DNA of 64,000 bases from the NCBI GenBank assembly GCA_021234155.1, contig JAJEKV010000033.1:6252635-6316634 (forward strand), read 5' to 3'. Below are positions 1 to 64,000 of this stretch, piece by piece; the first letter of the stretch is position 1; the number at the start of each line of letters is the position of its first letter. The stretch is from Isoetes taiwanensis. Its lineage: Eukaryota > Streptophyta > Lycopodiopsida > Isoetales > Isoetaceae. The notes beneath the pieces were generated by a model that did not search any database, was not told the origin of the DNA, and was given only the letters and a program-made list of their open reading frames with translations. The position numbers and the translations under genes were made by a program.

Positions 1-2542
1 CCAAACACCAAATTCTAAGGGGAATCGGAGATCACCAATGTTGATGTGAAGAAGAGGGGTGACGCCTTGAGGTCGCGTGATATGGCCATTAGCCAATTTG
101 ATGTCATATGGGGCACGATAGAGTTGTTTGATGCCCATTTGTTTGTGGAGTTTGTCCGTAATGAGATTGACAGCGCTACCTCCGTCAATTTGAACATGAT
201 TGACTTGTTGATTGCCCACCGTGGCATGTACCGTTGGTGTAGAGGTAGCGACAGCCCCAACCAAAACGGTCGGGAGTGGTAACTGGTCCTTGAGAGCAGG
301 ACATAGTTTCAAAATGGTTGCCAGACTTAAGGGAATTTTGATTTTTGCCAGCTCCTCTTGGAGTTCCAGAGGCACATGAGAAAAAGGATCTGCTGGATCC
401 ACGGGTGCTGGAGTGCGTGGTAATGAAGCAGCAACTTCTTTGAGAAGGTCAACCTCGGCAGCAATATTCGGATATGTCTGAGAGCGTGGAGGTTGAGATG
501 TGGAAGGTGCATCTTGTCTTTGTTGAGCTCTGGTGGTGGCATGAACATTAGCCAACGTGCGGCCTTCAGCAGCTTGCATGAGGTTCGTAATGCTTTGGCG
601 TACTTTTTAGGCATGACATGAGGCATGAGTTTTTCCAAGTCGGGTGCAAAGTGAACCTTTTGTCCTCTTCATGAGGGATTGTGTCCTTTGCAAAGGCGGG
701 GTTGCGTGCCATTAGGAATAATGGTTAAGGGGCGTGGCGCTACGGTGCAGCGTGAAACCAAACCAACCCAATTGGACGGCTGGATGGAGGATTAAGAGCC
801 TGAAAATTTTCTTCCTGGGCTTGTTGATCCAGCTGAGGTTGATTGGCGTGAGCTGGTTGATAGCGTGATTGCTGAGGCGCACGAGGTGGCTTCCGAAGAA
901 CGGGACGCGGGCCTTGTTTGCCATTGGCAATCCAAAGTTGGTAAGCCGTGAGGCGGACCGAGGTGGTTTGATTGGTGCCAGGAAGTTGCACCTGAACTTG
1001 TGGAAGTTGAGGACATGCCGTGGTGGTATGACCCCATTCGTGATGATGATAACATCGAGCTTTAGAAGGATCAAGGGGGGGTGTGTTAGGTCCCCGTTGT
1101 TTATCTATTCTTTCGATAGAGTTGATTGGGTTGAGCCTGCAGTGGTTGCGGCTGATATGGCGATTGTTGCTGAGGTGTTGTTTGCACTTGATAAACCAGT
1201 TTGTTGCGGAATGGTGTAGGATGAGTGCGCGTGCACTCTTCCGTGGCATGATTGCACATGTTGCATCTTTTACAATGAGGCGGGCCATTGGTGGAGTTGC
1301 ACTCATTTGCCAAGTGGCCTTGATATTTTGAGATATGGCACGGATCGACTCACGCCGCTTGAGTGGCGTGTTGAGGTTGGACGGCGATGCCTGTGGAACC
1401 ATGGTGGTGGAATGAAAGGAGCTCTGAAGAGCCACGCCACGGGAGGAAACATTGCCCGAGTGATTGACAAGGTCGATAGCCTTTGCTCCAAAGTCTTGAG
1501 CGCAGTATTGATCATGAGTCGGATAGCTGGAGGAAGTCCTTGGAGAAACCGGACCAAGACACGGCTGCGGGTGGGTACTCCTTGAGTTTCTTGGCGAGGA
1601 TGTGAAGTCGACCGCAAAATCCCCTGGCGGACTCCGTGGGCTCTTGTTGAAGGTCATTGAGTTGCTTGAGATGAAGTTGATCATCATCCGTGGTTCCATA
1701 GTGAGAAAAAAAAGGTTTTCATTTTCGACCAATCTTGTTTCCGGTGGCTTTTGTTGGACATAAGCCATTGATGAGGAGAGCCACTTAAAGATTGTGGTGG
1801 AAAAGATATGGAATTTCAGTTGAGGTTGTGCATGACCATTTAGGACAGCCAGAGCCTCAAATTCTTTCATGTGGGCCTGAGCACTTTGGTCTAATGGTTT
1901 GCCTTTCGTGTTGCCAAAGGTGGGATAAGTCAACTTAAGGGTCTGAAAGGTAGAGGTGAAAGTGCTTGGCTGGACAGGAACTGGATGGGGATTATATTGA
2001 GGTGGAGTTGGAGGTGGCATGGTGCCTGAAAGACCCTAATGAAGGGGTTGCTGAGGTGGAGGTACTGGAGGTGCCTGATCATTGGTTTTGAGGTCTGTAA
2101 GGTTGTAAACAGGAAGAGCGGTAGGCAATGTAGGGAAGGGAAATTCCTGGGGAGGAGCAAAAGAGACTTGTGGATATCCCTGTCCACCCGTAGGAGATGA
2201 TGGTTGTGAAGGCAGAGGCGTATGGCCAGAAGAATGATGGATGTAGGCATGTTCGGGGGTCTGAAAGTAAGGTTGAGAAGGTTGAGCCTGATAGGGCTCC
2301 CCGATAGTGATGAGGTGACCGAGGTCGTGAGCAATGTTTGCACGCTTTGAGGCGAGAACTGGGACGAGACATGACACGAGGGGTGGGTGGCGCCGACCGA
2401 GCCCCTAGACCGAATGTGGCCTCCCTCAATGTCATAAGCGAGATCCATACATGTCATGAAACAGCTTCCCTTCTATGATGGCGCTCCAAGTGAGACGCCG
2501 TCTGGGAAAGGAATTCTTCTGGCGTGAAGTTTGGACGTACAT
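1..2542 (-). pseudogene. E0 gag-protease remnant
   Basis: The start codon corresponds to the gag ATG of the sister copy at 41800. The reading frame is broken several times, for example by an extra TT in the TACTTTTTAGGC stretch near 600-610 where the sister reads TACTTTAGGC. Open pieces at 1930-2457, 740-2020 and 327-638 match the proline/glutamine-rich N-terminus, the gag core and the zinc-knuckle linker of the sister copy. The CCHC knuckles survive only in pieces (1101-1313). No functional protein is expected. Confidence 0.85.
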
Positions 2543-2587
2543 GGCGATGAAGAAAGGAAAATCGAATCGAGACCAGCGGTGGCATGG

Positions 2588-3170
2588 TGTTTAGGGTCAG
2601 GTTGGGGAACTCCTCGCAAGACGACCCTCGTGAGGACCCTTGGATCTAACAGGAGAATCCGGGGACTATGTCACGCGGGATTTGCAAGGAAAACAAGGGA
2701 AAGGGAAAAGAAAACAAAGAACAATGAGACAACAATGATAAGCTTCCTTGATATCAATGATGATGATACATGAGCTCTCGCAATCGAGAGAAAACTGAAG
2801 TGAGACAAGACTCAAAACTCATCTAAAACTCATGTGCTAGCTCTACTCATATATATAGTACAATGGCCTTTGGCCCAATATAGATACTCTGACTGATTTC
2901 GGTGCCGACTCCTGGAAGGAGGCCTGATTTGCAGGAATGCTGGCGGTGCCTCTTGAAAAGCCTGAAATCACGCTGACGCGGGCGGTGACGGGCCGTCACT
3001 TGTCTGAGCGCTGCCTCTTGTTGACGCCAGGCGTGGTCTTTGTCTGCGTGGTCTGCTTGGTCTTCTGCTGAGCCTTTGACGACTGACCCGCGCCTGATTG
3101 TGGATCCTTGCTCTTGACTTGGTCCGTCGTATGCATGAATAGTCCTATACCAGGAGGCACAGGACTAACA
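2588..3170 (-). repeat. LTR of E0
   Basis: This 583-bp LTR is bounded by TGTT and AACA on the plus strand. It is nearly identical to 41848-42431 of the sister element. The internal side (near 2569-2587) corresponds to the tRNA-Asp-type primer site seen in the sister copy, but is more degenerate here. Confidence 0.88.
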
Positions 3171-3247
3171 TCCTGACTCCTTCTTTAGTTGTTCCTGATT
3201 TTTGAGAATCTAATAAAGTTAGCACAGGATTCTCTCTCACACAATTC

Positions 3248-4060
3248 GACTTGAAGAAAGAAAGAAGCATCTGTTCTTTCATCTCGGCTTTTTGGGTCTG
3301 TACGTGAATGGAGCAAACTAATCCCTCCAAAACCAGATAATTACACGGAATTCTACTGGATCCCTGTATGCATGAAGTAAGATATTTCTGATTTGTAGCT
3401 TAGCTTGTTGCACAAAACTCATTTGCATTTTGCTTTTCTTGCAGTTCTCGCTGGAGCCTCTTCATTTACTGTGCCAATGATTCAGTCTGCCAGGCTCTAG
3501 GAATAGATTGTCCTGCTGTGCTACACTTCGACTCCATGAAGAACTGGCATGGGAAAGAAACCTGCAGGCAGTTTATGGAGTGAGTCCAGTGAGTGCTTTT
3601 TAGTGATATATTTTCCTAAATTTGGTCAACTTTTGAATTTCTGATTCAATTGTATATCTTGCAGATTTCTTGAACAGATCCATGCTGAATGGGGCCTACA
3701 TGTGCCAGAATGGATGATCACGCCAGTGGTGGAGATGCGCTGTCCGGAGCAAGACAATGGCTCGGATTGTGGAATTTTTACAATATTGTATACAAGGCGG
3801 TTTGTTGAAGATTTTATCATGAATGATGCCCTGGACACCCGAGAGGTATGGAATACAGATTTGTGGATTTGAATATCTGGTTCTTTTTTCAGTGCTGGTT
3901 GGTTGAATATGCTGGTTGTTTTTATCAGGTAAATCCTAGTTGGTTCAGCAAACTTGATGTTAGTAGTTGCAGGAATACCTACACTGTCCTCCTTGGGAAA
4001 CTCCATCAAGCTGCAGTGGTTGCCAAGAATTCGGGGAAGAAGAACTTGAGGAGAAAATAG
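3248..4060 (+). pseudogene. C48 (Ulp1/SENP-like) cysteine protease, 5'-truncated
   Basis: Ubiquitin-like-protein proteases cleave SUMO or related modifiers. Four exons join in frame: about 3248-3376, 3445-3579, 3665-3845 and 3973-4060, with GT-AG introns of about 68, 85 and 127 bp. The product carries HFDSM (catalytic Asp) and a Q-D-NGSDCGIF block (oxyanion Gln and catalytic Cys), the order expected of family C48. The position where HW is expected reads RW (SRWSLFIYC), so the catalytic His appears replaced. An in-frame stop lies just upstream of 3248 and the 5' part is lost at the E0 insertion. Plant Mutator-like elements of the Kaonashi/CUMULE type carry such proteases, and a Mutator-like transposase follows in convergent orientation, so it may be transposon cargo rather than a host gene. 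Confidence 0.75.
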
Positions 4061-4081
4061 GAGAAAATGCTTCTCATAATG

Positions 4082-4935
4082 TAAAGACCATGTTTATTTA
4101 ATCTGAAGACTAGTTTATTTAATCTGGTTTATTTAGTCTAAAGACCATGCTTGATTAAAGGTAACACTGGTTTGATTAAATGTAAAGGCTATGATTAACC
4201 ATTTATGAGTGTCCTGATCATGTGTCCTGATTAACCATAGAGGACCAATGTTCTGATTAACCACATGTCCTGATTAACCACGTGTGTCCTGATTAACCTC
4301 ATGTCCTGATTAACCAATGTCAAGATTAAATACAAAGGACACATGTCCTGATTAACCACTCAGGACTATGTCCTGATTAACCACTTAGGACCTATGTCCT
4401 GATTAACTACCTAGGACCTATGTCCTAATTAACCACTTAGGACCTATGTCCTGATTAACCACATGCCTTGATTAACCACAAAACCACGTGTATCCTGATT
4501 AACCTCATGTCCTGATTAACCAATATCAAGATTAAACATATTCTATCTATGTCCTGATTAACCACTTAGGACCTATGTCCTGATTAACCATAAAGGGCAT
4601 GTGTCCTGATTAACCACTTAGGACATATGTCCTGATTAACCACTTAGGACCTATGTCCTGATTAACCTTAAAGAACATGTGTCATGATTAATCTTAAAGG
4701 ACTATGTCCTGATTAACCACTTAGGACCTATGTCCTGATTAACCACTTAGGACCTATGTTTTGATTAACCATAAAGGGCATGTGTCCTGATTAACCACAT
4801 AGGGCCTATGTCCTGATTAACCACTTAAAACCTATGTCCTGATTAACCTTAAAGGACATGTGTCCTGATTAACCTTAAAGGACCTATGTCCTGATTAACC
4901 ACTTAGGACCTATGTCTTGATTAACCTTAAAGGAC
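4082..4935. repeat. 26-bp minisatellite (TGTCCTGATTAACC family)
   Basis: About thirty diverged units are built on CCTATGTCCTGATTAACC plus ACTTAGGA, with period 26 in the best-kept stretches and shorter units at the left end. Each full unit contains the palindrome AGGAC-CTAT-GTCCT, so single strands could fold into short hairpins. It lies between the convergent Ulp1-like and Mutator-like genes. Related copies with GTCCGG in place of GTCCTG occur at 6570-6695 and 7495-7545. Confidence 0.92.
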
Positions 4936-5008
4936 TCACTATCTTGATACTATCTTGACACCAACAGTCTTCTTCCTCTTCTTGATACCCTCCACAAAGG
5001 GAACTGGT

Positions 5009-6953
5009 CTAGCCAATGTTTTGCCATTGAAGTCCTCTATCACTTGTAGACTCGGGGTAGATCCCCATGGTTAGTGTGCTACTCATTAACCTCTCCAACT
5101 TCAAACTAACTTCACGTAGCAGGAAGTCAGCTTGCAATGCCAATTGAGGGCTAGTAGATAGGGTAGAGGCAATATGGGAAATAGTGGCATGGATGCTAGC
5201 TTGCAAGTTCGGATTTGTTGACTTGGGAACGCTTTCCTCCTCACAGATGTCACCAGCCACCAATGTGTCACCTCCAATGTCATCCTCACTAGTGAAGGCA
5301 ATAGTATCAATAGGATCATCATCATATGCCTCCCCAAAAGACCTCAAGTTCTCTAAACCGCCAGCTTGAGAGCTATGTAGAGTTCCACACACTCTTAAAA
5401 TGTCCTCCTCCTTGTATATGGCCATCATTTGAATTTTCACTTGGTGCTTGCACATGTTGCCTTTCATGCCCCATGGACAATCACAAGAAGACCAATGCTC
5501 GTGGGCAACATCCACTAGGTAAGGCACAGCTTCTCTATCCTCGGCCCATGCATCCATATTTTGACTCCATACTTCTGCCCTACCAGCCTTGAAATCCAAC
5601 CATCTGACAGCCTCGTCTGGAATGACTCTTGCACCTATGATTGTTGTTTCAACAATGTGCTCCTGTTTCCTATTCACTTTGAACCCTTCATCTTTCTTGA
5701 ACCTATCATATAACAAACGTGTCTCCAATCTACAAGACAACATGTATATCAACCATGACTAGAAGAGAGAATCCAACAAATGGGGATACCATTGCCATGG
5801 CTATCATGAACAAGTAAGGTATATAGGCTATAGCAATGGTCATTTATTTTGAAGGTAGAGTCCATGGCCACAGCATTCTCTCTACCATGCTCCAACAAAA
5901 ATTTTCTTTGGAAAGATTCATGATACCCAAGACAAAAGGAACTCCCTCCTGGTAGATAAAAACACTATCCGCGTGTAGCTCCACCCACATCCTTATACTT
6001 AGAGCAACATCTTCGTGGAGCATCCAAGTATCTTTATCAATCTTGCGAGAGAGGTTGTGAAGGTCGTCCATGTCAAGAAATTGGTCTCTAGTCTTCTCAC
6101 AATTGGGATCCATTCTCTTCTTCAAGGCCCATTCCTTGGGGGGTATGATTCTTAAGTAGGAGGTTCCTAGCCCAAGCCCTCTTCTCCATAGACAACTAAG
6201 GGGCAACTCCATGCCTAGTCTTCGCGCATTCAGGATCATGTGTCCCATGGCAGATTTTCCCATGTACATCAACATGCTCCATCACATGGTACGTGATCTT
6301 AGTGCATAGGGGATTCAGGTATAGTTGCTTTACAGTGAAATGACACCTGCACCCCCGCTTGATACTCATTCCCCTTTGTCTTTTCTTGTAGTCGGGATTA
6401 TCTTTCTTGGCTTCAGCGATTAGGGCCTTCGTTGTCTTGCTTTTTACTTCCCGAGCTTGGTTGCGCAAATCTTTTGACCCATAACTACACCAATATCTAC
6501 AACAAAAAGCCAATGTTAGTGACAATTGAGAAATTGCACCGAAAAACAACATCATACAATAACAGATACTGACTATGTCCGGATTAACCACTCTGTCCGG
6601 ATTAACCACTACAGAAAGTCCAGACTAACAGCTAATGACTATGTCCGGATTAACCACCTTTGTCACCCTAAGGACCCATGTCCGGATTAACCACCTGCAC
6701 CAAGGAAAATCACTCACTTGATAATCTTCAAATGGGCGTGCTCGTCAACCTTCTTCTTTGCATGATCTCTTCCCTGAGTGGCACGCTTATAGAAAGTGGT
6801 ATTACAACCGGGAACATTCTGTTCCCCCTTGATAAAATCTACCACTCTGTCTGTGGGGATATGGCAGCATTGAACAGCAAGAGAATGTGGATCTCCTGGA
6901 TTGCTTACCACATTGTGGTGATCTTCAGTATCCCAGTCCAGGTCTTTCCTTGA
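5009..6953 (-). pseudogene. Mutator-like (MULE) transposase, decayed
   Basis: MULE transposases are RNase-H-fold DDE enzymes that end in a SWIM zinc finger. Pieces in order on the minus strand are: an N-terminal exon (about 6953-6720) ending in a GTGAGT donor; a second exon (about 6480-6196) with a Cys/His-rich GCRCHFTVK segment; a piece at 5844-6275 with the first catalytic Asp context (AMDSTF) in a shifted frame; and a last exon at about 5732-5009, after a TTGTAG acceptor, with the SWIM finger SCDCPWGMKGNMCKH. The DDE core between AMDSTF and the SWIM exon is missing, so it is non-functional. The intron at about 6490-6719 holds minisatellite-like GTCCGGATTAACCAC units. Confidence 0.7.
6570..6695. 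repeat. Dispersed GTCCGGATTAACCAC units
   Basis: Four or five copies of GTCCGGATTAACCAC lie inside the inferred intron of the Mutator-like gene. They differ from the 4.1-4.9 kb minisatellite mainly by GTCCGG versus GTCCTG. Two more diverged copies lie at about 7497-7545. The distribution on both sides of the transposase suggests the repeat is a property of the transposon. Confidence 0.75.
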
Positions 6954-7568
6954 AAAGGAGCCGGTGGGAGGTTCTTGGATGCGGATTAGATGCAGCCTCT
7001 GAAGTAAGCAAGGCCGGAATCAGTGGAGATTCTAGTTAATTGCTTCAACTCTTTCAAAACTATAAAAAACTGGAGCGATATCCACACCTGCAATACATCC
7101 AGATCCACAAAGTCCGCCTCCATCGCCGGACTTAGAGGATGAACGGGGCTGTCCCTGCGCCTTTGAACAGAGTATCACCCATAACACCCATAAGGGAAAT
7201 TGTACCAATTCCCTCTTCAAAATTGACCGAATCCGGCATGAAAGGTATATCTAACTTGAAATCTATTTTTGTATTTAAGGATCTGGTTCGAGTGGTGTGA
7301 GGCATGTACCTGATGTACCTTTGTGGCAGGAATGTACAAAAGTGGCAGCAATGAGGGAATGTGGCTTTAATGAAAGATTGGCATGGATGGGTGATGATCC
7401 ATGTGGGTATGCCATGCAGCGATGTGGAATGCGGCATGGGTTGAGGATCCCCCGCATGCCATGGGATCGGATGGGATGGGGGTGGCTGATTCCGGATGTC
7501 CGGAAAAACCACTGAAGATTTGTCTGGATAAACCACATCCCGGATGATATATACGGAGTTCCTCAACT

Positions 7569-7679
7569 ATGGTGGCTGACATTTTCACTGAGCCTTTGGG
7601 CAAGGCACGTTTTGTTCAGCATCGCAATGCACTTGGCTTGGTTCCTCGAGGTACATCTTTAGCAGGAGAAGATCAGTAG
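7569..7679 (+). pseudogene. Copia RNase H C-terminal tail
   Basis: This frame encodes MVADIFTEPLGKARFVQHRN followed by ALGLVP and a stop. It matches the DIFTKPL...LGL block that closes Copia-type polyproteins. Only this tail is present. I could not define an LTR behind it with confidence. Confidence 0.7.
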
Positions 7680-8593
7680 TGAGCTGCACCTCCATGGACT
7701 CATCCAAGCATGAGTGTTACAGGTGGCTTCTCCATGTCGGTGCACCGACCTCAAACGGTGCAAAATGAAGAAGCGGTTCCTTAATTCTAGACTAGATTAA
7801 GGTTTTGTTTATTACTTAAGGGAATCTCTGATTCCTCATTCAACAAGCTTGTAGTTCTTTTCTTCAATGCAATCAATCGTCTCTTGATTCTCTTGTTCTG
7901 AGTATTGATCCCATTGTAACAGGACCAATTTCCTGGGTTTTAATAGAAAGTGGTGGTCTTCTGATATTTGAGCAGAATTGTGAGGCAATTGGGTTGACAA
8001 AATGCCCTTCCACCTTATTCTTCTCTGCCTATTGCTCTGCCGGTCTGCCTTCCATCTCTCTCCGCTGCTGCTTCTTTGTTGCAACACAACTCCGTTTCTC
8101 TCTAAGTTCTCACTGACTGCCACGTGTACGGCTGATAATTTGGCCTCCATGTTCAATGCTTGAATTAAAGGTTCTTATTTAAAAGCGATTAGGATGGGTT
8201 TAGCGATTAGGATGGAAATAACAAAGAGTCACAAACAACAACTAACATATACGCACCACATTCGGGACGTCACGTTTAACAAAAAATTTAAAACTACAGG
8301 AATTCCAACGTCTGTAACTCTAGGAAATGGAAGCGATGCACCCACATCATCCGATCATTTGTTGAAAAGACTCTTTTGAGGGCAGGGCGCAACCAGAATA
8401 TCATGATTTCTTGTGATTTCAATGCAAATGGCCGCAAGACAAAGTAAATTTTTTGATCAAATGAAAGATGGTTTGCTTGCAGTTTGGATATGACAAACAT
8501 ATTCAACATTTTATTACAAAAATGGCACGCGTTCTTCTACAAATGCACGATGTAATCTCCTTTGTCCATTCCTTTATAGCTTCCACATTCTCA
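7680..8593. other. Intergenic, no gene recognised
   Basis: This is AT-rich sequence. An open frame of 106 codons on the minus strand (7836-8156) has no recognisable domain and may be chance. The stretch may include remnants of the Copia LTR next door. The last 100 bp is probably the 3' untranslated region of the 7-exon gene. Confidence 0.5.
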
Positions 8594-11138
8594 TCATGAT
8601 GTTTCTTCGCCAAAATCATTGAACCCTGCTAGACCCCACTTACTAACGGCACCGTCAAATACTTCGAAACCAGTAGGTCTATATGAGATATTATCTTCTA
8701 ACGGAGGACTGCCACATTCTTCGCTAAAAGAGACCAAGTTCTCGCTTACTGACGCCTGTGAATAATAGGTAGATTCCAGTTCGTTCTTCCATCTATTACT
8801 AACAACATCTTCTGTCCATGTAGATTGCAAAAAAGCTCCACACCCGTGTCCTGGCACTATAGCACTATTCAAATCATCAGATATGTTTTCAAGTTGATCT
8901 ATATCCTCATCATATTTCAAAACCATGCCAGAGGGGATTCTGTTGGATGGTTCACACAAAGAAAGACTAGAACTATCCCATGGAAGTTCTAGATTCTTTT
9001 GATAATTATGGCTGCCATGCACGATGGAATCAGACTCTATCATCCAAGAAGTTGTTTCATTTCCACTTCCAGAGTAAACAGTAAGTGCCCAATTTTCTTC
9101 ATCATTATGACATGTAGAAGGCTCATGCATGTTGCCTACTCGGGGGGAAATAACATAGTATCCGTTCTGCTGGACAGGTGTAAAAGCAGTCTCAGGTATA
9201 CACAAATCAAAAGTGACATAGTCATCCCTGGAAAGATCTGGTGTTTTTCCATATTTGTCATCATTGTTCCAGTTAGCATAATTACATGCAGGACTCCATA
9301 GGCACAAATCTAAAACCTCAGGGTACTGGCATAATTCATTTCTGGACTTCATACTGGGCACCTCATCCTCACCTAGGCTGCTTCGCCTGTCCGGTGATTT
9401 TAAAACCAAAAATTCATGATCTTTTGATGTCAAGGCAAGAGAGCCAGATTTCATTTGTTCCTTTTGATTGATAGGAGTGTCATGAAAAGATGCACCATGA
9501 TTCCACGTAAGTAAATTTCTTGGTGGCTCCTTTGTGTGAGATTGCCTAATCTTGACATTACTGGCCCCTTCACATATCCATTTGCTTTCATATTGCCTGT
9601 TCTTGACATTACTGGCCTCTTCACATATCCATTTGCTTTCATTTACCAACGTATGGTCTAGTGATATGTCATTGCCAGTCCATGGGACAATGTGCATATT
9701 TGTGTATGAGTTTCCAATCTGTGCATCATGATTTTGCGCAAAGTTCTCAACAAAGATGCTCTCCTATTTCATGGAAGCACAAATCATATCTAGGTGGGAA
9801 AAAAATATAGTAATGGAAGTATAAAGCTTTACTTTGTCAAGACGCTGACAAAAACTAGCAGCGTCGCACTCGCTATTTGTGGAAGCAAATGCTATATTCT
9901 GGAGAAGCATATCCGCTACCTTTGGCCTAAAGTTGACATATGCGCACTCGTAATCAAAAGCGTTAATGATGAGCAACACAGAACACTAATGAATATTTTA
10001 CCCAAGGTATTCTATATCATTAGAGTTTATCTTTGAGGATTGTGCTGCAAGTAGCTTCAAATGTCTCCTTAACCGGGAAAAGATGTTTTTGAAATCTTTA
10101 GAAAACAGGGTACCTAGATAGGTGGCAAAAAGTCAAATCAAAGTGATGGCATAGAATATTTATATGTCAAATTATGGTTACCATCTTGTTCTTCTGAAAA
10201 CACTTCCATTGCTGAAACTTCATCATCTTCTTCTTCAGGAAACTGGCATTTAGTGGCCTTGGAATTATCTGCATGTAACTCTATTGGTTCTATCTGGTGA
10301 AGATTCAAGGTATGCTGCACGCTTTCTATGACAAGGGCATAAGAAGTAAGAATTGATTGACGGACTTACAATACAAGATTAGTCAACTTACCTGGTGTAT
10401 GACAATAGCAGGCTGGCCTGTCCGGACTTTTAATTTCTCCAACATGAGATTGATCACTAAAATAACGATATTCTGATGTTTTTGCTTTAAATTTATCTAT
10501 AGCCATTTCAAACATGTGGAGTTATTAGATTATCATGCTATAAAAGTTACTGCCTAAAAGCTTAAATTGGTCACTTTGACTATGAGAGACAATGGTTCTG
10601 TTGGTTGACTTATCATTCCAGGCCTTTCGAGCATCGTTTTCTGATTTATTACCCGAAGCTTATACTTTCTGCAGCTTCCCGTGAAATATTTGAAGCTCAT
10701 CACACAGGCAATCCATAAGACCACGGCACATAATAGCATGAATAATAGGACTGGCCTAAAGAAGGAAGGAACCTTTACCAGGTGCAATCTGGATGTTCAC
10801 AGCAGTTTTCCTACTGGATTCTTCAGTTCTCTGCAAACAACTGCATACTGGATCGTAAAATTTCAGAAATATGGCGTTTAACTTCATTCAGAAAACGAAA
10901 CATTAAATTGGCCTCTTACTGTCTGAACTCCGGAAGTGACGGGGATTGAAGCAACGAACCCACCTGTATAGATAGGTCTCATTTAACGTGAGACTAGCTA
11001 ATTTCTTTGTTTATGAATGCAAGATTTCCTTCGAAGTTAGATGAAAGATAATGACATACCAAATGGATGAGGAGGAATGGGCTGTTGGATCGGCTTGCGC
11101 TTTGCTCCGCGACCTCGATGGCATTTTGCAGCGCCCAT
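8594..11138 (-). CDS. Seven-exon gene, unrecognised 558-aa protein
   Basis: I do not recognise the family. The splice model is: exon 1 11138-11060, exon 2 10963-10920, exon 3 10830-10779, exon 4 10496-10392, exon 5 10325-10182, exon 6 9915-9833, exon 7 9763-8594. All introns are GT-AG and all phases agree, giving one open frame of 558 codons. The N-terminus (MGAAKCHRGRGAKRKPIQQP) is basic and proline-rich. An acidic patch (PEEEDDEVSAMEVFSEEQD) follows near residue 125. The last exon encodes a 389-residue acidic, Asn/Ser/Trp-rich tail with a tandem internal duplication (ESKWICEEASNVKNRQ then ESKWICEGASNVKIRQ). No signal peptide or membrane segment is predicted in the spliced frame. The intact splice phases argue for a real host gene. 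Confidence 0.65.
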
Positions 11139-11198
11139 TGCCGGAGTTTCGTTTCAGTCAGGTTCCCTTTTTTTCCCAATGTTTTGGACTCAACTATG

Positions 11199-14100
11199 AA
11201 CCAAAATATTGGTTACCCTAATGAACGGGAGGTTCAAATTAGGGAAATTTTTAAAAATACCCTTGTATTTTTGTGTAATTGTCAAAAAGCCCCTAATTTC
11301 TTTGTATTTGTCAAAATGCCCTTTTTTTTAGCAGGGTTGCCTAACCCCCCGCCCACTTTCCTGCGTTTTTAGCTATGCCACGTGTCGTGACACATCAGCA
11401 AAAATTATTGCAGGCCGTTGGATCTCCAATATTTTGCATCGACGGCCTGTAAAATTAGAAAATACCCTGAAAATCTGGTTGCCTTCCTTTCCTTTGGCAT
11501 TTGAATTCCCTCCTCAGACCTTCCCTCCTCTGTTTTACGCTTTCTCGAATTCGATGGATGGAGAGGGCGACGGACTTGAAACCGCCGGTTTACTCCATAA
11601 AATATCTTTGTTGCCCCGGCAATATCTCCCCAGCAGAGGTACTCTCACACCTACTAGAGGTAGCCAAGCTTGCAAGCTTGGGCTCTCGTAATCTTGTGGC
11701 AATGGAATAGGCGAGACCCTAAGCTCCAATAGAAGCATAGTTTTCTTTGGGATTTTGTGGATTCTTGGACCGTAGCTCTCTGCCAAACCTCTCCAAGAGA
11801 TCTATTTCATGTGTCATGATGGTTTATTTTTTCTTGTATGTTTTGGCGTTACTTTCTTAAATCATTCTTCGTCCTAATATTTCTTGAGTTTGGCTACGGG
11901 TTATGCGATGGTTTTCTCGGCGGTTTGGCTATGGGTTATGCGATGGTTTTTCGGCGGTTTGGCATTTCTGACTTATCTTTATCTTGAGCATGATCTTCGT
12001 AGTCCCAAAGCTAGATCTTGTCTTTATAAGTTTCAAGACTATTTTCTTGTCTATATAGATTTAGATTCGACATCAAAAGGTTTGCAAAGTTTGCGAAGAA
12101 ATCTTGGCCACTTGAGGTCTACTCATTTAAAATCTTAACCCGGTGCTAGCTCGAGAAAAGAGCTTAGATGTTACTAACTGCTTATTTGTATTGAAGCACG
12201 CCTTTCGGTGACATGATGGTTGGCCGATCATAATTTTATTACGGTGAAGCAGATTGTTATTAAAGGGGAAACCGCTGAGAACAAAGGGAACTACTGGGGC
12301 TTTAATTTGACATATTCTATTTAAGAAGTGCGAAACATCGGTGAGTTCCAAGAAAGATCCTTTACATACAAAGACATAGCAAGCATCAATTGATTTATTT
12401 TCATGGCTTCAAGCCGAAAAACAAACAGGACCATGAGCATTTTGAAGGCTAAGCTCCATTCTTGGAGTAAAAACGTGCAAGGTTTTTCTTAGAGGGTCTG
12501 TTTTCGTATGCACCTTATAAATGATATCAGAAATGCTCTACACGGAAAGTTCTTCAAAATACCTAAGCACAAAAGGTCACCGCTCTACGTAATTTTGAGG
12601 AGTTAACAGATATAATTACTAGTCAATGTGATTTTTGCGGATGTCAAAGCATTTATGTCAAATGCGTGAAGTGCAACCTTGCTAGGAGTAAGTGTGGGAT
12701 CCGGTAAATAACAAATTGTAGAAATTGCGGCTAAGTTGGCCATTATATCTCAGGGTTTTACATTCAACAAGCCGTCCCACAGAAATTGTTTATAACATTA
12801 CAGGAGGATCTAATGTTACTTTTCATGAAGTGAATCTACCGCCATTTGAAGACATAATCTGTTCTACTATTCCTATATTGTCGAATATTCCTATATTGAC
12901 CAGAGAAGCTCATATTCCTAGATGCAGGCATAATCTATTCCTATATTGTCCAGAGAAGTTCATATTCCTGAGGTGTTTGGTTTTATCCAAATGTTAAAAA
13001 TCACCCATGCTGTATTAAAATCACCCATATGTATTTGGGTTTGCTTGAAAAGTGTTTAGCAGTTGCCATGATATAATGGTTGATGCATAAAACTATTCAT
13101 TAACAAATGGAGCTTAGACTATGTTCTCTCTTTAAATTTGGTAATTCTTTCTAACATGTTTGGATGCACTACCCACGTAAATGTAAGGTATATACAATTC
13201 TGCCTGGATCACCAACGGCATGGTGCCATATGGCGACAATTCTTTTAAAGATTGTTAACCATGATCTTATCTGCTGCGACAAGAGATTTTACCACGTTCT
13301 ATTGCAACAAGAAATTGACCCAAGGATTCAAGAGTTTTACCCTTATTCTGCCTAGCATTTTGCCGATTTAACCCACAAAATTGTAGATTCCTTCGCGCGT
13401 CGACCAGCCTTCCTCGCCGGAATTCAAGGCAGAGGGGCATTCCTGTATACAGTAAGGCAATTACCTAGAACCAGAATGTACATAACATACTTCACATCTC
13501 TATACGAATGCAACATACTAATCTCAACTAACACTATAGATCTCATTTAAGACCACATCCACTATTTGCATTATAGACTACTATCTTAAACAATCTTATG
13601 AAACTATAGATCTCATTTAAGACCACATCCACTATTTGCATTATAGACTACTATCTTAAACAATCTTATGAAACGTTTAATCGCCGAGGAGAGAGCAATA
13701 ACTACTAACTACTATCACTTACAAACTTAGGCATCTCCAAATGACAACAAAGACATCATTTACTTAAAATGGTAATTTGATCTTCAGTTCAAATGCTACA
13801 TTTGGCTTCCCGGCATGATACCACTTATACATTTAGCATTCTTTCTTCAATTTCAAAGCTTTCTGACATACAAATAAACACCATCGACATCTACACACAA
13901 ATACTACCTGTAGAAGTCAACAAATATGAACCTCAACATATGGTATCCCCTATCAACTTCCAAATGTGAACACCTAAACCTCTACCCCACAACTTCCCAC
14001 CAAACTTCGAATTACCACAGACGAAAACCCAATGCGAGCCAAACTGCCTAGCCTTCTTCCCAACCTTGCAGTTCTGCTAGTTTTTTTGTACTTATCTTAT

Positions 14101-15078
14101 TTTCAGTTGAACGGCGGTGGCGGGAAGATAAATCCAGTGCACAAACGACAATTCCAAGCATCAAGTTGTCTACATCTGATATGCGAGCACAGATCCGGCA
14201 GAAGGACTGGTGTCCAGCAAGTAACAACAGCCCTAAACGAAGCAAGCCAATTCTTCACAAACAGGTGCGTTTTGGTTTTTGCATGCTTTTTATTTCTCTA
14301 TTCTTTCATCGTTGATAAACGATTTGGAGAAACGGTTTGGAGAAAAGGAATTCCGATAGTAGTACTGTCATAGAGCCAAACAAGCTCATTCTTGTGAATA
14401 TTCTGAAAGCATGTGGTACCACTGTTGTAGTGGGGCGTCGTCTATGCATCCATGGGCAGATTCTTCATAGCTGATTTTTGAATCAGCTTTACCTCATGCG
14501 CACAAGGATTGAGCTATTTTTTACCAGGTAGTGTATATCTTCCCAAAGGGATTAGGTTTCTGAGTCGGGTTTAAGGAAAGGGGCGTAGAAGTATAGGATC
14601 TACATCTATAAAAGGGCTTGCAAAAGAAGCATTTATTCCACTTGCCAGAAGCATTTCATAGGTTGACGATGTCCCTTCTTCCTATTTTTTACGGAATTAG
14701 CCTTCAGTTTGGTGCGAAATTGTTAAGCTAGCAAATAAAATTGAAAGAAATAAGGTAGAGATCCTACAGAATGGACATCCTTGAGTTATGTAAGTCTTAA
14801 TCGTTTTGTATCAAGAACAGAAGAGATAACGAATTTGGAGGTATGTTTGTTGCTCTTTCAAAGATAGCCGGCGGTAACGTAATTTTACTTAATTTATACT
14901 TAATGCAGTTCTAAAGTAATCTACGTGGGCGAGCTCAGAAAAGCGAGAAAGGGAGAGATACTTCGACGTCAATTTGAGGAGAAGCGTCTTGAATGCAAAC
15001 GTAAATATCGGTGGTTCTTCTTCTCTGACCAAAGAATCAGTTTCTTCATGGGCATATTATGCAATGCTTATATTTCAG
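11199..15078. other. Non-coding stretch with two small tandem duplications
   Basis: No convincing gene is seen. A 35-bp unit is tandemly duplicated at 11892-11960, and a 70-bp unit is duplicated almost perfectly at 13533-13672. A short frame near 11554 (MDGEGDGLETAGLLHK, followed by a possible GTACTC donor) could be the first exon of a gene, but no continuation was found. Around 12841-12985 the phrase TATTCCTATATTG recurs. Confidence 0.5.
13533..13672. repeat. 70-bp perfect tandem duplication
   Basis: Two adjacent copies of a 70-bp AT-rich unit begin ACTATAGATCTCATTTAAGA. Their near-identity implies a recent event or strong conversion. No coding content is seen. Confidence 0.9.
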
Positions 15079-15996
15079 GGTGTCAATTTGTATATTAAAA
15101 ATCATAGACGATGATTACCTTAGAAATGAGTTTAGTGCATATGGTACAATCACATCAATGCGTCATGAGAAGGGAGAGTGGGGGGTTTTGGCTTTGTGTG
15201 TTTTTCAACTTCGAGGAGGAGGCTTTGAGGGCGATCAATGAAGCTAATAGTATGTTTGTTGTTGCTGAATGTGATTATTCTTGAAGACAAAGGTGAGATA
15301 ACTAATAGACATTGTGGTTTTCCTAGATCGCATGGTACATGGAAAGCCTATGTATGTTGCTTTTGCACAAAGGAAAGAAGTTCGTCGAGACACGATTAGA
15401 GCAAACATTATGCCAGCCGGATGGCGGGGATTGATTGCTTTTACAGTGCGGTGTGGCTGCTGCATATCCCCCGGTATACTTCACTACACCGGTATCCTTC
15501 CCCTCTTTGTAACTCCAAGGGCGGGGATAATGTATCAACCGGTTGTGAGGCGGAGGAGGTCGGGCGGGCTGGATCTATGCCACCCCTAGGGGAGACCTGT
15601 TATTCAACCCTCGCCACCATATACCATGGTGACTTTTTTACCCCAATTGCTTTCCCGGGGCATGATCCCAGTTTTTAAAGTTTTTATTTTTGACACGTTA
15701 AGTTTTTATTAAAAAGGCAAATTTTTCATTTGAAGGTTTCAAACTGCAAGAACCCAACAGGTTTGAGAGTTGCAAATTGTTGAGAATTGGTTACTAAAGT
15801 GCATGATCTTATGTGCAGCAACGACCCTGCCAGACTGTCAAACATGCATCTAATGGACAGCCGCGAGATGTTGTTTCTCCTGCAGTCACTCCTCAGCCTT
15901 CACTTCCGGTTGGCTTGCCGTCTGGAATTCCTGCAATTGTTTCACAAGTTCCTTCTGCTGTCACTGGACAGGAAGATCAGACACCCATATTCTAAG
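15079..15996 (+). pseudogene. Poly(A)-binding protein (PABP) pseudogene, RRM4 and linker
   Basis: PABP binds mRNA poly(A) tails through four RRM domains. After an intron-like TTTCAG acceptor the sequence reads GVNLYIKN, then (frame-shifted) IDDDYLRNEFSAYGTITS and GFGFVCFS, then EEALRAINEANS. A later block, HGKPMYVAFAQRKEVRR (from about 15340), is the canonical end of RRM4. Then come linker-like pieces (AAAYPPVYFTTP, IMYQPVV, RAGSMPPLG). A block at 15811-15995 starting QQRPCQ is compatible with the Pro/Gln/Val linker. Intron borders persist while the frames are broken several times, so this is an unprocessed, decayed gene copy. RRM1-3 and the C-terminal PABC domain were not seen. Confidence 0.75.
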
Positions 15997-16888
15997 ACCG
16001 AACAAACCTGGTATATTAGATGCTCCGGATCCGAAACAATGTACTCCTGTCCTCTGTCCTGAAGGAAATACATACAGTGATATAGCAACTTAAAATAGAA
16101 GGAACTGCATTTAGTTGCATGTTGCACCAGTTCAAATATGCACAAAAAATGTGAGCAATTGCTATGTAGATTGATTGCACACATGGAATTATCAATGTCT
16201 CCTGTTTTTTAAAGAAGATGTATTGCTGATAGATATCATTGTCAGTGTTCTTCCCAATGAAGGAAAGATCTTGCAGTTGCTTTTGGCCTTGCTCGCAAAT
16301 AGAATAGATTCATAAATAAGACTGAGTTTTGTCTATAACATATGACCAAGCTTAAAACAAGGCCATGGCCTGCCTTTTCATTGCATGGAAGGCATAAGTT
16401 TTAATATCTCTTTAGATGCTATTTTGGTAGAAGCATAAGCTTATTCATATATTCCTCACTTCCTTCAATTGTTGCCAATTGTTTTCGTAAATATCAAATA
16501 GTGCTATTTAGATATACTGAATGTAGTCATACACAATGAGTGCATTTATTAGCTCTCTTATTACGTTTCGTAAATTCTTCACCAGGTTCTTAAGCCAGTC
16601 GGCTCTATTCTGCACGCTTACATTTAAGGGCTTCTTCTACTTCAGGTATGGACATCGACAGTATACCATTTTATTCTAAACAAAATACAATCGACACTAG
16701 CAAGCTCTACAAGCCTCTTCAAGCTCTACAATACTAACATATACAGATAGCATGATATTCATGTGCTCAAATACAGGTCTTGCATCCCGTAGCCTAAGTT
16801 ACATACAGATAGCATGCCAATAAATGGAATTCTGGTGATCCATCTGCTGAATACAGGCCTTACACCCTGGAAATCCAATTTCTTTCTG
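15997..16888. other. Non-coding, nothing recognised
   Basis: This is AT-rich sequence without recognisable genes or clear repeats. The PIF1-like fragment begins at its right edge. Confidence 0.5.
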
Positions 16889-17096
16889 TCAATTTGTTTC
16901 TACCCAATTTCCAAGTCACAAGGACAATCGTTAAAATCTGTTGGGATCTATCTATCTTCTGCAGTCTTCACACATGGTCAATTATATGTTGCTTTATCTA
17001 GATGCACGTCAATGAATGGTGTCAAAATTTGCATTGAAAGCACTAATTGCTTGACATCATCAAGGCATGATGCAGGTATGCCGCCCAATATGAAAT
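16889..17096 (+). pseudogene. PIF1/Helitron helicase C-terminal fragment
   Basis: The frame contains ISKSQGQSL, then [20 protein letters not shown], with R directly after. These match the last helicase motifs of PIF1-family enzymes, including those of plant Helitrons. Only this C-terminal scrap exists and it stops after MPPNMK. No Helitron 3' hairpin with CTRR end was identified next to it. Confidence 0.7.
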
Positions 17097-17670
17097 AAAC
17101 AACTTGATCATGCAAAACCTTCTTTTCAAATATTATAAGCGTATACCTTTCACCTTTATTTACCAAGTGGTTTAATGTGATCACATAAACTTCTATGCGG
17201 GGATGTTAAGAGTTGTGGGCTCCCCTATAAATTCTTAGTAATTAGATCAATAGATGTAGAACTTCTTAGTAAATAGGTCAATAGATGTAGACAAATATAA
17301 GGGGGACAATGAACCCATACATAAAACATAACGTGCTCTAAATTTGCTACACAACATAAGGCATAACGTCCTAAAAAATTTGTTTTTTTGGAAAGAAATT
17401 TGCTATTTTTTGTCCCAACTGAAACATATACTATTCGCAAAAATATGTGTGTCATCACGTAGATAAAAAAGCATCTTGCAGATAGCAATTATATGAATTA
17501 GATATTGCTAATTTTCCTTTTTTTTTTTCCTTCAATTATGGACAACACATTGCTCTTCAAATCTCCATTTACAATCACATACAAAGCCCACTTCTAGTAC
17601 ACTTATAAGATTTTCCAAAAGAAGAACTCTAAGTCTAAGCTTGAGTAAAAGACTTGAATTGTTTTGTGTA

Positions 17671-18323
17671 ATCATAGAAGGAGTCTTTTTTTTTTTTTTT
17701 TTTTTTTTTTTTTGGGAAGAACGACAAACTTTATTGAAACTCCAAGCCAAAAGCCAGATACAGATACAGAGGCGGGAATAAAATCTCAGAGGATAATCAT
17801 GATCCACTGAGTAGAACCACCAGCCTATGCATAAGACAACACACTCAAATAGGACTCAAATATCAACTGTCGCTTGGCAGGAGCAAGCGAAGAACAATGG
17901 TAGGCCTTAACGATTCTAGCTTGTGCGTCCTGGAGGACAACTGCAGGAGGAATATCCGAACCCTAAAAGAAGATGGACCACAACAACCATCCTGATGCTA
18001 AATGAAATGCTTGGCTCCGCAACTTATTCCAGGTATCAGGATAAATAGCCAGAAGCACTTGCTGACTTGTCAATGTCACATGAAAAAGAGAAAGCAGCCA
18101 AGACCAAACAGGCTGGAGCTGATCACATAAAAAGAAACAATGCTCAATGGTCTCGTCCCTTTGCTTGCACAGTGGGCAGAGTGTTGACACTCGAGGATCA
18201 AATCTGTGGACAAGCACATTCACACAAGGGCATCTGTGAAGAATCTACCACCAAAGCACAGCCACCTTAGGATGGAGTAGTTTATCCCAAGCCCAAGTCC
18301 ACATACATCATAGAAGGAGTCTT
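17671..18323 (-). mobile_element. 5'-truncated LINE with 17-bp target duplication
   Basis: The target duplication ATCATAGAAGGAGTCTT occurs at 17671-17687 and 18307-18323. The insert between them ends, on its 3' side, in a run of about 30 A (plus-strand T, 17686-17714). Its minus-strand frame at 17963-18223 encodes the zinc-binding region found after plant LINE reverse transcriptases: CPLCKQRDETIEHCFFLC. This is a typical L1-like insertion that kept only the C-terminal end. Confidence 0.9.
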
Positions 18324-18605
18324 AATTGGCTATGTCTTGTCCTTGCAAATGCTCATTGAGCACAAATGATATGTGCTTGTCAAATGTAGGCTACTACAAG
18401 CCTACATGTACATGCCAAGAATGGCCATGTAGTATGTTGCCTTGTCCTTGCAAGTATTGCATGCTCAATGAGCACAAATGACAACGTTGCATGGTAGAAA
18501 TGCCCTTCTACACGATAAAGCAACATTGTATATTGCCTTGTCCTTGCAAATATTCCATCTATTTGAAATGCCAATGTTGTCATCTTGCAAAAGCTTCTCG
18601 CCATT

Positions 18606-18967
18606 TATCCTTCCATTTGGAACAGCTTGAAGCAACAGGCTTTTCACTTAGCTTCAGGCTGATTGTTGTGGTCTATTTGGAAAAGAAGGCGAATGTGTAT
18701 CTTCAAAGGCTTACCAATTAGTGTCGACCAACTTCTTCATGAGGCGCAAGACAGATTGGCGAAGGCATACCTATGTTCTCAGCTTGCTCCTGAGAAAAAA
18801 CGTTTGATTTTTGAGGAATGTTTGGGTATCTTATCTTATGCATAGACAGGTGGCTGCACTCAGTGGATTATCTTTGTCTGCTGAGAGTTTATTCATGTCT
18901 CTGCATCTATGTGTGTACTTCTTCTGGAATATTGAATAACAGTTTGTCGTCCTTCAAACAAAAAAAT
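18606..18967 (+). mobile_element. LINE C-terminal fragment, same family
   Basis: The plus-strand frames read QAFHLAS..LLWSIWKRRRMCIFKG and QLLHEAQDRLAKAYLC. This continues where the LINE at 17688-18306 stops (SQAFHLASGWLLWSI), so the same LINE family is inserted in the opposite orientation. It ends with CAAACAAAAAAATG, a short A-rich tail. The left end was not determined exactly. Confidence 0.65.
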
Positions 18968-20108
18968 GTAAAGATGAAATGGTTTTGGAAACAATTGAAA
19001 TGCTTTTACGCTTCATGCATCTCATATTCTTAGGTATGGCACATGCCATTAGTTTTGTCTCATTTTTAAGTCTTAAGGTAAACCAATATGGTTGTGGAAT
19101 ATGTTGCCATATAGAAGTTCTTTATTATTTTGTCATAAAGCTCTATCCCTGTCTGGAAAATGAAAGTCTTGTTTCACCAATATGATACACTTGACTTTCT
19201 ACAAAAAGTCATCTAAAGTCTCCTAATTGCATAAGCTCGAGTGAAAATCTTGAATTGTTTTGTGTAATCATAGAAGAAGTCTTAGTATGTCTAGATATAT
19301 AATTGTAAGTATTCATTTTGTTTGATATTCAGGTGATTTTGTCATGTCTTCTTGTTTGAGCTCATGTCCATATTTCTGTTCCGTCCCATGTCCCTTTGTT
19401 AATCTCCGTGGACGTTAAAATTCTATCTATTTCACACATTTTATAACATCCCTAGGCCACACATTCCGTATAACATTCACACATCTGTTGTACAACATTC
19501 ATATTTGTTCCATACACATTATGTACCTTATTAGTAGTAACGTACTAAATATAGCACATCAAACCATTGAAAGGGGCATCTGGGTCTAAGCATGAAACTG
19601 GGGTACAGTTTCGCGTCCGCCAAGCACTCCACCAGCATAGCACCCATATGTTTTTTAGTGACATTTTGAAGGAATCTTTTTACCCGTCATCGAAGAAAAT
19701 GAAGTGTGCCTCAAATTTTCGCGCGCAGGCAATGGCAGGGTGATGATGGCTCCGACTTGAATGATTTGCAATGGCAGGCCAATGCATGAGTCTAGTGGCC
19801 GGCCTAAACCAAACAGATACGCTGCTTCCGACGAAGGTGCTTTCCCATTTCGTTTTTGAATTTTTTTTTCCGGGTCAGTGTTACAGTTTTGAGAGTTTTA
19901 TGCCTGGTTAGAGGTCGATGGTTTTTGTAGGAAGACATGTTGCAATGCATAGCCACCTCCTCGGCATTGTAGTATAAATATTGTCCTTCCTTGCTTTGAA
20001 GAATAAACAAGGTCTTTTGAAAGTCAGTCGTGCTTTATCTTGAAAGATGAAATTGTCAATTCCACATTTTGTAGATCGGCTCTTTATGCTATTCCTGGCC
20101 TTTGCAGG
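18968..20108. other. Non-coding, with one short repeat copy
   Basis: Sequence at about 19228-19287 repeats the flank of the LINE target site at 17630-17687 (TTGAATTGTTTTGTGTAATC and neighbours), so it is a dispersed repeat. Around 19407-19421 the phrase TCCGTGGACGTTAAAAT matches the 3' end of the LINE family seen at 55317 and 60937. Nothing else is recognised. Confidence 0.55.
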
Positions 20109-22517
20109 TACCTGATGGGAAGGACTGGCGACCATATCTAGAGGAAGCTCAGGAGCTACATGGTGTAAGTTTCAAAACCATTGCATCCTATATTTCTAAT
20201 GTTATTCTTTTTCTTCCCATCTTTATGAAGGTTTTTAGTTTTTGTGTTTTTGTCTTAGTGATCAAGAAGAATGAGTTCTTTTTTTAGATGAAATAGTTGG
20301 TTGTTATTAGTTAATTATAGTTATTTCATGGTAGCAAGCATGCACGCATTTAGAACCAGCTTTTTAAAATAGTTTAATATGGCAAATTTCAATTGGGCTC
20401 TTAATTAGTGGATTGTAGTACATTTTCAACTTGCATTTCATCTCTGCTTGTCAGTGTTGTGGCTTACTAATACGGACTTCTACTTTATGGTTTAATCAGA
20501 AAGCAGAGATGAAGCTTGCAACATCCATATCAGATTTTTATGCCTTTAGAGGTTTGCCAAATGAGGGCAGGGATCCGAGTTCCATAACTTGGGATGACTG
20601 CACCAAAGCAGATTTCTTATATCACGGAGGGTGGCGTGAAGGACAACAAAATTAAATTGCATCAGATTAGGCCAGACTTCCATGATGAATTGCAGGAGTT
20701 GGTGAAGCAAATTTATCAGTTTGGCCTGAAAAACAAAGAAGCCAAAACTAAGTTCGCGAGGGCATTTGCTTGGCAACATACAACGAGAACTCTTTCTAAT
20801 CCTGATGCATTTAAGGTTAATTGGGCTAGATTTGCCTTTGATAGCTTACAAATCTCGAAAAGAAATAGTAAGAAGAGAAGCAGCAGGGAAGAAATGTTGT
20901 TATCGAACGTGGCTACTGCAATCTCAACTTTAGAAGATGAAAATGACAAACTGAAAGCTGAAATTACAGCTTATGAGCAGGAACTGAAGGGAAAGGAAAG
21001 GTTGCTGGAGAATACCATCGGCATGCTAGCTGGATTTCAAATGGCAGCAGAATCCATTTCTAAGAAAATTGAGGATGCTAAAGGCAAATACACTGCTTTG
21101 AAAGAATTATCTCCGGAAAAAAGTAGCTTTGGAATATCTTAGTCAAGAAGAAGATTTATTAGGACTGTCTTTGTTAACAATTCTGAAGAACAAAGATGCG
21201 GCTGATAACAGGGCAGACATTGAATATGAGATTAACAAAATAAATTTGAACCTTGATGTCAATAGAGAAGCAAGGGCAGACTTGGAATCTAGATTGCAAA
21301 ATCTAAAGCATCTTAGGGATGCTTTTACGATGACAACGCTAATTAGACCAAGTGCTGGAAATTGGCTTGTCCTAGATAGGGACGCAGGATGTGCAGTGTG
21401 TGGTTTCAGTTTTAGTATGAATTTCGAAATGCATGTTAAGTTGCATTGTGGACACAAGTTCCACATATTCTGCTTCCAGCTTTGCATGGAAAATATGCAT
21501 TGTTTAGTTTGCAGAGGGGAGTTACCCGGTGATCTTTACCAAGAGTTAGGTTACATGCAGTTTGTAGGCGAGAAGGAACCTGAAGACAGTAGTAAAGATT
21601 CTAGTGATGAGGGCTCTATTGGTGAAGATAGATCTATGGGTGAAGATGAGGATAACTTCGTCATGTCAACACCTAAAAAACTGAAAGTGACTAGAAGGCC
21701 GCTAACAAGGGCCATGACTTCTCCAACAAAAGGTTTGTTTGTCATTTTAGGTCTTCAATTCATTTCTGTCATTTCAGGTCCTAAAGTAATGTACGAATTG
21801 AATTGCGCTTGTTATTAGAGGCAAGCAAGGAAACTTGCATGAGAGAAGAGGTTGTCAAAACGGGGTCTGAACAGAATGTGCATGTACAGATTGATGCTGC
21901 AGGTAAACATCTTAGCACAATGAGTTGTAACTTCAGAGTTGCTGACCTTGAATTTTCTTGCAGCTGGAAAGGCCGAGATTACACATGCAGCAGAAGAAAC
22001 ACCACATACCAAGTTGGGCAGGAAAAGAAAGCCTAGATGCATTAGACCTCCAATTCCAGCCCCACCAGTTCCTAGAAAGAATACAGCTAAGGGTTCAGTT
22101 TCTAGAAGGAAGCAAATTGGAAAGAATTCAAAGAAGGGTAGCTCAGCTGCAGGAACCGGCAAAGAGCACTTGGAACCGTCTAAGGATGTTAATAATGACG
22201 TACCTCCCCCGACAAACAAAGAGATGACTTCAGATACCGTAATTCCTTCAAGCAACACCGTGCTTTCAGACACCGAGTCTTGGAACTCCATTCAAGTACA
22301 AAATTTATGGTTTCAAAGTTCAGGTCAGAACACATTTCCCTGGTTTTCAAGCCAGAATGACGTGCTTGTTCCAATTGTGAACAAAGAAAGACCAGAAGAT
22401 CCTTTGCCTGCTACACATGTTCCTGTGACACCAGTTGTAGCTAATAGCTCTGACTCGGAGGATGACGACATAACTCTTGAGCAATACAGTAGCAAGAAGA
22501 CTCAAGATCACTGTTGA
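20109..22517 (+). CDS. RING-H2-like coiled-coil protein gene, with frameshifts
   Basis: Exons in order: 20109-20166 (after TTTGCAG, donor GTAAGT), 20502 to about 20640, about 20600-21732, 21819-21902 and 21964-22517; the last two junctions are phase-perfect. The product has a helical, lysine-rich segment (coiled coil, about 20850-21300) and then a zinc finger C-x2-C-x15-C-x-H-x2-H-x2-C-x9-C-x2-C (CAVCGFSFS...HCGHKFHIFC...CLVC), which fits a RING-H2 E3-ligase type finger. After it come an acidic Ser/Asp patch and a basic, Pro-rich tail. Two frame breaks need explaining: one near 20600, and one at an A6 run (21117-21122) where losing one A would restore the coiled-coil frame. It may be a recent pseudogene, a gene with unseen splicing, or a sequence error. 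Host or transposon origin is not clear. Confidence 0.55.
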
Positions 22518-23071
22518 CTTAAGATGCTGTTGACTCTTAAGATACTGTGGCTAGGTCTGGCATTACTTTAGAACAACATCAGTAACATCAGTGGCAAAGC
22601 AGGTCCCATAATTTGTGGATTCCATTTTCTACTAAACTACAAATAGTTAAACCAGGGAATATCATCTAAAACTGTTGTAATGATTATTTGTTAGAAGTCT
22701 TTGGATCATAAGGTTGTATTATGATCATAAGGTTCCACTCTTTTGGCTTTATCCGGCTTTAGATTGAAAATTGTATTATGTGTTTGATGCTAAATTAACA
22801 AAATTGTTTGCAGAAATTGGGCTCCTAGAAATTCAGAAACAAATTCAGTTATGTTGTCATCACTGGACTTTAGAACTTAGATTTTGGATCATAATAGCTC
22901 TGTATAATATTTCTACTCAACGTGGTACTGTATTCTAGAATGTTCCTGCCTTTTGCTGCCACCTCAGAGATTTATACTGCTTAGGGATACAAGAATGCTC
23001 TGTCTTTGAATATGTGAACAAATATGTGAACAGAATGAGAAAACTTTTAGGTAGTAGAACAACTTCAAAAA
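22518..23071. other. Convergent intergenic spacer
   Basis: This AT-rich spacer lies between the RING gene (plus) and the truncated transposase-like gene (minus). It probably holds the 3' untranslated region of the RING gene. A short direct repeat of GACATGTGCAAC lies at its right end (about 23087-23130). Confidence 0.5.
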
Positions 23072-24978
23072 TTACTTGCCAAATATTGACATGTGCAACA
23101 AGCTTTCCAACAAATATTGACATGTGCAACCAGTATAGAACATTGATATGTTTCTCCAATGCAGCGTTTGAATTTCCTGCTGAATCTTAAAGCTATAATT
23201 CTCTGCAAAGTCAATGACGGAGACAACAACATCTTCTGGAAATGTTTGTAAACACTCCCTGAACTGATCAGCTTGCCATCTTGCCACATAATTATGAGGA
23301 ATGAACTGCTTTATTACAGCATCTGCATGCTCCATAAATTCATGTGCTGAAGTGTTCTTATATACCAACTTCATGACATCTTTAGTCTTCTCAGTTGCTT
23401 TTCCACCAACATTCGTCACGTAAGTATCTTTCACCTGCAGCAGCAAGAACAATATTTGAATGTCAAGTTCAAATAAATAAATGTCTAGTTAATTGAATAA
23501 TAGTTGAATGTCTAGTTATAAATGAAAAGAACCTCCATTTGCATGCAACAACATATTTAGTAAGTACGACGAGCATATAAAAGGATGCCAAGAAACTAAA
23601 AGACATAATTAAAACATACCTTTTCAAAATTCTTCCACTCCACCCTATTTAGTTTACTTTTTTCCTTTGGACACTTGAGGAACGATTTCAGCCCACAATT
23701 TGTGCAATTCATTTGCAAACACTTTGACTTATGCCAAGGTGTGGCGTCATCTTTTGGACACACCAAGGACCTCCACATCTCACTCACACTGTTGAAAGTG
23801 TGCATGTGTGCCTCACATTTTTTCCCAGGTCCACAAACAAGGCATTTACATCTACAATTGGGCCCGTGGAATTCTCTTCTCATCTTATTGATTGCTTGCC
23901 TTACAAACTCAACACGCATATGATAGATGCAACAGCATGTCTCCCTCTCCTTAAGTCTCCTCACAAATTTTGGCTTCAAGGCCTCAAAGAGCCTCAATCC
24001 AATTTTGATGTTTGGATATTGACGTTTGAACCGTTTGTAAAACATGACCTGCATTAATAATTTCAAACAAGTTTTAATATGTATACACAATTTTAAACAT
24101 CGTAAATTGAATGTACATACCTGTGATTCTTCTAGAAAGTGGATTGCATGTAAATTGTGCGGTTTTGCTATCTTTTCGCCATTCATATGTCTTCTTAACT
24201 TAATAACCTGTCGCTTATTGGGAGAAACCCTCGTCTCGGAAACCCAAAAGTTGTAGACCTCTTCACGCTCCTTATCAGATAGACGATCAGATCTTGCTTT
24301 CCTCTTAAACATTGACCATGGACCTCCAAAATCAGCAATCTGTCTCTTATCAAGAGCAGAATAGATAGCCTTCCTCTGCAAGTTGAGTACTTTTGCCACA
24401 GCAGTACGATTGCTACAAGAACTTACAGCCATCATCATAGTGGATGATCTTGCCTGGTTTTTGTCTCTACTTCTAGCAAATTTGTTAGTGGCAAGAGTAT
24501 TCTTTACATTGTCTACAACATGTTTGTAGACATTCAAAGCTTTATATCCAATCATTTTAAATTCTGGAAGTTGTTCTGCTACTCTAGAAATCACCTCTGT
24601 TCTATCTTCAGCATGTAAATCTCTACATACCTTGTGGATGAAGTCCAATATTTGTTTGCTCATACGTTGCTTCTTCCTTGTACTATGCCTCTTAATGCAC
24701 TTGTCTATCTTCAAGGCCAATTTCTCCCTCTTTCTCTTCCTAATCCTCTGCAATCTTCTTTTTTCTGTCATGATTCTCCTGCAAGCAGTATTGGGAGATA
24801 CACATGAACATGTCTTATTGCAAGTAGCTTTACAAGGTGAAGATTCATGTTGCATCTGAGATGATTGATATGAGTAGGGATCTACATCTCCTTGGTTTTC
24901 CAAATGAATTGAGATTTCTTCTTGCACATCCAAGCTTGGCATATGAATTTCCAAATTGTATCCAAGTGCAGCAGCCAA
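23072..24978 (-). pseudogene. Transposase-like gene with DFAENY motif, 3'-truncated
   Basis: Exons: 24978-24121, 24048-23620, 23434 to about 23072. Both introns (24120-24049, 72 bp, and 23619-23435) are GT-AG and phase 0. The product has a Cys-rich N-terminal patch (CNKTCSCVSPNTAC), a long basic helical region, a second Cys/His cluster (CRCKCLVCGPGKKC, then CTNCGLKSFLKC) and the block VVVSVIDFAENYSFKIQQEI with a HW pair shortly after. From memory, the DFAENY...IQ..HW block occurs in large families of uncharacterised, transposon-like proteins of animals and plants; its Asp could be a DDE-type catalytic residue. The frame runs into unrelated sequence right after HW, so the C-terminal half is missing. 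Superfamily not assigned. Confidence 0.6.
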
Positions 24979-25567
24979 GGCTTCTGGATCTTGCCCAGCA
25001 AATTTAGCTTGAAATTCTGCTGCATATCATTCAACGAGATCCATTGCATGCCTTCCAAAATTTTGAGACTGCAACAGCAAGAAGTGTATTTCTTTTTTTT
25101 TCAAAATTGGTTTCTAGCAGCAAAAGGCCGCAAAAAATCGGTAGATCCATTTGTTGTAGCCGGATCGATGACTTGGATAACAAAGCTTTGCCCCCTCCAA
25201 CGGAATTACGCGGGCTTAGAAGCCCTCCACCAAAACTACGCGGGCTCTAACGAACCCTTATTGATGACGGGCAAAAAACGCTATAAACTAATTATGCACT
25301 ATGTAAAGCACCCCACAAGCACAATGTGTCGCCGACAAAAAAAACGTACCCCATATTAAGAAATTAAACCATTAAGTTCCCCTCCTCCCCCCCCCCACCC
25401 CCCAACCCCGTAGCGAGTTGTTTTTCTTTGATATTCATGCAAGGTGTCCATTGGTAGGCTCGGACCGTTGGATGTCGGTTTCGGACAATCTCAACCACCG
25501 TTAGGTGCAACTCATTTTTTAGTAAGTTTTAGTTAACTGTCAGTTTGAAATACACAATTAACTCAAA
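24979..25567. other. Upstream region of the transposase-like gene
   Basis: Contains a C-rich run (CCTCCTCCCC followed by a longer C tract, about 25381-25409) and a local duplication with ACGCGGGCT at 25208 and 25239. It may hold the promoter of the minus-strand gene. No terminal inverted repeat was recognised. Confidence 0.45.
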
Positions 25568-26151
25568 TGTGACGCTCCCTGAACCTATATGATGTTCCCA
25601 TCATATAAATAAGAGAAATCCCCCTCCCATGGCGACTCCATCACCAGGGAAAGGCCCTCCGTCTGACTCGGGCCACTTGTGATGGGCAAGTATTCAAGTG
25701 AAGGACACGGAGGTGTCATTCATCCCATGCCTTCTATGGGAATCCTATATAGCGGAAGCGTACATACATGTTAGCACCTAGCAACAATACAAATAAATAA
25801 TATACCACCACGAAGGGTGGTCCATACATCATCAAGACAACATCACATAATAACAATACATATACAAAATGCATCAAGAATAAAGGTTCTACCCCAGGCT
25901 CAGACTCGGGGGATTTGACTGACATTCAGGACCTCCGAATAACAACAGACAGAATCATGACAATGGCGTTGGCTAGCATAGAACAAGGGTAGGCCACTCC
26001 ATCTGCCCCTGCTATGCACACTTTGCAGATAGGCTTAAACATGCTATGGCATGATTGTAGCCTTCAGAGACGTAATCCCATGACTACTCCAAGTTGCATT
26101 GCCCCAGTCTGATGAGGCAGGAATGAGACAAGTCCCTTCCCAGAGCACAAT
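25568..26151 (-). repeat. LTR of element B, left part
   Basis: This LTR begins TGTGACGCTCC. It is interrupted after 26151 by element A and resumes at 47214. The whole LTR is about 1.1 kb. It shares many phrases with the A LTR (for example CCACTCCATCTGCCCCT near 25996 and 26549), so A inserted into a relative of its own family. Confidence 0.85.
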
Positions 26152-27705
26152 TGTGACGTCCCCTACTCATATACGGTGCACTCACCGTATACAAACAGGA
26201 GTTCATCCCCCATACCAACTCCATACTGATACAGGGCCCTCCATGTATCACTGCAACCTTGATGAGTTCTAGTGGGAAGAATGAAGGGGTCATTTTACCC
26301 TGTCTCCCTCAGGGCCTACCTAGCTGCGGAAGCGTAAACATACATGCCAGTATACAATATCATCACATAGCCACCTCGAAGGGTGGCTCATCCATATCTG
26401 CATAAACAAAGATCAGCACATCACATATGGGGACCCTATCCAAGGCTCAGACTCCAGGGAATGACTGACGGCTTGGGTCTCCAGAGTTCATTGCAGACAG
26501 AATTCATGGCAATGGATTTGGCTGGCATGAGAACATGGCTTAGGGTAGTCCACTCCATCTGCCCCTCCTGTGCACACTTTGCAGATTAGGTTGAAGAGTG
26601 TTAGGACCTGACTGTAGCCCGCCGGATGCATAGCCAAGGGGGCTATTTCTGGGTTGCACCTCCCCAGTTCCGATGGGGCAGGTAGGGATCACTCCCTCCA
26701 GAGATCTACATGCTGACTCAAGGTGACTAGAGGGCCACTGCCCTTATCCGACTTGAACCCAATGGAGAGTGACGCATCACCCCACGGGTGTCGAGTCCAT
26801 GCCTTGCCCACACTCAGTGGCAAGCCATTAGACCTAGTCCACAGTGATCCCCGGTAGACTTTACACACCAGGGGGATCGTTTAAGAGTCAGAACACGAAC
26901 CTCTTTATAAGCCAGTCTGGCCCCTTCACCCACAACCCGGTGTGGCTCTTGTACACAGGCCGAATTTACAGTGTGCTAAAGAGGCTATCTATGAGCATCA
27001 ACTACCAGGGCTTTAAGGTCTCTACCCCCCTCATCATCCATATCACAGAAGAACTAAAGAACAAGATCTAATCTATATCACAGAGTTAGGTTCTTTAGTT
27101 AGGGCTTGATATCTAGGGATCTAGATGGCTGCTATGGGCAATTTAATAGGCTAAACCTACTTATTCAAGGGCTGGGAGGCGGTTTAGGCTATTAAATTGA
27201 CAAAATACCTGATCCTTGACTCGCTCCTCCTGCTCTGAACTCGACCATCCTGCTAAACTGCTAGAAGACGAAGCTAGAAGGGGAAACTGATGAGCCAAAT
27301 CGCTCAGACAGAGTTTGGGAGGCGGATTTGGCTCCTGGAGCAAGCAAAACAGAACCCTAGAACACTATGGACCAAAATAGCAAGTTAGGGTTTCCTTTAC
27401 CTAAATAGACAAGGGGTTAGGGCTAGGGTTTCCAATTACCCCTTTTAGCATGTGGGATAATTGGTGTGGCCCACTTGCCTTTATTAAGTGGCATAAAGTG
27501 TCCACATGGGAAAATGTGCACACTTGGATAAATGTGCACATTGGAAAATGTGCACATTAATAAATGCACACACCTTGCAGGTTGCCCCCTAGGGTGTTAC
27601 CTGCTTGGCTACGCGTCGGCGTACACGTCAGTCGGGGTGGCGTGTACGCGTGATGAGGCAGTACAGTATACGTCCTGGGACCGTATACTGTGCTGGAACA
27701 TCACA
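26152..27705 (-). repeat. 3' LTR of element A (complete, 1554 bp)
   Basis: TGTGACGTCCCC at the left end and GGAACATCACA at the right end form matching 8-bp inverted ends. The segments 26152-26265 and about 27031-27705 are found again in the other LTR (36396-36509 and 46539-47213). The middle of this LTR has no counterpart there. Plant telo-box-like AGGGTTT motifs lie near 27387-27433. Confidence 0.93.
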
Positions 27706-27718
27706 TTCTCCCCACCTT
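27706..27718 (-). promoter_or_regulatory. Polypurine tract of element A
   Basis: The minus strand reads AAGGTGGGGAGAA immediately before the 3' LTR, which is the expected position for the plus-strand DNA primer in reverse transcription. Element B has the related AAGGAGGGGAGAA at 47746-47758. Confidence 0.85.
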
Positions 27719-28168
27719 GAAATGATGCTGTCTGCAGCATCGTGGGTCTCCCCACCTTGGGATCTTCCTAACCTGCAATCAACTTGATGCATACAATATA
27801 CTACTATCATACTTACACATTTATTAGGATTACCTTAAGATAATATTTTTAGAACATTATTATGCCATTATCTTATCAAATAACTTATCAATTCATAACG
27901 TCATTAAAACAAGTTACTCATTAGTTTTACTTATCACAACAGTTTAGTTTATCAAAATTTAATAGTTTCATATACAATTATCCTTCGAGGTACTCTTCAT
28001 TCCTTGCAACACATTCCAACAAAATTTGTGTTGCAAGTCTTCGTAGCTCAACCTCCTTGCCCTCCGGAGCGCTCTATTGGCCTGCAGGTCGACACTACGT
28101 TAGTACGGGGAGGACCCTATCCTTCACGCCCCATATACGGGAAGGACCCTATCCTCCACGCTGGGCAA
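27719..28168 (-). other. Element A 3' untranslated remnant
   Basis: No coding sequence is seen. Around 28109-28160 there are two imperfect copies of a GGACCCTATCC phrase. The integrase core that should lie here is absent, so a deletion probably joined the broken integrase to the 3' end. Confidence 0.6.
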
Positions 28169-31100
28169 CTAAAGGTGTAGGCATGAGCGCCATATAGGCA
28201 TTATAGGGCGCTGTCTCCACGACCACGATGGAAGAAGCATCCTCTTCCTATGCCGGGAGATTAGCCATGCATTCATGTAGATAGATGGGGTGGTTCCCTT
28301 ATAACCAAAATTATTAATAATTAAAATTCGAAGCTGCTCTGCCTTCGTCTGCTGACATAGCTGACACTCTTTGATGTAACGAGCTACCTGCTTCTTCATT
28401 CCTGGCCAATAATAGCTGCTGCGCACTTTGAAATATGTCTTCATAAATCTTGCGTGGCCAGCTATTGGGCTGTTGTGGGTGTCGTGGAGAATCAACTTCC
28501 TCACACCTGATGATTCAGGCATGCACAACTTGTTCTTATGGTACAAGAGGTTACCTTCCTTCTTAAAATTTTTGAAGGTTTCCCTCTCCTTATCTGTTCT
28601 TGCTTCATTGCACAAGCTCGCCCATACTTCCTTGAAGTCTGCGTCTGTTGGCAAGGTTTCTTCGATCTTCTTTCCGAAGTCGCTGGAGAGCGTCGAAATT
28701 GCATTGCAATGCACTCTAGTTGTCAGAGGATGCCTTGAAAACGCATCCGCTACCACGTTGAGCTTCCCCGGTTTATAGACTATATCAAAGTCATACTCTT
28801 CGAGGAACTCCATCCACCTTCGCTGCCTCAGGTTGAGATGTGGTTGCGTGAATACATATTGGAGGCTCTGATGATCCGTGTCCAACTGGAACTTCCTTCC
28901 CAAGAGGTATCCAAATTCTTAGCGCCCTGACAACTGCAAGCAATTCTTGATCGTGCGTTGGGTAGCGCATTTCGGCGTCGTTCATCTTCCTGGAATCATA
29001 CGCTACTACTCGCTCTTCCTGCATGAGCACTGCACCTGTGGTTATCTTACTTGCGTCTGTCGCCACCAATTTGTCTTTCTCCGGGTCTGGCAGGGTCAAG
29101 ACGGGGGCGGTTGTCAAAGCTTCCTTCAACAATTCAAACCCTGCTTGGGCTTTCTTGTGCCAATGATGTGCCCAATCTTTCACCTTTTCCGCCCTCGTCA
29201 AGTCCGTTAGCGGGGCTGCTATCTTTGTGAAGTTCTTCACAAACTTCCTGTAGTACCCTGCTAGGCCAAGAAAACTTCTGACCTCATGGACATTCTTCGG
29301 TGCTGGCCACTAAATCACTGCTTCAATATTGGCAGGGTCCGTCGAGATTCCTTCTGCTGCGATCACATGACCCAGGTATTGCACCTTCTCCGTTGCGAAG
29401 TGGCACTTCGACAACTTGGCGTATAACTGGTGCCTCTTCAACTTCTCCAGCACTCTCCTTAGGTGTTGTACGTGCTCTTCAAAGGGATCTGCTATACACC
29501 AAAATGTCATCAAAGAATACTATCACAAAGGTGTCCAAGAACTCCCTGAAGATGTCGTTCATGAGCCTCATGAACGTTGCTGGGGCGTTCGATAAGCCGA
29601 AAGGCATTACCGTGAATTCATAGTGCCCATACCGCGTTCTGAAGGCGGTTTTATGGATGTCTTCTTCCTTTATCCTGATCTGATGATAGCCTGACCTTAA
29701 GTCAATTTTGGAGAAGACTTTTGCCCCTTGGAGCTGGTCCATCAAGTCATCCGATCTGGGGAGTGCATACTTATTTTTGATGGTGTGCTTATTCAACTGC
29801 CTATAATCTATGCACATCCTCAAGCTGCCATCCTTCTTCTTGACAAAAAGAATGGGTGCCCCAAATGGTGAGACGCTAGGTCTAATGACTAGGTCGAGCA
29901 ACTCCTGCAATTGCTTCTTTAGCTCCGTCAGCTCCTGCATCGTCATTCTGTATGGAGCCTTACTCGTCAGCTTCGTTCCTGGTTCGAGTGCTATCTCACA
30001 CTCGACTCCCCTGTAAGGAGGGAGGTGCTCGATCTCATCCAGGAAGAGATCGTGGAACTCCGTGATCAACTTAGCTACTTGCTTGGGCAACTTGCTGAGC
30101 ACCTTATCTTCTTTGCTTTCTTCTGATTCGGGCTCTTCGATCTCAAGCTTGAAGATATATGCTACCTGCTCACTCTTGATGCACTTGAGCAGTCGTTTAC
30201 TAGACATACACTGCATGATGGGAACAATTTCTTTACCTGTGATCTCAATGATCTTGCCGTTGGGCGCTGTGAGGGTCACCTTCCGCTTTCCACAATCAAT
30301 GATGGCCCCTGCTGGTCCAAGATACTCCATTCCTATGATCAAGTCATACTTGCCGATACCCATTACTTCTGCCCCCATCTGGATGTTAATTCCTGGCAAG
30401 TCGATGTCGAAGTTTATTCTCTTGCCTGCTGTTTGCCTTACTGCTCCACTTGCTAAGACTACGGGCCTCGGCTTGGACTTCAATGGTTTCAACTTCAACA
30501 TCTCAACCATTTTTGGGGATGCAAAATTGTGGCTACTTCCCGAGTCTATCAGGACTATGAAAGATTTGGCCTTGGCCTTCCCTACTGTGGAAATTACCTT
30601 ATACTGATTCTCTGCTTGTTCTATATCTATGGCAACAAAAATGTGACACTCACCCTGAATATAGTCGCGAGCTGCCTCGCCGTCGTCGTCAGACAGAGTG
30701 TCCCATCCACCCAACTCCACTAGCGCTGCGCTCATGACGAAGGGGCAGTTCGCTGTCCTGTGGCCTGGCTGGAAGCACCTGAAACAAAGCTGCTTCTCTA
30801 TGCACTCCTGTCTCTTCTCCTTGGGCATTGCTTGCAAGAAGGACCACACTGCTTTGGAGTAGTTTGACCCCTCCTGCTTGTCCTTGAAGGACACCTGCTT
30901 CTTCTCCTGCTGCTTCCCATGGTTGCCACTATATGGGGCTTTAGCTGGACCTGGGCTGGCTGCTCTAGGGCTATAACTCCCTGTTGCCTTGCCTTTATCC
31001 TGGTAATACTGCTGCCTCTGTCCGCTGTTCTGAGGCCCCGTTCCTTGCAAGCTTATTGCCTTGGACTCTGCTTCTGATACCGTCTTGGGGTTTATTGCCC

Positions 31101-31848
31101 TTACAAGCTTGCACATCTCCTCATTCAATCCTTCAATATAGCTCTCCACTGCGTGCTTTTCACTCAACTTCGGCACATAAAGCCTTAGTCTCATGAATTC
31201 CTCTGTATATTTCTGGACTGATTTGTTTCCTTGCTGCAACCTGTAGAACTGCTGCATCATGTTGGACTTGTGTTCCCTTGGGACGTAATGGCGCTTGAAA
31301 GCCTTAGCAAACTTTTTGAACCTGCAACCGTCCCTGCTTAAGCCATGTGCTTTGGCATAACCCTTCCACCAAATGCGTGCTGCTCCCTTAAGGTTGGCTG
31401 TTGCCACCCTGCCTTTGTCCTTGTTCTTCATACCATAGGCGTTACCATACTCACTCATCTCATCGAGCCAAGCCTCTGCTTCCATGCCTGACCTGTTCTC
31501 GCCTGAGAATTGCTCGAGCTTCCTGGCCTTCCATACGTTTCCCAATGCTGAGTCTACCTTCTTCTGATAGTCCGAGGTCCTCGTGTCCTTGTGGCTGCCG
31601 TCCCTTCGGTTCTGCACCTGCTCTTCCTCTTCTTCGGAGTCGGAGTCCGAATCCGAGCTTGAGTCGGAGGATTCCGTACTGGGGGACCTCCTTCTCTTGC
31701 TCTTCCTCTTGTCCTTCTTCGTCTTCTGAGGTGGTGCTTCGGGCAACTGGACACTGCCATCTGGAGCAACTCCTCCTTGGGCTGCCAAGAAAGCCTTTAT
31801 TTGCTCAAGATCCGTTCTCATCTGAGACATTTCTTCCTCAGGAGTCAT
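28169..31848 (-). pseudogene. Element A gag-pol polyprotein (Ty3/gypsy type)
   Basis: The first open block (31848-29479, 789 aa) contains, in order: an acidic/serine-rich N-terminus, the gag core with WW at [12 protein letters not shown], one CCHC knuckle ([14 protein letters not shown]), an aspartic protease ([11 protein letters not shown]) and reverse transcriptase up to the FFDDILVYS active site. A 1-nt insertion near 29485 then shifts the frame. The continuation (EEHVQHLRRVL...) is broken again by a stop in IEAVI*WPAP (about 29312) and a small indel near 28915. RNase H (KLVATDASKITTGAVL, then DTDHQSL) and the zinc-binding integrase head (HDTHNSPIAGH...CQLC) follow. The integrase core stops soon after a VVVE remnant. 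Order protease-RT-RNase H-integrase marks Ty3/gypsy. Not functional in this copy. Confidence 0.93.
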
Positions 31849-32129
31849 GGCACCAAATGCCTCATAAAGGTTCCTTGTCGGGGTGGCCTGGGCGGAGTCC
31901 GTTCTTCCCTACGGTCTCGTCGTTGTTGCTCCCCTGAGCCTGGGCCTCTAGCTGCATACACAAGTCGATCATGGCCTTATGGTTAGCTTTATTTGTTCTA
32001 TTGCATTCTATGTGTTTGTTGGTAAAGTTGTGGAACAAAATACATCAACAAACATTTAAGGTGCAAAAGAAAATGCATTTATATATGTATAATATTTTAA
32101 ATACAGGGCCTCCGGGATCAAGAGTTTAA
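31849..32129 (-). other. Spacer between histone-like cistron 2 and gag
   Basis: About 280 bp of AT-rich sequence without an open frame or palindrome. It provides the immediate leader of gag. No TATA box of the type seen upstream of the histone-like cistrons was noticed here. Confidence 0.5.
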
Positions 32130-32741
32130 CTATTCTTGAAATCGCCGGTAGGATAGATTATCCTCAAGAAACTTCTTAAATTGGGCCGTTCCTACTGAGC
32201 GTCCCAAGTTCCTGAGGATGTTGGTTGATGACCCGCCCTGCAAGGCTATCACCAATTCCTCTACCCTGCGGTCGGAGGTGTAGGCCGCGGTTACTGCTAG
32301 TCTTCCCTGCCGTCGGTAGGGCACAGCGAAGTCGAAGACGTCAAGTGCCATCGTTCTCTTGACTAAGACGGCATAGTCGGTGTTTGAAGCCAGCCGAGCA
32401 TGCATGCCAAAGCCTGAGAGTGCGATGAGCATGAACACTCCTTCTTAGCCCCTGGGGCTGAATTTGCGGTGTATTACCGCTATTCTCCCGTCCATCAGCA
32501 GGGGGAGATAGTATCTCAGCGACCTGTCGTTGTGCGACATTGTTGATTCGTCGCCCCCTCGGCCACCAGCTCTATGTCGTCCGGCATATTCATCGACCTC
32601 CACCTCGGTGAACTCTCTGTAATCCCTGATTGTCGATGAAACTCGCCTGATGTCGATCCCGCCTCTTCTCTCTGTGGAGGCTGGTGTCGAAGAGCTCGGC
32701 AGTGGTCTTGCCACGGATCCCCATTCGTTATTGGATGGCAT
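32130..32741 (-). pseudogene. Candidate histone H4-like protein, one internal stop
   Basis: A 203-codon frame is interrupted by a single TAA at 32445-32447 (codon 99). The strongest feature is residues 128-148: KRTMALDVFDF followed by AVPYRRQGRL. Canonical H4 has [20 protein letters not shown] at its alpha-3/C-terminal end. Upstream, GRIAVI and GVFMLIALS can be placed on the L1 loop and alpha-2 of H4 with an insertion of about eight residues. The basic H4 tail is not recognisable and a C-terminal extension of about 55 residues follows. The case rests on this one block plus the presence of an H3-like protein in the same element. It could be an unrelated or heavily diverged protein. Confidence 0.42.
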
Positions 32742-32754
32742 AGAACTCCTCTTC

Positions 32755-33670
32755 AGACGGCAGGTCTCGAACTTCCATTATTTGCCTGATGTTGTTGTAG
32801 GCTTCGACTCCCTGTATAGGTGTCGGCTTCTCTTACCTGAATCGGGAAGTCTAAAGCTCTCCGGACGATGAAATCATCCAGATCTGGTTGTTGCCGCAGT
32901 TGGTGCAGCAACTCGTCGAGTCGGTACTCCCTTTCCCTGCATTCGGGGAGGTTTTGGATGTCATTGAGGAGCAGGTACTCCTCGCCGTTGATGATGATCG
33001 GGGCTAGGCTTGTGATACCTAGCCCAAGCGGGGGAGCGATCCTAAGGGTCTGCCGGTCCCGTTCAAAATTTGCTATCTCCTATTCTGCTAGCTGTCGCTC
33101 TTCTTCTGGGTCGAGCTCGACGTAGTCCTCGTCATCCGATTCCTCGTCTTCGGCTCTCTCTTCTTGCTCCTGTTGGTACTGCAAAAGGAGCTGATCTGCT
33201 GCTAAGGAGGCTATGGGGTCCACATCCATGGGAGGGATAGAGGTTTCCCCCATGGGGTTTTCGGCACGGTGGGAAAGAAAGATTGCCAAGGCGGCGGTGT
33301 AGGAGAAGTACTTGGTCCTATCGACTGTCAGGACCATGTAGTCTGGCAACCTCTGGGCCTTGTTGGTCAGGTACTTCGCAATGTTTGGAACATCACCCAA
33401 GGCTGCTTGAAGGGATGGCCTGGGAACAAAATAGCCTGTACAAGGGGGGAGCTGCACTAGGGACGGTCCTACCCTAGCTTGGAAGTCGGACAAGACTTGT
33501 CTATATGCTGGGGTTGCGTGCAGAGTGGCTTGGACATCTATGTCTTTTCGGAAAACTTGAAAAATGGCATTGACATCGGTCTCAGCTGCATGGGCACTGG
33601 CGCTGTACCATCGCCTAAAGTCAGCTGTTGCCATGGATCTAGAGAGAATGGGACTAACAAACGGATGCAA
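32755..33670 (-). pseudogene. Second accessory cistron, possible H2B-like fold
   Basis: The frame opens at 33670, or more likely at the second ATG at 33634 (MATADFRRW), about 114 nt below a TATAAATA box. Residues 33-107 (from 33670) can be aligned with H2B: AIFQVFRKDI on KIYIFKVLKQ, VLSDFQARV on IMNSFINDIF, and RPSLQAALGDVPNIAKYLT on [20 protein letters not shown]. An acidic stretch (EERAEDEESDDEDYVELDPEEE) closes the first block before a stop at 33080-33082. The frame continues open beyond the stop to about 32755 with a helical DELLHQLRQQPDLDDFIVRR segment. A perfect donor-like CAG-GTAAGAG lies near 32841. The H2B match is weak and could be chance; what is solid is an extra cistron with its own promoter-like module. 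Confidence 0.4.
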
Positions 33671-33747
33671 AAGCGCCTCAGGGAACTGGAAAGTCGCCTA
33701 GAAGGTCTGGAGCAAACTTGTAGGATGGTAAGTGAGAAATGGGAGCC

Positions 33748-33755
33748 TATTTATA
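33748..33755 (-). promoter_or_regulatory. TATA box of cistron 2
   Basis: The minus strand reads TATAAATA, about 78 nt before the ATG at 33670 and 114 nt before the ATG at 33634. A telo-box (AAACCCTAA on the plus strand, 33766-33774) sits just upstream of it; such boxes are common in plant promoters of proliferation-linked genes. The leader below it resembles the leader of cistron 1 (TTTGCTCC and CTAGGCGACTTT versus TCTGCTCC and TAAGGCGATTTT). Confidence 0.7.
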
Positions 33756-33945
33756 GACTAGGGGAAAACCCTAATTTTTGGGTGACCTAGAAAACTATTG
33801 GGGTTGGGAAAATCTGACCTATTTTGAGGTAAATGGGGATTGGAAGACTAATTTGGGGGTTTGAGCATGACTGGGACTATTTAATGAACCTATTGCAACA
33901 AATTGGAGGTCAATTGGATATGGCATGGTGGAGAAAATGCTAGGA

Positions 33946-34015
33946 GGTCTCACACGATGCGCCTGGGGCTCGACCTAGATTTTAGGTTTGGCTTCTGGCG
34001 CGACGTGTGAGACAT
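33946..34015. promoter_or_regulatory. Palindrome module copy 4 (cistron 2, proximal)
   Basis: Roughly 70-bp near-palindrome: AGGTCTCACACGATGCGCC on one arm and GGCGCGACGTGTGAGACAT on the other, with an inner CCTA...TAGG stem. It could be a DNA element bound by a dimeric factor or an RNA hairpin. It lies about 190 bp upstream of the TATA box. Confidence 0.85.
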
Positions 34016-34147
34016 TTGCCCTATCTTGGTCAAAACTTATCCAATCTGGGTGATCTAAGTTCAAATCATGCTAGACTCTTCGAGTTAGGCAAGATTGACC
34101 CCTTACTTGGTCGATTTGGAGGTGTTTTGGTCTAGATTAGATATGAA

Positions 34148-34217
34148 GGTCTCACACATTGCGCCCAGGGCTAGACCTGAACTTTAGGTTTGTGCTCTGG
34201 CGCGACGTGTGAGACAT
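34148..34217. promoter_or_regulatory. Palindrome module copy 3 (cistron 2, distal)
   Basis: Same family as the copy at 33946-34015, with arms GGTCTCACACATTGCGCC and GGCGCGACGTGTGAGACAT. The pair is spaced about 200 bp apart, as is the pair upstream of cistron 1. It starts about 140 nt after the stop codon of the H3-like ORF. Confidence 0.85.
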
Positions 34218-34357
34218 CCCTCACTACTTGCTCTAAATGTTACCAATTTGACTGAAATAAAAGCCATTACTTGCTAATTCAATTTAGTTAAGTACATTTA
34301 TACACATAGTCTACTCAAAAACACTTGTATTAAACAAAATTTTATCATTTACAAAAT

Positions 34358-35224
34358 TTACTGGCGTTCTCCCTTAATGTAGCTGGCCAGCTGCATGTCT
34401 TTCCTCATTAATGTTACTCTCTTGCCATGTACAGTGCAGGCTGTGGAATCTTCAAAGTGCTGCACCAGCTTCTGCTCGGTCGCTTCCTGTAACGCCAGCA
34501 GCATCTCGTCTGTCACCCTCATTTCGGTGTTGTACTCCTGTACGACTTCTCTGACTAATCGGGCGAACGGTGCACGGGGAATTAGGAAGCCGAAACTGCG
34601 CTGAAAATGCCGAATCTCTCGTAGTGCTCGTCTCTCGCTTTCCTTTCTGCTGGCTCTCCTCTTCGCTGGCTTCTTGGGAGGCTTGGGCTTCTCTGGCGGC
34701 GGCCTTAAAGTCTGCTTCTTCGATGGGCATCCACCTTCGACAATTCTGACCCTGTTCTCCTGGTAGTAGGAGTTGTAAGCCTCCCACTTCTTCATGTATA
34801 CGTTGTGCTCCTTCAGCTTCCTCTCGTAGACCTTGATAGGGTCTATCACATACGATTCCCGGGCAGGTCGCGGCGCTTTTTTCCTATCCCAAGTCGGGTA
34901 TTTCGGGGCTGCCTGCTCCTGCTCCGGCTGCTCCTGATCATGTGCTCCCTGTTCGTCACCTGGGGGCTTAGAAGAACTCCCACCTTCAACATTGGTGTTG
35001 AAGTCTTCATCTTCAGAGTCGCTTGAGGGCGGGGGCTGGTCGGCTGGCCGTTTCGTGATGACGACCTTAGGGTTGGGGGTCTTCTTCATTCTCCTCTGGG
35101 CTCCTCCACCTTCTTGCCCTTGAGCTTCTTCTTTTCCTCCGCCTCCTTCTCTTCCTGCTTCCTCTTCTTCTCGGCTCTTTTCTTTTCTCGGCGCCATTCT
35201 TTGGCCTCGTGCATTTGGATCCAC
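34358..35224 (-). CDS. Retrotransposon-encoded histone H3 (core domain ORF)
   Basis: The C-terminal 89 residues (200-288 from 35224; DNA 34627-34361) are a full histone H3 fold ending where H3 ends. ALREIR, then FQRSF (alpha-N); PFARLVREV (alpha-1); NTEMR (loop 1); LALQEATEQKLV and FEDS (alpha-2); C-x2-H-x-KRVTL, then KDMQLA (alpha-3); final GERQ. By eye, about half of the residues match canonical plant H3. Loop 1 has the canonical H3 length, not the longer loop of CENH3. In front is a lysine/proline-rich stretch (PKPPKKPAKRRASRKESERR), taking the place of the H3 tail near the core, and an acidic/disordered linker. The frame is open from 35224 but the likely entry is the ATG at 35089, which overlaps the stop of the upstream ORF as ATGA, or a -1 frameshift from that ORF. 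H3 pairs with H4 in nucleosomes; what this protein packages or targets is unknown. Confidence 0.93.
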   Translation of the reverse strand: MDPNARGQRMAPRKEKSREEEEAGREGGGGKEEAQGQEGGGAQRRMKKTPNPKVVITKRPADQPPPSSDSEDEDFNTNVEGGSSSKPPGDEQGAHDQEQPEQEQAAPKYPTWDRKKAPRPARESYVIDPIKVYERKLKEHNVYMKKWEAYNSYYQENRVRIVEGGCPSKKQTLRPPPEKPKPPKKPAKRRASRKESERRALREIRHFQRSFGFLIPRAPFARLVREVVQEYNTEMRVTDEMLLALQEATEQKLVQHFEDSTACTVHGKRVTLMRKDMQLASYIKGERQ

Positions 35225-35703
35225 GCCTCGAGCTGTTCTTCCTCGGTCGGCTCGGGGGTGGGCTCCTTCTTCTCTTCTTGCTCCTTTGCCTCCTCTTCTC
35301 GAATCCAGGCCTCGAGTTCTTCCTCCATGGTCGGCTCGAGAGTCGGCTGCCTCTGCTCTTCGCGAACCTTGGTTCTCCGCTCTCGCTCTGCTCCCTCCTC
35401 TTCCTGTATTTCCCGCTCTATCTGCTTGTATACTTCTTGGGTTTCTTCATTCATTGAACCCGGAGATCCAATGTCTTCTTCTTCAAGCACTTCAGTTGAT
35501 CCCTGGGATCCGTGCTCCTCTTGTGATCCCTGCTGGGATCCCTCCTCGTTACGCTCTTCGGACGCTGTTTCCTCGCTTGATGAAGGCTGGTCTCCCCTGG
35601 CGATAAGTCGCTCCCGAAGCATCTGCTGTATCAGGCTCGGATCTTGGGTGCTGGTCGATTCACCTAGTCGGAAAACTCGAGCGGTCTGTTTGGTTCTAGC
35701 CAT
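35086..35703 (-). CDS. H3-tail-mimic ORF (starts M-ARTKQTAR)
   Basis: The 205-residue frame begins MARTKQTARVFRLGES. Residues 2-9 equal positions 1-8 of histone H3, including Arg2, Thr3, Lys4 and Arg8, the sites read by PHD, WD40 and chromo-type proteins and written by H3K4 methylases. The rest is highly charged: Ser/Glu-rich to about residue 100, an imperfect repeat of a PTMEEELEAWI / PTEEEQLEAWI unit (about 124-140 and 152-168) and a Lys/Glu-rich end. The start lies about 104 nt below a TATAAATA box. The stop overlaps an ATG of the H3-core ORF (ATGA), and the two frames overlap for 139 nt in a -1 relation, so tail and core could be joined in one product or made as two proteins. The position directly in front of an H3 core makes chance resemblance very unlikely. 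Confidence 0.9.
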   Translation of the reverse strand: MARTKQTARVFRLGESTSTQDPSLIQQMLRERLIARGDQPSSSEETASEERNEEGSQQGSQEEHGSQGSTEVLEEEDIGSPGSMNEETQEVYKQIEREIQEEEGAERERRTKVREEQRQPTLEPTMEEELEAWIREEEAKEQEEKKEPTPEPTEEEQLEAWIQMHEAKEWRREKKRAEKKRKQEEKEAEEKKKLKGKKVEEPRGE

Positions 35704-35806
35704 GTCTTACGGTTCGTCGATCGGAGGTCGGGCGCCCAAAAATCGCCTTAAAAAGCGGGAGCAGATTTTCTAAGGAGGAAACGTACAAATGAGGGGGTTC
35801 TAGATC

Positions 35807-35814
35807 TATTTATA
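35807..35814 (-). promoter_or_regulatory. TATA box of cistron 1
   Basis: The minus strand reads TATAAATA about 104 nt upstream of the ARTKQTAR start codon. It matches the TATA box of cistron 2 in sequence, in distance to the start codon and in the GC-rich leader that follows. This suggests an internal promoter independent of the LTR. Confidence 0.7.
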
Positions 35815-35913
35815 GATGGCCAATTTTAGGTCAAATTTCAAGTTGCTCTATTTAATGTGCCAGGGCACCTATTGACTTAAAACGTATACTTATTTCAGAG
35901 TTTTCTAAGTACT

Positions 35914-35981
35914 GGTCTCACAATGCGCTGGAGGCCAGAACTAATAATTAGATCAAGCCTCTGGCGCGACGTGTGAGACAT
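35914..35981. promoter_or_regulatory. Palindrome module copy 2 (cistron 1, proximal)
   Basis: The arms are TGGTCTCACAATGCGCTGGAG and, on the far side, CTCTGGCGCGACGTGTGAGACA. This copy is more diverged in the centre than the other three. It lies about 100 bp upstream of the TATA box. Confidence 0.8.
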
Positions 35982-36124
35982 TGTACATTTTTGACTAAAT
36001 TAAGTGATTTCTAGGCATATTTCTAGGGGTGTAATATACCGATCTAGCTAGATCCTACCTTAAAACTTGATCTAACATGTTACCTGGTTAAAATTCATCA
36101 AGTATTAAGGTGATTATGGCCTAA

Positions 36125-36194
36125 TGTCTCGCACGTTGCGCCCAGGGCTCGACCTAAACTTTAGGTTTTGCTTCTGGCGCAACGTGTGAGACAT
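36125..36194. promoter_or_regulatory. Palindrome module copy 1 (cistron 1, distal)
   Basis: This is the best-kept copy. The 19-bp arms ATGTCTCGCACGTTGCGCC and GGCGCAACGTGTGAGACAT match with one difference, and an inner ACCTAAA-CT-TTTAGGT palindrome forms the tip. As RNA it would fold into a strong hairpin; as DNA it contains GGCGC cores reminiscent of E2F-type sites. Confidence 0.88.
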
Positions 36195-36382
36195 TCTTAC
36201 CTTTAGAGAGAATTGGCTCAACTTTTTAGTCTTTTTATGTTCCAATTCGCCTACTGTTACTAGCTTAGCATATACTACAAAAATGAGAAAAAAAATTCCC
36301 ACTTTTCGAGGTTTAAGGATCCTATCAAGTTAGTACTACTGGGAACATGGCCAGTGCTTTGCTCTTGGTCTCCAAGAACATT

Positions 36383-36394
36383 GCTCTGATACCA
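36383..36394 (-). promoter_or_regulatory. Primer-binding site of element A (tRNA-iMet)
   Basis: The minus strand reads TGGTATCAGAGC, the complement of the initiator-methionine tRNA 3' end, one nucleotide inside the LTR border at 36396. It fixes the orientation of element A and the position of its 5' LTR. Confidence 0.93.
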
Positions 36395-36395
36395 C

Positions 36396-36509
36396 TGTGA
36401 CGTCCCCTACTCATATACGGTGCACTCACCGTATACAAACAGGAGTTCATCCCCCATACCAGCTCCATACTGATACAGGGCCCTCCATGTATCACTGCAA
36501 CCTTGATGA
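36396..36509 (-). repeat. 5' LTR of element A, inner piece
   Basis: Corresponds to 26152-26265 of the complete LTR. It then breaks off into E1 sequence. The matching outer piece is at 46539-47213. The LTR segment equal to about 26266-27030 is missing between them. Confidence 0.9.
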
Positions 36510-36615
36510 TTGTATGATTGTCACTTTCTGTTGTATGAAATGGTTTGAGGCGAAAGCCATTAACTAGTGTAGGTAATGGAGTTCCATCTAATTCAGCCAG
36601 CTTGAAAACGCTGGG

Positions 36616-37971
36616 TTATACCACTTGAACAATTTGATAAGGGCCAAGCCAGCGAAACTTTAACTTGCCCAGAAAATTTTTGTAACGAGAGTCATAAAGA
36701 AGAATCAAATCGCCTTCTTTGAATGTTTTTATCTTAAGTCTTTTGTCATGCAATGATTTCTGCAACCGTTGTCCATGAAGAACACGAATATAAGCATCAC
36801 GCCTAAGTTCATCCAATTGTTCCAATTGATAAACCCTTTCTTTGAGTGCAGCAGGCGGATTATGGGTTGTAGCTAGTTGAAAACGGAGAGTTGGAAGAAT
36901 GTATTCAAAGGGCATGAGAGCTTCTTGACCATAAACCAATTTGAAAGGAGTGTGACCAGTAGCTATTTTGAAACAAGTATTGTAAGCCCAAAGAACAGTA
37001 GGAAGCTTGTTTTGCCAGTCAGTGCGAGAAGCGTCACAAATTTTCTTGAGAATTGTGACCAGAGTTTTGTTGGTGCTTTCAGCCAAACCGTTCCCTTGAG
37101 GATAGTAAGGTGTGCTCTTGTGATGATGGATCAGTAGATAATCCGTTAGCTCCTTTATGGTATGATTGATAAAATGGACACCTCGATCACTGACCAGCTC
37201 CGTGGGACAGCCAAAACACGTGATGATTTGCTGATAGATGACCTTGGCCGTGCTTGCTGCAGTGTTGTCTGGAAGTGCGCAAGCTTCCGCCCATTTGGTA
37301 GCGTAGTCAGTGAGAACCAGAATGTAGCGGGCACGAGTGTGCCGCGCAGGAGGATCAATGGGTCCCACAAAATCCATCCCCCATTTGCTGAAAGGAAGTG
37401 GCGTGGCGACCGGCGTCAATGGAAGAGCGTCACGGGCCGTGGATCTTCCTACACGCTGACAAACATCACACGTGCGGGCGTGGGCGTGAGCGTCTTTGAA
37501 GAGCGTGGGCCAAAAATAACCTGCAAGAAGGATTTTTGCGTGCGTGGTGTCACCATGAAAATGACCACCACCGAGCCCTTCATGGGCTTCTCGGACAATA
37601 TCACGGGACCTCATGAGGGAGAACACGGCGTCGAAGGGCGGTATCCTTGCCCTTTTGTAAAGATGGCCTGCAACCATGGTGTAGTCCACGGACCTCGCGG
37701 AGAAATTGGTGTCGGCGGGATTGGCGCTTAGGCTGGAGAGAGGCGTGGCGTCCTCACGGTGAGAGATCTTGTTGAAAGTTGTGGAACCAATGTGGCCGTT
37801 AAGCGTGCGACCGAAAAAGAGTTGAGCGTCGGGGAAAGGCGTCCGAGACTCCCGTGGAGAGATCATCTGTGTGGATGCGTGAAAGATAATCCGGGACAAC
37901 ATGAGATTTGCCTGCCTTGTGAACAATTTCAAAAGGTGCAAATTCTTGCAGAAGGAGAACCCAACGAGCAA
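36616..37971 (-). CDS. E1 integrase
   Basis: Contains a HHCC zinc head (EAHEGLGGGHFH...CDVCQ) and a DDE core with WGMDFVGPI, VSDRGVHF and GLAESTNK supplying Asp, Asp and Glu. A C-terminal domain with GDLILLYDSRYKNFLGKLKF and a RWLGPYQIV (GPY/F-type) motif follows, then a stop at 36616. A few more family-like residues (PSVFKLAELDG) follow the stop. Most of the domain is intact, but the polyprotein upstream is broken. Confidence 0.9.
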   Translation of the reverse strand: MLVGFSFCKNLHLLKLFTRQANLMLSRIIFHASTQMISPRESRTPFPDAQLFFGRTLNGHIGSTTFNKISHREDATPLSSLSANPADTNFSARSVDYTMVAGHLYKRARIPPFDAVFSLMRSRDIVREAHEGLGGGHFHGDTTHAKILLAGYFWPTLFKDAHAHARTCDVCQRVGRSTARDALPLTPVATPLPFSKWGMDFVGPIDPPARHTRARYILVLTDYATKWAEACALPDNTAASTAKVIYQQIITCFGCPTELVSDRGVHFINHTIKELTDYLLIHHHKSTPYYPQGNGLAESTNKTLVTILKKICDASRTDWQNKLPTVLWAYNTCFKIATGHTPFKLVYGQEALMPFEYILPTLRFQLATTHNPPAALKERVYQLEQLDELRRDAYIRVLHGQRLQKSLHDKRLKIKTFKEGDLILLYDSRYKNFLGKLKFRWLGPYQIVQVV

Positions 37972-38438
37972 TGCGGCCCGTGGGCGTGGATTTGTTGATC
38001 AAATAAAGGAGTGCTTGGTGGTCAACAAAGAATTTGATCTGACTGCTTAAAAGATAGTGATGGAAGCGTTGGACACAGAAAATTAAACCCAAGGCTTCAC
38101 GCTCTGTGGCAGAGTAGTTGCGCTCAGCAGGATTGAGTTTTCTGCTGGCATATCGGTTTGGTTTGTCAGTGTGCGCATCATATTCTTGAGAAAGTTGTCT
38201 TGAGTTGATCAGATTCTTTGATTGAGATCTGATTGTAGCCAGAAAAACCATCCATGAAGGAGTACATCTCATGTCCAGCGACCTCTTCCAGAACCTGGTC
38301 TGTGAAGGGAAGTGGAAAATGATCATCCGCGGCCTGATTTAGTTTCCGGTAGTCCACGCAAACACGGATCTTTCCATTGTGTTTGAGTGCAATGACAATG
38401 GGGCTCACCCATTCAGAATGTTTGACCTCATAGATCAA
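37799..38438 (-). pseudogene. E1 reverse transcriptase (partial) and RNase H
   Basis: 38438-38178 holds the fingers/palm start (SEWVSPIVIALKHNGKIRVC, then VDYRKLNQ; MDGFSGYNQI). About 38215 the frame jumps directly to RNase H-like SQEYDAHTDKPNRYASRKLN and FFVDHQALLYL. The part with the YxDD active site and the thumb is missing, so a deletion of several hundred bases removed catalytic function. Confidence 0.85.
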
Positions 38439-38513
38439 ACCTGCAGCAAGGAGTTTGTCAATTTCTGCCTTGACGCGATCACGGTAATTGGGGTTGAGCC
38501 GGTACTGTCGTTG

Positions 38514-40784
38514 CTATACTGGACGTGCATCGGATTTGGTAGGAATGGTGAGTTCCCCCAAGGTTTTGTTGACTCCCCGAAGGTCTCTGTAGCTCCAGGC
38601 AAAAATGTGTTTGAACTTTTTGAAGAGCGTGACGGCCCTGTTACGATAGGGTGTCGGAAGATTGGCAGCAATGCGGACAGGCTGATTGTTGCCCACGTCC
38701 ACAATCTCGACTTCAGGAGTTTGAATATGTGGGATGACTTCCGTGTCTTTGACAATATGAGCAGGAGGTTGAAGCATGACAGGATGAGTGGCGCTCTGCG
38801 TGGTAAAAAAGAGAGGTTGCTGATTGTCATCAAGCAAAGGTTGCTTCATGACAGCGTGTACATCAATAGGATCTGGAGGAAGTTCTGCATCTGAAAAGTG
38901 ATCAACACGTTGGATGCGATTGCAAGGAGCCAGGTAGGGGTCAAGCAAGGCAGCCACAGCTTGGTCCTGATCAAGCGTCATTTCTCCCCAAGGATCAGCA
39001 TATTCGGGGTAGGATGACAGAGGCCGACTCGCAGGTGGAGCCTGAACTTGATAGATATTCTGGGCATCCTCAGAATCAGTGTCGGAGAGAGAGGGTTCAG
39101 CATTATCAACCGAAATGATCTTACCGGTTTCCAAGTCCATAGTGGCATTGAGGTGACCATCTGTGATGACTAACTGATCCGTGGCCCAATAATGGATACT
39201 CTTGGCCTGGCGGAGGAAAGGTCTGCCAACCAACATTTCATAATCACCTGGATCTTCTCCATCCTTCCAAACACCAAATTCTAAGGGGAATCGGAGATCA
39301 CCAATGTTGATGTGAAGAAGAGGGGTGACGCCTTGAGGTCGCGTGATATGGCCATTAGCCAATTTGATGTCATATGGGGCACGATAGAGTTGTTTGATGC
39401 CCATTTGTTTGCGGAGTTTGTCCGTAATGAGATTGACAGCGCTACCTCCGTCAATTTGAACATGATTGACTTGTTGATTGCCCACCGTGGCATGTACCGT
39501 GGGTGTAGAGGTAGCGACAGCCCCAACCAAAACGGTCGGGAGTGGTAACTGGTCCTTGAGAGCAGGACATAGTTTCAAAATTGTTGCCAGACTTAAGGGA
39601 ATTTTGATTTTTGCCAGCTCCTCTTGGAGTTCCAGAGGCACATGAGAAAAAGGATCTGCTGGATCCACGGGTGCTGGAGTGCGTGGTAATGAAGCAACAA
39701 CTTCTTTGAGAAGGTCAACCTCGGCAGCAATATTCGGATATGTCTGAGAGCGTGGAGGTTGAGATGTGGAAGGTGCATCTTGTCTTTGTTGAGCTCTGGT
39801 GGTGGCATGAACATTAGCCAACGTGCGGCCTTCAGCAGCTTGCATGAGGTTCAAAATGCTTTGGCGTACTTTAGGCATGACATGAGGCATGAGTTTTTCC
39901 AAGTTAGGTGCAAAGTGAACCTTTTTGTCCTCTTCATGAGGGATTGTGTCCACTGCAAAGGCAGGTTGCGTGCCATTAGGAATAATGGTTAAGGGACGTG
40001 ACGCCCTGGTCTGGCATGAAACCAAACCAACCCAATTGGACGGCTGGACTAGAGGATTAAGAGCCTGAAAAATTTCTTCCTGGGCTTGTTGATCCAGCTG
40101 AGGTTGATTGGCAGGAGCTGGTTGATAGCGTGATTGCTGAGGCGCGCGAGGTGGCTTCCGAAGAACGGGACGCGGGCCTTGTTTGCCATTGGCAATCCAA
40201 AGTTGGTAAGCCGTGAGGCGGACCGAGGTGGTTTGATTGGTGCCAGGAAGTTGCACCTGAACTTGTGGAAGTTGAGGACATACCGTGGTTGTATGACCCC
40301 ATTCGTGACAGTGATAACACTGAGCTTTAGAAGGATCAAAAGGGGGGCGTGTGTTAGGTCCCCGTTGTTGCTCCTGTTGTTGATAGAGTTGATTGGGTTG
40401 AGCCTGCAGTGGTTGCGGCTGATATGGCGATTGTTGCTGAGGTGTTGTTTGCACTTGATAAACCAGTTTGTTGCGGAATGGTGTAGGATGAGTGCGCGTG
40501 CACTCTTCCGTGGCATGATTGCACATGTTGCATCTTTTACAATGAGGCGGGCCACTGGTGGAGTTGCACTCATTTGCCAAGTGGCCTTGATATTTGCAGA
40601 TATGGCACCAGATCTGACTGTGCTGCTGAGTGGCGTGTTGAGGTTGGACAGCAGTCTGTGGAACCATGACTGGTGGAATGAAAGGGAGCTCCTGGAGAGC
40701 CACGCCACGGGAGGAAACATTGACTGAGTGATTGACAAGGTCGATAGCCTGCTCCAAAGTCTTCGGGCGCAGGTATTCAGTCAT
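38514..40784 (-). pseudogene. E1 gag C-terminus, protease and linker
   Basis: This 756-codon frame has three zinc knuckles (CHICKYQGHLANEC, CKRCNMCNHATEEC, CYHCHEWGHTTTVC), a Gln/Pro-rich linker and a retropepsin with VQIDGGSAVNLI, and leads into the start of the reverse transcriptase (FAWSYRDLRGV). Three knuckles are more than the usual one or two of Ty3 gag. A TGA at about 40785 separates it from the gag core, which continues in the same frame upstream. Confidence 0.88.
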
Positions 40785-40787
40785 GAG

Positions 40788-41800
40788 TCAGATAGCTGGA
40801 GGAAGTCCTTGGAGAAACCAGACCAAGATCTGGCTCTGGGTCGGGTACTCCTTGAGTTTGCTGAGCAGGATGTGAAGTCGATCTGCAAAATCCCTGGCGG
40901 ACTCCGTGGGCTCTTGTTGAAGGTCATTGAGTTGCTTGAGATGAAGTTGATCATCATCCGTGGTTCCATAGTGAAAAGCAGTTTTCATTTCTGACCAATC
41001 TTGTTTCCAGTGGCTTTTTTGGACATAAGCCATTGATGAGGAGAGCCACGCAGTGTGGTGGAAAAGATATGGAATTTCAGTTGAGGTTGGGCATGACCAT
41101 TTAGGACAGCCAGAGCCTCAAATTCTTCCATGTGGGCCTGAGCACTTTGGTCTAATGGTTTGCCTTTCGTGTTGCCAAAGGTGGGATAAGTCAACTTAAG
41201 GGTCTGAAAGGTAGAGGTGAAAGTGCTTGGCTGGACAGGAACTGGATAGGGATTATATTGAGGTGGAGTTGGAGGTGGCATGGAGCCTGAAAGACCCGGA
41301 TGAAGGGGTTGCTGAGGTGGAGGTACTGGAGGTGCCTGATCATTGGTTTTGAGGTCTGTAAGGTTGTAAACAGGAAGAGCGGTAGGAAATGTAGGGAAGG
41401 GAAATTCCTGGGGAGGAGCAAAAGAGACTTGTGGATATCCCTGTCCACCCGTAGGAGATGATGGTTGTGAAGGCAGAGGCGTATGGCCAGAAGAATGATG
41501 GATATAGGCATGTTCGGGGGTCTGAAAGTAAGGTTTAGAAGGTTGAGCCTGATAGGGCTCCTGATAGTGATGAGGTGACTGAGGCTGTGAGCAATGTTTG
41601 CACGCTTGAGGCGGAGAACTGGGACGAGACATGACACGAGGGGTGGGTGGCGCCGACTGAGCCCTAGACCGAATGTGGCCTCCCTCAATGTCATAAGCAG
41701 ATCCATACATGTCGCGAACATCTTCCCTTCTATTATGGCGCTCCAAGCGAGACGTCGTCTGGGAAAGGAGTTCTTCTGGCGTGAAGTTTCGGACAGACAT
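40788..41800 (-). pseudogene. E1 gag N-terminus and core
   Basis: Starts MSVRNFTPEELLSQ at 41800, 28 nt below the primer site. It has a long Pro/Gln/Ser region followed by a retrotransposon gag core (LTYPTFGNTKGKPLDQ...HIFSTTLRG, ESARDFADRLHILL). A frameshift occurs at an A6 run near 41017, where the E0 copy has CAACAAAA instead. The frame then continues to a stop at about 40785. Confidence 0.85.
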
Positions 41801-41828
41801 GGCGACAGAAGAAAGGAAAATCGAATCA

Positions 41829-41847
41829 GACCCGGCAGCGGCGACAG
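41829..41847 (-). promoter_or_regulatory. Primer-binding site of E1 (tRNA-Asp type)
   Basis: The minus strand reads TGTCGCCGCTGCCGGGTCTG next to the LTR end. It resembles the TGGCGCCGTTGCCGGGGA site used by many plant Ty3 elements (tRNA-Asp). Two or three mismatches are present. Confidence 0.7.
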
Positions 41848-42431
41848 TGTTTGGGGTCTGGGTTCGGGAACTCCTGCAAGACAGCCCTCTGTGAAGACCC
41901 TTGGATCTAACAGGAGAATCCGGGGACTATGTCACGCGGGATTTGCAAGGAAAACAAGGGAAAGGGAAAAGAAAACAAAGAACAATGAGACAACAATGAT
42001 AAGCTTCCTTGATATCAATGATGATGATACATGAGCTCTCGCAACCGAGAGAAAACTGAAGTGAGACAAGACTCAAAACTCATCTAAAACTCATGTGCTA
42101 GCTCTACTCATATATATAGTACAATGGCCTTTGGCCCAATATAGACACTCTGACTGATTTCGGTGCCGACTCCTGGAAGGAGGCCTGATTTGCAGGAATG
42201 CTGGCGGTGCCTCTTGAAAAGCCTGAAATCACGCTGACGCGGGCCGTGACGGGCCGTTACTTGTCTGAGCGCCGCCTCTTGTTGACGCCAGGCGTGGTCT
42301 TTGTCTGCGTAGTCTGCTTGGTCTTCTGCTGAGCCTTTGACGACTGACCCGCGCCTGATTGTGGATCCTTGCTCTTGACTTGGTCCGTCGTATGCATGAA
42401 TAGTCCTGTACCAGGAGGCACAGGACTAACA
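41848..42431 (-). repeat. 5' LTR of E1
   Basis: 584 bp, with TGTT...AACA ends, nearly identical to 2588-3170. A TATATATAGTAC sequence near 42111 could be its TATA region. Confidence 0.9.
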
Positions 42432-42436
42432 AATAT

Positions 42437-42470
42437 CTTCTTCTTCTTCTTCTTCTTCTTCTTCTTCCTC
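42437..42470. repeat. (TTC)n microsatellite
   Basis: About eleven TTC units. On the minus strand they encode a run of glutamates at the end of the element C open frame next to the E1 junction. Confidence 0.9.
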
Positions 42471-42471
42471 A

Positions 42472-43485
42472 CATTCTTTCTCCACTTCAACTTGGTTAAC
42501 ATCTATAACACCCATGAAATTTAGAATTGTATCCTCCAAATCTACAACCGCGTCATCATAAACTCCGTACACACCTTCTTCTTTCAAGGTCATATCCTCT
42601 TGTGGCTCACTAGAGGATGCTACATTCGCATATGCACTATCTGCATTATAATCAGGATCATCGTCATCACTACTTTCGCTATCATCGTCACTGGAATCAG
42701 ATTCTACTTCAAATTGTGCAACAGCTTTTGGCATTTCACTCACTGTAATTTCCACCCTATTATTACCATCACCAATAACTAAAATCCCTCTATGCCAATC
42801 GTGTATTGCTCTGGCCTGCAACAACCATGGTCGGCCTAATAATAATGGATAAGAAGGTGGTAGCTTTCAGAACTACATAATCCACATAGAACACAAGATT
42901 TGCAATCATGGTTTTTACACCGGTAATCATGCCTAAAAGTTTTACTCGTCTCTGATCAGCCATCCTTACTCTAAAATAAACAGGAGAAGGTGCAGTTAGG
43001 TCTAATCTTCGAAGAGTTTCTTCTGGCATAATGTTAACCCCAGATCCGTTGTCAATCACAGCAGAATCTAGCCCTAAATCCCCTATAACAACATGCACAG
43101 ATGGCGATTTCATATCAAACAAAGAGGGCCATATGGAATTAACAGATACGTCCTTTTGCAATCGTAGAGCCGCAGCCACTTCCTTTCTACATGGAGGGGA
43201 TAAAGACAACAGATGTGCAAAAGTGATAGTGGGTCTAATATTGCCTAAATCAGCCAATATATCATAAGTAGGCATGTCTTTAGAAAGTTTCAGAATTTTC
43301 TTGTATTTCCTTCTACTCCTTGGTTTCCTAAGTTGCTCTCCAGACTCTTTCTCATTTGGCAAAGAGGAGTTTCCTGCATCCATAATGCCTTTAAGTTCTT
43401 TAAATGTGGGTGTGTCATGCAAAGTCTCTTGGGGTGTGTTTTGGGTGTCACCCAATCCTAAGAATTCGGGCTTTTCAAATCTCAC
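42472..43485 (-). pseudogene. Element C protease region
   Basis: 43485-42790 carries a retropepsin with the active site AVIDNGSGVNIMPEETL, preceded by a Lys/Arg-rich linker. A small frame change near 42870 leads to ARAIHDWHRGILVIGDGNNR (42824-42472), which continues the protease-RT spacer and ends in an Asp/Glu-rich stretch. The NGSGVN form of the active site sets it apart from E1 (DGGSAVN) and A (DSGSSHN), so three Ty3 lineages are stacked here. Confidence 0.8.
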
Positions 43486-43500
43486 ACGTCTACTCCTTCT

Positions 43501-44136
43501 CTAATTATTAGGATTTAATTGCATCTGATAGATAGGGCATGAGTTTTCCTCTATTAGTTCACATAAATTAGAGTCAAGGATTTTTTCTTTCCCCTTAGAT
43601 CCGTTTTCTATAGATCGTGGTGGCAATACATGTGGACACCTATCTTGTGAGTGTAACCCCTGGGTATTGCAAATGCCACACACAGGTTCAAAACCTACTT
43701 CTTTTCGTGGATTGGGACAATTAGGAGCTATGTGTCCCTCTTCCTGGCATCTGAAACATCTAATAGGTTGTTGGGACCTTGATTGTCTTGGTGCTGGCCT
43801 TGAGAACCTATTGGGTGTATTATTTCTCCCTTGAATAGATGGATTAGCAGCATAAACAGGAACTAATGGCAGCATTTGTCCACCGTCTACCATAGCGGGT
43901 TGGATATAATAGGTAGGGATGCTAGACGGTTTTGAGATAGCAGGTCTCACATTTGTCCTCGCTGGATCAACTCTCCTATCTTGCTGGAAATAACAGTCAT
44001 TATCATTATGGTTACTCCTATGACAATAATTGCACCATGTCCTAGGCTTGGTCAAAGGACACTCATTCGGAAAATGACCATAACCTTGACATTGAACACA
44101 CCATACATTTGTACGGGGCTTGGGCTCTAAATTACG
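43501..44136 (-). pseudogene. Element C gag, zinc-knuckle half
   Basis: Four zinc-knuckle-like motifs in a row: CVQCQGYGHFPNEC, CNYCHRSNHNDNDC, CFRCQEEGHIAPNC and CGICNTQGLHSQDRC. The N-terminal side is cut by the MITE at 44137-44457. The stop at 43501 separates it from the protease frame. Confidence 0.85.
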
Positions 44137-44457
44137 GGGTAAAAGCATGTTAGGGTGTCCCTTAAAAAGTATTATTTAGTGACCAAAAAAGTACCTAAAA
44201 AGGTACCCAGGACTGGGTACTGGGTACCCGTGTAATATCTCAATAAAAGTTACATTTTAGAACTTTTATATATATTTTGGTCTCCGATAGCATTATCTTT
44301 ATCTTAACTTTGAATATTAATGCGTCCTTGACTTTTATTTTGGACCTTTGTACTAGTTTTAATGAAAATAAAAATGAGAAAGTACCCAGTTCTGAAGTAC
44401 CTAGTGTATGTACTTTTGCAGGTTCCAAAAGTGGTACACCCTAACATGCTTTTACCC
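44137..44457. mobile_element. MITE copy 1 (4-bp target duplication TACG)
   Basis: A 321-bp element with about 25-bp terminal inverted repeats that start GGGTAAAAGCATGTTAGGGT on both ends. The duplication TACG lies at 44133-44136 and 44458-44461. It is non-coding and AT-rich and contains stem-like phrases (GGTACCC, GTACTTT). A second copy is at 49559-49833. It interrupts gag of element C. Confidence 0.9.
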
Positions 44458-45271
44458 TACGAGGTGTTCTAATTGCAGATAATTGCTTACCCAACTCCTT
44501 TTTCAAGACCTCATCAATAGTTTGCCTAATAGTTGTCTGAAGATCGGATATAGGAGGCTGATATGGAGCTATTTGTGGCTGCACCAACCCTCTAGAAGTT
44601 GCTCCGTAAGGCATTCTACTATAATCAACTAATTGAGGGGATGCATAATGGACATGTGTGTCTGGAATATTAGGTGTAGCAGCACTTTGCCCCATTGGCG
44701 CATAGAAACTAGGGATGCTTGTCATATTAGCATTCATTTGTGGGTTTCTCATATAATTCATCCCTGCCAGTTCTAGTTGGGATGCAATTTTAATTGCTGC
44801 TTCTAAGGACGCAGGGGACTGCATTTTTACGTAAAAGCTCATGTGGCTAGGAAGTCCTTTACTAAACCATCTAATTTGATATTCGACATCTGGTGATTTA
44901 GGTTTCTTACACAAGAGTCTACGAAATCTATTAACATAACTTTGAATAGACTCGTTTGGCAACATGGTGAAGTCTTGTAACTCGTCATCCAGTCTATCTA
45001 TAAACCCTGCAGGTCTAAAAGTTTCTAGAAATGCTTCTTCCAATTCCTTCCAAGTAGCATAAGTGGTATTCTTCAATGAGTGGCGATACCACTCTGAAGC
45101 TCCACCCATCAACGTGGCTGGGAACCATCTTAATCGCTTTGTGTTTGTATTCTCTTGATTTGCCTCACTCACCGTAAGAAAATGTCTAACATGTGCATCA
45201 GGGTCTTCTCCTACCTGACCACTAAAAGTACCATAGCGCATGCGCGCTGATTTAACAGATGATGTGCTCAT
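44458..45271 (-). pseudogene. Element C gag, N-terminal half
   Basis: Begins MSTSSVKSARMRYGTFSGQV and contains a retrotransposon gag core (FPATLMGGASEWYRHSL, NESIQSYVNRFRRLLC, WFSKGLPSHM). It ends in the MITE after IRTPRR. Without the MITE it would read into the zinc-knuckle half. Confidence 0.88.
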
Positions 45272-45680
45272 ATTTTGTGTATTTTGTGAAATGTGATTTT
45301 CAGAATGGCTAGTCCTGTGGAATAGTGTTTTTAACTGAAGATCTTCCTCCTCTTATTGTTGCTGGCGTCTATTATATCTCTCTTGCCTTAATTGAACTTC
45401 CTTCTCTCTTTGCTCTGTAGTGAATGATGGATACATACATCCCAAGTTTTATGGGTGGCACCCATCTATAACAGTGGCACTCTCGCTCTTCTGTTTAGCA
45501 TGGCACTTCTATCCCCATTTACTATTCCCAGTGAAGTTTTCCCCTCTTTCAATCTTTTAACATAATTTATTCAGAAGCAAGTATGCAAGCAATTATTCAG
45601 ACAAGCAAATAATAATTATTAATCATTCCCGGTTCTTTCCAGATGCAAAGTTTATGCATGAGATAATCTCGCTCACTCTA

Positions 45681-45707
45681 AGCCTGTTCGGGCGAAGCCA
45701 CCAAACA
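45681..45707 (-). promoter_or_regulatory. Primer-binding region of element C
   Basis: Next to the LTR end the minus strand reads TGTTTGGTGGCTTCGCCCG, followed by AACAGG. CGCCCGAACAGG equals the core of tRNA-Lys-type primer sites. The exact tRNA is uncertain. Confidence 0.55.
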
Positions 45708-46538
45708 TGTAGACGGTTTTCGTGTGTGTAGGAACAATATAGCCAACAGATAATTCATTATCAATACACAGGGAATTGAACCCTGGTATCCAGATATATA
45801 GCGATAAGGATTTAAAGATTCACAGGAGACATTTCATAACAAGTAATATGATAATGAACCAGAGTTATATTCCATAGTTTCAGATCTGAATACACCAAAT
45901 ATCCATAGCACTTATCTCATAAACAAGCCATAATCACAGGCAGTTTGGCAATAGGAGTCACAGTCATAGTTTTAGAATTGAATAACAGAATACTTGATAG
46001 ACTTATCTCTGAATACAGCATGATCAAACAGCCACGAAATGCATCAGGAACTATAGCAGGGACGATTCGTCAAGATCTTCAGCAGGATTTGGGCTGGAAG
46101 GATTCCGCCTGCTGCCGTACTCTGAATGCCGCTCCCCTTCTGGTCGACCTCGAATGCTGCTCTGCTGCCCTATCTGCTCTAATCGGCCGCTCCGGTTGAC
46201 TCTTCCCTGACTGCTCTTTCAACCGTAACTCCTCTTTTTGCTTTTTGCCTTTTCAATTCGAAATAGGGCTTTTGTTCTTAGCCCTTAGATCCAAGAAATC
46301 TCCACCATAGGTTTTCTTTTAATAACAATACATACTTCCACCATTAAAATAATATCTTTTCAAAGTTCACAATTTCAGTTAGCAATCAAATATGCCAATA
46401 TGACCGATTTTACACAACTTGCAAAGGTAAGAGCACATGGCAATGCTCTCGGAATCACTATTTCACCCAAAATGCATAAATATGAATAAATTATATCTTC
46501 TACACCCCTTCCCAATACAATGAGTCCACAAGGATACA
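45708..46538 (-). repeat. 5' LTR of element C
   Basis: 831 bp, with TGTA at the left and TACA at the right. It borders the gag leader on one side and the LTR of element A on the other (from 46539 TCATCATCCATATC, as at 27030). Confidence 0.8.
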
Positions 46539-47213
46539 TCATCATCCATATCACAGAAGAACTAAAGAACAAGATCTAATCTATATCACAGAGTTAGGTT
46601 CTTTAGTTAGGGCTCGATATCTAGGGATCTAGATGGCTGCTATGGGCAATTTAATAGGCTAAACCTACTTATTCAAGGGCTGGGAGGCGGTTTAGGCTAT
46701 TAAATTGACAAAATACCTGATCCTTGGCTCGCTCCTCCTGCTCTGAACTCGACCATCCTGCTGAACTGCTAGAAGACGAAGCTAGAAGGGGAAACTAATG
46801 AGCCAAATTGCTCAGACAGAGTTTGGGAGGCGGATTTGGCTCCTGGAGCAAGCAAAACAGAACCCTAGAACACTATGGACCAAAATAGCAAGTTAGGGTT
46901 TCCTTTACCTAAATAGACAAGGGAATAGGGCTAGGGTTTCTAATTACCCCTTTTAGCATGTGGGATAATTGGTGTGGCCCACTTGCCTTTATTAAGTGGC
47001 ATAAAGTGTCCACATGGGAAAATGTGCACACTTGGATAAATGTGCACATTGGAAAATGTGCACATTAATAAATGCACACACCTTGCAGGTTGCCCCCTAG
47101 GGTGTTACCTGCTTGGCTACACGTCGGCGTACACGTCAGTCGGGGTGGCGTGTACGCGTGACGAGGCAGTACAGTATACGTCCTGAGACTGTATACTGTG
47201 TTGGAACGTCACA
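46539..47213 (-). repeat. 5' LTR of element A, outer piece
   Basis: Corresponds to about 27031-27705. It ends GGAACGTCACA directly before the ACAAT target duplication (47214-47218). Confidence 0.92.
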
Positions 47214-47745
47214 ACAATGGTTCCATGGGTGGCTAGAGGATCGTGGCACCATTGGCGCCCACGCATCCGTACCCGACTTACCCTCCTAAATATATAGGTC
47301 GGCTCACCGCACCTAACGAGCCTAGGGCGTCCCACCGAATGGTACCTGCCACCCAGGGAGTGTCAGACCCGTATTCGGCCCCCACGTGATAAGCCTAGCA
47401 CATTATAGGAGCCCCAGTAGCCATGCTCAGCAAGGCTCCACCTCCACTTCACCATTGTGTCTGTTATATGGTGCTCAATCTTGGCATAGCATCCACAACC
47501 AGGTGAGTTCTTGTGCAGAGGCCACATTTAATGAGATTTGACGGATTCTAGCTAGGAGCATCTCTACTTCTACATAGCCTTTAGGTCTCTACCCTCCATA
47601 ATCCCACAAGCACAAGAGGTGCAGCAGAAGAACTACCATAATTCATAAATCATTTACTAACATGAATAATTAAGACACCATTAAGTATTCTTAGTAACGT
47701 GTCATGTATTTATACATATAGCATATAAATACGTGGAACGTCACA
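47214..47745 (-). repeat. LTR of element B, right part
   Basis: Ends GGAACGTCACA at 47745 and is followed by a polypurine tract (minus strand AAGGAGGGGAGAA, 47746-47758). B therefore runs on the minus strand and this is its 3' LTR, with the internal region to the right. Confidence 0.8.
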
Positions 47746-49206
47746 TTCTCCCCTCCTTAAAATGATGTTGTCCTTAGCATCAAGGCTATTCCCAGGGGCC
47801 TCGAGTTGCTCCCAAGTATATGTGACATGCTAGAAGGTAAAGTCGCCCCTCCTTAAAGAGGTAAGGTGCGGTTATAAGTCGCACAGAAGTTATGTTCAAA
47901 GTAATCAATTTTGAAATGACTTGTAGTGTGCAATTTATAAGTTTGAGAGAATTCAGGTCATGCGAAATTCGATATACAGATTTATGGAAATGTTCGAATA
48001 CGAAATGTATATACATCTCATGGTGAGTCGAATATGGAACGGAACATTGAAAGGCATGAGGCCAATGGTCGCAGGGCATATATTGGGTATACGAATACTT
48101 TAAAGGTGATATAGGTTGCATAACGACCCTTTTAAATATAGCATAAGATGTAGGATTTTATTTTGGATTGAATTGACTGACTTGTACTCGTATAAAATAA
48201 AAGTGCAAGAATATTTTAAGTGGTTGAGTTATAAACTAGCCTATAGGAAACATGGGAGATTATATAAAACAATAATATCTTGGTGGTTCAAGCTATTTTG
48301 GACTAAACATGGCCTAAAGAAAAATAACCGATTAAGTGACATGGGAGGTAACGTAGCTCCATGTGGATCGTCGGTGGCAATTATACGTCTTCTTCTAGGA
48401 AAGTATATTGACAAGCATAAATGGTTTACATATAGATATGGTGAGGCAAGAGTCGGTATGCGGCAACTGTAGTATGACCTACGCATAGCAAGCTGAACTA
48501 CGTGAAGTTTTCCTAGGGGTTGATGACTAAGCGAAACATTAAATATCCCATTAACACATAAGTAATCATGTAGAAGTGCTGAGGGTTTGGAATAACGAGT
48601 GGAAATGTATTCGTAATTTGGATTCATACCTAGGAAAATGGCTATCATGCTATATGTGAGCCCATTGAATCACTGGAATTTAAGTGGCTTAGGAAGGTAT
48701 ACTTACTAATTACGAGAATTCAGTTGCCATTTGGCATATATATTGCCATGTTGGTGGTGCTTAAAGCTACCCATTCGTAAAGGGGTATACGATTCAATTT
48801 ATGATGATACTAGATATATCACTATATAGTTGAGGGGAATTGGCCTATGATTATACGTACCAAGATACGAACTAAAGTATAATTATCCATCATAGGGAGG
48901 ATTAGAAGTGGAAGTTTCTAACCATGGTGGTCAAGGTATAAAGTGTTGATCCTATATTTTATATCAATTGCTACTTGAATCGAGACATGTTTCATGGGAA
49001 GCTAGAAGGTTAATGACGTACGATGTGCACCCTGGACTATCATAGTCGTCGGATTTGTCGATCCTACGACCCAGACCATATACTAGGGCCTGTGAGCACC
49101 TCTTATTTCGCTTATAGTCATTTATGATTGGAAGCGCCTATGATTTTGAAATATGTTTTCGCCTAAGGTTTTGAGGGAATATCGAACCTCTATATGGCTT
49201 TGCCTA
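47746..49206 (-). other. Internal 3' region of element B, no gene recognised
   Basis: AT-rich. Minus-strand frames at 47786-48121 and 48241-48648 show no known domain. It could be a long 3' untranslated region or decayed coding sequence. No histone-like or pol-like motif was found in it. Confidence 0.5.
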
Positions 49207-50831
49207 AGATTTTAGAATATAAAGGAGCTATAAAGTATCTAAAATCTACCATGCTTGTCTCCCTGAGAAGAATAAAAAGCATGCCTCTCTACAGGGCCTC
49301 TCCCTTAAAAACTTCAAGAAGATCCTCTCATCTAGCTAGAAGTCTTATTCTTGTCCCAAGATCAAAGTTTTTTCCTGGCTTATTCTTCACAATGCTCTCC
49401 TGAGCAACAGAAATATGATCAAGAGGAATTTCAAGTCTGTTCACAGCCCTCTCTGTCCCCTCTGTAGTAGCCAAGATGAATCTGTTCTTCACATATTCAC
49501 TTGCCCCAGGATCCATGATTTCTGGAGATGGCTGGCTCGGATTAGTTCCAAGCTGAGAGGGTGAGAGCATGCTAGGGTGCACCAAAAAGAGTATCTAAAA
49601 GGTAGTTTTTGAGTATTTTTTCTACAGGTACTTAATTGATATTAAAAGTACCTAAATCAAAGCTAATAGGAAATATTTTTGCTTCATGATTGAGAGTAAT
49701 AGAAGAATGATGTCTTAGAACACTTTTCATATCATTCATTATCATGAGCATGAAGCAATATCACCATATGTGAGTACCCGGTGGATATTTTAGGTAGGTT
49801 CCAAAAGTGGTACGCCCTAGCATGCTTTAACCCGAGAATCCCTGATCTGGAGTCTATTTCCAATATTTTCCAATTCTTCCAACTCCAGGATTCCAATGTT
49901 AATTCTACTGTCCTCCAATTGGCCTTTTGGATTGTCTGGAAACATAGAAATAATGTGGCTTTGGCAAACAGAAAGTGTGATCTCAACTGGATGAAGCTCA
50001 ACTTCCAATTCGAGCTCATTAGATGTGCTATGGCTCATAAAGCATTAAAATTGAAGAAACTTGATACTGATTGGCTGCTTTGGGGGTCCTTCAAGTCTAA
50101 TTTCTTTTTTGTTCGCTTTGACTCTTTGATTGACCCGAACTCCTTTGTGGATTGCAGCATTTTTGAACAGTGTTGTACAGGTATTCAGGGGGACCATTCT
50201 GCCGGATGATGTTCCTGTCCACCACTCGGGGACCCCCAGACAAGCTGCCAGGGCAAATTTTCGTCTCAAATTCTTGCTCAAAGAGGCATATAATGCCCAC
50301 ATACTTCATAAGTGTATTGAAGCCTATAACCGGCTTCTTACAGAGAACCAATTTTCATGTTTGTGCTCTATGTACTATTACCACAAAGGTAGATGTGAGG
50401 CAGCTGTTGGAGTTCTTCTGGATATAATTCAGGTCCCCCTGGATGAATTGTTGCTGCTCACCCCCTCGTGGGCCGAAATCAATTGGACTGCCCCCCATTG
50501 TTCTTCCATGCCCCTCACTGCTACTCACTCCTTCACTGACCTCCCTGCTATTCCAGCTTCCTTGCTGAATTTATCGTCCCTTCCAATCTCTGCTGGCTCC
50601 GCTGATCAGAGCTTGGTCCCTTCTGGTGGAATTTGGCTGTGAAGATGATCTTCGGACAGATAAAGGCTATATGTAGTCTGCTCCAGATGGCAGTTCGGTT
50701 TTTCTGTTAATTTTCAGATCTTTCCTATATGGGCTCTGAGCCTTATTTTGTATGTTTCTAATTTATGATTAATACAATCCTTCCTTTTCCTCAAAAAAAA
50801 AATAAAATAAAAAAAAGAGATTTTAGAATAT
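49207..50831 (+). mobile_element. 5'-truncated LINE with 14-bp target duplication, split by a MITE
   Basis: The duplication AGATTTTAGAATAT lies at 49207-49220 and 50818-50831, and an A-rich tail is at 50792-50817. The coding part (about 49340-49558) reads LILHNALLSNRNMIKRNFKS and CPLCSSQDESVLHIFTC, the zinc-binding domain after plant LINE reverse transcriptases. After the MITE it continues FQLQDSNVNSTVLQLAFWIV (about 49880) and WKHRNNVALANRKCDLNW. The frames after 50130 stay open but with shifts. It inserted into the internal region of element B. Confidence 0.88.
49559..49833. mobile_element. MITE copy 2 (4-bp target duplication GAGA)
   Basis: 275 bp, with ends GGGTGAGAGCATGCTAGGGT and, reversed, GGGTTAAAGCATGCTAGGG. 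GAGA lies at 49555-49558 and 49834-49837. It is the same family as 44137-44457 and shares the interior phrase CCAAAAGTGGTAC near the right end. Confidence 0.88.
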
Positions 50832-51268
50832 GAAATACGGGGGCTCGAACGTCTACCAAAATTACTCAATGTCCTAATAAGACTACTTTAACTAATATAC
50901 CTAGTGAGATAATATAATTATTTTTATCTTGAATCTATATTTTTTTTATAACAACCTATTCAATTGTTTTAGGGGTATATAGTCTATGGTTTCAGGAATT
51001 GTTATTTTTTACATCCATATCAAATCCCCTTGGAACCCCCTGTTATTTTGCTACATATTGACGTCTAAGGACGCGGATCCATAAATTATGGATTATAAAA
51101 TTACGCATAATTTATGTTTCGTAAGGAGGCCGAAGTTCCTGAGGTGTGCAAGATAGATGCAAAGATATGGATGAGCAAGATGAGAATGTAGTCATGTGGA
51201 TACGCTTAATGGTGACAATGGTGTGGGATGCAGCTTCCACACAAGGTCAAGAGAATTGAGGGCAAAAT
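50832..51268. other. Non-coding, AT-rich
   Basis: No gene recognised. Probably part of element B or host spacer. Confidence 0.4.
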
Positions 51269-51716
51269 AAGCGAAGACGAGAATAGGCGTCCTATAAGAC
51301 CATTAAAATGAGAAACGACAATTGCTAGAATTCGGTGCAATCGTCTGAAAGCAGCAAATAAGGTATGTTGGAGCTTTGGTAAAGCCATACTATTATTGCA
51401 AGTTAATCTCCAATGAATGATGTATTAGGAAGGCAAACAATGTACCCAAACGACACATATGAGATAAGGGGGGCATGAAAGTTGTTGTGACAACATTTCA
51501 AATATAGGAAATTTGAAGAAAGAAAGAATGAAAGAACGATTTTTATCGTCCATTGAGACCAATCGGCCTATGGGACCCAGAAGGAGCGGAACAAACTTAT
51601 TACTATCCGGGTTAAAAAAAAGCCCTGCCCCGAAAGGTTTTCGAGGGAAAAACCGCGGCAATAATGAGAATGCTGTCAAACTGTACAGGTATACATCATC
51701 ATGAAATATATGTATA
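51269..51716. repeat. Segmental duplication, copy 1
   Basis: About 448 bp that recurs at 52347-52793 with a few differences. It contains the 3' end of a LINE (minus strand GGCCGATTGGTCTCAATGGA, then an A/T-rich tail) together with the sequence flanking that tail. Flank and tail were therefore copied as one unit, not by two insertions. Confidence 0.9.
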
Positions 51717-52346
51717 CTAGAAAATTGCCCACCGAATGTGGTTGCATGGTAATATTTATTGTATTTGGTCCATGTGTAATGGCACATTTGAGCTATGTTA
51801 AATGGTTCATGATGTTCGATTGATCTTATGGGATGGGGTAAGAACATGCTATATGTGTTAACTAATGCGCCATGGCACAATTGGGCCATCAATGGGAGGC
51901 GGAGGGATGCCTTCGATGCATATTCAATAATATTTGGACAATGTATTTTTTGTTTAAACAATGAGCAACTTTGTATTTATTTTAATGATTTTAAGAAATA
52001 CATAGTCCACAAAAAATATTATATGCAAATTCAATTCAAAATTGTATTGGGTGTAGTCTAGTGATTCAAAATCATGTTTCAAAATGGAACAATGCATTTG
52101 CCATCGTCAATGGCACGTTTCTTCTTACGAATTAAGAATATGTCACTAAATGCCATGTTCAAATTCATTTTTCCATAGTACCACTTTGAAAGCAAAAAAG
52201 ATTTCCTGAACTTGTTTATTGTTTATTTGTAAATGTCTATAGCTCTAGTTCGACCGTACTGTATGCCCTTTTAAGAAAGCAATCCCTTCAGGAGCACAGA
52301 TTGTTAGGCAGAAGAATGAGCTAGTTGTACTTTAATGCAATCCAAG

Positions 52347-52793
52347 CGAAGACGAGAATAGGCGTCCTATAAGACCATTAGAATGAGAAATGACAATTGC
52401 TAGAATTCAGTGCAATCGTCTGAAAGCAGCAAATAAGGTATGCTGGAGCTTTGGTAAAGCCATACTATTATTGCAAGTTAATCTCCAATGAATGATGTAT
52501 TAGGAAGGCAAATAATGTACCCAAACGACACATATGAGATAAGGGGGACATGAAAGTTGTTGTGACAACATTTCAAATATAGGAAATTTGAAGAAAGAAA
52601 GAAAGAAAGAATGATTTTTATTGTCCATTGAGACCAATCGGCCTATGGGACCCAGAAGGAGCGGAACAAACTTATTACTATCCGGGTTAAAAAAAAACCC
52701 TGCCCCGAAGGGTTTTCGAGGGAAAAATTGTGGCAGTAATGAGAATGCTGTCAAACTATACAGGTATACATCATCATGAAATATATGTATATA
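52347..52793. repeat. Segmental duplication, copy 2
   Basis: See 51269-51716. This copy stays attached to the rest of the LINE at its right side, so it is the probable source. Confidence 0.9.
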
Positions 52794-52969
52794 TACATGT
52801 CAAGTGCGAGGACATAGCTGAACTCGCATGTCCATGACCTCCTGAAGGTATGATCCCGGCATCTGTACAGAAGCAGTGCTCAATGTCACATGTAGCGGCT
52901 GGCCAAACCTGACCAACTCAGCATAGCGCGTCCGAATTTGATCATATGATGGATATCTTTGAAGGGTAT

Positions 52970-53802
52970 CACTACTACAGAATAGGCAGTTTGTGACGTC
53001 ATTTCCGACGTCTTAGCGACGTAACAAGGACATCAAACGTCGCATGCTGCGCTTTAATAGCGTTTTCCGCTCGCCATAAAATGGCGTCGCCCGTGAATTA
53101 GTGCGTCGTTAAGCGGCGTCCGCGTCGCGTAATGCGGCGTCATGTCGCATGTGCAATGTATTAGCGACGTCATGGACGTCTCAAATATGTATAAAATATG
53201 TCCTTATGATGTTTTACAGACGTCGCTCATATGTTGCTAAGACGTACATATAAACATGTATAAAATATGTCCTTATGATGTTTTACAGACGTCGCTCATA
53301 TGTTGCTAAGACGTACATATATGTGCGCCCAAAATATTTTTTTCGTGGACTTGAACCCCTAACCTCGAGCTAACAAACTTAAGGCCTTACCAACACCTCA
53401 ATAACTCATATTTGTATTTATTCTATGTTTATTCTTTAAGTCGCAATAAGACGTTGCAATTGTGACGTTTTACGTTGCAATGACGTTGCACTTGCGACGT
53501 GATACGTCGCTAGTGCGACGTGGCACGTAGTAGGCCATTGCGACGTTTAGCCAGACGTTCCAATTGTGACGTCTGACGTTCTACCTGCGACGTTGTTTGA
53601 ATTTTGTGCAACGTCATAGGAACATACTCGATTTTTGCCATTGCGACGTCTGATTAGACGTTTCAACTGCGACGTGGGACGTTCTATCTGCGACGTCGTT
53701 TAAATTTTGTGTGACGTCATTGGAACGTACGCGATTTTTGCGACGTGGACGTTTCATATACGTCGCAAACTGACGTCGCAAACAACCCATCCTCTAGTAG
53801 TG
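52970..53802. mobile_element. Non-autonomous CACTA element (833 bp)
   Basis: The ends are CACTACTACAGAATAGGCAG and, reversed, CACTACTAGAGGATGGGTTG, with the 3-bp target duplication TAT (52967-52969 and 53803-53805). It is filled with ACGTC/GACGT motifs on both sides, as expected for subterminal transposase-binding repeats of En/Spm elements. A 69-bp unit is tandemly duplicated at 53187-53322. There is no coding sequence. It sits in the C-terminal region of LINE 2. Confidence 0.93.
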
Positions 53803-55235
53803 TATGAGATTCATCCTTAATGATTCCCATTTGGCAGCATTGACAAAGCCTGTCTTGGGGTAGCTCACCAATCCATCTACCCATCTCAATTCGAAGATGG
53901 TGTGCCCTGTGCGAATGGAGGCAATGAGTCTGTGTCTTTTCATAGGCAAATGGATATGCAGGTAGCATTGCGGGCCTCGTTCTAATGTGGGATTTATGTG
54001 GCGCTGGTAATGTGCTGTCTTGATCTGTTCAAGAGCATTGGCATCCCAGAGCTTGCTATGGAAGCAAGCGTCAAGATATTGCCTCAAGCTATGGCGATCT
54101 ACCTCTGTTTGCACATATATGCACCTATGCTCCTGCACATTCTATCTATCCAACCATTGAGCTCTCTTTTCCGTCCAGCAGGCCTTGAGGCACTGCGGCC
54201 CCATTGCCATAATATAGGCTAGGTTAGGGACACGAGCATCGTCCATATTGACCACCTTCTGAAAATAGACAATGTGGCGGTCAAGGACCGCCCTCTGAAG
54301 AGGCAAGAAACCCGTCTCCTGCAACAGAATTTGATATGGGACAGTGGACTTCACCCCTAGTGCTCGTATCAAGAAGGTTTTCTGCACTTGTCCAAGTCAT
54401 TCCAAGTGGTGAGGGATACTATTGGGCCTCATACTTCAACCCCATATAAAAGGACAGACTTTACTAAGATCTTGAACATCTGCGACTGATGGGCCCAATC
54501 ATACAACTCCTCTCTATGACTATTGTTTTGCATTGTATATAGTGCCTTTCAGCTCGCCGTCACTTGTAGCCGTATGGATGTGTCCCAGTGCATAGTAGAA
54601 GGAAACTCCACTCCAAAATATTTGTATGTGGGTGACACTTCCACATTCTGCCCTCGGTAACTGAAGGAGGGGATCCTCAGCTAACGTGAGGATGATATGC
54701 AGACCACCTTAGTCTTGGCCAGGTTGACGCGCATATCAGTCGCTTAACAGAATGTGTCCAGGGCATCAAGATGGCGTTGCATGTCTGCTGGTGTATAAGT
54801 TAGGAGGTCCACGTCATCAGCATATATTAACTGCATGATGATCTGGTACAGAAGGTGAGCTCCGTCGCCCCCATTATCAGTAAGCCAGCTCTCCAACTGA
54901 TCAATGTAAAGCCCAAACAATGTTGGGGAGAGAGGGCATCCCTGATGAACCCCGATACTACTATGAAATGGTTGGCTTGTCGACTGCAACTGGCCCAAGC
55001 ATCTCTCATATAACTTGTACACTGCATTCTGCAAATCTATAGGAACCCCCAACTGTCGCAATCTTGCCCATAGTTTTTCCAGAGGCACAGTGTCAAACGC
55101 CTTCCAAAATCCATGAAGCAACAATATAGGTCCTGCTAGCGATTCCTGTTGTCTTCAACTAGAGTCCGCAACATGAAAATGTGGTCAATGGTTGAGTGCC
55201 GAGGTCTAAATCCTGCCTGGATGAGGGCCCGCATT

Positions 55236-56175
55236 TGTCTTTTTTGGTGTGGTTTTATCTGCTTTGTGTACTGCATGTACCGTCTCATAGGTCAAGTTTG
55301 GCCTCCGCGGACGTTAAAATATACTTCCTTCCTTCCTTCCTTCCTTCCTTCCTTCCTTCCTCTACTCAGCTCGTCAACTGCTGCTCGAGAATCCCAGTGA
55401 GCAGTTTTGCAAACATCATACAAATCGGTCCAAATCGATACCCAAATCATGCAGTTAAGAAACAATTAAAAGTTTGAGTTGTTGAGAGAGTATCCAGAAG
55501 AAAAATATGTGAAGAAAACTCAAGCAAATCCGTTTCTAATGCATACACTTTTCTAGCTTTCCAGATGTCAACTTTGAGAGCAAAAATGCAAAAATTAAGG
55601 TTACAACCCACAGGCACAGGTCTTAGGAACGGTTTTGTTTCCAAAGTGCAAAATATGGCGCAGTAAATGGCGGCATGCATAACAGCTGCAATCTGCTAAG
55701 AAGAGCCAAAAGAGGAAAGATTAGAGAAGACTCCACAATCATGGAAAATCATACGAAGGAAAGCTTTAATTTTTGTGCAATCATAAATTTTTCCGGCTGC
55801 CAAACTCCCCATAACCTTAGCAAAGTGGCCTGAAAAAAAAAAGCAAAAAATTTACCACTTGCCGGAAAAATCAAATTTAAAAGATAGATAGTCTCTGCAT
55901 TCTAACGTTTAACTATCATATGTAGGTTTACAAACAAGTGGATATAATGGATGCCCATCATGTGGAGATAACTTAATATCTTATCGGTCAAAGCATCTAT
56001 CCAAGCAAATATATCGCGGCCATAAGAAATTTTTGCCACTAGCACATCACATGCGTGGGAATGTAACTATCAAGAAACCAAAAAGAAGAACTCTTGAGGA
56101 TTGGACAGATGCTTGTAAGGCTCAACATGTGTTTGATGATAGTTTGGTTATTCCACCTCCTGAAATGATTGTTCG
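55236..56175 (+). mobile_element. Insert in LINE 2: LINE 3' tail and TNP2 transposase fragment
   Basis: 55236-55365 is the 3' end of a LINE ending GGCCTCCGCGGACGTTAAAA and a (TTCC)n tail. After 560 bp without recognised content, 55925-56174 follows a GTAG acceptor and encodes GYNGCPSCGDNLISYRSKHL, then YRGHKKFLPLAHHMR. This is the zinc-like segment of TNP2 transposases of CACTA elements. LINE 2 coding resumes at 56175. Confidence 0.75.
55325..55359. repeat. (TTCC)n microsatellite tail
   Basis: About eight CTTC/TTCC units directly behind the LINE 3' end. The same tail type occurs, reversed, at 60911-60930. Confidence 0.92.
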
Positions 56176-56535
56176 GTAGTTGGCTGGGCAGTGCGGGTCA
56201 CCTGCCTTATAGATGGAAACAACTCTGCTATTGGTCCACTACAGTAGGAAGCCTTTCTGTAATGCCTTGTTGAACAAAGCGGTCAGCACCAGTACTATGG
56301 ACGGCCCTACCCACTTGAGCAATTCTGCCTACATATCATCCAGGTCTGGCGCTTTCCCACTGGCAAGACGCTGTAAGCCTTGGTCCACGTCTGACTCTGT
56401 GATTTCCAGCACCGGGCCTTCTTGCAAGAGTAATGCTGCTTGTGCACCCTGAGGGTCTTATAGCTGTTGCAAGTATTGCCTCCACTGCTCGGGAGTGATG
56501 TTTTCTATGGGTTGTACTGAGATGGAGGCATTAAA

Positions 56536-57429
56536 CTATCTCGATTGCATAATAGAAAACCCCTATGTTTGAACCTTCGTTAACAACCGCCGTATGACTC
56601 CCCATTCTTATTCTCCTCTTAGGGTTCTTAAAGTCACACTCACTAAGAGGTGAATACCTCCAGTTAAGAGATCCTCGTACCTCTACTTAGGAATTCAGCA
56701 TTGATCTCCCCCGAGTAAGGTACTTCTAAGAATATACAGACTGTTGGTCTATATATTGATTCTTATCGAGACTTGGAATTGCTATTTGCTGCCCTCTTGG
56801 TGGTTATCCCTAAAGGTATAATCGGCAAAGTCACCATCCTTCTCTTCTTCCCTCTTTGGATGGGATATTTCATACGTCCTGCTATTCCCACACCCAATTG
56901 ATACTCTCAGCTTATAACGCTGATTTAATTCATCGATATCTAGAATCCTTGAATTGTTAACCTCCCATTATCTGTTCTTCCAACCCTATTCCAACCATCC
57001 TCGGGATATTTTTGAACATGACATCATTGTATATTCTAGACTTACTCTGGCTAATTCCCCTATTCAAGCTCTTTTCATGTCCCTTAGTATGTTGTACCTA
57101 CTGAAGATCGTCAACTCCAAACAATTGGGATAACTTGCTGGTAGATCATACTTCATTCGATATCTTCATATATAAGCAAATCATTATGCTTATTCTTTAA
57201 ATCTTATCAGGTAACATTCCATTTTCCTTGCCCGAATATCCTACTACCTTCCTTTCTAGCATAAATCTGACTATCACAGTCGACAGCCTTTGCTATCATC
57301 ACTAATGTAGTACTAGTAATGGTGCCCAGCGTTGCTGGGCAAATGTTGGGAACATTTGTGGATGGAAACCTATTCAGCTCAGACTCATTAACCAAGTCCA
57401 TCATATCTAGGCTATAAGAGGTTTTTGTG
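56536..57429. other. Non-coding, nothing recognised
   Basis: Contains phrases typical of decayed LTR sequence but no matching pair in the window. No gene is seen. Confidence 0.4.
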
Positions 57430-59036
57430 CATTTGATAACCTTCCCTTTGCTCTATCTTGCATATCCTTTTTTTCTCATTTTCTTACACACTTTCTTTTT
57501 TCCCTTTTCTTATTTTCCCTGCACATTTACTTTTCTCCTTATCTCTTTTTTTTTTCTTTTCTTTTTTACCCTCTTCTCCCTCCTCTTTTCTTTCCTTTTC
57601 TTTTTCTCATTTTTCCCTTTCCCTTTCCCTTTTTTTGACGGCTTTTTTCCTTCCCTTTTCACCTTTCTCCACCCTTCCCATTTTTCTCATGCTCTTTTTT
57701 CCCTTTCCTTTTTCCATTCCTTTTGCTTTTCTCTTTTCCCTTCCCTTTTCTCATGCCCTTTTTGCATTCCCTTTTCCCCACCTTTTTTTTATGTTTTTCT
57801 TCCTCTCCTCACCCTCTTCTTCTTTATCTCATGTATCTTTTTTCCCATTTTCTTCTTTCCTTTTTTCTCATGCCTTTTTTCCTTTCCTTCCCCCCTTTCC
57901 GCCTCCCTTTTTCTTTTTTCCCTTTCTTCTTTTTTCATCATTTCCCCACCCTTTCCCTTTTTCCCGTGCCCTTTTCCTCTTTCCTTCCCCCCTTCCTTTT
58001 CTCTTTTCTCTTTCCCTTTCCCTTTCCCTTTCCTTTTTCCTTTTCCTTTTTTCCCATGTATTTTTCCATTCCCTTTTTTCCACTTCTTTTTACTTGCCTT
58101 TTCTTCCGCCTTTCCCTACCCTCTTCCCCGTCCCTATTCCCCTTTTTTCTTTTTCTTTTCCCTTTCCCCATTCTCTTTTTCCCTTTATTTTTACCCTTTC
58201 CTCACCCTTTCCATCTTCCAGTTTTTTCCGTGCCCTTTTTCCCTTCCTCTTTTCCATTTTCCCTCCTTATTCCTCGTGTTCTTTTTTCTTTCCCCTTTCC
58301 CTTTTCGCCTCCCATTTCCTTTTTCCTTTTCCTTCTTTTTTTCATCCTTTTCTCTTTTTCCATGCCCTTTTCCTCTTTCCTTTCCACTCTTTTTTTTCCT
58401 TCTCTCTTTTCCTTTCCATTTTCTCACCCTTTTTCCATTCCATTTTTCCCACCTTTTTCACATGCTCTTTTTCCTCCTTTTCCCACCCTCTTCCCCTTTT
58501 CCCTTTTCCTCTTTTCTATTCCATGTTTTATGTTCTCTTTTTGCTTTTCGCTTTTCCCTTTTTCCATCTCTTTTTCCCTTCTTTTTTTCCTTTCCTCACC
58601 CTTTTCCTCTTCCCATGCCACTTTCTCCTTCCTCTCTCATTTCCCTCTCCCTTTTCCTCATGCCCTTTTCCCTCTTTTGCCTCCTTTTTCCTTTTTCCTT
58701 CCCTTTCTATTTTTCCATGCCCTTTTTTTCCTTCTCTCCATCATTCTTATCTTCCCCTTTTTCCCTTCCTTCACCCTTTCCGTCTTCACCTTTTTTCCCG
58801 TTGCTCTATTTTTCTTCCTTTTCCTCCCTTCCCTTTTTCTTTTCCCTTATTATGTCCTCACCCTTTCCCCCTTCTCCTTTTCATAGTGTCCTTTTTTCCT
58901 TCCTTTTTCTCCCTTTCTTTTTCTTTCCCTTTTTCGTGCTCTTTTCCCTTTCCTTTTCCCTTCTCCGTCTTTCCCTTTTACCCGTGCCTTTTTGCCTCTC
59001 ACTTTGCCTTTTTCTCTGCCATTTTCCCTTTCCTCT
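57430..59036. repeat. 1.6-kb polypyrimidine tract
   Basis: Almost pure C/T on the plus strand, broken mainly by short CATGCCC or CGTGCCC phrases every 40-100 bp (for example near 57752, 57866, 57962, 58225, 58358, 58655, 58704, 58930, 58975). This indicates an old, degenerate tandem array. All three forward frames stay open simply because the codons are Phe, Pro, Leu and Ser. Such tracts can form triplex (H-) DNA. Confidence 0.93.
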
Positions 59037-59329
59037 TAAGAGATCAGAGCATGGCCAATCACAGTGGTGGGAAGTTGTGCGATAAATCTCGGCCTTTGAA
59101 TGCAATCAGACGATCTCAACTATCTAAATTAGGGTTTGATTCAAGACATACGCTAAAACTTTATAATATAAGAAGATTTGATACTACTCAACTTTTATCA
59201 ACATTACTCAGATATAAGCTATTCCAAAGTTTTCTTGTGTTTACTGGCCCAGAGGAGATAAAGTTTTGCATCTGGCGAGATATTTCGCACATTGTAAATG
59301 CGAATGGGGAGTTTGTACAGTGATTACTA
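59037..59329. other. Non-coding flank of the tract
   Basis: Ordinary sequence composition returns at 59037. No gene is recognised. Confidence 0.4.
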
Positions 59330-59477
59330 GAGGTGATTGGAAGTTTACGCACTAGTTTTTTAGTATGGACTGCTGAGGTGTCTTTGTCCCTTCGGGGCAC
59401 TCTTTTCCCTCACTACTCGTCTTGTATCATTGCCATTCTTTTAATATAAGTGTCTCAGTTCTTAAAAAAAAAAAAAC
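59330..59477 (+). mobile_element. LINE 3' end with poly(A)
   Basis: The layout GTATGGACTGCTGAGG...TTTTAATATAAGTGTCTC and a run of A (59466-59477) is that of plant L1-type 3' ends. The coding part is too short to assign. Confidence 0.5.
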
Positions 59478-60171
59478 ACTTTTATCAACATTCACGACTC
59501 TTACCTTGTTATTATGTAAAATGGCAACATGTGTAAGCTATTCCTAAGTCTAAAGTCATATGTGATTATTAGACATAGCCACATAGTTATGTTTATAATT
59601 GCCTGCCATATCTACAATCCTCAGTACCTACAAGTCTAACACATGTGTTTCTCCACGTATAATCTTGTGTATCCTTTCATTATAATCTGCCCCCGTGTAA
59701 CAATCTAGTGGATGATGTTATCCATAAAAAATTCCCTTCTTTTGCCGCAAAGACATTTTCTCACCTTGTTGATATTGTATCATATACATGTTGTGGTTTT
59801 AACACCCCACTTTCCAGAGTCTTTGATTAATACACATAGAAAACCCTAGTTCGACTTGATCCCCAAACTCTAGTCACACATTCCAATGAGAGCTGCCACC
59901 TAAGTTCCTAGTAGACCTGTTCAACGCCTAGTATAGGAACTCTTCTCTCCATTATTTTCATATATCATATGGACTGTGCACTAAAAGTTCTATTATACAC
60001 CCTTTCTTTTTTGCTTCTGGAATGTTCCTAGTAGGCATATACCAACAGGGAGCTACTCTTGGAGAGATAAACCATAGTACCAAGTCAAGACCACATTCTC
60101 CTTCGAGAGTTGTCCATCAGGCACCTACCTTGTTCATATTTCACACCTTGGGTTATTCAAAGTGTCCCACA
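59478..60171. other. Non-coding, nothing recognised
   Basis: AT-rich sequence without open frames of interest. Confidence 0.4.
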
Positions 60172-60603
60172 TGCGTCAGCTGCAATTGGACTATGAACAT
60201 GCAGGGGCTTATGCCAGATGCTTGTAGATGACCTGTCAGAAGTTTTGCAGTACCCTACACTAGAGCAACAGACAGGCCAGTCGACTGATGTGCTTAGGAC
60301 TGCGGCGGAAAGGTGCTTTGGGATAAGCCGCCCTTGACAGATCTCTAGGACCACAACCTTTCCACGTAATCAATGGTTTGATGCAGAGTGCAAGGAACAT
60401 AAACGTTGGCTCCGCCAGGTCACAGACCCTGCTTTACGTCCACATGTAGTCAGACAGTACTGCCTCTTCCTTAAAACTAAGAAAGCCAGGTACATCTCAG
60501 CACATCAAAGGGAAATTTTCTACCTCCTGGAACGTCACCCCCGGACCTTTTGGCGAAGGGTTCTCAGAAAAAACAAAGATGGCCTAGGGGTGTACATGGG
60601 TCC
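60172..60603 (+). pseudogene. LINE fragment between endonuclease and reverse transcriptase
   Basis: The plus strand reads MRQLQLDYEHAGAYARCL and, after shifts, QWFDAECKEHKRWLRQ, FLKTKKARYISAHQREIFYL and HPRTFWRRVLRKNKDGLG. These are the linker motifs (WFDAEC, FW..L) found upstream of reverse transcriptase in LINEs related to LINE 2 and LINE 3. The opposite strand relative to those shows it is a separate insertion. Confidence 0.7.
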
Positions 60604-60907
60604 AAAATTTTTTTTGGCCCCTTCGGGACCTAAGGGTGAGTCTGTATAACATGATCCCCATACTTAGAAAATGTTGCAATGGAACTACATGGGAAATGGA
60701 TCATGGGATGTGAAATAATATTAGTACATTAAAGAACATGGAATACTATATGTTGTAGAATACAAGAGAGTGTAAATATCTTTAGTCGACCACACCTTTC
60801 TCTGGTAGGTTGCCTTGCAGCTTCAAATACCTTAAAAATATACCATGGCCTCCCAGACCATTGAAATATGTTTAGAGTTGAAGGCAACCTTATAGCAAGT
60901 AATAAAT
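60604..60907. other. Non-coding spacer
   Basis: No gene seen between the two LINE pieces. Confidence 0.4.
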
Positions 60908-63900
60908 AAAGGAAGGAAGGAAGGAAGGAAGTTTATTTTAACGTCCACGGAGGCCAGAGGCCTATGAGGCAACCTGAAAGCGACAAAAAAAAGCCAAAAA
61001 CCCCAACACCAAAAACAAACAATGTAACTGTACAGTGGAACCCTACTACCGGGATGAAAAAAACCCCACTTGGGAGGAAAAACCCTAACAGTAGGCTCTC
61101 AAATACCATGCCCCAGAAGAGCAAGTCTGACGGCCGAAATCTGCAGGATGTAAGCTCCCAGTCGCGCTACCATAGGTGATGCGAGTGGCGATGTAGCGGT
61201 GTGTCGAGCATCTAAGATCGGTGTGCCTTTGCCGGACATGGGCATATCTTTGAGCAATTGCCGTGGAGGGCATGGTGCTCATCCTCTATCACGTGCATCT
61301 CACAACAGCGACATATCCTCTCCTCCACAGGGATCCCGTGCCCGCCATTCACCCCCAAACTTTGTCTCATTTGAGGTAATGGGAACCCGTCCTTATGGCG
61401 GCAATAGCTCTCCGTTTCTTCCACGAGAGATGTGTGCTTTCACCGATGGGGTCCATGCTCAAAGGTTTGGGATTAATCTGGCGTGATAGTGCTCTGTCTT
61501 GGGCTTTGCAAGAGTAGAGGCATCCCCAGAGTGGCAGCATAGCCCGCATCAATTGCCCATTACCGCGCATCGAGAATCTGCCGATTGCCACCCATGTTGG
61601 TAATCCATAGACCACCTCCTAAACCATCCCTTACACGGTTAACAGGTGCCATACCCTCTTCACCCATTTGGGGGCCCTGCGTTAACAACACGGCACTGTG
61701 GGGGCAAGCGATGCTCATCCATCCCATCCACCTTATGGAAGCAAGTAAGATGCCTTCGCATAGCGAATCTTTGTAAAGGCGAACCCCGTCTCATACAACA
61801 AAATCGATACGATGCGGTGTCCTTCACTCCCAAGCTATAGGTCAAGAAAGCTTTGCGCACCCTTTCCAACCTATCCCGCGTATTTTTGCTAAGCTTTGGG
61901 CCCCAAACCTCCACCCCATATAGCAGCCAGAGGCTCAACCAAAGCTCTAAGCGGGTGTGCTCTCCTCGCCCGATCCGCGAGGAGATCTGTCAGGCACGCG
62001 GCGTTTTGCGCGCATATAAAGCCTTCCGGCCTGCTGCGGCTCTTCTCTCCACACACTCATCCCACGGCATGTTAGTAGTGAAATCAATTCCCGGATACTT
62101 GAAGCTCCGCACCATCTCCACTTCATCCCCCGTAATAGAACTTCAGGGATAGGGTGTTGGGAACGAGGATCGGGAGAAGCTTAGTTTTGTGCAAGTTCCT
62201 TTGTCATTCCCGTTGCCCCACGGAACCCACCGAGGGCATCCAAATCTTCTTGCATCACTGGCGGCGTGTGAGCTAGCAAAGCTACATCATCCGCATATAT
62301 AGCGGCTCCTCAGGTCGCATCGGATAATTGCACCCGGCTCCCCCATGGTGTTTGCATCCCGCGTCTCAAGCTATCAATATACAACCCAAAAGCGTTGGAG
62401 ACAGCGGGCAGCCCTGCTTAACTCCCATAGTGCTAGCTACCCGCCGATCCTCATAAGGCGGTCGGCATAAATCCCATCATAAAGCTGGTGCACCACATTG
62501 CGCAACTCTGTGGAACTTCGCCAATTCTTGCAACCTACGCCCGCGTATGTCTCGGGGGCGGTATCATATGCGTCTTAAAATCTACAAAGCGACAATACAA
62601 GTCATGTCGCTCATTCCGGCTTGCCTCCATCAACACTCTCAAAGTGAAGATATGGTCGGTCGTGGGTGAGTGGAAGCCTTTGCTGGCCAATTGCCAGCAC
62701 CCACGCCTCCTCGGCCCCTTAGTAAGTTTCTTCTCCACCACCCCGCCGGGGAGCTTTGCAAGCAGCGAGCTTACCATAATCATCCGGTAATTCGCCGGCT
62801 CATCCAGTATTACCCGGCTTTATGAGCGGGGAACAACCTTACTAACCATCCACTCTGGGGAGCCCTTGAGAGGCCTGGTTAATGATCACCGTCGGGGCCC
62901 TACCACGGATGGGCCACCCCATTTCAACGGCTTCGACTGCAGCCCACTGTAAATCCTTTGCCTTGCCATTCGCCCGGATGCACGAGACCTTCTGCGAACA
63001 TCCTCAGCGTGGCTGCGGCACCTCTCCTACGATCAGGGACCACGGCATTAGCTCTGGCGGGTCATATAACTCCCTGCAAGCGGTGCATCCATTGCTCCAC
63101 ACTTACATTACCAGCCCACGGCGCTTCTTATATAACACCTTCGCCAAAAAGCTTTTGGCTCGCCATGAGCATGTCAAGCGAGGCGCTCACGGTTTTACGC
63201 CATGTATCTCCCTTCTTGGCTTTTAGGAAGAGCTTATAGTCTTCGGGGCACTGTGGCGCAAGCTGTGGATCTATGACCAAGCGCGGTGGCTCTTTAGAAC
63301 CTTGCAATCAACATCAAACCCACGGGTTCTCGGGAAAATGCGGCGGTGTCCCTCCTTGGAGGCCCTTCCTTTGCAAAGGAAGCCTCGGCCGGTACAAGCG
63401 GCGCCCCTCACCGACCATGCACCTGTCTGTCTTGCGGTGTGTAGAAGCTATCAAACCCACGTAATTCCTGCACCAAACAGATTCATACTGTCCAGCCCGA
63501 TGGCGTGGGATGTATGGTAACCCTCCGCCCCCGCTGCGGTGTCTCCGCTATTGAGTGCTCCCAATTCGGCGTGACATAAAGCGGGTAGTGATCGACAAAA
63601 CCTCCTCATCCCACGTGCTTGTGCCAATGGAGGTGTGTAACCATGCCAAGTCTTTGCTACCGGGCGAGAAGGTAATCCAACACACTAGCTCCCCATCACG
63701 CCTATCACTCCACGCAAGTAACACCCCCGAGGTGTGGCCATGTTGCATACCATTACAAATTACCATGTCAAAAACACACGGAGCTGGACCGGGCGCACGC
63801 CAAAATGGTCTAACCACCATATCACGGGGTGCCGTGTATTACGAATAGCGGTGTCTCAAACAAAGCGGATCGGCATTATCGTCACCTTGGAAGGTCACCG

Positions 63901-64000
63901 TGCCAAGCTGCCGTCACGAGCATTGAAATCTCAAGCAAAAACACTTGTCCCTGCTGATTATAGCGGTCTATGTCATCATCTACAGTTCCCTATCGGACAT
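60908..64000 (-). mobile_element. LINE 3, decayed, runs off the right edge
   Basis: The 3' tail is (GGAA)n on the plus strand (60911-60930), preceded on the minus strand by GGCCTCCGTGGACGTTAAAA. Coding remnants: a Cys/His cluster (VEERICRCCEMHVIEDEHH, about 61290), RT thumb-like LLYGVEVWGPKLSKNTRDRL (about 61920), a YADDVALL active site (about 62295), TTDHIFTLRVLMEASRN with a DLYCRFVDFK block (about 62640), and APE-type endonuclease remnants (VFDMVICNGM, SGVLLAWSDRRDGELV, 63548-63820). Many frame breaks and short losses are present. The GC content is clearly higher than in the flanks. Confidence 0.8.

Follow-up and report, generated by a model that had tools for sequence, protein, structure and literature searches.

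Copies of a Ty3/gypsy retrotransposon family in the genome of Isoetes taiwanensis encode a histone of the H3 type, which is present in two diverged lineages (A and B) and whose tail and core are under purifying selection. The copy from which we started lies in a stretch of 64,000 nucleotides, here called the window, and altogether 239 H3 matches were scored in this one genome over both lineages, which is a lower bound. We propose, with a probability of roughly one in two, that the captured histone enters host nucleosomes and there favours the element, most likely by anti-silencing.

A histone H3 frame within a Ty3/gypsy element

The H3-bearing element of the window (element A) is a decayed Ty3/gypsy chromovirus copy. 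The earlier note had placed the H3 ORF inside one element defined by two LTRs, a primer-binding site (PBS), a polypurine tract and an ACAAT duplication, and all of these could be read or aligned in the window. The features are as follows.

26147-26151 (left copy) and 47214-47218 (right copy): target-site duplication ACAAT, read directly
26152-27705, minus strand: 3' LTR of element A, 1554 bp, by self-BLAST
27706-27718, minus strand: polypurine tract AAGGTGGGGAGAA (minus strand), adjoining the 3' LTR, read directly
28169-29240, minus strand: decayed RNase H and integrase fragments, by Pfam and frame reading
29479-31848, minus strand: gag-protease-RT ORF, 789 aa (Pfam Retrotrans_gag 6.5e-18, RVP_2 1.2e-9, RVT_1 1e-28)
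32130-33634, minus strand: ORF2, an additional ORF that separates the H3 ORF from gag, in pieces here
33945-34218: pair of imperfect hairpin repeats of about 70 nt, downstream of the H3 ORF
34358-35224, minus strand: C-terminal piece of the H3 ORF, 288 aa, ending in KGERQ (Pfam Histone; model and Foldseek)
34361-34654, minus strand: H3 histone-fold core, alphaN to alpha3
35086-35703, minus strand: N-terminal part of the H3 ORF, 205 aa, out of frame with the C-terminal piece
35677-35703, minus strand: MARTKQTAR codons, which after the initiator Met are identical to residues 1-8 of H3
35913-36195: second hairpin pair, on the upstream side of the H3 ORF
36383-36394, minus strand: primer-binding site TGGTATCAGAGC, read directly
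36396-36509, minus strand: part of the 5' LTR adjoining the PBS, 99.1% to the 3' LTR
36510-46538: nested insertion or insertions with other gypsy-type gag/pol ORFs, outside element A, from translations read
46539-47213, minus strand: outer part of the 5' LTR, 97.9% to the 3' LTR

Reading from the PBS, which we take to be complementary to initiator tRNA-Met, the order is H3 ORF, ORF2, gag-protease-RT (gag-PR-RT) and decayed RNase H-integrase (RH-INT). The interval 28172-28903 matched Pfam Integrase_H2C2 (1.5e-19) and RT_RNaseH (8.9e-7), while in the frames read neither the integrase core nor the chromodomain is intact in the window copy. The three window pieces of ORF2 had no Pfam match, and the middle of the 5' LTR was not found between its two pieces (36396-36509 and 46539-47213). 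A stretch of 3.2 kb occurs twice in the window (1-3170 and 39267-42431, 94.7% identity); its second copy, which contains gypsy-type ORFs, lies within the nested insertion in the 5' LTR of element A.

The 288-aa piece (34361-35224) matches Pfam Histone with an E-value of 2.5e-26 (92.8 bits, cutoff 26.4) and H3 sequences in the PDB with 2.8e-25. Helices alphaN to alpha3 align, loop 1 has the canonical length, and the core is 52% identical to a typed canonical plant H3, in agreement with the earlier estimate by eye that about half of the core residues match. An AlphaFold2 model of the piece, built on an alignment of 50 database proteins, has predicted helices at residues 192-209, 217-230, 239-266 and 274-284, with a pLDDT of 68-92 in the block from residue 201 (mean of the whole piece 67), and the 50 matches listed by Foldseek with this model are chains from structures of nucleosomes or histone octamers. 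The ORF does end in an H3 fold, as first supposed, and a chance or low-complexity match is ruled out by the E-values, the fold and the genome-wide family. The H3 domain at 34358-35703 is thus confirmed, with the correction that a frameshift splits the ORF of the window copy into 35086-35703 and 34358-35224. The upstream piece begins with MARTKQTAR, an addition to the earlier note, which had included this start in its interval without remarking on it. An H3 tail of canonical length (ARTKQTARKSTGGK) was found in neither lineage: lineage A keeps residues 1-8 or 1-9, followed by a long new region, and lineage B has a different N-terminal domain.

The H3 ORF is an ORF of its own, separate from the gag ORF, and this bears on a packaging role, in which the histone would coat element nucleic acid (cDNA or RNA) inside virus-like particles or the pre-integration complex, a use presumed also for the histones of giant viruses. 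A separate first ORF argues against a structural part of Gag, and no other histone domain was found in the element ORFs scanned (a general Pfam scan). Consistent with packaging are the H3 fold kept in the core, the strong constraint in lineage B and the observation that several viruses encode single H3s, three of the six described having extended tails (in the available part of PMC9145170). However, the conserved K4 tail of lineage A suggests chromatin readers instead, and we regard packaging as unlikely.

The hairpins beside the H3 ORF have the half-site ATGTCTCACACGTTGCGCC and are present in four copies of about 70 nt, paired on both sides of the ORF; a 22-base part of the hairpin (up to 3 mismatches) occurs these four times and nowhere else in the window. 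At least one half-site (up to 4 mismatches) was found on each side of the ORF in 29 of 30 lineage-A loci (L009-L038). In the lineage-B locus L066 there are two hairpins with a different sequence (142-228 and 250-336), and both lie upstream.

Two lineages of copies in the genome

The genome searched comprises 1,658,258,908 bases in 1110 contigs, and all match counts are lower bounds. A DNA search gave at least 58 matches (40 scored of 2527 candidates) and a protein search with the window piece at least 136 (135 scored of 13,661 candidates; 57-100% identity), in which one copy accounts for two rows because of its frameshift. By hand tally, 72 of these 136 lineage-A matches are stop-free over the matched part. 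Long open frames fetched at twenty places included 13 lineage-A ORFs open from start codon to stop, one of them (L046) with an altered C-terminus. A second sample was chosen by gag, so as to avoid selection by open frame: in 27 of the 40 best gag matches the H3 ORF lies at roughly the offset expected, these being 18 with an H3 match from the genome searches (judged by eye, one about 0.9 kb off) and nine of the 22 others fetched. H3 was not found at this fixed offset in the remaining 13; four of these stretches (L084, L086, L092 and L104) correspond to other regions of the window, and for C1033 and C1100 an H3 match lies 15-20 kb off on the same strand.

A CENH3 query (P0027) gave at least 150 matches (150 scored of 7808 candidates), and the eight that were read (L059-L066) belong to a second lineage, B. 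A search with the L066 protein scored 103 of 11,362 candidates (79-100% identity); by hand tally, 68 of these have no stop over the matched part. The L066 element (C919 copy) has LTRs that are 94.35% identical, an ACTTA duplication and the PBS TGGTATCAGAGCC. Host histone genes mistaken for element copies are ruled out where the context was read, in the window and around the C919 copy with its two LTRs. It had been left to be seen whether other copies carry the ORF; they do (136 scored matches in lineage A and 103 in lineage B), which rules out a one-off captured gene. Domain, LTR frame and genome-wide copies together strongly support the original claim of a Ty3/gypsy element that encodes an H3. 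The roles that the earlier note suggested for the protein (to package the element's DNA or RNA, to mark its chromatin, or to be a dominant H3 variant in the host) are hypothetical.

The H3-bearing family belongs to the Ty3/gypsy chromoviruses. Pfam on the window and L068 ORFs gives the order gag-PR-RT-RH-INT, L067 has a chromodomain at the C-terminus of the integrase (Pfam Chromo, 1.6e-10), and the chromodomain of lineage B is readable after an in-frame stop. This domain speaks for a role in integration targeting, in which nucleosomes containing element H3 would be landing pads for the integrase chromodomain. Plant type II chromodomains, which are without a known partner according to the available part of PMC6317226, would suit such a role; yet by the criteria given there the element chromodomain itself looks type II by eye, the first and last cage aromatics being missing in an alignment to HP1, and thus may not read methyl-lysine. 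Lineage B, moreover, is without the H3 tail that lineage A keeps, and we consider integration targeting improbable.

Measured against the typed canonical H3, which is not the host's own, the lineage-A cores are 49-58% identical, that of L066 86%, those of the other eleven B1 proteins 81-86% and the two B2 cores (L063, L064) 77-78%. The N-terminal domain of L066 is conserved, differs from the N-terminal region of lineage A and has no relative in the protein database at E 0.001. Our B1 set of 12 omits the B2 rows L063 and L064 as well as L073, which failed a motif filter, and includes L075, which has an internal deletion, and L081, a stretch without a start codon. An ARKS motif, resembling the K9/K27 context of H3, is present in 10 of the 12 B1 proteins read (L070-L081 group and L066); in L066 it lies at about residue 248, some 60 residues before the core. 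The K36 position of lineage B is R, with the adjoining K37 kept, in an alignment by eye. Between lineages A and B, identity is 50% for gag-PR (476 aa), 74-76% for RT pieces and 78-80% for integrase pieces. ORF2 gave no match between the lineages among the 30 blastp rows listed, but is homologous by profile comparison with its counterpart in L065 and L066 (hhalign probability 89, E 2.2e-6, 128 columns).

In a tree of 26 chosen core rows (P0053 and P0150 having been dropped earlier because the core was unrecognisable, and P0138 having been a bad row in the first tree), lineage B forms a clade (support 97) adjoining canonical H3, and the long branch of lineage A stands next to angiosperm CENH3. 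Constraining A and B to group together costs 13.2 lnL, which is not rejected by the AU (p = 0.0535), KH (0.083) or SH (0.088) tests, but the grouping is excluded by bp-RELL (0.027) and c-ELW (0.028). Lineage A and CENH3 have LIPRAPF- and VTLMRKD-type residues in common, and differ in that lineage A has the canonical loop-1 length of H3 and an H3-type tail. A simple CENH3 capture for all copies is unsupported, as lineage B groups with canonical H3. The two lineages may descend from separate captures of H3 and CENH3. The shared position of the ORF, the homologous ORF2 and the similar LTR ends favour one capture, while the high similarity of pol against the large divergence of the core favours a second capture or a replacement.

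Constraint on the tail and the core

The tail was surveyed in 50 lineage-A loci, the window's included, and was counted as recognisable if at least 6 of the 9 residues were kept, which holds for 44 of the 50, with a perfect MARTKQTAR in 28. The K4-equivalent residue is K in 44 of 44 recognisable tails, a figure biased upward by the choice of loci by tail similarity; at the K9 position the same tails have V (30), K (12), L (1) or R (1).

Pooled dN/dS ratios (NG86, given as absolute values) were obtained from two small main sets picked for open frames, 12 open lineage-A ORFs (L046 omitted), for which dS is near saturation, and 12 lineage-B1 ORFs. In lineage A the ratio is 0.013 for tail residues 1-9, which rests on nine codons with dS near saturation, 0.271 for residues 10-280, 0.171 for the pre-core and 0.067 for the core; the pairwise means are 0.041 (29 of 66 pairs), 0.248, 0.130 and 0.063 (45 of 66 pairs), respectively. 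In lineage B1 it is 0.087 for the N-terminal domain, 0.303 for the linker, 0.152 from ARKS to the core and 0.021 for the core. Nine gag-chosen copies, likewise a small set and with stops included, gave 0.082 for the core and 0.255 for the pre-core. IQ-TREE codon fits (lnL -1377.9 free, -1513.5 for a fit meant to have omega = 1) were not relied on. The H3 tail and core are under purifying selection, and the neutral decay of the fold that the earlier note had named as the outcome that would count against its reading was not seen in either lineage or in the gag-chosen copies. Constraint on both fold and tail argues that the protein is used as a histone.

That a functionless fragment of a host H3 has simply been carried along would fit with the capture of host genes by LTR elements (in the available part of PMC13317346) and with the many broken copies, the window's among them. 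But many copies are stop-free, dN/dS is far below 1 at large dS and two diverged lineages exist; passive capture is largely refuted and we give it hardly any weight. A different way of using the protein would be as a modulator of host chromatin or a decoy acting in trans, for example one that occupies readers and writers of the K4 tail of H3 and does not wrap element DNA. The ARTKQTAR tail is indeed under the strongest constraint in lineage A, where the core is divergent, but lineage B is without that tail and yet has the tighter constraint on the core, which a pure decoy would not need. We rate this possibility as a poor one.

Proposed role and comparison with known systems

The sequence of events that we propose begins with an ancestral chromovirus, which would have acquired a host gene of the histone H3 type. 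Placed after the PBS and before gag, the captured gene would have become the first ORF and would have been retained as a gene of the element, its product being a long H3 variant with a replaced N-terminal extension and a nearly complete H3 core. This product would be nuclear, pair with host H4 and be loaded into host nucleosomes, and the altered chromatin would benefit the element and its expression, the histone most likely serving to counter silencing. In keeping with this, the tail of lineage A is kept at its K4 end, a new domain is found in lineage B, and much of the tail portion that bears repressive marks is missing or replaced. H4 pairing, nucleosome entry and anti-silencing are steps that we infer, and pairing is less certain for lineage A, whose cores are only 49-58% identical to H3. 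The loss of repressive sites is incomplete, since 12 of the 44 lineage-A tails keep K9 and ARKS is found in 10 of 12 B1 proteins. It is also conceivable that the element H3 would act on all chromatin and not specifically on the element copies. A more specific version, in which the element H3 replaces host H3 on the element copies, makes them resistant to silencing and perhaps guides the integrase, and so amounts to a selfish histone variant, is a tentative one that we think rather doubtful.

Core histones are among the most conserved of cellular proteins, and transposons are silenced via marks on histone tails. If our proposal is true, a transposable element family with its own H3 (core dN/dS down to 0.02) would have turned the substrate of silencing itself into a weapon in this conflict. 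The element H3 would then offer a testable natural experiment in the function of the H3 tail and core and a possible partner for orphan type II chromodomains, and it gives reason to seek histone genes in other retroelements.

The earlier note knew of no described retrotransposon with an H3 gene. We likewise found no retroelement-encoded histone in the open-access literature (titles and abstract starts, most subscription papers and preprints lying outside it) or in the protein databases searched, and the word 'histone' was not found in the main texts of the Isoetes genome papers (for I. taiwanensis, PMC8566536). A protein-database search with the window piece gave 276 proteins; the 120 listed are histone-domain proteins, many of them H3 or centromeric H3, and the best match listed covers 30% of the query at about 58% identity. 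A search with a 15-row alignment gave at least 31 proteins among 8000 candidates scored, and in the 11 of these that were read no element-like sequence was seen by eye outside the histone parts. In four unnamed proteins on contigs of 2-22 kb (P0128, P0130, P0137, P0135) the start of an H3 tail is followed by a long insert of unrelated sequence and then by an H3 core, which in P0128 and P0130 is 88-89% canonical; they could be another mobile or viral H3. Scans of viral contigs found no relative of P0130. A short viral metagenome contig from IMG/VR (L082, 1054-1338) encodes an H3-like core that is 37% identical to lineage B.

The family resembles known chromoviruses in its LTRs, its tRNA-Met-type PBS, the order gag-PR-RT-RH-INT and the C-terminal chromodomain, and a tRNA-Met PBS is also reported for Selaginella chromoviruses in the available part of PMC3350952. 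It differs from lycophyte chromoviruses as described, with gag-pol and a chromodomain, in that a histone ORF goes unmentioned in the available portions of those descriptions. The single histones of viruses (H4 in bracoviruses; H3 in xenomaviruses, phycodnaviruses and others) are similar in that one core histone is carried by a mobile genome, often with an extended or altered N-terminal tail and with host partners presumed (in the available part of PMC9145170). In their fold such histones are near the host's own, at about 87% for bracovirus H4 in the same source; lineage B is 77-86% identical to the typed H3. The carriers there are DNA viruses and here an LTR retrotransposon, for which 239 matches were scored in one genome, and lineage A is far more diverged. 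The VANC proteins of VANDAL transposons would provide a likeness in function, as element-encoded proteins that counter silencing. Unlike the element H3, VANC is no histone, and its VANDAL carriers are DNA transposons. The targets of VANC often form tandem repeats (in the available part of PMC5735166), and paired hairpin repeats flank the H3 ORF here, which by loose analogy with those targets may be cis sites.
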